Origin: Clostridiaceae bacterium
GTDB lineage: Bacteria; Bacillota; Clostridia; Acetivibrionales; DUMC01
Direction: 5' to 3'
NCBI GenBank assembly: GCA_012840075.1
Contig: DUMC01000049.1
Span: forward strand, 1-33,999
DNA length: 33,999 nucleotides
The translations under genes and the position numbers were made by a program. Under the pieces are notes generated by a model. It had not been told where the DNA came from, did not search any database, and worked only from the letters and a program-made list of their open reading frames with translations. How positions within the stretch are numbered: position 1 is the stretch's first letter; every line of letters begins with the position of its first letter. Of the stretch, positions 1 through 33,999 are shown in pieces.

Positions 1-881
1 AGTTTTAATCCTAAAGCTTGAATTTCAGTAGTTGAATAATTGCCGGCAACAAACGGACCATATTTACCGGGAATTGAAGTAACATCATAGAGCCAGTTCT
101 TTATCTTTCTGGAAAAATCAAGTCCAAGGAATCTTGCGCGCTTCAAATGTTCACGAAGTTCTACAATATTAGTGGTTAATATACCACCTTCACCAAAGGA
201 AGTAATATTTTTTACTTCGTGGAAGCTGAATGAACCAAAGTGACCGATAGTTCCAAGTTTCTTTCCTTTATACATTCCGCCGAAAGCATGTGCTGCGTCT
301 TCAAGAACAAGAATGTCATGCTTCTTGGCAAGCTCCATAATTGGATCCATATCTACAGGATAACCGCCGATATGTACCGGAACAATCATTTTTGTCTTCG
401 GAGTGATTTTACGAGCTACATCGGCAGGATCCATGTTTATGGTCTTGGGATCAACATCGGCAAATACTACTTTGGCACCGACTGCAAGGGGATAAGCCAT
501 TGTCGCAATGAAAGTGATAGCCGGAACAATTACTTCATCACCGGGTTGTAGATTTGCATACTTGTAAGCAATTTCAAAGCCTGCAGTAGCATTTGTAACA
601 AACAAACTGCCTTGGGTGCCGAGATACTTATCTACAGCTTCTTCAGCTTCTTCTACTTTGGAGCCGAGTGAAAGCTTCCCTGGGGGACTGGAGACTTCTG
701 CCAGCTTATTAATTTTTTCTTCAACTTCTTTAATTGCCTCTTCATATTCAGCACCTTCACCTTGTGCCAGAAATCTTATGATAGCCATTATATCTTGGGC
801 ATTATAATTCTCGCCTACTGCTGCCCACGGTACACGAGACGGTCCGGTGTTATACCTGAAATCTGATGGTTTCCTACCCAT
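1..881 (-). CDS. DegT/DnrJ/EryC1/StrS-type PLP aminotransferase, 3' end outside the window
   Basis: Reading the minus strand from ATG at 881 gives 293 codons open to the window edge, so the C-terminus is missing. The fold is that of PLP-dependent sugar aminotransferases: VTNATAGFEIA near residue 95, PGDEVIVPAITF near 113-124, EDAAHAFGG near 194-202, and SFHEVKN with the presumed Schiff-base lysine at about K224, followed by GEGG. The family moves an amino group onto keto-sugars for cell-surface glycans or natural products. The roughly 70 residues before the core are longer than usual. The start is supported by AAAGGAAATG seven bases upstream. It is transcribed away from the cysteine desulfidase gene. 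The family is secure; the substrate is unknown. Confidence 0.85.
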   Translation of the reverse strand, partial: MGRKPSDFRYNTGPSRVPWAAVGENYNAQDIMAIIRFLAQGEGAEYEEAIKEVEEKINKLAEVSSPPGKLSLGSKVEEAEEAVDKYLGTQGSLFVTNATAGFEIAYKYANLQPGDEVIVPAITFIATMAYPLAVGAKVVFADVDPKTINMDPADVARKITPKTKMIVPVHIGGYPVDMDPIMELAKKHDILVLEDAAHAFGGMYKGKKLGTIGHFGSFSFHEVKNITSFGEGGILTTNIVELREHLKRARFLGLDFSRKIKNWLYDVTSIPGKYGPFVAGNYSTTEIQALGLK

Positions 882-929
882 AACACATTTCCTTTCTTTT
901 TTTGTTTGTTATTTATTATTAATTTAATT

Positions 930-952
930 ATTGCATAAATAAATTATGCAAT
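930..952. promoter_or_regulatory. Perfect inverted repeat upstream of the aminotransferase
   Basis: ATTGCATAA and TTATGCAAT face each other across 5 bases, about 50 bp upstream of the aminotransferase start. There is no T-run next to it in the direction of that gene, so an operator or mRNA hairpin in the leader is more likely than a terminator. Confidence 0.4.
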
Positions 953-1133
953 AAAAATATAAAAAAGCATCAAAATATGTGAAGAAAGCCTGATAAAGTC
1001 GAGATATCAACAACTAAATATTATCATAAATTTGCGAAGTTTTCAATATAAGATGAAATGATGAAACTGTGATGTTGCATTATCTTTGTATAATGTTTAA
1101 TCGGTAAACACAATAGGCTTTTAACTTAACTAA

Positions 1134-1154
1134 AATGTATCAAAATGATACATT
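1134..1154. promoter_or_regulatory. Operator-like palindrome, distal copy
   Basis: A perfect inverted repeat with 9-bp arms (AATGTATCA and TGATACATT) around a 3-bp centre, AAA. It lies about 150 bp upstream of the predicted promoter of the cysteine desulfidase gene. Its core, TGTATCA-N3-TGATACA, recurs with one mismatch at 1351-1367, which suggests a dimeric regulator binding two sites. Confidence 0.5.
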
Positions 1155-1301
1155 ACATTATCGATGAATAACAATCTTAAATACAAGTGAAATACTATTC
1201 ATTCCAAATGCAGTAAATATGCGGCATTGCAACCAAGTGTATCATTTTGTAATACCAATAAATTATTATGTTAAAAAAATATAAAAATTAAAAAAAAACT
1301 A

Positions 1302-1330
1302 TTGCATTTATTAGACATGTTTGCTAAAAT
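1302..1330 (+). promoter_or_regulatory. Sigma-A-type promoter for the cysteine desulfidase gene
   Basis: TTGCAT at 1302-1307, a 17-bp spacer, and TAAAAT at 1325-1330. TG at 1322-1323 makes it an extended -10. Transcription would start near 1337, just before the proximal operator-like repeat. Confidence 0.6.
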
Positions 1331-1348
1331 AAAAACATAAGTGATACA

Positions 1349-1369
1349 CATGAATCATTATGATACATT
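1349..1369. promoter_or_regulatory. Operator-like palindrome, proximal copy
   Basis: TGAATCA at 1351-1357, TTA, then TGATACA at 1361-1367. It differs at one base from the core of the perfect palindrome at 1134-1154. It lies between the predicted transcription start and the start codon, where a bound repressor would block transcription. Another TGATACA half-site is at 1342-1348. Confidence 0.5.
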
Positions 1370-1393
1370 TCGCAACAGGGTACGGTGATACTA

Positions 1394-2665
1394 ATGGATT
1401 CTGAAAGATATTCTAAATTTATTGAAATACTCAAAAGGGAATTAGTGCCTGCCTTAGGATGCACAGAACCGATTTCTATCGCTTATGTTGCAGCTAAAGC
1501 GAGAGAAATATTGGGAGCTTTTCCTGACAGGATAATAACCGAATGTAGCGGAAATGTAATAAAAAACGCAAAAAGTGTTATAGTTCCGGGAACTAAAGAT
1601 CTAAAAGGCATAGAAGCTGCAACTATAATCGGTGCGGTTGGAGGAGATGCTTCCAAAGAATTAGAGGTGCTTGTAAATATTACTGATGAAGATGTGGAAT
1701 TAACCAGGAAACTTCTTAGAGAACACATCTGCAAAGTGAAATTATTAAAATCCAAAGCAAAACTACACATCATAGTTACCATGTTCAAAGATGATGAATA
1801 TGTTCAGGTAGAAGCCGTGCACACTCATACAGGAATCGTGAGGATTGAAAAAAACGGAGTCAAACTTCTCGATATTCCTTATAGTGAAGAATATGAAAAT
1901 TCCGAACTGATGTACAAAAGTGTTTTAGATCTGGAGAGCATATTTGAATTCGCTAATATTGTAAATATTAGTGATGTACAGCCAATATTGTCAAGACAAA
2001 TAGATTATAACACAGCAATTGCTTTAGAAGGTTTAAGAAATAAATATGGTGCAAATATTGGAGCAACTTTGCTGGAAATATACGGTGATGATGTGAAGGT
2101 AAGCGCAAAGGCCATGGCAGCGGCAGGATCTGATGCGAGGATGAGCGGCTGTCAACTTCCGGTGGTAATCAATTCGGGAAGCGGAAATCAAGGCATTGCA
2201 GCATCTTTGCCGGTAATCGTGTACGGTAAGAGAATGAACTGCCCTATGGAAAAAATATATAGAGCTTTGTGCATAAGCAATCTTGTTGCTATTTACCAGA
2301 AATCAAGTATCGGCAGATTATCGGCATATTGCGGTGCTGTCAGCGCGGCTGCAGGTGCGGGTGCCGGTATTACCTATCTGTACGGTGGTGGTTTAAAAGA
2401 AATAGCAAATACTATAACCAACACGTTGGCAAATATATCGGGAATTATTTGTGACGGGGCTAAACCTTCGTGTGCTGCAAAAATAGCTTCCAGTGTTGAT
2501 GCTGCAATAATAGCATCCATGATGTCTCTTAAAGGAAAAGTGTTTTCACCGGGAGAAGGTATTGTAAAAGAAAATGTAGAAAAAACAGTAGAAAGTGTTG
2601 CAAAGATTGCAAAAGAAGGAATGGAAATTACTGATGAAGTAGTACTTAAAATCATGGTTGATTAA
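1394..2665 (+). CDS. cyuA: L-cysteine desulfidase / L-serine dehydratase-like protein (CyuA, UPF0597 family)
   Basis: A 423-residue protein close to the family's usual length. Seen motifs are PALGCTEP with Cys23 near the N-terminus, GNVIKNAKSVIVPGT, GSGNQGIAASLP, and C-terminal cysteines in YCGAV and ICDGAKPSC. Known members carry an oxygen-sensitive [4Fe-4S] cluster and split L-cysteine into pyruvate, ammonia and sulfide in the cytoplasm. ATG 1394 is preferred because GGTGAT ends four bases before it; GTG 1385 is an in-frame alternative that would overlap this site. A strong promoter and two palindromes lie upstream, so expression is probably controlled, perhaps by cysteine. The ATC-hydrolase-like gene follows after 178 bp. 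The exact amino acid substrate is inferred from the family. Confidence 0.88.
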   Translation: MDSERYSKFIEILKRELVPALGCTEPISIAYVAAKAREILGAFPDRIITECSGNVIKNAKSVIVPGTKDLKGIEAATIIGAVGGDASKELEVLVNITDEDVELTRKLLREHICKVKLLKSKAKLHIIVTMFKDDEYVQVEAVHTHTGIVRIEKNGVKLLDIPYSEEYENSELMYKSVLDLESIFEFANIVNISDVQPILSRQIDYNTAIALEGLRNKYGANIGATLLEIYGDDVKVSAKAMAAAGSDARMSGCQLPVVINSGSGNQGIAASLPVIVYGKRMNCPMEKIYRALCISNLVAIYQKSSIGRLSAYCGAVSAAAGAGAGITYLYGGGLKEIANTITNTLANISGIICDGAKPSCAAKIASSVDAAIIASMMSLKGKVFSPGEGIVKENVEKTVESVAKIAKEGMEITDEVVLKIMVD

Positions 2666-2843
2666 GTAATATGAATTAAGCAATTAAATTTAAAATAAAT
2701 GTAAATTAAAAATAAATGTAAGTCAAAATTAAATACTATCTGTATACAATTTATCCGTTAATAGAAGTACCCGGGTGCTTTTAAAATAAAAAAATAAATA
2801 AATAAAATTTAAAATAATATAAAAGAAATGAGGAGATGATCGA

Positions 2844-3332
2844 ATGATAAAAAATGAACCAAAAATCAGAGAAGAAAAGATTGATATTAATAGGGCTCAG
2901 ATAGAGCACAGGGCAACATGGATGGGATTGATTTTCGACGAGATACAGAATGCCGGTGCTGATGCAGAAGCAATTCTTAGGAAGGCAATAAGGAAATGCG
3001 GAAGAATACATGGAGAGAATTTCAGAGCACAGTGTGCCGATCCTAATAGCTGTATTGATTTCAGACATGCGTTTCTGGGCGAAGTAGGTGTAAAATCTTT
3101 CGAGATGGATAATATAGAAGCTGATCATGATAACTTAAAAGTAGAGTTTAATTACTGTGCCTTGGTGAATGCATGGAAGAAGTTAGGTTTTGATGACGAA
3201 AAGATTGCATTGTTATGCGATATCGCCATGGAAGGTGATAGAGGTATTGCAGAGGTTATGGGTCTGAAGCTCGATTTAACAGACACCATAGCTAAGGGAT
3301 GCGCAACATGCAAGCTTCATTTTCATAAGTAA
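2844..3332 (+). CDS. L-2-amino-thiazoline-4-carboxylic acid hydrolase-like protein
   Basis: A soluble 162-residue protein. The C-terminal part has the signature I recognise for the ATC-hydrolase-like family: FNYCALVNAWKKLG near residues 102-115, then ALLCDIAMEGDRGIAEVMG, and a terminal CATCKLHF. Cysteines are frequent, including C105, C125 and the final CxxC. The named enzyme of the family opens L-2-amino-thiazoline-4-carboxylate to N-carbamoyl-L-cysteine, but many clostridial members are uncharacterised. GAGGAGATGATCG precedes the ATG. The position behind a cysteine desulfidase fits a sulfur amino acid role; this is inference from context. Confidence 0.65.
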   Translation: MIKNEPKIREEKIDINRAQIEHRATWMGLIFDEIQNAGADAEAILRKAIRKCGRIHGENFRAQCADPNSCIDFRHAFLGEVGVKSFEMDNIEADHDNLKVEFNYCALVNAWKKLGFDDEKIALLCDIAMEGDRGIAEVMGLKLDLTDTIAKGCATCKLHFHK

Positions 3333-3803
3333 GCAATTATAAAAAAGTAACTTAGAGAATTAATTTGACTTAAAATTTTCTTATTAAATTTAAAGTTTTA
3401 GCTATAGAATTAAGTTTAGTTATAGTATAATAATAAATAAAAAGCAAAAAATTAATTATTCAATGAAAGCATATTAGTAATAACTTCATGGACAAAATTT
3501 CATAACTTTAACATTATTGTTGTTACCCCGATCAAAAAGCTATTTTTATTTGACTGAATACTATTATTTATTTGAGTGAATGCTATATTTGGTTAAAAAC
3601 ACTGTATTTGACTTCATGGAAATCACAGATAATGGCATGTAAAATTCAAAGCAAATATTGTTTTAAGATCTTAAATTTTTTAAATCCTATATATATAAAC
3701 TCTATGTAAATGCAAGAAAGATGCAGAAAATAATTAAAAAGAATCCAAAAATATAAAAATTATCTGAGAATTTAAAAATATCTCAGGAAAGGGGAACAAA
3801 ACC
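3333..3803. other. AT-rich intergenic region before the ABC importer operon
   Basis: No gene seen in about 470 bp. TATTTGACTGAATACTATT near 3547 is repeated imperfectly as TATTTGAGTGAATGCTATA near 3570, a direct repeat of about 22 bp, and a third partial copy starts at 3605. CTGAGA at 3764-3769 and TCTCAG at 3781-3786 could form a weak hairpin just before the ribosome binding site. No clear promoter was found; TATAAT at 3426-3431 has no good -35 element. Confidence 0.5.
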
Positions 3804-4970
3804 ATGAAAAAAATATTATCAATAATACTTGTTTTAGTAATAACTGCCGGACTTTTTGCAGGGTGCAATGTCGGCGGAACAAAAGGCAAGACCGAAGAAG
3901 GTGAGAAAGTAATTAAATTTGGACTGTTAGCGCCTTTAACTGGAGTTAATGCAGAGTATGGGAAAGGCTTTGAAGTAGCCACTAAAATGGCAATTGAAGA
4001 GATCAATAAAGCCGGAGGTGTAAATGGTTACAAACTTGAAATTGAAGTGGCAGATTCAAAAGGAGATCAAAAAGAAAGTTCCGACCTTGCAAGGAAATTT
4101 GGAGATGATAAGGAAATTTTGGCTATAATCGGTGACTTCACTTCAGGATGCTGTATGGCAAATGCACCTATCGTAGATGCAGCCGGTATAGTCCAACTTT
4201 CTCCTACAGCTTCAAATCCCGATTATGCAGGTATGAGCCCGTACACATTTTCAATAATGGGACGTCAGGATGCGGAAGCACCTTTCTTTGCAAAGTATAT
4301 CATCCACAAATACCTGGGAATGAAGAATGTGGCGCTGATTTATATAAACAGTGATTGGGGAGTATCTTCTCGTGACAACTTTTTGAAAGGTGCTCAGGAA
4401 GTAGGATTGAATATAGTTGCTGAAGCAAGTTATGTGCAAGATGAGAAGGATTTCTCATCACTGTTGTTAAAATTAAAAGCTGCTAATCCTGAAGCTGTCA
4501 TCATATTCGATCAAGGAGCAGTTCCCCAAATTGTTAACCAGATTGCGGCTCTCGATTGGGATATCCAAATATGTGCACTTGGACCTGGAACTTCTCAACA
4601 GATAATCGAGTTATGCGGTGAGAACGCAGAAGGTCTTATTACTTCAACACCTTTCTTCTTCGATCCTAACAATGAAAAACAAATGGCATGGAAAGAAGAA
4701 TTTGTAAAAAGAGCTGGTTTTGAACCAACAGTGCATCCTGTTATGGCATATGACTGCGTATATCTTCTAAAAGAAGCTATAGAAATGATAGGCGATGGAG
4801 AAATTACAAGGAAAGCTATCCGTGATAACTTGCAAGTAGTAGAATATGACGGACTTGGTGGTCCTATTAAGTTTTCCGACGCTGGAGACGTTACAAGAAA
4901 ATATCTCATATGTGCTGTTGAAAACGGCAAGTTTGTGCTCAAAGCAGGTTATGATTATGCAGATGAGTAA
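3804..4970 (+). CDS. Branched-chain amino acid-type ABC transporter, substrate-binding lipoprotein
   Basis: A 388-residue extracellular binding protein of the LivJ/LivK type. It begins with a lipoprotein signal peptide (MKKILSIILVLVITAG) and lipobox LFAGC, so Cys21 would be lipidated and tether it to the membrane. The mature part starts with KFGLLAPLTGVNAEYGKGF and keeps the family pattern (AIEEINKAGGVNGYKLE, then IGDFTSGCCMANAPI near 112-126). AGGAAAGGGG precedes the ATG. It is followed after 337 bp by the two permeases and two ATPases of the same importer. The ligand may be leucine/isoleucine/valine, but homologues also bind amides, urea or aromatic acids, so it cannot be named. Confidence 0.9.
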   Translation: MKKILSIILVLVITAGLFAGCNVGGTKGKTEEGEKVIKFGLLAPLTGVNAEYGKGFEVATKMAIEEINKAGGVNGYKLEIEVADSKGDQKESSDLARKFGDDKEILAIIGDFTSGCCMANAPIVDAAGIVQLSPTASNPDYAGMSPYTFSIMGRQDAEAPFFAKYIIHKYLGMKNVALIYINSDWGVSSRDNFLKGAQEVGLNIVAEASYVQDEKDFSSLLLKLKAANPEAVIIFDQGAVPQIVNQIAALDWDIQICALGPGTSQQIIELCGENAEGLITSTPFFFDPNNEKQMAWKEEFVKRAGFEPTVHPVMAYDCVYLLKEAIEMIGDGEITRKAIRDNLQVVEYDGLGGPIKFSDAGDVTRKYLICAVENGKFVLKAGYDYADE

Positions 4971-5307
4971 TAAATTTTGCAATATGATGCGATAAATTTT
5001 ATGCCTAAAATTATGCTTAAATTATGAGGCAATAAATTTAACTCTACAACAACAAGTTATACAATAAACTAACAGTAAGTAATAAATAATGGGGATGGGA
5101 CGGGGACGTGTTTTCATGTCCCATCCTGTAAAACAAAGTTGGTATCTGTGACTGCAAACTATGTAACACTATGTAATATACTATGTAACGCTGCTATGTA
5201 CGCTAAGCTATACGCACTATCTATGCAACACCGTTAAGTTCCAAAGCTTATTTGCCCGCCTATAACTGTGTCAGGTGATAGTGCGGTTCGTATAAGGGGG
5301 TAAAAAA
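4971..5307. other. Intergenic region with degenerate direct repeats and one palindromic repeat
   Basis: It lies between the binding-protein gene and the first permease gene. The first part repeats variants of GCAATAAATTTA/GCGATAAATTTT; 5155-5240 repeats CTATGTAAC-like words four or five times. The palindromic GGGGACG element at 5091-5126 lies between. No gene was found. Confidence 0.55.
5091..5126. repeat. GGGGACG-type palindromic repeat, copy 1
   Basis: GGATGGGAC at 5093-5101 pairs perfectly with GTCCCATCC at 5118-5126. An alternative hairpin pairs GGGACGTG at 5103-5110 with CATGTCCC at 5115-5122 around a TTTT loop. GC content is far above the surroundings. Its GGGGACG core is shared with elements near 10.0, 19.9 and 34.0 kb. 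Confidence 0.55.
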
Positions 5308-6186
5308 ATGGAGTATTTGCTTAATCAAATAGTTAACGGCATCAGCCAGGGAGCTATCTATGCCTTGATGGCAATTGGATACTCTGTTGTTGTTGGTGTC
5401 ACAGGGCTAATCACGTTTACTCATGGAGAAGTTATAATGATCGGTGCGTTTGCCTCTTTCTATATATTTCAATATATTGGGAATAATTTGATACTGGGAA
5501 TCATTGCAAGTTTTATTGCATCATGGATACTAGGAATGTTTATATACTATGTGTGCTATGATCGTTTTTTTGAAGCCCCTTCTCATATATCTTTAATATG
5601 TACAATCGGAGCGAGCATGCTGATTAGAAATTTGGCTCAGATATATTTTGGCCCTAACCAAAAGCCCATGTTAAATATTATCGATAACAAAGTTTATAGG
5701 ATAGGCGTTCTTCAAGTATCTCTCATGCAAATTGTAATATTGATAACAGTTGTAGTCTTGGCAAGCATCCTGGCTTTTTTCATTAATAATACAAGATGGG
5801 GTATCATGCTGAGGGCTGTAAGCCAAGATAAAAAAGCTGCTTACCTTATGGGAATAAATGTGAGAAAAACCGCTATGATCGGTAATTGTATTGGATGTGG
5901 TCTGGCAGGTATAGCGGGATTGTTGATATCAATCTATTATCAGACACTTCAGGCTACAATGGGCGGATCTCTGGGAATGAAGGCATTTTCTTCATCAGTG
6001 CTCGGTGGTTTAACTGATACCAGATATTCAGCTTTAGGTGGCTTAGCTATTGGATTAATCGAGAATCTCGGTATTACAATTTCAACTGCAAGTTTTCGTG
6101 ATATATTTGCGTTCGGTTTCCTCATTACTGTTTTAATCATACGGCCTGAGGGATTTGCATCCAGGAAAGGAGCAAAATCGCAATGA
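5308..6186 (+). CDS. livH: Branched-chain amino acid-type ABC transporter permease (LivH type)
   Basis: A 292-residue polytopic membrane protein. The N-terminus (LLNQIVNGISQGAIYALMAIGYSVVVG) and the segments LITFTHGEVIMIGAF and GLAGIAGLLIS are typical of LivH permeases, which have about eight membrane helices. The coupling segment MLRAVSQDKKAAYLMGINV lies near residues 170-188. AAGGGGG sits seven bases before the ATG. Its last four bases overlap the start of the second permease gene (ATGA at 6183), which indicates translational coupling. It pairs with the next permease to form the channel. Confidence 0.92.
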   Translation: MEYLLNQIVNGISQGAIYALMAIGYSVVVGVTGLITFTHGEVIMIGAFASFYIFQYIGNNLILGIIASFIASWILGMFIYYVCYDRFFEAPSHISLICTIGASMLIRNLAQIYFGPNQKPMLNIIDNKVYRIGVLQVSLMQIVILITVVVLASILAFFINNTRWGIMLRAVSQDKKAAYLMGINVRKTAMIGNCIGCGLAGIAGLLISIYYQTLQATMGGSLGMKAFSSSVLGGLTDTRYSALGGLAIGLIENLGITISTASFRDIFAFGFLITVLIIRPEGFASRKGAKSQ

Positions 6187-7193
6187 ATGAAATTATTTTA
6201 AAATTAAAAAGCATTTATGATAAGTATAAAATTATAATCATTTTGGCAGGTTCTATTTTATTATTACTTGTACCTGTTATTTTCCCAAAAAGTTATATTA
6301 TGGGTATAATTTGCAGAATTCTTCTATACATCATTCTGGCAGGCGGTCTTAACGTTATAAACGGGTACAGCAGCCAGTTTTGTATAGGATATGCCGGCTT
6401 TTTTTGCATAGGTGCTTATACTGAAGCTATTTTAGCTTTAAGACTGAAAATTAACTTCTGGCTTCTTCTTCCGATTGCAGGTATAGTTACGGCAATAGCA
6501 GGTTTATTAATATGTTTACCTACATTAAAATTAAAGGGAAAATATCTTGCTTTGGTTACTTTAGGTTTTTCGGAAATCGTGCGTTTGATAGCACTAAACT
6601 GGAGTAGTTTAACCGGAGGACCTATGGGTCTTAAAGGGATTCCCGTTCCCAAAATTTTTGGTATAGAATTCAAGAATTCTCTTTCATATTACTACATTTT
6701 CTTGTTTCTTGTAGCTATATTCCTGTTTGTTACAAGAAGAGTGATTAATTCAAGAATAGGCCGTGCATGGATGTCAATTCGCGAAGACGAACAGGCAGCC
6801 AGGTCTTTAGGAGTTGACACTTCTATGTATAAAGCCCTAAATTTTATGTACGGTGCTTTTTGGGCCGGAATTGCAGGAGCTGCCTATGCACCTTATACAA
6901 GATATATTGACTCAACTTTCTTTACATTGGATGAGGGCTTTAACATACTTTCCATGGCTATTATCGGAGGTATGGGCACACTGATTGGCCCGGTAGCCGG
7001 TTCGATAGTTGTAAATCTTCTTACGGAATTATTAAGACCTATTAGTGAATATAGATTGGTAGCTTATGCGATTTTAATTATTGCCATGATGTGGCTGAGA
7101 CCTCAGGGTCTATTTGGTGCATCTAAGAGCATATTGGCCGGAAAGGAAATAGTTAAAAAAGCCCGTAAAGCAGAAAAGGAGGCGGCAGCATGA
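6183..7193 (+). CDS. livM: Branched-chain amino acid-type ABC transporter permease (LivM type)
   Basis: A 336-residue integral membrane protein. After a hydrophobic N-terminal helix it shows LAGGLNVINGYSSQFCIGYAGFFCIGAYT, GLLICLPTLKLKGKYLALVTLGFSEIVR and the coupling segment SIREDEQAARSLGVDTSMYK, all standard for LivM. The tail is rich in Lys, Ala and Glu. The start overlaps livH by four bases and the stop overlaps livG by four bases, so the three are one transcript. It is the second half of the importer channel. Confidence 0.92.
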   Translation: MNEIILKLKSIYDKYKIIIILAGSILLLLVPVIFPKSYIMGIICRILLYIILAGGLNVINGYSSQFCIGYAGFFCIGAYTEAILALRLKINFWLLLPIAGIVTAIAGLLICLPTLKLKGKYLALVTLGFSEIVRLIALNWSSLTGGPMGLKGIPVPKIFGIEFKNSLSYYYIFLFLVAIFLFVTRRVINSRIGRAWMSIREDEQAARSLGVDTSMYKALNFMYGAFWAGIAGAAYAPYTRYIDSTFFTLDEGFNILSMAIIGGMGTLIGPVAGSIVVNLLTELLRPISEYRLVAYAILIIAMMWLRPQGLFGASKSILAGKEIVKKARKAEKEAAA

Positions 7194-7975
7194 AAGTACT
7201 CCTTGAAGCTAAAAATGTTTCAAAGCATTTCGGCGGATTGAAAGCAGTAGATAATGTAGACATGGTTATATATGAAGGTGATATATTTGGGATAATAGGT
7301 CCAAACGGAGCGGGTAAGACAACATTTTTTAATCTGTGTTCTGGAGTATTTCCTGTTACCGGCGGAGAAATATATTTTAATGGAGAAAACATAACTAATC
7401 TGCGCCCCGATATCATAGCAAAAAAGGGAATGGCAAGGACCTTTCAGAATATAAAACTTTTTAACTATATGTCTGTTCTGGAGAATATTAAGATAGGATT
7501 TCACATACATTCAAGAACCAGGATGTGGGATGCTATTCTTCATACTTCCGTATATAAAAGGGATGAAAAACTGGCAGAAGAAAAAGGAATGGAGATTATT
7601 GAAAGAGTAGGTTTAAAAGATTACAAGGATATATTAGCAGGAAATCTTCCTTACGGAATGCAGCGTATGGTAGAAATAGCCAGAGCTTTAGCTTTGGATC
7701 CTAAGCTCTTACTCCTTGATGAACCTGCGGCAGGAATGAATCCGAATGAGACCATGGCACTTATGGAGTTTATAAAAAAGCTGAATCACGAGGGTTACAC
7801 TATTGCTGTTATAGAACATGATATGAAGTTTGTTATGAATACTTGTAACAGAATAATGGTGTTAAATTTCGGTAAGAAAATTTGTGAAGGAGATCCTGAA
7901 TACGTAAGGTCGAATAAGGAAGTAAACGAAGCTTATTTCGGAAAAGGAATTGTAGTGCAGGGAGGGACTATGTAG
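7190..7975 (+). CDS. livG: Branched-chain amino acid-type ABC transporter ATPase (LivG type)
   Basis: A 261-residue cytoplasmic nucleotide-binding subunit. Walker A is GPNGAGKTT at 37-45, the Q-loop is in ARTFQNIKLF, the signature is LPYGMQR at 153-159 (the form usual for LivG), and Walker B is LLLLDEP at 173-179, followed by an H-loop in VIEHDMKF. AAAGGAGGCGGC precedes the ATG, which overlaps the livM stop. Together with LivF it powers uptake through LivHM. Confidence 0.93.
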   Translation: MKVLLEAKNVSKHFGGLKAVDNVDMVIYEGDIFGIIGPNGAGKTTFFNLCSGVFPVTGGEIYFNGENITNLRPDIIAKKGMARTFQNIKLFNYMSVLENIKIGFHIHSRTRMWDAILHTSVYKRDEKLAEEKGMEIIERVGLKDYKDILAGNLPYGMQRMVEIARALALDPKLLLLDEPAAGMNPNETMALMEFIKKLNHEGYTIAVIEHDMKFVMNTCNRIMVLNFGKKICEGDPEYVRSNKEVNEAYFGKGIVVQGGTM

Positions 7976-7976
7976 C

Positions 7977-8687
7977 ATGCTGAAAATACAGAACCTTTCA
8001 GTTAATTACGGGTATATTGCAGCGGTTAAAAATATAAGCTTGGAAGTAAATGAAGGGGAAATCGTTACACTGATAGGTGGAAACGGTGCAGGCAAAACAA
8101 CAACATTAATGGCTATATCAGGTTTAGTTCCTAAAGCCTCCGGCACTATAACGTTTAAGGGAGTAAATATTACAAAAATGTCTCCTGATAAGATCGTGAA
8201 GATGGGAATATGTCATGTGCCTGAAGGCAGAAGAATCTTTCCTAGCCTCACGGTATATGAAAATCTAATGGCAGGTACAATTGGGAATCCATCCTTGAAA
8301 AAACCACAAATAAAACAATTACTTGAAAAAAACTATGAGCTTTTCCCAAGACTTAGAGAACGAATGAAACAAAGCGGAGGAAGTCTTTCAGGAGGAGAAC
8401 AGCAAATGCTTGCAATAGCCAGGGGACTTATGATGGATCCTGACATCATTATGCTGGATGAGCCTTCCTTGGGTTTGGCACCAATAATAGTTGAAGAAAT
8501 ATTTGACCTTATACTTAAAATTCGAAATGCCGGAAAGACGGTTCTGTTGATTGAACAAAATGCATCTATGGCACTTTCCATTGCAGACAGAGGATATGTT
8601 ATAGAAACAGGAAATGTTGTCTTGGAAGGTAAAGGAAGAGAACTATTGGCAAACCCTGATGTAAGAAAAGCTTATCTTGGTGGCTAA
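7977..8687 (+). CDS. livF: Branched-chain amino acid-type ABC transporter ATPase (LivF type)
   Basis: A 236-residue ATPase and the last gene of the importer. Walker A is GGNGAGKTT at 34-42, the signature is LSGGEQQ at 137-143, and Walker B with catalytic Glu is IIMLDEPSLGLAP around 158-169. CHVPEGRRIFPSLTVYENL is the family-specific Q-loop region. The ATG follows the livG stop by one base, with GGAGGGA upstream. No convincing terminator follows; the next 200 bp contain the predicted dhaK promoter. Confidence 0.93.
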   Translation: MLKIQNLSVNYGYIAAVKNISLEVNEGEIVTLIGGNGAGKTTTLMAISGLVPKASGTITFKGVNITKMSPDKIVKMGICHVPEGRRIFPSLTVYENLMAGTIGNPSLKKPQIKQLLEKNYELFPRLRERMKQSGGSLSGGEQQMLAIARGLMMDPDIIMLDEPSLGLAPIIVEEIFDLILKIRNAGKTVLLIEQNASMALSIADRGYVIETGNVVLEGKGRELLANPDVRKAYLGG

Positions 8688-8743
8688 GTATAAGATCAAG
8701 CATAAATTGCAAGATCAGGCTTAAATTATCTGTTTTCTCTAGC

Positions 8744-8773
8744 TTGACTAGATATGACGGCTGGCTTTATCAT
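8744..8773 (+). promoter_or_regulatory. Candidate promoter for dhaK
   Basis: TTGACT at 8744-8749 and TATCAT at 8768-8773 are 18 bp apart; each differs by one base from the sigma-A consensus. It lies about 140 bp before the dhaK start, in the gap after livF. Confidence 0.45.
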
Positions 8774-8914
8774 GCTTGAAGAATTCAATTGCCTTTTTGT
8801 GGGTATAAAGCGTTTAAGTTTGTATAAGCTTTTTCATAGTGGTGGATAATCAAAATAAGCTTTTTACAAAGAATAACTAAAATTAATCAGATGATAGAAG
8901 GAGGAGTTTCTAAA

Positions 8915-9934
8915 ATGAAAAAGATTATTAATAAACCCGAAAACTTTGTAGATGAAGTTATGGAAGGTATAATACTTGCCTATGGAGACAAAGTAAAATT
9001 TTTGAATGGTGACAAAAGGATACTCTTATCAAATTATCCTGCAAAGGAAGGCAAAGTCGGCATTGTAACAGGAGGCGGAAGCGGGCACCTGCCGGTATTC
9101 CTCGGTTATGTAGGACAAGGTATGCTAGATGGTTGTGCAATTGGTAATGTATTTGCTTCTCCGTCTTCTCAAAAAATGGCTGATATGATTAGAGCATGTG
9201 ACCGTGGCAGCGGTGTATTATGTTTGTATGGGAATTACGGCGGAGATAATATGAATTTTGATATGGCTTGCGAAATGGTGGAATTTGACGGTATTGAAAC
9301 CAGAACGGTCCGTGTTAAAGACGATGTGGCTTCCAGTCCTAAGGAGACAGCGGATAAACGCAGAGGCGTGGCCGGAATGGTATATGCATTTAAAATAGCA
9401 GGAGCGGCTGCTGAAAGAATGATGACTTTGGATGAAGTAGCTGCAATTGCTCAAAAAACAGTGGACAATACAAGATCTATGGGAGTTGCTTTGTCAGCCT
9501 GCATAGTACCTGAAGTTGGAAAACCGACTTTTTCAATAAATGAAGACGAGATAGAAATCGGAATGGGCATCCATGGAGAAAAAGGAATCGAAGTTCGCAA
9601 AATGATGACTGCGGATGAAATTGCCCAAACTCTTCTTGACAGGATACTGGAGGACATGCCTTTGAATAGCGGTGACGAAGTATCTGTTATGGTAAACGGC
9701 TTGGGTGGCACGCCATTAGAAGAGCTATTAATAGTTTACAGGAAGGTCCATATGATGCTTGCTGAAAAAGGTATTTCAGTATACATGCCTCACATTGGTG
9801 AATTTGCAACTTCAATGGAGATGGCAGGTTTATCTTTGACCATATTAAAACTTGATGAACAATTAAAAGAGTTGTTGACAAGCCCTGCTAATACTCCTTT
9901 TTACACCAATGCAAATAAAATTCCTTTAAAATAA
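8915..9934 (+). CDS. dhaK: Dihydroxyacetone kinase-type subunit DhaK
   Basis: A 339-residue protein. GGGSGHLP at 53-60 contains the substrate-site His58, GNYGGDNMNF at 106-115 contains Asp111, and GMGIHGEKG contains His220. His220 matches the histidine that forms the covalent hemiaminal with dihydroxyacetone in known DhaK. Its partner DhaL is encoded 263 bp downstream. ATG 8915 is chosen because GAAGGAGGAG ends seven bases before it; ATG 8891 lies before that site. GHLP, IGNVFASPS and GNYGGD differ from the E. coli forms GHEP, PGEIFTSP and KNYTGD, so the sugar substrate may not be dihydroxyacetone. Confidence 0.85.
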   Translation: MKKIINKPENFVDEVMEGIILAYGDKVKFLNGDKRILLSNYPAKEGKVGIVTGGGSGHLPVFLGYVGQGMLDGCAIGNVFASPSSQKMADMIRACDRGSGVLCLYGNYGGDNMNFDMACEMVEFDGIETRTVRVKDDVASSPKETADKRRGVAGMVYAFKIAGAAAERMMTLDEVAAIAQKTVDNTRSMGVALSACIVPEVGKPTFSINEDEIEIGMGIHGEKGIEVRKMMTADEIAQTLLDRILEDMPLNSGDEVSVMVNGLGGTPLEELLIVYRKVHMMLAEKGISVYMPHIGEFATSMEMAGLSLTILKLDEQLKELLTSPANTPFYTNANKIPLK

Positions 9935-10197
9935 GAATGAAGAGCTTAAATAATAGCTGAGATAAAAATAGGGATGATGAAGGGAATACGGGGCACGGCT
10001 CTTTTTCTCTTGAAATGTAAAATGAAGAAAATAAACCGCAAATCGTCTCCGTATTGCTCATAACCGTCCCCGTGTTCCTTTTGGAAATGTCAAGGCATTT
10101 TATAATCTTATAACAGAAGCTGTAAAAGTGTTAAGGCATACTGAAAATAAAGTAGAACAGTAGAACATTATGAAAATTAAGTAGGAGGGAATGAAAT
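9935..10197. other. dhaK-dhaL spacer containing a palindromic repeat
   Basis: The two kinase subunit genes are usually close together, but here 263 bp separate them. The GGGGACG-type repeat occupies 9983-10078. The rest is AT-rich with no gene. The repeat probably entered an originally tighter operon; this is inference. Confidence 0.5.
9983..10078. repeat. GGGGACG-type palindromic repeat, copy 2
   Basis: GGAATACGGGGCACGG at 9983-9998 faces CCGTCCCCGTGTTCC at 10064-10078, an imperfect inverted repeat of a GGAACACGGGGACGG unit. A third, decayed unit, CGTCTCCGTATTGC, starts at 10044. The layout of units in opposite orientation resembles a REP/BIME pair. Confidence 0.6.
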
Positions 10198-10842
10198 ATG
10201 AGAGCATGTGATGTAAAAGAAATCTTTTCATATATAAGCGAAATAATGGCAAACAATAAAGATTATTTGATAGAACTGGATCAGCAAAACGGAGACGGGG
10301 ATTTGGGCATATCTATGAGTGCCGGCTTCAGTGAAGTTGCATCATATCTTAAAAATACTGATGAAAAGGATCTTGGCAAGTTATTTATGTCCTGCAGTTC
10401 AAAATTTAATGAAGCAGCTTCTTCTACACTTGGTACTATAATATCCCTTGGAATGATGGGAATGGCCAGAACTTTGAAGGGAAAAGAGGAGGCTAACATT
10501 TCAGAGGTTGTTGATGCATTGGAACAAGGTATACAAAGAATTATGGATAAAGCAAAATCAAAACCGGGAGAAAAAACTATTCTTGATGCTTTATATCCGG
10601 CTGTGGAAGCATTAAAAGCCAACAGTTCCCGTGGTGTAAAAGAAGCAACCAAAGCAGCGTATGAAGCTGCAGCTGCAGGTTCTGAGAATACAAGGAACAT
10701 GAAACCGGTTCATGGAAGAGCTGCTTATTATGGAGATAAAAGCATAGGTTTGTTGGATGGCGGCTCAGTTGCAGGAAAGTTTATTTTTGAAGGAATATAT
10801 AGATATTATTCCGAAAATTATAAGGACGATAGTGATAAGTAA
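10198..10842 (+). CDS. dhaL: Dihydroxyacetone kinase-type subunit DhaL
   Basis: A 214-residue ADP-binding kinase subunit. The Mg-nucleotide motif DQQNGDGDLG gives Asp28, Asp33 and Asp35, matching the three metal aspartates of DhaL. The helix region SSTLGTIISLGMMGMA and the C-terminal GRAAYYGDKSIGLLDGGSVAG are also typical. TAGGAGGG lies eight bases before the ATG. No DhaM phosphotransferase subunit is in the window, so whether the pair uses PEP through a remote DhaM or ATP is open. The two-subunit arrangement excludes the FakA-type fusion. Confidence 0.87.
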   Translation: MRACDVKEIFSYISEIMANNKDYLIELDQQNGDGDLGISMSAGFSEVASYLKNTDEKDLGKLFMSCSSKFNEAASSTLGTIISLGMMGMARTLKGKEEANISEVVDALEQGIQRIMDKAKSKPGEKTILDALYPAVEALKANSSRGVKEATKAAYEAAAAGSENTRNMKPVHGRAAYYGDKSIGLLDGGSVAGKFIFEGIYRYYSENYKDDSDK

Positions 10843-11280
10843 TTATATTGATAAGTGAATTTATTTAGTTAAAAGTGATAAATAAATTATTTAGTTAAAC
10901 TCACCGAAATTCAAGTAATAATGAATATGAGGAGTGTCTCCATATTTTATCGATAATTACGTTCATTGTTTAAGGAGTTTACAAGAGTTTAACATGTGTA
11001 TTTTAACATAAATTTTTTGCAACAAGATTTTAGCGCAATTTTTAAAATAAAATATCATTACAATAGCAGAACGCCTTTTTAAAAATAGAATATCTTAAAC
11101 AATAGAAATATAAAAGAAATATATAGAAATTTTAAAGAAATGTAAACAAGGAAATTATCTATAGCAACATTGATTTATAATCAGCAAACAAATAATCGGC
11201 AAACAAGTTGAATGTTAGAATTATATGAGGTAAAATCTATAGCTGGTTTGAGTTTAGCGTTTTTAGAAAGGAGACACTTT
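10843..11280. other. AT-rich gap before the regulator gene
   Basis: About 440 bp with no gene seen. The first 60 bp repeat GATAAGT and TTATTTAGTTAAA words (degenerate direct duplications). A 23-codon in-frame extension of the regulator starting at 11212 is not used here because it has no ribosome binding site. Confidence 0.45.
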
Positions 11281-12972
11281 ATGGCTACTGCTACGATTTT
11301 AGGTAGTGTTGTAGATCTGGTGAAACAAATGGGGGAAAAGCTGTCAAAAATCCTGGATACTGATGTGTTAATTGTGGATAATAATTTCAATATAATTAGT
11401 GAAACGAACAGGTATTTTGTGCAGCATTCAAAAGTAATCATGGATTCAATGATAGGACAGGTCATTGTAAACCAGGAAAGCCTTGTAGTTGCTGATAAAA
11501 ATGAATTCTTTATTTGTCAGAAGTGTGTGGATTTCAATGAATGTCAAGTTACGGGATTTATTGGTGTGCCAATTTTTTACGTGGACAGGGTCATAGGGGC
11601 TGTTGCTCTCATTTTTCCAAGGCATAGGGCAAAGGATCTTCTGCAACATTCAGATGTCATAATTTCTTTTATTAAATATATTATATTAGAAGATTTAGTT
11701 GAAAAGATTCCCCAAAAGAATGAACTGGTTGAATTAGTGCAAATTATTAACGAAAGAGAGCACATGCTGGATAATTTGTCTGATGCTGTCGTGCTTACTG
11801 ATGAATTTGGCGTAATAAAATATTACAATAAACAATTTGAAAATATGGTTGGATTGGAAAAAAAGTGCATTAACGAACGCATACAAAAAGTTATACCTCA
11901 CAATATAGTATTGGATTATTTTGAATCACGGCATGAATATGATAATCAAAAAGTACTGATAGAATGGGGAGAACAGACTTTTTACGGCTTTGTGTCTTGT
12001 AGAGCAATACAACTTGATGAAAAAAGACGCGGTGTTTTGTTTATTTTTAAGACGGTAGTCGATGTAATTCAGAATGCAAGAGCTGTACAAAAAGGTTCAA
12101 AAGTAACACTTCAGTGGTTGAAGGATTGGCTGTTTACGGATGATATATTGGATAAGGCTAAAGCACTTGCAGTTACAGATGATATAATACTTATAAAAGG
12201 GAAAAGTGCAAATTTAAATGAAATACTTGCAAAGGGAATTTGTAATTTCTCAAACCGTAATCTTCAAGGATTGACAATTATAAAATGCGACAGTATTTAT
12301 AAAGAGCATTTGGAACATTATGTTTTTGGGGAATTTGGAGAAATTCAAAAATCAGATAAAGGGACTATTTTTATCAGCAATATAGAAACTATGCCCTTAT
12401 ATTTGCAAAAATATTTACTGGATTTTATTAAGTATGGTCAAATTAGACATGAAAATATGAAACCGATCAAAAGTGATGTAAGATTTATATTTTCTACCAC
12501 GGTAGATCTTATGGAAATGGTTCGGAAGGGATTGTTCCTGGAAGAGCTATATTATCGAATTACTGAAAATGTAATTGAAATACCCCCTTTACAGCATAAT
12601 AAGGATGTACTGTATAGTATGATAACCGCTGGTTTTGATTTTTATAAGAAGAAATATGAGAAGCATAATGTATCTTTATCAAAAGAAGCTGTAGATTATC
12701 TATGTTCTTTAGATTGGCAAAATGATACTTCAAAGATTAATATGCTTTTAGAACAGATTGTGGCACGTTATGATGGTACAGTGGGAGTTGACGATATAAC
12801 TGCCTTGAATTTATTGGAAGATGAAAAGGAAGTTATGATGTCAATCGAAGAAATTGAAAAGCAAAAAATTAAGAAACTGCTTGAAGAAGGATATAAAAAG
12901 ACTGAAATATCAAATATGCTTGGTATCAGCCGGGCAACTTTGTATAGAAAGATTGAGGAATATGGTTTGTAA
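11281..12972 (+). CDS. DhaR-like PAS/AAA+/Fis regulator with a degenerate AAA+ domain
   Basis: A 563-residue protein. Residues 1-140 form a GAF-like sensor with a CxxC-x5-C cluster (Cys79, 82, 88); about 163-267 is a PAS domain (MLDNLSDAVVLTDEFGVIKYYN); about 282-440 follows the sigma-54 activator AAA+ domain; 522-563 is a Fis-type helix-turn-helix (KTEISNMLGISRATLYRKI). The AAA+ part is degenerate: the Walker A position reads IKGKSANLNE, Walker B reads TIFISN without acidic residues, and the GAFTGA loop is deleted, although EELYYRI survives. It probably binds DNA without ATP hydrolysis or sigma-54 contact. Its position after dhaKL suggests it controls them, as E. coli DhaR does. ATG 11281 has AAAGGAG seven bases upstream. 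Confidence 0.82.
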   Translation: MATATILGSVVDLVKQMGEKLSKILDTDVLIVDNNFNIISETNRYFVQHSKVIMDSMIGQVIVNQESLVVADKNEFFICQKCVDFNECQVTGFIGVPIFYVDRVIGAVALIFPRHRAKDLLQHSDVIISFIKYIILEDLVEKIPQKNELVELVQIINEREHMLDNLSDAVVLTDEFGVIKYYNKQFENMVGLEKKCINERIQKVIPHNIVLDYFESRHEYDNQKVLIEWGEQTFYGFVSCRAIQLDEKRRGVLFIFKTVVDVIQNARAVQKGSKVTLQWLKDWLFTDDILDKAKALAVTDDIILIKGKSANLNEILAKGICNFSNRNLQGLTIIKCDSIYKEHLEHYVFGEFGEIQKSDKGTIFISNIETMPLYLQKYLLDFIKYGQIRHENMKPIKSDVRFIFSTTVDLMEMVRKGLFLEELYYRITENVIEIPPLQHNKDVLYSMITAGFDFYKKKYEKHNVSLSKEAVDYLCSLDWQNDTSKINMLLEQIVARYDGTVGVDDITALNLLEDEKEVMMSIEEIEKQKIKKLLEEGYKKTEISNMLGISRATLYRKIEEYGL

Positions 12973-13057
12973 TAAGTTTGATATAATTTGTTTATTCTGC
13001 TATTAAATAGGGTAATGAAATAAAAAGAATAGCATTACTTTTAGGCGAGGTATATTA

Positions 13058-13849
13058 TTGTATATGAATATTGAACTAATCAGAAAAAAAACCGGTTTTA
13101 TATGTGATATGGATGGTGTCCTGTATCATGGCAATTATTTGCTCAAGGGAGCGTCGGAATTTGTAAACTGGTTGAAGTCCGAAAATAAAAAATTTCTGTT
13201 TCTGACAAATAGCAGTGAACGTTCACCAAAAGAACTGGCGCAAAAGCTTGCCAGACTTGGATTGGAAGTAGATGAAAGCCATTTTTATACCAGCGCTCTG
13301 GCTACAGCAAGTTTCCTTGCAAGTCAATGCCCGGGAGGAAGTGCTTTCGTTATAGGTGAAGCTGGACTTATTAATGCCTTGTACGATGCAGGATTTTCCA
13401 TGAATGATGTGAATCCTGATTACGTTGTAGTCGGAGAAACGAGGTCATATAGTTATGAAAGAATAGAACGTGCGGTTTTTCTTGTTCAGAGGGGAGCAAA
13501 ACTGATTGGAACAAACCCTGACCTTACAGGACCCAGTGAAAAAGGAATAGTGCCTGCAACCAGGGCTTTAATAGCCCCTATAGAATTGGCTACAGGCAAA
13601 AAAGCTTATTTTGTGGGAAAGCCAAATCCCTTGATGATGAGAGTAGGGCTAAAGCGTTTAGGATGTAGAAGCGAAGATACTGTAATTATCGGAGATAGAA
13701 TGGATACCGATATCATTGCAGGTATTGAATCTGAAATTGATACGGTACTTGTATTAAGTGGAGTAACTAATATGGATAATATAAATGATTTTCCTTACAG
13801 ACCCAAATACATCCTGAACGATGTAGGAGATATAGTAAAAGGGTTATAG
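13058..13849 (+). CDS. HAD-IIA family sugar phosphatase (NagD type)
   Basis: A 263-residue cytoplasmic phosphatase. Motif I is DMDGVLYHG with nucleophile Asp17 and acid Asp19; motif II is FLFLTNSS near residue 50; VGKPNP carries the motif III lysine; motif IV is IIGDRMDTDI. The cap between motifs II and III is the C2 type. The family removes phosphate from small sugar or glycol phosphates. TTG 13058 is preferred because GGCGAGG ends seven bases before it; ATG 13064 is the alternative, 13 bases away. It lies downstream of dhaKL and the regulator and may act on a product of that pathway, but this is only context. Confidence 0.85.
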   Translation: MYMNIELIRKKTGFICDMDGVLYHGNYLLKGASEFVNWLKSENKKFLFLTNSSERSPKELAQKLARLGLEVDESHFYTSALATASFLASQCPGGSAFVIGEAGLINALYDAGFSMNDVNPDYVVVGETRSYSYERIERAVFLVQRGAKLIGTNPDLTGPSEKGIVPATRALIAPIELATGKKAYFVGKPNPLMMRVGLKRLGCRSEDTVIIGDRMDTDIIAGIESEIDTVLVLSGVTNMDNINDFPYRPKYILNDVGDIVKGL

Positions 13850-14023
13850 TAAGGTCAAGTTGGCAGCCATGGGTATATTTATTTAACTTCCACAGGTATA
13901 ATTTTTATTCTTATATACGAAATAAATAAGACAGGACAATATATGGTATATGATGACACAAGGTTAGATAAAGACAGGATTAAATGATGGTTCAGCACCC
14001 AATGGTTATCGAATAGTAATTAA

Positions 14024-14063
14024 AAAATCCACATAGTATTTTTTCAATAACTATGTGGATTTT
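14024..14063. terminator. Bidirectional terminator between convergent genes
   Basis: AAAATCCACATAGT at 14024-14037 pairs perfectly over 14 bp with ACTATGTGGATTTT at 14050-14063. T-rich sequence follows on both strands. It serves the HAD gene on the plus strand and the PIG-L gene on the minus strand. Confidence 0.8.
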
Positions 14064-14119
14064 GTTTACCCTTTCTAACTTATAATCGTATCATGATTTG
14101 TTTTATCAATACATTGGTT

Positions 14120-14938
14120 TTAAAAAGGAAAATACCCGGATAATTGCTCTCTGGTAGGTTGCGCTCCATACTCACTTATTTCAAAAGCTTCTATATATTT
14201 AACCTTGCTACCTTTTTCTTCACCGTAACGTTCTATCAATTTGTGGCGATATTTGTCGGCTAAAAGGCTGTAATAAGCACCTCGCTTTTCGGACAGCCAT
14301 TGTAACCTTTTGCTTTTGTCAGCAGGAACTTCATTTTCGTAATTATCAACCCACGGCAACCACTCATAAAATTGAGATTTATGGCAATCCAGTATTTTCA
14401 TTTTTGTTTCAAATACATCATCAATATCCACAACAATAGTTGGCTCAAACGGAACAGGTTTATTAAAATCATCTGCTACATACATAATAACAGGACAATA
14501 TCTTAATGGCGGCACATCTGGACAAACATGAGGTACCATCAATAGGTATGAAGCATCTTGTAATAAAATGGACGTGCGACGATGATCAGTATGATAATCA
14601 TTTAATCTTGGTGCAAATATGATATCCGGCTGAAATTTCCTAATTATACGGATTAGTTTATCGCGGTTGGTTATATCGGCCTCCAAGTAACCATCATTAT
14701 TATCCATTATTTCATATTCAAAACCTGCTACTTCACAAGCGGCTTTAACCTCCAAAGCTCTCACTTTGGCAATTTCTTCTTTGCTTAGCTTATGATGACC
14801 TGCATTTCCGTTAGTTGTATAAACGTACTTAACAACATGTCCCAACTTTCTATATTTAACACATGTACCTCCCGTGGTTAGCTCACAGTCATCAGGATGA
14901 GCACCCAATACCATAATTCTTAATTTATCCTTTTGCAT
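14120..14938 (-). CDS. PIG-L/LmbE family deacetylase
   Basis: A 272-residue protein with the zinc motif AHPDD at 13-17 near the N-terminus and a second zinc-ligand segment DYHTDH at about 114-119. Such enzymes remove an N-acetyl group from GlcNAc-linked molecules, for example in bacillithiol, mycothiol or glycan metabolism. CGGAGG lies eight bases before the ATG on the minus strand. It is a single gene bounded by the bidirectional terminator downstream. The substrate cannot be assigned; no bshA or bshC homologue is nearby. Confidence 0.85.
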   Translation of the reverse strand: MQKDKLRIMVLGAHPDDCELTTGGTCVKYRKLGHVVKYVYTTNGNAGHHKLSKEEIAKVRALEVKAACEVAGFEYEIMDNNDGYLEADITNRDKLIRIIRKFQPDIIFAPRLNDYHTDHRRTSILLQDASYLLMVPHVCPDVPPLRYCPVIMYVADDFNKPVPFEPTIVVDIDDVFETKMKILDCHKSQFYEWLPWVDNYENEVPADKSKRLQWLSEKRGAYYSLLADKYRHKLIERYGEEKGSKVKYIEAFEISEYGAQPTREQLSGYFPF

Positions 14939-15215
14939 AATATTTGCCTCCGATTAAATGTATTATAATGTATTATTTTTAAGTATTGTTTTAGCAAGCG
15001 CATTGCTGTTATTACAATTTCAATATAGTTTAAATCTTATATTTTTGGAAGAGTAAATTTAAAACAATTTTAATTTAATATATTTATTTAATTTTATATA
15101 ATTATTATAATTATTAGCATAAATATATCTTGGGTATATAATATAATTGAAAAAGTTTAATGCTGAAAATCAAAAGTAACTTTTAAAACTTATTCTGATA
15201 TAAGAGGTGTATCAA

Positions 15216-15839
15216 GTGCGTGAAGTGAAAGTGAAATCTGTTATACCTGTCTACCTGGTTGGAGTGGCATGGCTTTTATGCGCAATAATGCTTCCGATGT
15301 ATAGGTGGTATGATTGGTCGATAGCTTCGGTAGCTTCTTTTTTGGTTTATAAAATAGGTAATAAAATATTCAAACCAAAAACGGTTTTGGTTGAAAAAGA
15401 ACCGGAACCTATTAATACGGGCAATAAAGAATTGGATGAAGTTTTAACTGCCGGTACTGCATATATGGCGGAGCTTAATACTTTAAACTTGAATATCCCT
15501 AATGAGCAGGTTAATAAGAAAATAGATGAAATGATGAGTATTGCAAAGGAAATTTTCGATTTCATAACTAAAAATCCTACAGAAGTACGACAGATAAGAA
15601 AATTTATGAATTATTACCTGCCTACGACAATAAATTTGCTCAAAGAGTATGATGAATTCAGAAAACAGGAAACAAAAAGTGAAAGTATTATAGAAACAAT
15701 GAAGAAAATCGAGAGAGTTTTGGGCACCATAGTTGTTGCTTTTAAAAAGACATTGGATGATTTATACAAAAATAAGGCTTTGAATATTTCTGTTGATATT
15801 GAAGTATTGGAAAGAATAATTAAAGAAGAAAACCTGTAA
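15216..15839 (+). CDS. xpaC: XpaC-like protein (5-bromo-4-chloroindolyl phosphate hydrolysis family)
   Basis: A 207-residue membrane-anchored protein. Two hydrophobic segments (VIPVYLVGVAWLLCAIML and a second near residues 33-47) are followed by a charged helical region with LDEVLTAGTAYMAELN and a tetratricopeptide-like helical tail (VRQIRKFMNYYLPTTINLLKEYDEF) typical of the XpaC family. In Bacillus xpaC neighbours a TelA-family gene, as here. GTG 15216 is chosen because AGAGGTG lies six bases upstream; GTG 15207 would overlap it. The function is unknown despite the family name; an envelope or stress role is inferred from the cassette. Confidence 0.75.
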   Translation: MREVKVKSVIPVYLVGVAWLLCAIMLPMYRWYDWSIASVASFLVYKIGNKIFKPKTVLVEKEPEPINTGNKELDEVLTAGTAYMAELNTLNLNIPNEQVNKKIDEMMSIAKEIFDFITKNPTEVRQIRKFMNYYLPTTINLLKEYDEFRKQETKSESIIETMKKIERVLGTIVVAFKKTLDDLYKNKALNISVDIEVLERIIKEENL

Positions 15840-16132
15840 AAAGGCGTTATAATTTGTTATAATTTGATTAGGATTTATAATATGTATCAAGGTATTGAAA
15901 TTGTATTTGTGCTGAAGCTACAAATTACACTGAAGCTACAACTTGCATTAAAGCCGTGATTTATCCGTGATTTATGCTGAAACTATGTATGTAAGAACCA
16001 TGATATGTAAAAAACTATGATTTGCGATGATTTATATTGAATTTTCATTAAAATAGATGGATAACTTATAATCTAAAAAGATAACCTATAATTGGCAAAG
16101 GTAATATATAATAGGTAAAGGTGGAATGATTG
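15840..16132. other. Intergenic region of degenerate short repeats
   Basis: Words such as CTGAAGCTACAA, CGTGATTTAT, ATGATTTGCGATGATTTATA and ATAACCTATAAT occur two or three times each with small changes. No gene, hairpin terminator or clear promoter was seen. The xpaC and telA genes may still be co-transcribed. Confidence 0.45.
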
Positions 16133-17302
16133 ATGGATAAAAACAATAATGAACGAATAGTGCCTGAGTTGATTTTAAATTCTCAACCTGCAAGCTTTAC
16201 TCTGGAGAATAACGTGGTAAATGTACTAAAGGCAGAACCTGTTTCAGAAACTGCAAGTATTGAAAACATAGGATTTTCTGAACAGGAGAAGGCAGTGGTA
16301 AAAGAGTTTGCTAAAAAGATAGATATTACTGATTCAACTCAAATATTGCAGTATGGCAGTCCAGCTCAAAAGAAAATAGCGGATTTTTCCGAAAGTGCTC
16401 TTTCTAATGTTCGTACAAAGGACTTGGATGAAGTAGGAAGGATTATCAGCGATCTTGTAGTAAAACTTAAAGGATTTGCTATAGAAGATGAGCCCAAGGG
16501 ATTTATGGGAATTTTTAAGAGAACCGGAAAGCAGATAAGCCGTCTCAAGGCTCAGTATAATACTATAGAAAAAAACATTGACGAAATATGTGAATCACTT
16601 GAGAAACATAAAATAACTTTATTGAAAGATATTACCATGCTGGATAAGATGTACGAAATGAATCTTGCCTACTATAAGGAACTGAGTATGTATATTATGG
16701 CAGGACGTGAAAAGCTTAAAGAGGTTCTAAGTAAGGAACTTCCGGCATTGCAGGAGAAAGCAAGGAAAAGCGGAAGACCTGAAGATGCTCAAGCTGCGAA
16801 CTATTTGGCTGATATGTGCAATAGATTTGAAAAAAGACTTCACGACTTGGAACTTACTCGTACCATATGTGTACAGATGGGTCCTCAGATACGTATGCTT
16901 CAAAGTACAAACAGTATTATGTTGGAAAAAATCCAGACTTCTCTTGTCAATACGATTCCATTATGGAAGAATCAAATGGTGCTTGCACTGGGAATTGTCC
17001 ATTCTAAAAGAGCTATGGAGGCTCAGCGTCAGGTTACTGATATAACGAATAATTTATTGCGTAAGAACGCTGAGATGCTTAAGACCCATACAATTGATGT
17101 TGCAAGAGAAGCCGAACGTGGAATAGTGGATATAGAAACTTTGAAGCAAACGAACCAGTCTTTAATAGAAACTCTTGATGAAGTTTTGAGCATTCAGCAT
17201 GAAGGTAGAATGAAGCGCCTTGAAGCTGAAAAAGAATTGATTCGCATAGAAAATGAATTGAAGAACAAGCTTTTGTCAATCAGGGATTCAGCAAATGGCT
17301 GA
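16133..17302 (+). CDS. telA: TelA family protein (toxic anion resistance)
   Basis: A soluble, strongly helical protein of 389 residues. The region from about 120 to 370 matches the TelA family: GFMGIFKRTGKQISRLKAQY, DITMLDKMYEMNLAYYKELSMYIMAG, MLQSTNSIMLEKIQTSLVNTIPLWKNQMVLALG and the closing repeats with a coiled-coil tail. The family was named from tellurite resistance; its biochemical role is unresolved and it is often linked to envelope stress. AAAGGTGG lies eight bases before ATG 16133. xpaC lies upstream and the LemA-like gene follows after about 90 bp. Confidence 0.88.
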   Translation: MDKNNNERIVPELILNSQPASFTLENNVVNVLKAEPVSETASIENIGFSEQEKAVVKEFAKKIDITDSTQILQYGSPAQKKIADFSESALSNVRTKDLDEVGRIISDLVVKLKGFAIEDEPKGFMGIFKRTGKQISRLKAQYNTIEKNIDEICESLEKHKITLLKDITMLDKMYEMNLAYYKELSMYIMAGREKLKEVLSKELPALQEKARKSGRPEDAQAANYLADMCNRFEKRLHDLELTRTICVQMGPQIRMLQSTNSIMLEKIQTSLVNTIPLWKNQMVLALGIVHSKRAMEAQRQVTDITNNLLRKNAEMLKTHTIDVAREAERGIVDIETLKQTNQSLIETLDEVLSIQHEGRMKRLEAEKELIRIENELKNKLLSIRDSANG

Positions 17303-17390
17303 CATCATTTAATATGTAAATAATTGATCTTACTAACTTGGAAATAAGTGAATAATTCAAGCCTGACCCTATAAAGAAAGGATGAGGGTT

Positions 17391-17930
17391 TTGCGAAAAA
17401 GGGCAACTGCATGGACAATTACTATATTAATTATTATATTATCTACTATAATTAGCGGGGGTTCGTCGTTAAATAAGTTAAGACAGGAAACAATAGATAT
17501 TTTCTATTTGGGAGAAAAGATGAATGGTGTGGGTATACAGCATGATCTAAATATGATAATGACTAATTCCGTCAATCTTACCGTAGTTGCCGGAAGATAT
17601 CTTGGTCAAGGTCATGAACTTATACAAAAAGTCCTTAATGCTCGGGATGCCTTAAATAAAGCTGAAACTCCGGGAGAAAAATATGATGCGGCCCAGGAGC
17701 TGTTGAGTTCTGTTACAGAATTATATACTTATCTTGGCAATATGGAACTGAAGGAGAAAGATCAGAACTTCCGTGAGAGTTTGTATGCTGAAATAAATTC
17801 CCATAATATTAAAATATCACGCAGTACTTATAATCAATATGCCAGGAAGTTTAACAATTTATTGAATACTTTTCCTGCAAATATCTTGAGTAAAGTTGCT
17901 TTTATTCGTCCTGTGGAGTTATATGAATGA
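17391..17930 (+). CDS. LemA-like membrane protein
   Basis: A 179-residue protein with one N-terminal membrane helix (TITILIIILSTIISGG) and a mostly helical outer domain. The final part, NQYARKFNNLLNTFPANILSKVAFIRPVELYE, matches the end of LemA-family proteins; the first half is only weakly similar. TTG 17391 is preferred: the ATG at 17382 directly touches the GAAAGG ribosome binding site. The next gene encodes a TPM-domain protein, a common partner of LemA genes. The exact function is unknown. Confidence 0.65.
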   Translation: MRKRATAWTITILIIILSTIISGGSSLNKLRQETIDIFYLGEKMNGVGIQHDLNMIMTNSVNLTVVAGRYLGQGHELIQKVLNARDALNKAETPGEKYDAAQELLSSVTELYTYLGNMELKEKDQNFRESLYAEINSHNIKISRSTYNQYARKFNNLLNTFPANILSKVAFIRPVELYE

Positions 17931-18026
17931 GTAGTATAAATAATATAAATGAGCAATATAAATGAGTTATATAGTTATAATAATAGGAGGCAGTAAACTT
18001 TTTACAACGGGAGAGCTTATGAAAAG

Positions 18027-19148
18027 ATGAAAAGGAAAGAATTAAAAATTAGGACAATGAAATGCAGAAAAATAAAAGTCAAAAAACTAAAAATTGAAAA
18101 AATTATTATGTTTTCACTGCTCCTTTTGATGCTGTCCCCTCTGGTTGCTTACGGAAAAGTTAAATTTCCCGAACCTACTTCAAAATTTTATGTTAATGAT
18201 TATGCAGGCGTAATTGATGAAGAAGTTGAAGATCTAATTGTTGTCAACGGACGTGCTTTAGATGCGAAAACAGGGGCGCAGATAGTGTTGGTTACTGTTA
18301 ATTTTACGGACGGTATCCCGATCTATGATTATGCTGCAGATTTATTTAATGAATGGAAGTTAGGCTCAGCAGAAAAAAACAATGGTTTGCTTATTTTAAT
18401 GTCTATTGGTGATGAGGATTATTGGGCAGTTCAAGGTGCAGGACTTGAAACTACCTTAACTGATGGAGAAATTTCACAAATGCTATATGATTATCTGGAG
18501 CCGGATTTTGCTGCTGAAAATTACAGCGAAGGAGCAGCCAAAATTTATGAAGCTTTTATAAAAAGACTGGGCGGAAACTGGACCAATGAACTGGGCTCAA
18601 AGAATAATGCTGACAGAAGTTATAATAGCAACAATTCACGTAACGGTTTTAATGCCAATGGTTATAGCAATAACGGATGGTATTATAGTTTTGATTTTCG
18701 ATTTATACCGAGTGTAATATTTAGCATACCGTATTTTTTTTCAAGGTTTTTTAGGTTTCTGTTTTTCCCGGTATTATTTCTTTTTATAATATTTTCACAT
18801 CGGAGGAGATATTATAGGAGATTTGGAGTTCCTTTTAACCCTTTTAGGCGGTTGTGGAGAAGACGCTATGGACCGGGCAGCTTCTGGGGGCATTTTGGTC
18901 CGCCGCCATGGGGCGGTTTTTGGTTCGGAGGACGAAACAGTAATCCGTGGCACAAAAAAGATCCGGGAGCAGGACCAGGGGCAGGACCCGGACCAAGGAA
19001 GGATTTCGGTCCAGGACCGTTTTCATCCGGTGGTAACCCATTTGGACGTAGTGGTGGAAGCAAACCTTTCGGTGGAGGAAATTCTTTCGGAGGCCGAAGC
19101 GGCGGAGGAGGCTTTACCAGGGGCGGAGGTGCCGGAAGACGCAAATAA
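18027..19148 (+). CDS. TPM domain protein with glycine-rich C-terminal tail (YgcG type)
   Basis: A 373-residue secreted or membrane protein. A basic N-terminus leads into a signal or anchor helix (IIMFSLLLLMLSPLVAYG). The TPM domain follows (about 47-190: FYVNDYAGVIDEEVEDLIV, GAQIVLVTV, NNGLLILMSI, DEDYWAVQGAGLE). Next come a polar Asn/Ser linker, a second hydrophobic segment at about 228-255 (FFSRFFRFLFFPVLFLFIIF), an arginine-rich stretch, and a Gly/Pro/Phe-rich tail ending SGGGGFTRGGGAGRRK. Such tails are typical of this family. It is the last gene of the XpaC-TelA-LemA-TPM cassette and is followed by a terminator. The ribosome binding site is weak (GGGAGAG, 11 bases upstream). Confidence 0.8.
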   Translation: MKRKELKIRTMKCRKIKVKKLKIEKIIMFSLLLLMLSPLVAYGKVKFPEPTSKFYVNDYAGVIDEEVEDLIVVNGRALDAKTGAQIVLVTVNFTDGIPIYDYAADLFNEWKLGSAEKNNGLLILMSIGDEDYWAVQGAGLETTLTDGEISQMLYDYLEPDFAAENYSEGAAKIYEAFIKRLGGNWTNELGSKNNADRSYNSNNSRNGFNANGYSNNGWYYSFDFRFIPSVIFSIPYFFSRFFRFLFFPVLFLFIIFSHRRRYYRRFGVPFNPFRRLWRRRYGPGSFWGHFGPPPWGGFWFGGRNSNPWHKKDPGAGPGAGPGPRKDFGPGPFSSGGNPFGRSGGSKPFGGGNSFGGRSGGGGFTRGGGAGRRK

Positions 19149-19151
19149 GAC

Positions 19152-19185
19152 AAAAACCTTTGGGGCATTTGCCTTAAAGGTTTTT
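19152..19185. terminator. Bidirectional terminator after the TPM gene
   Basis: AAAAACCTTT at 19152-19161 pairs perfectly with AAAGGTTTTT at 19176-19185, with an inner GGC/GCC pairing. T-runs are present in both directions, so it can also end transcripts of the minus-strand SDR remnant. Confidence 0.8.
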
Positions 19186-19258
19186 TGTATCAGTATGTTC
19201 TGTTAATGGCATTGCAATTATTCCTTTCTATAATTTATCCACTTTAAGAGAACTTTCT

Positions 19259-19918
19259 CTATACTACTGAAGATAACCCTCCGTCTACAAATAATATATG
19301 TCCGTTTATATAACTTGAAGCTTCGGAGGCAAGAAAAATAGTTGCTCCTATCAATTCTTTTACATCTCCCCATCTGCCGGCAGGAGTTCTGCTTTTAATC
19401 CATGAATCAAATTTTTCATCTTCAGCTAGCGGCTTGGTCATATCTGTAATGAAATATCCCGGAGCTATTCCGTTAACCTGGATATTATATTTTGCCCATT
19501 CTGCCGCCATGGCTTTTGTAAGCATTTTAACTCCGCCCTTGGAAGCTGCATAAGGAGCAATGGTGGGTCTTGCCAGTTCACTTTGCAACGAACAGATATT
19601 AATAATTTTACCTGCTTTGCGTTGAATCATGCCTTTGACAACACATTGGGAAACAAGAAATACACCTGTCAAATTTACATCAATTAAAGTTTCCCAATCA
19701 GAAAGATCAAATTCTTCAAGAGGTACACGTTTTTGTATACCTGCATTGTTGATAAGTATGTCAATAGGAGCAATATGTTCTTCTATATATTGTACCTGCT
19801 TCTCAATCTGTTTTTTATCTGTAACATCAAATGGAACCGGATAAGCTTCAAAACCTTCTTTTTTTAATTTATCAACAGCAGCTTCAACAGTATTAAAAAT
19901 AGGGGGACGTTTCTTCAC
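19259..19918 (-). pseudogene. Short-chain dehydrogenase/reductase missing its N-terminal nucleotide-binding motif
   Basis: The 219-residue frame matches classical SDRs of the gluconate 5-dehydrogenase/KduD type: DVTD at 31-34, NNAG at 57-60, the catalytic set Ser110, Tyr123 and Lys127 (YAASK), and IAPGYFITDMT. The normal first 35-40 residues with TGxxxGIG are absent. The only available start, GTG at 19918, and the next few codons lie inside the GGGGACG palindromic repeat, and no SDR 5' part is found beyond the repeat, where hsp20 ends. The gene therefore looks deleted at its 5' end by a repeat-associated event. A short protein might still be made, but it should not bind NAD(P) normally. Confidence 0.8.
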
Positions 19919-20010
19919 TTTAAATAAAAAGTATGGGACGTTTCCCCACTTTTAATATTTTAAAAAGTGTAGAAACGTCCCCTTATTTTTGTAGGAACGT
20001 CCCCTTATTT
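19901..20010. repeat. GGGGACG-type palindromic repeat, copy 3 (four units)
   Basis: Four units of a GGGGACGTTTC word: two direct (GGGGGACGTTTCTTCACTTT from 19902, GGGACGTTTCCCCACTTTT from 19935) and two inverted (ending near 19984 and 20005). The central pair forms a hairpin, 19935-19953 with 19963-19981, of 17 pairs with a two-base mismatch. The element joins the truncated SDR and hsp20, touching both. Confidence 0.7.
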
Positions 20011-20014
20011 CTTA

Positions 20015-20443
20015 TTATTGGATATCAATTCTTCTTCCTCTCATTTTAGCTGATTCAGCTTTTGGTACAACAATAGACAGTATTCCGTCTTTATATTCCG
20101 CCTTTGCTTGCTCGGTTTTTACTTCAGCAGGTAAAGGAATTGTCCTGGAAAAGCTACCATAGTATCTTTCGCTTCTATATACATTTTCATCTTTGAATTC
20201 ATTATCTTTTCTGGTCTGGCCTGACAGCTTGATAGAATTTTCGTCAATAAAGATATTTAAATCTTCTTTTGAAACACCGGGTATTTCAGCTTTTACAATA
20301 ACATCTTTTTCAGTTTGGTATACATCTACCCTCGGAGAAGTAGTTCTGCCCCAAAATGGAAATGGCATACTTTCAAAAAAGTTTGATACTTCCCTGCTTA
20401 AAAAATCCATATCTTTGAACGGATTCCACGGTACCAAACTCAT
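20015..20443 (-). CDS. Hsp20/alpha-crystallin small heat shock protein
   Basis: A 142-residue chaperone. The N-terminus (MSLVPWNPFKDMDFLSREVSNFFE) is the usual aromatic-rich arm; the alpha-crystallin domain runs from PRVDVYQTEKDVIVKAEIPGV to GILSIVVPKAE; the C-terminal IDI serves as the I-x-I motif. It holds unfolding proteins in the cytoplasm. ATG 20443 has AGGAGT seven bases upstream; a GTG at 20452 overlaps that site. The stop codon is only about five bases from the palindromic repeat. No CIRCE element was seen upstream. Confidence 0.92.
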   Translation of the reverse strand: MSLVPWNPFKDMDFLSREVSNFFESMPFPFWGRTTSPRVDVYQTEKDVIVKAEIPGVSKEDLNIFIDENSIKLSGQTRKDNEFKDENVYRSERYYGSFSRTIPLPAEVKTEQAKAEYKDGILSIVVPKAESAKMRGRRIDIQ

Positions 20444-20570
20444 ACAAATCACTCCTATAATGTTTGTTTGTTCATTAATATAGTTGCCCTGTTATTAATA
20501 TTTTATAAAAAAACTGAAATTAAAAATTCTGCTAATGGTGGAAAATAAAAAAATGATGGTTGTAAATTTA

Positions 20571-20616
20571 TTACATTTTCTTATGTAGTTTTTTATACAT
20601 AAAACATGAAATGTAA
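20571..20616. promoter_or_regulatory. Imperfect inverted repeat upstream of the spoVA-type cluster
   Basis: TTACATTT at 20571-20578 pairs with AAATGTAA at 20609-20616, and TTATGTA at 20581-20587 with TACATAA at 20596-20602. It lies in the divergent region between hsp20 and the DUF1657 gene. Its role is unknown. No confident sigma-G or sigma-F promoter could be assigned. Confidence 0.35.
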
Positions 20617-20694
20617 GGCAAAATAAAAAAAGACAAGACAAGTTCAATATAGAAGGCAAAATTTCGAATTCTAAACAGGAGGTAAATGCTTTTT

Positions 20695-20901
20695 ATGACA
20701 GTTGCTTCGCAAGTTAAACAAGCTTTAGCAACTTTAAAAGGTGTTCAAGGTACCTTGAGAATATATGCCACCCAGAGCAGGGATAAAGAAACTACTGCAG
20801 TTTTTAACGAAGCTGTGGAAACTACTGAGGAAATCGTAAAAGATTTAGAAGACAGGGTGAAGACTCTTGAATTTAAGGAACCGCAATATAAAGGAAAATA
20901 A
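20695..20901 (+). CDS. DUF1657 small protein, first copy
   Basis: A 68-residue, mostly helical protein starting MTVASQVKQALATLKGVQGT and ending in FKEPQYKGK. The ending matches the second DUF1657 copy at 23877 (KREPQYRQ), as does the start (MTVGTQMAKAIATVQ). ATG 20695 is chosen by that alignment; ATG 20686 is only two bases from AGGAGGT. DUF1657 proteins are short sporulation-associated proteins of unknown function found in mobile spoVA-type operons. Confidence 0.82.
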   Translation: MTVASQVKQALATLKGVQGTLRIYATQSRDKETTAVFNEAVETTEEIVKDLEDRVKTLEFKEPQYKGK

Positions 20902-20969
20902 TAGCTTAAATAAAATGACGACTATAAAAAATTATCCAAATAAATGCTATTAGATAGGAGATAATAAAC

Positions 20970-21767
20970 ATGCCAGCATGGTTACAAGTAATTTATAGAT
21001 CAGTAGCAATGTTTATTCTAATTTTAGCAATTGCAAGAGTTTTAGGAAAAAGGAATATAGCTCGCATACCTCCGTATAAATTCATGAGTTATTTTGTAAT
21101 CACTATAATAGCAGCATTAATTTCTGTAAATGTCATAAGAGAAGTAGCATTTGGTTTGATCGCTTTAGGAACATGGACGGTATTCTTGGTTGCACTTGAT
21201 TATTTATCTATTAAGAGTAAATGGGTTCACGATTTGTTAATGGGAAAGGAAACTGTATTAATTAAGCATGGTAAAATAATGGAAGAAAACCTTTTGCAAA
21301 CCAGGCTCACTCCTGAAGAACTGTTAAGAGAACTGCGCTCCAAGAATGCTTTTAACCTTGCAGATGTAGAATTTGCAGTGATGGAAACAACAGGAGAAAT
21401 TAATGTTTTCCTAAAATCCCATAAAAAACCTGTAACAGCACATGATCTTGGTATTAAAACAGCTCCTCAAGTAGAACCTCAAACTGTTATTTTAGACGGT
21501 ACCATTATAAATGAATCCCTGGCTTCCTTAGGATTAAATAGGGAGTGGCTACAGGTTCAGCTTGAAAGCATGGGCGTTTGTCTGGATAATGTTTTCTTGG
21601 CACAGGTGGATTCTTCCGGAGATTTATATATAGATCTTTTTGACGATTCAATTGAGCTGCCTCAACCAAAGGTGAAGGAAATGGTCTATGCAAATATGGG
21701 AAAAGTGCAGGCAAATCTTGTCACTTTTAGCTTGGAAACCCAAGATGAAAAAGCAAAGGAAATGTAG
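20970..21767 (+). CDS. DUF421/YetF family membrane protein, ending at an in-frame amber codon
   Basis: A 265-residue protein. Three membrane helices (about 8-25, 38-55, 60-78) with the conserved LGKRNIARIPPYKFMSYFVITIIAAL segment are followed by two cytoplasmic YetF repeats (LIKHGKIMEENLLQTRLTPEELLRELRSKNAFNLADVEFAVMETTGEINV and VILDGTIINESLASLGLNREWL). The family is inserted in spore or cell membranes; one homologue accompanies spoVA genes in mobile operons. The frame stops at TAG 21765-21767 but continues for 20 coding-like codons to TAA at 21828-21830. ATAGGAGA precedes the ATG. Confidence 0.88.
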   Translation: MPAWLQVIYRSVAMFILILAIARVLGKRNIARIPPYKFMSYFVITIIAALISVNVIREVAFGLIALGTWTVFLVALDYLSIKSKWVHDLLMGKETVLIKHGKIMEENLLQTRLTPEELLRELRSKNAFNLADVEFAVMETTGEINVFLKSHKKPVTAHDLGIKTAPQVEPQTVILDGTIINESLASLGLNREWLQVQLESMGVCLDNVFLAQVDSSGDLYIDLFDDSIELPQPKVKEMVYANMGKVQANLVTFSLETQDEKAKEM

Positions 21768-21923
21768 GAAAAGAATGCGAAGAAACTACAAGAGCTTATG
21801 GATAAGCTTAAACCATATTTACTGAGGTAACAGACGACTTTTGTATATTAATCAGTGCATCATCTTATCTTAGCCTAGATAGCGGTAGACTCTTTTGTAC
21901 GAAGGAAGGTGACTTCTTATTTT

Positions 21924-22403
21924 ATGTCAAGCAAAAAACAAAAAAAATTAACTCCTGTACAACAGGAATATCAGGAGTTTGCTAAAGCAAGAGAACCAAA
22001 ACGTCCTGTACTTAAAAATTGTATAAGGGCCTTTCTTGTTGGCGGTATTATTTGCACAATAGGGCAAGGATTGATGTGGATTTTTATGAATTATTTCGGT
22101 TTTGATGAAAAGACAGCGGGAAGTCCTACAGTTGCAGTTTTAGTATTTCTTTCCGTCCTTCTTACAAGCTTGGGTGTTTATGATCACATAGCCCAATGGG
22201 CCGGGGCGGGCACAGCTGTACCGGTTACAGGTTTTGCCAATACCATAGCTTCAGCAGCTATAGAACATAGAACAGAAGGTTTTGTATTAGGAGTTGGAGG
22301 TAATATGTTTAAAATTGCAGGTCCTGTAATTGTTTATGGTGTGTTTTCAGCATTTGTGGTATCCATCGTGAAGGTAGTAATAAAGATGTTAGGTGGTGTA
22401 TAG
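21924..22403 (+). CDS. spoVAC: Stage V sporulation protein AC
   Basis: A 159-residue integral membrane protein of the SpoVA channel. The N-terminal part (LTPVQQEYQEFAKAREPKRPVLKNCIRAFLVGGIICTIGQ) and AGAGTAVPVTGFANTIASAAIEHRTEGFVLGVGGNMFKIAGPVI are diagnostic. The channel moves calcium-dipicolinic acid into the forespore and out on germination; SpoVAC is the mechanosensitive-type subunit. ATG 21924 is preferred over GTG 21909, which lies inside GGAAGGTGA. The stop is immediately followed by the spoVAD start, so the two are coupled. Confidence 0.93.
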   Translation: MSSKKQKKLTPVQQEYQEFAKAREPKRPVLKNCIRAFLVGGIICTIGQGLMWIFMNYFGFDEKTAGSPTVAVLVFLSVLLTSLGVYDHIAQWAGAGTAVPVTGFANTIASAAIEHRTEGFVLGVGGNMFKIAGPVIVYGVFSAFVVSIVKVVIKMLGGV

Positions 22404-23414
22404 ATGTTACAAGGCTATCAATCATGGGTTTTTGAAAACAAGCCTGTTATTATCGGTTCCTCAGCCGTAGGAGGACCATTTGAAGCGCAAGGAAACTATG
22501 CAGCGGATTTTGACATTTTACACGATGATTTGTGGCTTGGAGAAGATAGCTTTGAAAAGGCAGAAAAAAAGATGCTGGAGCAGGCTTGTGAAAAAGCTAT
22601 TAAAAAAGCAGGATTAAAGAAAGAAGACATTCAATTTTTCTTAAGCGGGGATTTAATCAACCAGATTATTGCAAGTAGTTTTACAGCAAGAACCTTAGGA
22701 ATTCCATATCTAGGAATTTACGGGGCATGCTCCAGCGCAATGGAAGGACTGGCTTTAGCAGCAATGATAGTTGATAGTGGTTTTGCCAGGTATGCTCTTG
22801 CAGGTACTTCAAGCCATAATGCAGCTTCGGAAAAGCAGTACAGGTATCCTACCGAATATGGTGCGCAGAAACCTCCAACAGCCCAGTGGACAGTCACAGG
22901 AGCAGGTGCGGTAGTTTTAGGGCGAGAAGGTGACGGCCCGAGGGTGACCAGTGCTACCATTGGTCGAGTAGTTGATATGGGAATATCAGATCCATTCAAC
23001 ATGGGAGCTGCCATGGCTCCGGCAGCAGTAGACACCATTGAAGCGCATATGAGGGATTTCAATGTAGATCTTATGCAATATGATCTTGTTATTACCGGAG
23101 ACCTCGGTAAAATCGGACGTAGCATAACAAAAGACCTGCTTAAAAAACATGGAATCGATATACCTGAAGATAGATACATTGACTGTGGAGCGACGATGTA
23201 CAAAGAAAGCCAACCTTTGATACCACTTATAGCCGGTGCCAGTGGTTGTGCTTGTGTGGCTACGGTAGTCTATGGTCATTTTTTAAACCGTATGAGAAAA
23301 GGTGAATTGAAAAGAATTCTTGTAATAGCCACAGGAGCATTGCTTTCACCTATGTCATATCAGCAGAAAGAAACCATACCATGTATCGCACACGCAGTAT
23401 CCATTGAAATATGA
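22404..23414 (+). CDS. spoVAD: Stage V sporulation protein AD
   Basis: A 336-residue protein with a thiolase-like fold. The start GYQSWVFENKPVIIGSSAVGGPFEAQG is characteristic, and YGACSSAMEGLALA carries Cys109 at the thiolase nucleophile position. SpoVAD binds dipicolinic acid on the outside of the spore inner membrane rather than acting as an acyl transferase. The ATG directly follows the spoVAC stop; the ribosome binding site (TTAGGTGGTG) lies inside the end of spoVAC. spoVAE follows after 35 bp. Confidence 0.94.
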   Translation: MLQGYQSWVFENKPVIIGSSAVGGPFEAQGNYAADFDILHDDLWLGEDSFEKAEKKMLEQACEKAIKKAGLKKEDIQFFLSGDLINQIIASSFTARTLGIPYLGIYGACSSAMEGLALAAMIVDSGFARYALAGTSSHNAASEKQYRYPTEYGAQKPPTAQWTVTGAGAVVLGREGDGPRVTSATIGRVVDMGISDPFNMGAAMAPAAVDTIEAHMRDFNVDLMQYDLVITGDLGKIGRSITKDLLKKHGIDIPEDRYIDCGATMYKESQPLIPLIAGASGCACVATVVYGHFLNRMRKGELKRILVIATGALLSPMSYQQKETIPCIAHAVSIEI

Positions 23415-23449
23415 ACGGTATTTATGAAACATGAAAGGTGGGTTTTAGT

Positions 23450-23803
23450 TTGGAAAAATTTATCTGGGCATTTATAATCGGCGGATTGATTTGTGTCATC
23501 GGCCAACTTCTCATGGACGTGTTGAAACTGACTCCTGCCCATGCAATGGTAACACTTGTGGTAACCGGTGCAATCCTGGGTGGTTTAGGATGGTATGATC
23601 CGATTGTAAAATTTGCTGGTGCAGGAGCCTCAGTACCTATAAGCAGTTTTGGAAACCAACTGGTAAAAGGAGCCATGCAGGAAGCAGAAAGAAACGGCCT
23701 GATAGGAGTTCTAACAGGTATTTTTGAGATTACCAGCGCAGGTATTTCCGCCGCAATCATATTTGGATTCTTGGCCTCTCTTTTATTCAGACCGAAAGGT
23801 TAA
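23450..23803 (+). CDS. spoVAE: Stage V sporulation protein AE (SpoVAEb type)
   Basis: A 117-residue membrane protein with the typical sequence FIIGGLICVIGQLLMDVLKLTPAHAMV, AGAGASVPISSFGNQLVKGAM and ITSAGISAAIIFGFLASLLF. It forms the channel with SpoVAC. TTG 23450 is chosen because AAAGGTGGG ends seven bases before it and homologues begin at this position (MEKF); the GTG at 23438 lies inside that site. Similarity to SpoVAC in the AGAGxxVPxxxF motif is a known feature of these two families. Confidence 0.9.
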   Translation: MEKFIWAFIIGGLICVIGQLLMDVLKLTPAHAMVTLVVTGAILGGLGWYDPIVKFAGAGASVPISSFGNQLVKGAMQEAERNGLIGVLTGIFEITSAGISAAIIFGFLASLLFRPKG

Positions 23804-23876
23804 CATAAGTTAGACAGAGTTGAATTATTCACTTTTTTGTTTAACATAAAAATTTTGCGAAAGGAGGTGAATTAGT

Positions 23877-24080
23877 ATGACTGTAGGAACCCAAATGGCA
23901 AAGGCAATTGCTACAGTGCAAAATGCGGCTGCCACTATGAAAACATTTGCCCTTGAAACTGAAGATCAAGAAGCAAAACAGACATTTCAACAACTGGCTA
24001 AAACTTTTGACGATGCTTTAGCTGTTTTACAAGGTAGACAAAAATATATTGAAAAACGAGAACCTCAATATAGGCAATAA
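23877..24080 (+). CDS. DUF1657 small protein, second copy
   Basis: A 67-residue helical protein (MTVGTQMAKAIATVQNAAATMKT…EKREPQYRQ), paralogous to the copy at 20695. It closes the spoVA-type cluster. AAAGGAGGTGA six bases before the ATG is one of the best ribosome binding sites in the window, suggesting high translation. Its function is unknown; the family occurs with spore germination and heat resistance loci. Confidence 0.85.
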   Translation: MTVGTQMAKAIATVQNAAATMKTFALETEDQEAKQTFQQLAKTFDDALAVLQGRQKYIEKREPQYRQ

Positions 24081-24467
24081 TTATAAATCTAAGGCTTTTC
24101 GTGCGATAAATTCGGCTTAATGAAATCTAATTATTACTATAATACTAACGATTGCTGTAACTGACTGCTGTAATTAAATCTGTAATTAAATCTAATATGT
24201 AATTAAATCTAATAATCTAATGATTGGATACTAATTTGAAAAGATACTACACTAATTCGGAAAGATACTACGAAATGAAAGAGATACGAATAAACTCTGT
24301 GTAATGAACAAAATGAGCGAATAATTCAGACATAATTTAAGAATAAGAATGTACTAATAAATAACGAATGAGTACAACAATAAATACCGAATAAGTTTAT
24401 ACTAATAAATACAAGTAAGTACGGATAAAGTAATAATTTAACAAGCGAGGTAAAACAAAGAAGAAAA

Positions 24468-24527
24468 CGGAAAAAGGAAAGGTATTTATTCCCGTTATTC
24501 GGGAACCTTTCTTTTTTCCGCTTTTTT
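24468..24527 (+). terminator. Strong two-stage terminator hairpin
   Basis: CGGAAAAAGGAAAGGT at 24468-24483 pairs with ACCTTTCTTTTTTCCG at 24505-24520 (16 pairs, one G-U). An inner TCCCG/CGGGA stem lies at 24490-24504, and a six-T run at 24522-24527. It lies 390 bp after the last spoVA-cluster gene and ends transcription ahead of the MBL gene. Confidence 0.75.
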
Positions 24528-24562
24528 ACGTATAGAGTAGCCGACTGGATATCCGATTAAAT

Positions 24563-24634
24563 GCCTAATTGTTTATCTAATCAGTTACCTAATCGGTTAC
24601 CTAATAGTTACCTAATCAGTTATCCGGTTAGTTA
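24563..24634. repeat. Degenerate 11-12 bp tandem repeat
   Basis: About six units of CTAATCAGTTAC, with variants CTAATCGGTTAC, CTAATAGTTAC and CTAATTGTTTAT. Units are contiguous and lack spacers. Confidence 0.65.
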
Positions 24635-24823
24635 TATTGCAGACTTCTGTTTAGTTTTTGTTAAAAAATAAAAATAAAAAAATATATTAAAATGCCCAAT
24701 AACCTATAAAAAAGAGTTGATTAATTTAGGAAATTAGCATAGAATTAATCAAAAAGATAACATAAAGTGTTCTTTTATGGCGCAGTTTGGTAAAAAACAA
24801 ATTCTTTGCAGGAGGTGATAGTT

Positions 24824-25585
24824 ATGGAAACCTGCAGAGCAAAAATAACCTATATATATCACAGCGGATTTGCAGTAAAAACCGGTAATTATCTCTTAAT
24901 ATTTGATTACTACGGTGGAGCGGGAAATAAAGAACTAAGACAGGAAAATTTCCGATTGATTTCCCGGGAAATAAAAGATGCAAATAATGTTGCCGTTTTT
25001 GTAAGTCACAGTCACTCGGATCATTTTGATAATGACATTTTTAAGTTTGAACAGCTTGCACACAATACTCTGTACATATTTAGCAGTGACGTGAAGATAA
25101 GCAACAAAAAGAACAACTATTACTTCGTCAGCCCTAATGAAGAATTGAAAATTGAGAATCTTCATGTAAAGACCTTTGGTTCTACGGATGAAGGAGTATC
25201 ATACATGGTAATTGCAGACAACATAAATGTATTTCATGCGGGTGATTTAAACTGGTGGTATTGGTATTATGAATCCACACCTGAGGAACTTGTTGAATAT
25301 GAAAGGGATTATAAAGCTGTTATCCAAGATATTGAAAGCGAAACCCGGGATAAAAATATAAAAATTGATATAGCCTTTTTTCCCGTTGATTCAAGACTAA
25401 AAGATTATTATCATTTTGGGGGTGAGTATTTTATCAGTAAATTAAAACCCGAATACTTCATACCAATGCACTTTGGTTATGATTACAACATTACGGAAGA
25501 ATTTTTTCTGAAATTCAAAGATATTTTCACCGACACTAAAATCCTTACAATAAACAGCAGAGGACAAAGTTTTGTTATAAAATAA
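24824..25585 (+). CDS. MBL-fold metal-dependent hydrolase
   Basis: A 253-residue protein with the metal motif HSHSDH at 62-67 (preceded by VFVS), a later FHAGDLNWWYW segment with a metal His and Asp near 143-146, and a C-terminal IPMHFGYD. This is the UlaG/YtkL-like branch, cytoplasmic, with two metal ions. The substrate is unknown. AGGAGGTGAT four bases before ATG 24824 decides the start. It is a single gene with a long repeat-filled upstream region and the VOC gene 139 bp downstream. Confidence 0.85.
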   Translation: METCRAKITYIYHSGFAVKTGNYLLIFDYYGGAGNKELRQENFRLISREIKDANNVAVFVSHSHSDHFDNDIFKFEQLAHNTLYIFSSDVKISNKKNNYYFVSPNEELKIENLHVKTFGSTDEGVSYMVIADNINVFHAGDLNWWYWYYESTPEELVEYERDYKAVIQDIESETRDKNIKIDIAFFPVDSRLKDYYHFGGEYFISKLKPEYFIPMHFGYDYNITEEFFLKFKDIFTDTKILTINSRGQSFVIK

Positions 25586-25724
25586 GGAAAGTGAAATACC
25601 ATATATTGGAATTCAATTAAGACATATATCATATATAAAATTATAAAATTAAAGACATGTATATTGGAACTAAATTAAAAACAGAAATTAATTAACAAAT
25701 AATATCATGCAAGGAGAGATGTAT

Positions 25725-26090
25725 ATGAAATTTAGAATGGTTCATAACAATCTTAATGTTTTTAACTTGGAAAGAAGCTTGGAATTTTATGAAAAAGCCC
25801 TTGGACTGAAAGAAGAGAGAAGATACGAACATCCTGAGGGCAAATTCATTTTAGTATTCTTAACTGACGGGCAAAGTGAACATAAATTGGAACTAACATG
25901 GCTTAGGGATTGGGATAGACCGTATAATTTAGGAGACAACGAATTCCATCTGGCTTTCACTGTGGATGAGTATGAAGCAGCATACGAACTGCATAAAAGC
26001 ATGGGCTGTGTTTGCCAGGAGGACAACGGACGATTCTATTTTATTGAGGATCCTGATGGATATTGGTTGGAAATTATACGAGGGAAATAG
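25725..26090 (+). CDS. VOC family protein, glyoxalase I-like
   Basis: A 121-residue protein of two beta-alpha-beta-beta-beta modules. Metal ligands are in the right places for glyoxalase I: His7 (MVHNNL), Glu56 (KLELTW), His75 (FHLAFT) and Glu116 (WLEIIRG). RSLEFYEKALGL and EDPDGYWLEI are family hallmarks. Glyoxalase I turns the methylglyoxal-thiol adduct into a thioester; whether glutathione or another thiol is used here is unknown. AAGGAGA lies seven bases before ATG 25725. A hairpin terminator follows. Confidence 0.85.
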   Translation: MKFRMVHNNLNVFNLERSLEFYEKALGLKEERRYEHPEGKFILVFLTDGQSEHKLELTWLRDWDRPYNLGDNEFHLAFTVDEYEAAYELHKSMGCVCQEDNGRFYFIEDPDGYWLEIIRGK

Positions 26091-26109
26091 TCAAAAGTTA
26101 TAAAAGCTG

Positions 26110-26142
26110 AGGTGGTAGACTTAAAAGTCTTGCCACCTTTTT
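26110..26142 (+). terminator. Terminator after the VOC gene
   Basis: AGGTGG and AGAC pair with GTCT and CCACCT with a small bulge, followed by TTTTT at 26138-26142. It starts about 20 bases after the stop codon. Confidence 0.8.
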
Positions 26143-26203
26143 GTTACAATAATTGTTGCTTTGTTACAATAATTGTTGCATCATACTTGCTACATTATAC
26201 CTA

Positions 26204-26947
26204 CTACACTATAGATGAAACTACTTTATCCAATGTTTTTCCTATAGAATCATTAATTACAAAGTCAGCATATCTATCATAAGGTGTGGATGTTTTGTTA
26301 ATCAATATTAAATGCTTACCTTTGAAGTAGTTAATTAGGCCTGCTGCAGGATAAACTGATAATGATGTGCCGCCTACTATCAAAACATTCGCTTTTGAAA
26401 TATAGTCAATTGAAGCTTCGATAACTTCTGTATCTAAAGGTTCTTCATACAGAACCACGTCAGGTTTGACAATACCACCGCAGATACACTTAGGGACATC
26501 GATTGAGTTAATTATATACTCCAGATCATAAAACTTCCCGCATTTTGTGCAATAATTCCTATGGACCGAACCATGAAGCTCAAGGACATTTTTGGAGCCT
26601 GCCATTTGATGCAATCCGTCAATGTTTTGAGTTATAACTGCTTTTAGCTTGTCCACCTGTTCAAGTTTTGCTAATGCTATATGTGCCGGATTGGGTTTTG
26701 CATCCTTGTATATCATTTTATTTTTATAAAACTCAAAAAATTCCTTGGTATGTCTTACGAAAAAAGAGTGAGAAAGCATTTCTTCCGGAGAATATTTGGC
26801 ACTGTATCTTTCGCTGTAAAGGCCGGATGCGCTTCTGAAATCAGGAATGTTGGATTCGGTAGATACTCCGGCACCTCCGAAAAAAACAATATTATCGGAG
26901 TTCTTCACGATTTGCGTTAAGCGCTCAATTTTATTATCTGTACTCAT
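26204..26947 (-). CDS. NAD-dependent protein deacylase, sirtuin (Sir2/CobB type)
   Basis: A 247-residue cytoplasmic enzyme. NAD-binding GAGVST at 25-30 with DFR at 36-38, QNIDGLH at 107-113, catalytic His125 (LELHGSVH), zinc cysteines 133, 136, 154 and 156 (CTKC and CIC), and GGTSLSVYPAAGL are all present, so it should be active. It removes acyl groups from lysines, giving nicotinamide and O-acyl-ADP-ribose. GGGAGGTG precedes the ATG on the minus strand. Its 3' end faces the VOC gene terminator. Confidence 0.94.
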   Translation of the reverse strand: MSTDNKIERLTQIVKNSDNIVFFGGAGVSTESNIPDFRSASGLYSERYSAKYSPEEMLSHSFFVRHTKEFFEFYKNKMIYKDAKPNPAHIALAKLEQVDKLKAVITQNIDGLHQMAGSKNVLELHGSVHRNYCTKCGKFYDLEYIINSIDVPKCICGGIVKPDVVLYEEPLDTEVIEASIDYISKANVLIVGGTSLSVYPAAGLINYFKGKHLILINKTSTPYDRYADFVINDSIGKTLDKVVSSIV

Positions 26948-27198
26948 ACAGACAACACCTCCCTGTTCAAGTCTATTATATCACTTATATTCCGTATTGG
27001 AGCAAAAAACGATATTTTTATTAAATCTTTTTTTGCAAAATTGTTTTTAATGTTTATAATATTTATAATATTCTGTAGCAATGGAATACTGTAAATTACG
27101 ATAGAAATATATTAAAATACAATGGAAGCGCAAGAAAAAACAGAAAAAAATAGGAAAACCATAGGAAAAAACAAGCGGTGCAATTGGAGTGTTATCTT

Positions 27199-28158
27199 AT
27201 GATTGATGTATGTTTACTGGGAACGGGAGGGATGATGCCATTAGAGGACAGGTGGCTTGCATCCGTACTTATAAGGTGTAACGGAAGAATGATATTAATC
27301 GACTGCGGTGAAGGCACGCAAATTCCTTTGAAGCTGTGTGGCTGGGGATTTAAGGCTATTGATGTAATCTTGTTTACCCATTATCATGCGGATCACGTAG
27401 CAGGACTGCCCGGATTGCTTCTTGCGATAGGTAATTCGGGAAGAGAAGAACCGCTGACTTTGATAGGACCTCCGGGTATTAAAGAAGTAGTTGAGGGTTT
27501 AACGGTAATTTCACCGGATCTGCCTTATGCCTTGAGCTTGTTTGAATTACCTGACAATAAAATTTGTGAAGTTTCATTAAATGATATTAACTTAATAAAT
27601 AATATAAATAATGTAAACAATCTTGCTATACGCAGTCTTGTCTTAAGAAGCGCACCCGTAGACCACAGAATTCCATGCTTGTCATATAGCTTGGAATTAA
27701 AAAGACAGGGCAAATTTTACGCTGAACGTGCCAGAATGTTAAACATCCCGGTTAAATTTTGGAAAAAGCTTCAAAAAGGCGAAACAATAACTTTAGACGG
27801 CAGGGTAATCTATCCCGAAATGGTCTTGGGAGAAGCCAGAAAGGGTATAAAAATATCCTATTGCACAGATACAAGGCCAACAGAATCAATTATTGATTTT
27901 ATTAAGGATTCCGATCTTTTTATATGTGAAGGAATGTACGGGGATAATGAGAATTTTGAAAAAGCTGTTCAAAAGAAGCATATGACGTTCAAAGAAGCGG
28001 CAGAATTGGCGAGAAAAGGAAACGTAAAGGAATTATGGTTGACGCATTACAGTCCGTCATTAAAAAATCCTGAGGAATATATTGAAGCTGTAAAAGCTAT
28101 TTTTGCAAACGTGCATGCAGGTAAAGACTTGTATAAAAAAACTATTACGTATTCATGA
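27199..28158 (+). CDS. rnz: Ribonuclease Z
   Basis: A 319-residue MBL-fold endonuclease that trims tRNA 3' ends. Metal motif HYHADH is at 61-66, after LIDCGEGTQIPL at 33-44; further ligands lie in VDHRIPCLSY, YCTDTRP and LTHYSP. ATG 27199 matches the family start (MIDVCLLGTGG) and has TTGGAG nine bases upstream; the GTG at 27178 is not supported. Residues 128-141 are an Asn/Ile-rich stretch encoded by near-repeats at 27580-27624, probably an expanded loop. No terminator was seen. Confidence 0.9.
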   Translation: MIDVCLLGTGGMMPLEDRWLASVLIRCNGRMILIDCGEGTQIPLKLCGWGFKAIDVILFTHYHADHVAGLPGLLLAIGNSGREEPLTLIGPPGIKEVVEGLTVISPDLPYALSLFELPDNKICEVSLNDINLINNINNVNNLAIRSLVLRSAPVDHRIPCLSYSLELKRQGKFYAERARMLNIPVKFWKKLQKGETITLDGRVIYPEMVLGEARKGIKISYCTDTRPTESIIDFIKDSDLFICEGMYGDNENFEKAVQKKHMTFKEAAELARKGNVKELWLTHYSPSLKNPEEYIEAVKAIFANVHAGKDLYKKTITYS

Positions 28159-28266
28159 TTGTATAGTTAAAATCATATTTCTTCAAATAGGGTATATTTA
28201 TTAAATGCAATCCTTCAAATGCTGTTCCTTGCCATTGGAAAAAATTTATGCTAAACTGAGCAGTAA

Positions 28267-29025
28267 ATGTTTGTTATTAAGCAAAATTTTCCCAATCAGT
28301 ATTTATTTGCGGATGATTATGAAATCAAAGAAAAGAAAAATCAGATGAACGTGTTTATTCTCGGAGCAGTTAGCGGTTTTGTAACAAATATGGCAAGCGT
28401 TGCAGCAAATGTTTTTGCGATTATTCTTATGACCCAGGGCAAACTGTCCATAGGTACTTTAGGTGCGGTTCTTTCTTTGATTGGCACTTTAATTAACAGT
28501 ACATCGCAATTATTTATTTCAATAGCAAACTTTATATCAAAGAAAAACGAAGCAGCTCAATTTTTTGAATTTATTGACCTAAATGAGCAGTTATTAAAAA
28601 ATACATGTGATAAAAATATTTTGGATATTGAATGTATAGAAGCACGAAATGTATCTTATCGTTATCCCTTGACGGACGTATATAGTATTAAGAAAGTGAA
28701 TTTCAAAATACGAAAAGGAGAAAAGGTTGCATTTGTAGGGGAGAACGGGGCAGGTAAAACGACATTTATTAAGCTGTTGACCGGGATGTTGCAACCTTCA
28801 AGCGGGGAAATACTTATTAATGGTAGCAAAGTAAATAATGAAGTGTGTACTGATAGCAATAAAGTGTATAATTTGGATGCCGAGGATAGATACAACTCTA
28901 TTTCATGCGTATTTCAACAACCGGCACGGTTTTGTACCTTCACAATAGGGGACAATGTAAGGAGATGTGCTTATGAATACGAAAAATGTCTTCGCTACAA
29001 TAAAAGCTTGTTATTCCCTATTTAA
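28267..29025 (+). pseudogene. Remnant of an ABC exporter (half transmembrane domain plus truncated ATPase)
   Basis: The frame starts inside an exporter transmembrane domain (about residues 20-110, two or three helices), continues into the nucleotide-binding domain with Walker A GENGAGKTT at 158-166 and the Q-loop FQQ near 216-218, and loses similarity after TIGDNVR near 232. Signature LSGGQ, Walker B and H-loop are all absent, and the N-terminal half of the membrane domain is absent too. There is no ribosome binding site before the ATG, and a stop codon directly precedes it. The tail overlaps the next permease gene. A working protein is very unlikely. Confidence 0.82.
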
Positions 29026-29814
29026 GATAAAAACTGCAGAAGGATTTCAATACCGCATGGCAGGACTTGCCGGTGCATCAACTAATATCTTCTGGGGACT
29101 ATTGGAAATTATAGTTTATACAATATTCTACAAATATGCGGAAAATAAGGAAGCAGGAGTGATGGCCGGCCTTAACCTCAGACAGGTTATATCTTATGTC
29201 TGGTTAACACAAGTTCTGTTCATGATGCAGCCAATGAGCATAGACGGAGAAATTTTAAGTAAAATAAACAATGGTGATGTAGGAATAGAAATGTGCCGAC
29301 CTCTTGATTTGTACTCTCACTGGTTTGCAAGAACTGCCGCTTCAAGGTTAACACCTTTATTCTGGAGAGGTTCAATTACTTTGCTATTTGCCGTTATTAT
29401 GCCGGATACATTTAGATTAGGTCCGCCGGCTTCCCTTGCAGGTTTTGCTTGTATGCTGATTTCAGTTTTTACTGCATTTTTTCTATGCACTGCATTTGAA
29501 ATGTTGGTTTGTGCAATACGTTTAAATATTACCTGGGGGGAAGGACCAACTTATATTATGCTGCTTATAGGTGGTATTTTATCGGGTTCATATCTGCCTC
29601 TTCAGCTCTGGCCTGAATTTATGCAGGATTTTTGATTATCCAACCTTTTGCAGGATATCTTGATATTCCTCTGCGGTTGTATGTTGGAACACTTATGCCA
29701 AAAGACGCACTTTGGGCTATCGGATTGCAGATTTTTTGGATCATGGTTTTTATAATAGCCGGGAGATTTATTATGTCTGTACGATTGAAAAAAATAATAG
29801 TACAGGGAGGCTGA
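28973..29814 (+). pseudogene. ABC-2 type permease, broken by a one-base frameshift
   Basis: The first frame (MNTKNVFATIKACYSLFKIKTAEGFQYRM… to EFMQDF) stops at 29634-29636. Adding one T to the five-T run at 29629-29633 restores an uninterrupted protein of about 280 residues continuing LIIQPFAGYLDIPLRLYVGTL and ending KKIIVQGG at 29814. The restored protein is a full-length, six-helix permease of the family that usually works with a second permease and a separate ATPase. AAGGAG eight bases before ATG 28973 is intact. Either a real pseudogene, a sequencing error, or expression by slippage. Confidence 0.8.
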
Positions 29815-29818
29815 TACG

Positions 29819-30645
29819 GTGAATTTGGCAAAACCAAAAGAATATCTTTTAAAACTATGTTTATCAATAAAGCTGTATTTTAAACTCATGCGGATGAATT
29901 TTCTTGCAGGACTGCAATATAAAGGATGGCCTCTTATGGTTCTGCAGGTTTTGATAGTTGTAATAAGTGATCCCATAGGACTTATTTTTATGTTTTCCAG
30001 GTTCGGAAATATTGGTTCATGGACTGTTGAACGTTTATTACTTATATACGCAATGGCTGTAACGAGCTTTGGGCTTGCAGAAACCTTTTGCCGGGGATTT
30101 GATTATTTTCCATGGATGATGATTAGATCGGGAGATTTTGATAGGGTGTTATTACGTCCCTGTTCTATAATTGTTCAAGTAGCAGGCTCATATTTTCATA
30201 TTCACCGCATTTCCAGAGTATTCGGAGGATCTTGCGCTATTGCCTTGTGTTTGTGGAAACAGCAAGTACAACTAACGCCTATCAATATTGTAACTATTGC
30301 TCTTGCACTTGCAGGCGGATTCTTTGCTTATTCGGGAGTGTTTATTGCAACATCAGGCATTGCATTTTTACCATACAAGCTCTTGATTGGATATACATAT
30401 TTACGAATGCAAGTTATCAGTTAACCAGGTGTCCTATTGACTTTATGCCCAGGATATTGAGATATATGTTTACTTTTTTTATGCCGATGCTGGTTGTTAG
30501 CTATTATCCGGCATCAGCAGTATGCGGGTGGGGTGAAAGTTACTTTAAAGGATTACTGGCACTACCTGCTGGATTGGCGTTTTTTATGTTTTCAATTTTG
30601 ATATGGCGTGTTGGAGTGAGACATTATAAAAGTACCGGAAGTTAG
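29819..30645 (+). pseudogene. Second ABC-2 type permease, also broken by a one-base frameshift
   Basis: Starts at GTG 29819 with GGGAGG eight bases upstream, four bases after the previous stop. The frame runs through FDRVLLRPCSIIVQVAGS and GGFFAYSGVFIATSGIAF, then stops at 30422-30424. One extra T in the five-T run at 30365-30369 would continue it as FTIQALDWIYIFTNASYQLT and on to WRVGVRHYKSTGS at 30645, the usual family ending. The restored protein would have about 275 residues and six helices. It is the partner of the preceding permease. No dedicated ATPase gene is present in the window. Confidence 0.8.
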
Positions 30646-30996
30646 GTTAATGATTAAGGTTATAGGTGGAACTATTGCTTCATAAGAAGTATGCTTTATA
30701 AGAAGTAGAAAGCTTACAAAGAAAAAATTTAAGGCAATGTTGGATCACGGGAAGTAGCAAGATTACAATGAAAAGATATAAAGCATTATTGCATTACATA
30801 AAGTAGCAAGTTTATAATGAAACTCTTGCCATGATAAAAGGACAATGGGATAATATGGTTATAACCTGAATGTAACGGGCAGATAATAGTTTATGTGGGT
30901 TAATATTAGTAAGTTTATTTATCAATTATGCAAGGTGGATATTAATATATGTTAGCACGCGATGAAAAATAATGTTAAAAGAGAAGAGGTAACAAT
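30646..30996. other. Intergenic region of degenerate repeats
   Basis: About 350 bp without a gene. ATAAGAAGTA occurs twice near 30681-30710, and AAGTAGCAAG followed by TTACAATGAAA or TTATAATGAAA near 30750 and 30800. No terminator or clear promoter was seen. Confidence 0.5.
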
Positions 30997-31536
30997 ATGA
31001 GATTGTTTGTTGCAATTAATTTTACGAATGAAATTTTAAATAGCCTTAGCAGTGTCATGGAAAGCCTGAAAGAACATACATTGCAAGGAAGAATGACAAG
31101 ACGCGAAAATCTCCATTTAACTTTGGTATTTCTTGGAGAAATTGCTCCTGAAAGGGTTGCTGAGATTAAAAATGTAATGAATAAAGTAGATGTAAAAAGC
31201 TTTCTCCTTAAGCTATCAGGATTCGGTTGGTTTAAAAGAAGCAGCGGTAATATCTGCTGGGTAGGAGTTGAGAAGAACAAGGCTCTTGAGGAAATATACA
31301 GGCAACTTAGCGAGGGATTTTTGAAAAGTGGGTTTGAAATAGAAAAAAGAGAATATAAACCGCATATTACAATAAGCAGAGATACCGTCCTAAAAGATGA
31401 TTTTGATAAAAAAGAGTTTGCTAAAACCATTCCTGATATGGAGATGACGGTGGATAAAATCAGCCTGATGAAGTCAGAACAAATAAAAGGGAAGCTGACA
31501 TATACTGAAATATATAGTGTTGCACTGAAAAAATGA
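30997..31536 (+). CDS. thpR: RNA 2',3'-cyclic phosphodiesterase (2H family, ThpR/LigT)
   Basis: A 179-residue protein with the two H-x-T-x motifs that form the active site: HLTL at 40-43 and HITI at 123-126. It begins MRLFVAINFTNEI, the standard start of the family, and SGFGWF and CWVGVEKN lie in the expected positions. It opens 2',3'-cyclic ends on RNA to 2'-phosphates. AGAAGAGGTAA precedes the ATG. Confidence 0.93.
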   Translation: MRLFVAINFTNEILNSLSSVMESLKEHTLQGRMTRRENLHLTLVFLGEIAPERVAEIKNVMNKVDVKSFLLKLSGFGWFKRSSGNICWVGVEKNKALEEIYRQLSEGFLKSGFEIEKREYKPHITISRDTVLKDDFDKKEFAKTIPDMEMTVDKISLMKSEQIKGKLTYTEIYSVALKK

Positions 31537-31560
31537 GAAACAGAATTATGCGTCAAATGT

Positions 31561-31595
31561 ATCTATAAATAGATGTAATGCATCTATAAATAGAT
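31561..31595. repeat. Two direct copies of a 14-bp palindrome
   Basis: ATCTATAAATAGAT occurs at 31561-31574 and again at 31582-31595, exactly 21 bp apart. Each copy is self-complementary. It may be a recent tandem duplication or a double protein-binding site. Confidence 0.55.
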
Positions 31596-31641
31596 CAAAT
31601 AAAATGTTTGTCGAAATTTTAAAATCCAAAATTACGTGGAC

Positions 31642-31669
31642 TTTACAATATGCCGTTAAGTGTTATAAT
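31642..31669 (+). promoter_or_regulatory. Promoter P1 for the MetRS-like gene
   Basis: TTTACA at 31642-31647, a 16-bp spacer and TATAAT at 31664-31669, with TG at 31661-31662 as extended -10. Transcription would start near 31676, leaving a leader of about 130 bases. Confidence 0.6.
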
Positions 31670-31694
31670 TAAATCAATATTACGATAAAATACG

Positions 31695-31726
31695 TTGAAC
31701 ATAATAACTACAAAAATTGATATAAT
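31695..31726 (+). promoter_or_regulatory. Possible promoter P2 for the MetRS-like gene
   Basis: A perfect TATAAT at 31721-31726 with TG at 31718-31719 (extended -10). The nearest -35-like word, TTGAAC at 31695-31700, is 20 bp away, longer than ideal. Confidence 0.45.
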
Positions 31727-31808
31727 AGACATAACAAGTGAAATGATAAAGAGCGTAGGAATATTTCGCTAAAACCAATAACCATTACTTTATAATAGGA
31801 GGATGTCA

Positions 31809-33830
31809 ATGGAGAATTTGGAAAAAAATGATATTACCCCGGAAAGACCCAAATTTCCAAAGCGTGCCATAATTACAGCCGGAATGCCTTATGGCAACAA
31901 AGATCTTCATCTGGGGCATATAGGCGGAGTTTTTGTTCATGCTGATACTTATGCTCGATTTTTAAGGGATCGTATAGGAAAAGAGAATGTAATTTTTATA
32001 TCCGGAACGGATTGCTATGGTTCACCTATATTGGAAAACTACCGTCAATTAGTTGAACAAGGTTCGTTTGAAGGTACTATTGAAGATTTTGTAAGATCAA
32101 ACCATGAGAAACAAAAAGAAGTATTGAAATTATATAATGTCAGTCTAAACCTTTTTGCCGCTTCAAGCCTTGGACGGTCTGCCGAAATTCATCGGGAGTT
32201 TTCAGCAGAGTTCATTAGAAATTTATATCAAAATGGTCATCTGGTTAAATTGACCACATCTCAATTTTATGATCCTGAACTTAATGTTTTCTTAAACGGC
32301 AGACAGGTAGTAGGACAATGCCCTATTGAAGGATGTAAATCAGAAAGAGGTTATGCCGATGAATGTTCATTAGGGCATCAATACATGCCTTCTGAACTTA
32401 TTAATCCAAGAAGTACTCTAACAGGGAAAAAACCTATAATGAAAGATGTAACAAATTGGTACGTGAAGCTTGACAAATTCTATGATCTATTGTCCAAATG
32501 GGTTGAGAAATTAAAAGAGCTTCCAAGTTACAGAAGTTTTGTGGAAAAAGCTATACGGGAATTCCTTGAACCACCGGTAATCTACGTGGTAAAGAAAAAT
32601 CAGCTTGAATTATTGAATGAAATTTCCGATAAACTTCCTGAACATACTGTGAAAGATGAAGAGAATAAAACCTCAGTAGAGTTAATATTTAAGACCTTGG
32701 AAGATAGAGAAAAGGCTTGTTCAATACTTACAGAACATTCTATTCGTTTTAGAACGGGGAAAACACTGGTACCTTTCAGATTGACAGGAAATATTGAATG
32801 GGGTGTTCCGGCACCTTCTATTGAGGGATTAGACGGACTGACTATCTGGGTATGGCCTGAATCACTTTGGGCACCTATTTCGTTTACAAAGACATACCTT
32901 GAAATGCAAGGAAAGGATAAAGATGCCTGGAAAGATTGGTGGTGCTCAAAAGAAGCTCAGGTATATCAATTTATTGGAGAAGATAATGTTTACTTTTATG
33001 GACCGGCGGAAATGGCCATGTTTATGGGACAACAAGGCAAAGAACCTACTGTTGATCCGCCTGAAGGTCAACTGCAGTTGCCTCAATTAATAGTAAACAA
33101 CCACATTCTTTTCCTTGACAAGAAAGCCAGCAGCAGCGGAGAAATTAAACCGCCTACTGCAAGAGAATTGCTTAACTATTATACCGCTGAGCAATTAAGA
33201 GCTCACTTCCTTGGCTTAGGGTTAGGAATCAGGAGTGTAGGATTTAAACCAAAACCATTAAACCCAAAAGCAACTGAAAAAGACAGCGACCCGGTTTTGA
33301 AAGAAGGAAATCTCCTTTCAAACGTACTCAACAGGGCTGTAAGGTCTTGCTTCTATACTGCTCAGAAATACTACGACGGAAAAATCCCTTACGGTGAAAT
33401 TGACAAGGAAGTATTGGAAGAAGCAAAAGCTACAATACTGGAGTACGAAAGATTAATGTATAGATTTGAATTCCACCAGGTTATGAATCTTATGGACACT
33501 TATATCCGCAACATAAACAAATATTGGTCAAGGGAAATAAGAATAGCTGAAACTAACAATGATGACGAACATCGTCGTCAAGTATTAATTAATACTTTCC
33601 ACATGGTGCGCACAGCAGCTGCACTAATGCATCCTATAGCACCTGAAGGAACAGAAATGTTTTTTGAATATTTGAATCTTGATGTGGAACCTGATGAGTT
33701 CTGGAGTTGGGATAGAATATTTGATCCTTTATATTCTTTTATGAAGAATCCGAAAGATCATAAACATAAATTCCTTGAGCCGAGGGTTGACTTTTTCAAG
33801 AAGCACCCGAGCCAGATCAAGGAATCTTAA
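31809..33830 (+). CDS. Divergent methionyl-tRNA synthetase-like class I aminoacyl-tRNA ligase
   Basis: A 673-residue protein with a class I synthetase core. The HIGH motif is HLGH at 34-37; a zinc-knuckle-like set (Cys171, Cys176, Cys186, His190) sits in the connective domain; the KMSKS position reads KKASSSG at 438-444, lacking the second lysine; a helical anticodon-binding-type domain follows (RVSCF-like NRAVRSCFYTAQKYYDGK region onward). An additional domain of about 65 residues (256-323) interrupts the core, and the usual WFDA segment reads WVWPESLWAP. It may be a second MetRS or a paralogue with another role; a standard metG elsewhere would favour the latter. ATG 31809 has AGGAGG six bases upstream; ATG 31803 touches it. 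Confidence 0.78.
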   Translation: MENLEKNDITPERPKFPKRAIITAGMPYGNKDLHLGHIGGVFVHADTYARFLRDRIGKENVIFISGTDCYGSPILENYRQLVEQGSFEGTIEDFVRSNHEKQKEVLKLYNVSLNLFAASSLGRSAEIHREFSAEFIRNLYQNGHLVKLTTSQFYDPELNVFLNGRQVVGQCPIEGCKSERGYADECSLGHQYMPSELINPRSTLTGKKPIMKDVTNWYVKLDKFYDLLSKWVEKLKELPSYRSFVEKAIREFLEPPVIYVVKKNQLELLNEISDKLPEHTVKDEENKTSVELIFKTLEDREKACSILTEHSIRFRTGKTLVPFRLTGNIEWGVPAPSIEGLDGLTIWVWPESLWAPISFTKTYLEMQGKDKDAWKDWWCSKEAQVYQFIGEDNVYFYGPAEMAMFMGQQGKEPTVDPPEGQLQLPQLIVNNHILFLDKKASSSGEIKPPTARELLNYYTAEQLRAHFLGLGLGIRSVGFKPKPLNPKATEKDSDPVLKEGNLLSNVLNRAVRSCFYTAQKYYDGKIPYGEIDKEVLEEAKATILEYERLMYRFEFHQVMNLMDTYIRNINKYWSREIRIAETNNDDEHRRQVLINTFHMVRTAAALMHPIAPEGTEMFFEYLNLDVEPDEFWSWDRIFDPLYSFMKNPKDHKHKFLEPRVDFFKKHPSQIKES

Positions 33831-33848
33831 AATAATGTTATTTGTTAT

Positions 33849-33880
33849 CGACCTCCAGCAATTTGTTTTGCTGGAGGTCG
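33849..33880. other. GC-rich perfect hairpin after the MetRS-like gene
   Basis: CGACCTCCAGCA at 33849-33860 and TGCTGGAGGTCG at 33869-33880 pair over 12 bp around an 8-base loop. It starts about 20 bases after the stop codon. No T-run follows on the plus strand (GTAAAAAAT), so it is not a standard terminator, although it may protect or shape the transcript end. Confidence 0.6.
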
Positions 33881-33976
33881 GTAAAAAATAGAATTAGGAA
33901 TATGCTATAAGACCCGTATAATATAAGGGACAAAAAATTTGTTATTTTATCGTACTCAAACAACTTATTTTCATTG

Positions 33977-33999
33977 CCCCACGAATAGGGGACGGAAAT
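33977..33999. repeat. GGGGACG-type repeat, copy 4, cut by the window edge
   Basis: CCCC at 33977-33980 faces GGGG at 33988-33991, and GGGGACGG occupies 33988-33995, matching the core of the other copies. The rest lies outside the window. Confidence 0.45.

Follow-up and report, generated by a model that had tools for sequence, protein, structure and literature searches.

The gene at 11281–12972 encodes a 563-residue relative of the enhancer-binding proteins (EBPs) that has lost the motifs for ATP hydrolysis and sigma-54 contact and has kept an intact Fis-type helix-turn-helix (HTH). We consider it fairly probable that this protein is an ATP-independent regulator of its own gene cluster, acting with sigma-A through a palindrome, and within this reading repression is held to be roughly twice as probable as activation. 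The protein would probably serve as a repressor of cysteine-related uptake and catabolism. Positions refer to the window, the whole stretch of 33,999 nucleotides of a Clostridiaceae draft genome that was analysed.

Domain Architecture and Loss of Motifs

The open frame containing the regulator spans 11212–12972 (586 codons), and the ATG at 11281 is preferred as its start because a good ribosome-binding site, AAAGGAG, precedes it. The gene and its domains are as follows.

11281–12972, + strand, regulator gene, 563 aa, GAF-PAS-AAA+(dead)-Fis HTH (frame, Pfam, alignments)
11335–11625, + strand, GAF domain (Pfam PF01590)
11515–11544, + strand, C-x2-C-x5-C motif in the GAF domain, common to 28 of 29 class-wide homologue loci
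11752–11916, + strand, PAS domain (Pfam PAS_8/PAS)
12142–12570, + strand, degenerate AAA+ (Sigma54_activat) domain, the sensor II loss lying further downstream (Pfam, alignments, structure model)
12844–12963, + strand, Fis-type HTH, intact (Pfam HTH_8, conserved columns)

A preliminary description of this gene held that the AAA+ fold is traceable with Walker A, the Walker B acids and GAFTGA gone, and alignment to 28 relatives, Pfam and Foldseek all confirm this. Specifically, Pfam recognizes Sigma54_activat at 75.9 bits (E 3.8e-21) and HTH_8 at 34 bits. An AlphaFold2 model built from a 29-row alignment reaches block-mean pLDDT values of 86–98 over residues 291–510, which Foldseek matches to the AAA+ domains of PspF/NtrC1 with a target TM of ~0.82. 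The GAF/PAS half of the model is of low confidence and uninformative, and a PDB search with that half alone gave matches no better than E 0.54.

As a motif reference we took 28 intact relatives (L044–L071), each of which carries G[AE]SGTGKE, G[AST]F[ST]GA, a Walker B DE and FRxDL. Compared with these proteins, Walker A of the regulator has changed from GESGTGKE to GKSANLNE, GAFTGA has been deleted together with its loop (LFGYEEGAFTGAVRGGKPGKFE to VF...GEFGEIQ), Walker B has gone from FLDE to FISN with loss of its acids, and sensor II from WPGNVREL to WQNDTSKI. The first arginine finger reads FLEEL in place of FRxDL, and the second arginine is retained. The changes in the first finger and sensor II extend the losses listed previously. 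The HTH, earlier called perfect, is indeed intact, with 10 of 11 family-conserved columns retained, and the GAF domain keeps 8 of 12. Outside the motifs, 23 of 59 conserved AAA+ columns are retained, versus 34 in an orthologue from genome G013 (see below). With no GAFTGA, Walker A/B, first finger or sensor II, the regulator lacks the hallmarks of a functional sigma-54 EBP; it has an EBP fold with GAFTGA gone and an intact HTH, as in regulators of the TyrR/DhaR/VpsR kind.

A profile search with PF00158 identified the regulator as the only EBP-like protein seen in the source genome; the five other matches all lack anything like GAFTGA, and four are AAA+ proteins of other kinds with normal Walker motifs. 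Among named genomes, the regulator retrieved a single locus (L008), an intact-motif EBP with 25% identity over the C-terminal half, and viral contigs searched with a two-row regulator alignment gave no confirmed match. A literature search found no paper on exactly this protein, which does not prove its absence from the literature.

Membership of a Cysteine-Containing GAF Family

Class-wide, 100 of 391 genomes were matched by the search, and the family figures given here rest on the best 29 loci, one per genome, so that further degenerate members are possible among the lower-scoring homologues. The C-x2-C-x5-C motif lies in the N-terminal part of 28 of these 29 loci, as well as in the regulator and its relatives from G013 and G027, and is absent from 26 other rows of the same motif table (one of which, L034, is a non-EBP). 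We refer to the motif-bearing proteins as the Cys-GAF family. A fourth cysteine occupies one column in 14 of the 28 relatives (L044–L071) and in the G027 protein and is missing from the regulator and G013. It is possible that this cysteine cluster (11515–11544 in the window) acts as a metal or Fe-S sensor.

In phylogenetic terms, the regulator and its G013 orthologue are sisters (100/100) that fall inside the Cys-GAF set (88/95), nearest to L044 (91/96); these last two values fall short of the tree tool's own threshold, the outgroup comprised four rows, and the long branch of the regulator is possibly misplaced. The GAFTGA-less protein of G027 lies elsewhere in the set (100/99), which, provided the tree is correct, implies two or more losses of the GAFTGA loop. 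In this G027 protein (L040), GAFTGA was lost separately, Walker A and B are intact and the second arginine finger is changed; its neighbours are, by eye, amidohydrolase- and peptidase-like genes, not dhaKL.

Taken together, the GAF motif, the place in the tree, the palindrome and the cyuA-like neighbour identify the regulator, at the level of sequence, as a member of the Cys-GAF lineage, the palindrome (13 of 28) and the cyuA-like neighbour (12 of 28) being frequent, non-universal traits of that lineage. In these 12 loci the neighbouring gene is homologous to the window's cyuA-like gene (31–39% identity), once with a short frame between. The family probably also includes CdsR of C. difficile, which we compared by description only.

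An Orthologue with Overlapping Losses and Signs of Selection

G013 belongs to a different family within the order, and its orthologue shares 33% identity with the regulator over the full length. GAFTGA is gone from this orthologue, as are Walker B and the first of the arginine fingers, with Walker A and sensor II kept. The orthologue is present in 2 of the 58 genomes of the order, the source genome counted, and the next best match is that of G027 (E 9.6e-72); so narrow a distribution counts against the preferred reading of a cluster regulator. Orthologues with the same losses beside dhaKL had been suggested as a check, and a single one was found: its losses overlap with those of the regulator, but it retains Walker A.

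With respect to selection, codon-position identities between the regulator and G013 are 0.49, 0.63 and 0.32 at positions 1, 2 and 3, which argues that the protein has been under selection since the common ancestor. The AAA+ part gives 0.50, 0.61 and 0.35 and is conserved no worse than the GAF or PAS domains. These values bear on the alternative, to our minds very unlikely, that the gene is a decaying relic that has drifted since sigma-54 was lost and remains open by lag only. That alternative draws on the long branch (2.28 changes per column in the tree), on the second-position GC of 0.24 in the regulator as compared with 0.37–0.39 in five neighbours, and on the 23 AAA+ columns retained where G013 has 34. 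It is opposed by the 563 open codons, by the greater identity to the orthologue at second (63%) than at third (32%) positions, by the columns retained in the HTH and GAF domains, and by retention of a presumed operator. The original argument that a frame of more than 560 codons reflects selected function and not decay thus stands in so far as such a frame has a chance of ~1.6e-20 at the regulator's base composition and second positions are the best conserved; it is weakened in that the long branch and the AAA+ columns may be compatible with recent decay along the regulator's own branch.

The Gene Cluster

The regulator stands at the end of a cluster that begins with a cyuA-like gene and continues through an ATC_hydrolase gene, an ABC substrate-binding protein gene, livHMGF-like genes, dhaK and dhaL.

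1385–2665, + strand, cyuA/cdsB-like (SDH_alpha) gene, first of the cluster (Pfam, cysteine spacing)
2844–3332, + strand, ATC_hydrolase-family gene (Pfam)
3804–4970, + strand, ABC substrate-binding protein gene (Pfam)
5308–8687, + strand, livHMGF-like ABC permease and ATPase genes (two permeases by NCBIfam; two ATPases by their own sequence and G013 homology)
8915–9934, + strand, dhaK (Pfam, NCBIfam)
10198–10842, + strand, dhaL (Pfam, NCBIfam)
13058–13849, + strand, HAD-IIA phosphatase gene, 3′ of the regulator (Pfam, NCBIfam)

The same cluster genes are found in G013, where the ATC_hydrolase gene has relocated directly 5′ of dhaK and the regulator is immediately 3′ of dhaL; the 19.5 kb that surround the G013 regulator hold no homologue of the HAD-IIA phosphatase. 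The cyuA-like product has Cys26, Cys316, Cys356 and Cys363 with 40- and 7-residue spacing, as in the Fe-S ligands reported for CdsB of M. jannaschii (PMC5767170). The gene is over no NCBIfam cut-off, and from its sequence we assign it, in both the window and G013, to the CyuA/CdsB (cysteine desulfidase) type. Whether the window cluster forms one transcript is uncertain because of its large intergenic gaps. Two of these (9935–10197 and 4971–5307) are long and include G/C-rich, repeat-like stretches; the latter, between the substrate-binding protein gene and livH, holds an inverted repeat with 10-base arms and a repeat-like look (GGATGGGAC...). An Rfam scan of the window gave nothing at gathering thresholds.

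Clusters of an ABC transporter with dhaKL recur (1385–10842 here; L039, L105 and L106), and in G362 and G081 such clusters occur without a regulator of this kind. The ATC_hydrolase gene was seen in the clusters of the window, G013 and G362, and the cyuA-like gene in those of the window and G013, where a DhaK-type kinase gene accompanies one of the cysteine desulfidase type. Elsewhere in the window, four consecutive genes (15207–19145) encode a protein with a Halogen_Hydrol domain, TelA, LemA and a protein with a TPM domain.

The position of dhaK and dhaL directly upstream of the regulator in both clusters invites a DhaR-type reading, in which a sigma-A-partnered regulator would be controlled by binding DhaK and DhaL and would activate dha genes. 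The DhaR model is indeed the regulator's best NCBIfam match, and E. coli DhaR (L109) shows similar motif decay, with no GAFTGA, a Walker B of LEKI and both arginine fingers lost, Walker A being kept. This match, however, scores 138 bits against a cut-off of 551 and aligns only from model position 187, and the regulator falls among the Cys-GAF proteins, the cysteine motif of which is missing from DhaR. No DhaM-type EIIA was found in the source genome, no regulator homologue occurs at any of 29 other dhaL loci (1.5-kb flanks), and no palindrome at ≤1 mismatch lies upstream of dhaK. We judge this reading quite unlikely. Membership of DhaR was rejected on NCBIfam score, tree and site location, and neither kinship with DhaR nor the initial suggestion of direct DhaK/DhaL sensing is supported; the regulator may still sense DhaK/DhaL, since dhaKL lies directly 5′ of it in both clusters.

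Presumed Operators and Promoters

In terms of DNA targets, the region upstream of the cyuA-like gene contains two palindromes of the form TGTATCA-N3-TGATACA, together with half-sites and candidate promoters.

1067–1094, + strand, P1, candidate sigma-A promoter, CTGTGA-N16-TATAAT, 41 bp before O1 (prediction)
1136–1152, no strand, O1, presumed operator, TGTATCAAAATGATACA, perfect palindrome (palindrome search)
1238–1244, + strand, half-site TGTATCA (half-site search)
1302–1330, + strand, P2, candidate sigma-A promoter, TTGCAT-N17-TAAAAT with TGn, 20 bp before O2 (prediction)
1342–1348, + strand, half-site TGATACA adjoining O2 (half-site search)
1351–1367, no strand, O2, presumed operator, TGAATCATTATGATACA, 1 mismatch (palindrome search)

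At ≤1 mismatch, O1 and O2 are the only such palindromes in the 3.78 Mb draft genome, a reversed-palindrome control gave 0 sites there, and when the region 5′ of the cyuA-like gene was shuffled 2000 times, two or more sites never arose. The G013 locus has one palindrome (TGTATCAAAATGACACA) in the 19.5 kb searched, directly 5′ of its cyuA-like gene; shuffles of the G013 region contained a palindrome in 0 of 2000 cases at ≤1 mismatch and 8 of 2000 at ≤2. Neither the surroundings of the regulator gene nor the G027 locus yielded a palindrome. The spacing of 215 bp between O1 and O2 is a non-integral number of turns and counts against regulation through these sites as we propose it. A further palindrome at 928–954 (TTATTGCATA-N7-TATGCAATAA, 10+10) was set aside, as it is nearer the divergent gene and has no like among the G013 upstream inverted repeats; that minus-strand gene, at the window start, encodes by eye a DegT-type aminotransferase.

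Among the intact relatives, a relaxed palindrome core occurs within 600 bp 3′ of the regulator at 13 of 28 loci (1.61 expected), and a -24/-12 element within the same distance at 24 of 28 (0.93 expected); all 13 palindrome-bearing loci also carry the -24/-12 element. The closest intact relative (L044/L113) has neither, which likewise counts against the preferred reading. In the window, G013 and G027, no -24/-12 element was seen close to either the regulator or the cyuA-like gene, and at ≤2 mismatches there is no match upstream of the first gene of the window.

That the regulator binds the palindromes is an inference, and they could instead be bound by another, unrelated local regulator, the target of the present protein lying elsewhere, as the 15 of 28 intact relatives without a palindrome core within 600 bp downstream might suggest. 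The palindrome nevertheless accompanies the regulator family class-wide above shuffle expectation and, even at ≤2 mismatches, is absent from the four dhaL loci checked that lack the regulator, three of them with dhaK. We hold this alternative to be very unlikely.

With respect to the sign of regulation, O1 and O2 lie 20–41 bp downstream of -10-like elements, and this placement underlies the repressor reading. Sites just 3′ of a promoter usually block it. In G013, a sigma-A match of 10/12 (TTGACG-N17-TATAGT) ends 27 bp 5′ of the palindrome. The matches in the window are weaker, and the region holds others of equal score; over positions 1–14200, which are AT-rich, 71 sigma-A matches were found versus 57.3 expected (sd 7.9). 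The promoter-based step to repression is thus the weakest of the argument, as sigma-A matches are common in AT-rich DNA. Activation at sigma-A promoters, with O1 used at a distance, would differ from the best reading in sign only, its likelihood overlapping with that of the latter. Here O1 would lie ~185–200 bp before a start driven by P2, and sigma-70 activators lacking GAFTGA are described (PMC10274813). By contrast, O2 and the single G013 palindrome fall 3′ of the predicted promoters, and we regard activation as rather unlikely, if still a serious contender.

Sigma-54 in the Genomes

In the source genome, a draft that is 97% complete, no sigma-54 core-binding or AID domain (PF04963, PF00309) was found, and its sole weak match to the sigma-54 DNA-binding domain (PF04552) is a LacI-family protein. 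G013 (83% complete) has only a 223-residue RpoN-like fragment and G027 (98% complete) only a 389-residue RpoN-like form, both without an RpoN box, so that no sigma-54 with that box was found in any of the three genomes whose family member lacks GAFTGA. A reading of the G013 fragment as a broken copy of an ordinary rpoN was rejected, as it stops where the short boxless RpoN-like protein of the order stops. G002, from the family of the source genome, has nine matches to the regulator, and the six that were read all keep GAFTGA-like motifs; a sigma-54 core or AID domain was not found in this genome either, and for this reason an rpoN missing from a draft genome is no proof of absence.

Across the order, 9 of 12 RpoN-like genes, a hand-picked and non-random sample, are of the short form (369–393 aa), ending before the RpoN box (L243, L245, L246, L247, L249, L251, L252, L253 and L254). 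Short and full forms occur together in G018, and seven genomes (G004, G007, G008, G010, G012, G026 and G030) have the short form with no second match and no EBP match to the regulator.

Proposed Mechanism and Origin

Our preferred model is that a former sigma-54 activator of the Cys-GAF family, having lost ATP hydrolysis and sigma-54 contact, would now be a ligand-controlled DNA-binding protein at the sigma-A promoters of its cluster. The protein itself would bind the palindromes through its HTH, the AAA+ domain presumably serving as an inert oligomerisation scaffold, and would repress the cluster; cysteine or a related thiol/thiazoline, sensed by the GAF/PAS domains, would then lift repression. 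A cysteine-related ligand is probable given the desulfidase-type and ATC_hydrolase-family genes of the cluster and the response of cdsB to cysteine via CdsR. The earlier suggestion of a non-ATPase, sigma-A-linked regulator is supported by the failure to find sigma-54 core or AID domains, the overlapping losses in G013, the missing -24/-12 element and the similar decay of E. coli DhaR.

We tentatively propose, as a scheme that has a reasonable though not a better-than-even prospect, that a sigma-54 activator driven by ATP was turned in stages into a sigma-A repressor that needs none, and that the old enhancer site became a blocking operator. The first stage may be represented by G027, which stands for a distinct line within the family and in which GAFTGA and the second arginine finger are lost and Walker A/B are intact; the next by G013, where the losses comprise GAFTGA, Walker B and the first of the two arginine fingers; and the last by the window, where Walker A and sensor II would have been lost as well. 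The upstream palindrome would have been kept and the -24/-12 promoter swapped for sigma-A elements.

Relation to Known Regulators and Implications

The sensor domain of E. coli TyrR is unlike that of the regulator. As an EBP descendant without GAFTGA that acts at sigma-70 promoters and represses aroF-tyrA, TyrR is otherwise similar (PMC6375630, PMC3162934). E. coli DhaR resembles the regulator in its sigma-70 partner (PMC3162934) and its dha gene neighbour and differs in its retained Walker A, the lack of a Cys-GAF motif, a position divergent from dhaKLM and the presence of dhaM. VpsR of Vibrio cholerae and the NtrC proteins of Rhodobacter capsulatus and Caulobacter are likewise described as GAFTGA-less EBPs at sigma-70 promoters, VpsR reportedly needing no ATP; unlike the regulator, all three have an aspartyl phosphorylation site, and both NtrCs need the nucleotide site (PMC10274813). 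The EBPs of Fusobacterium nucleatum and Jannaschia sp. come from genomes without sigma-54 and have a proposed sigma-70 partner, but are described as having one GAFTGA substitution and an ATPase site that is not wholly lost (PMC3162934). The EBP descendants without sigma-54 contact named in these accounts are TyrR, DhaR, HupR, VpsR and the two EBPs in sigma-54-less genomes (PMC3162934, PMC10274813).

A system similar in setting is CdsR of C. difficile, a PAS-AAA-Fis protein of 591 aa coded beside cdsB, with inverted repeats as presumed upstream sites and cysteine-dependent induction reported for cdsB/CdsR (PMC5767170). CdsR differs in having kept GAFTGA and a sigma-54 partner, and the description we compared names no GAF domain (PMC5767170). 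What is new here is the Cys-GAF family, together with how far the loss has gone, the existence of intermediate relatives and a palindrome kept without the -24/-12 promoter.

Sigma-54-independent EBPs are thus known, and their origin upon a lineage's loss of sigma-54 has mostly been inferred. In the present case, related genomes allow the protein motifs to be traced jointly with the operator, the promoter and the sigma factor, so that the sequence of events becomes open to test. The regulator also provides a natural AAA+ domain without a nucleotide site, in which any role left to the domain is open to measurement. Overall, these observations point to a sigma-A version of the CdsR-like cysteine response.
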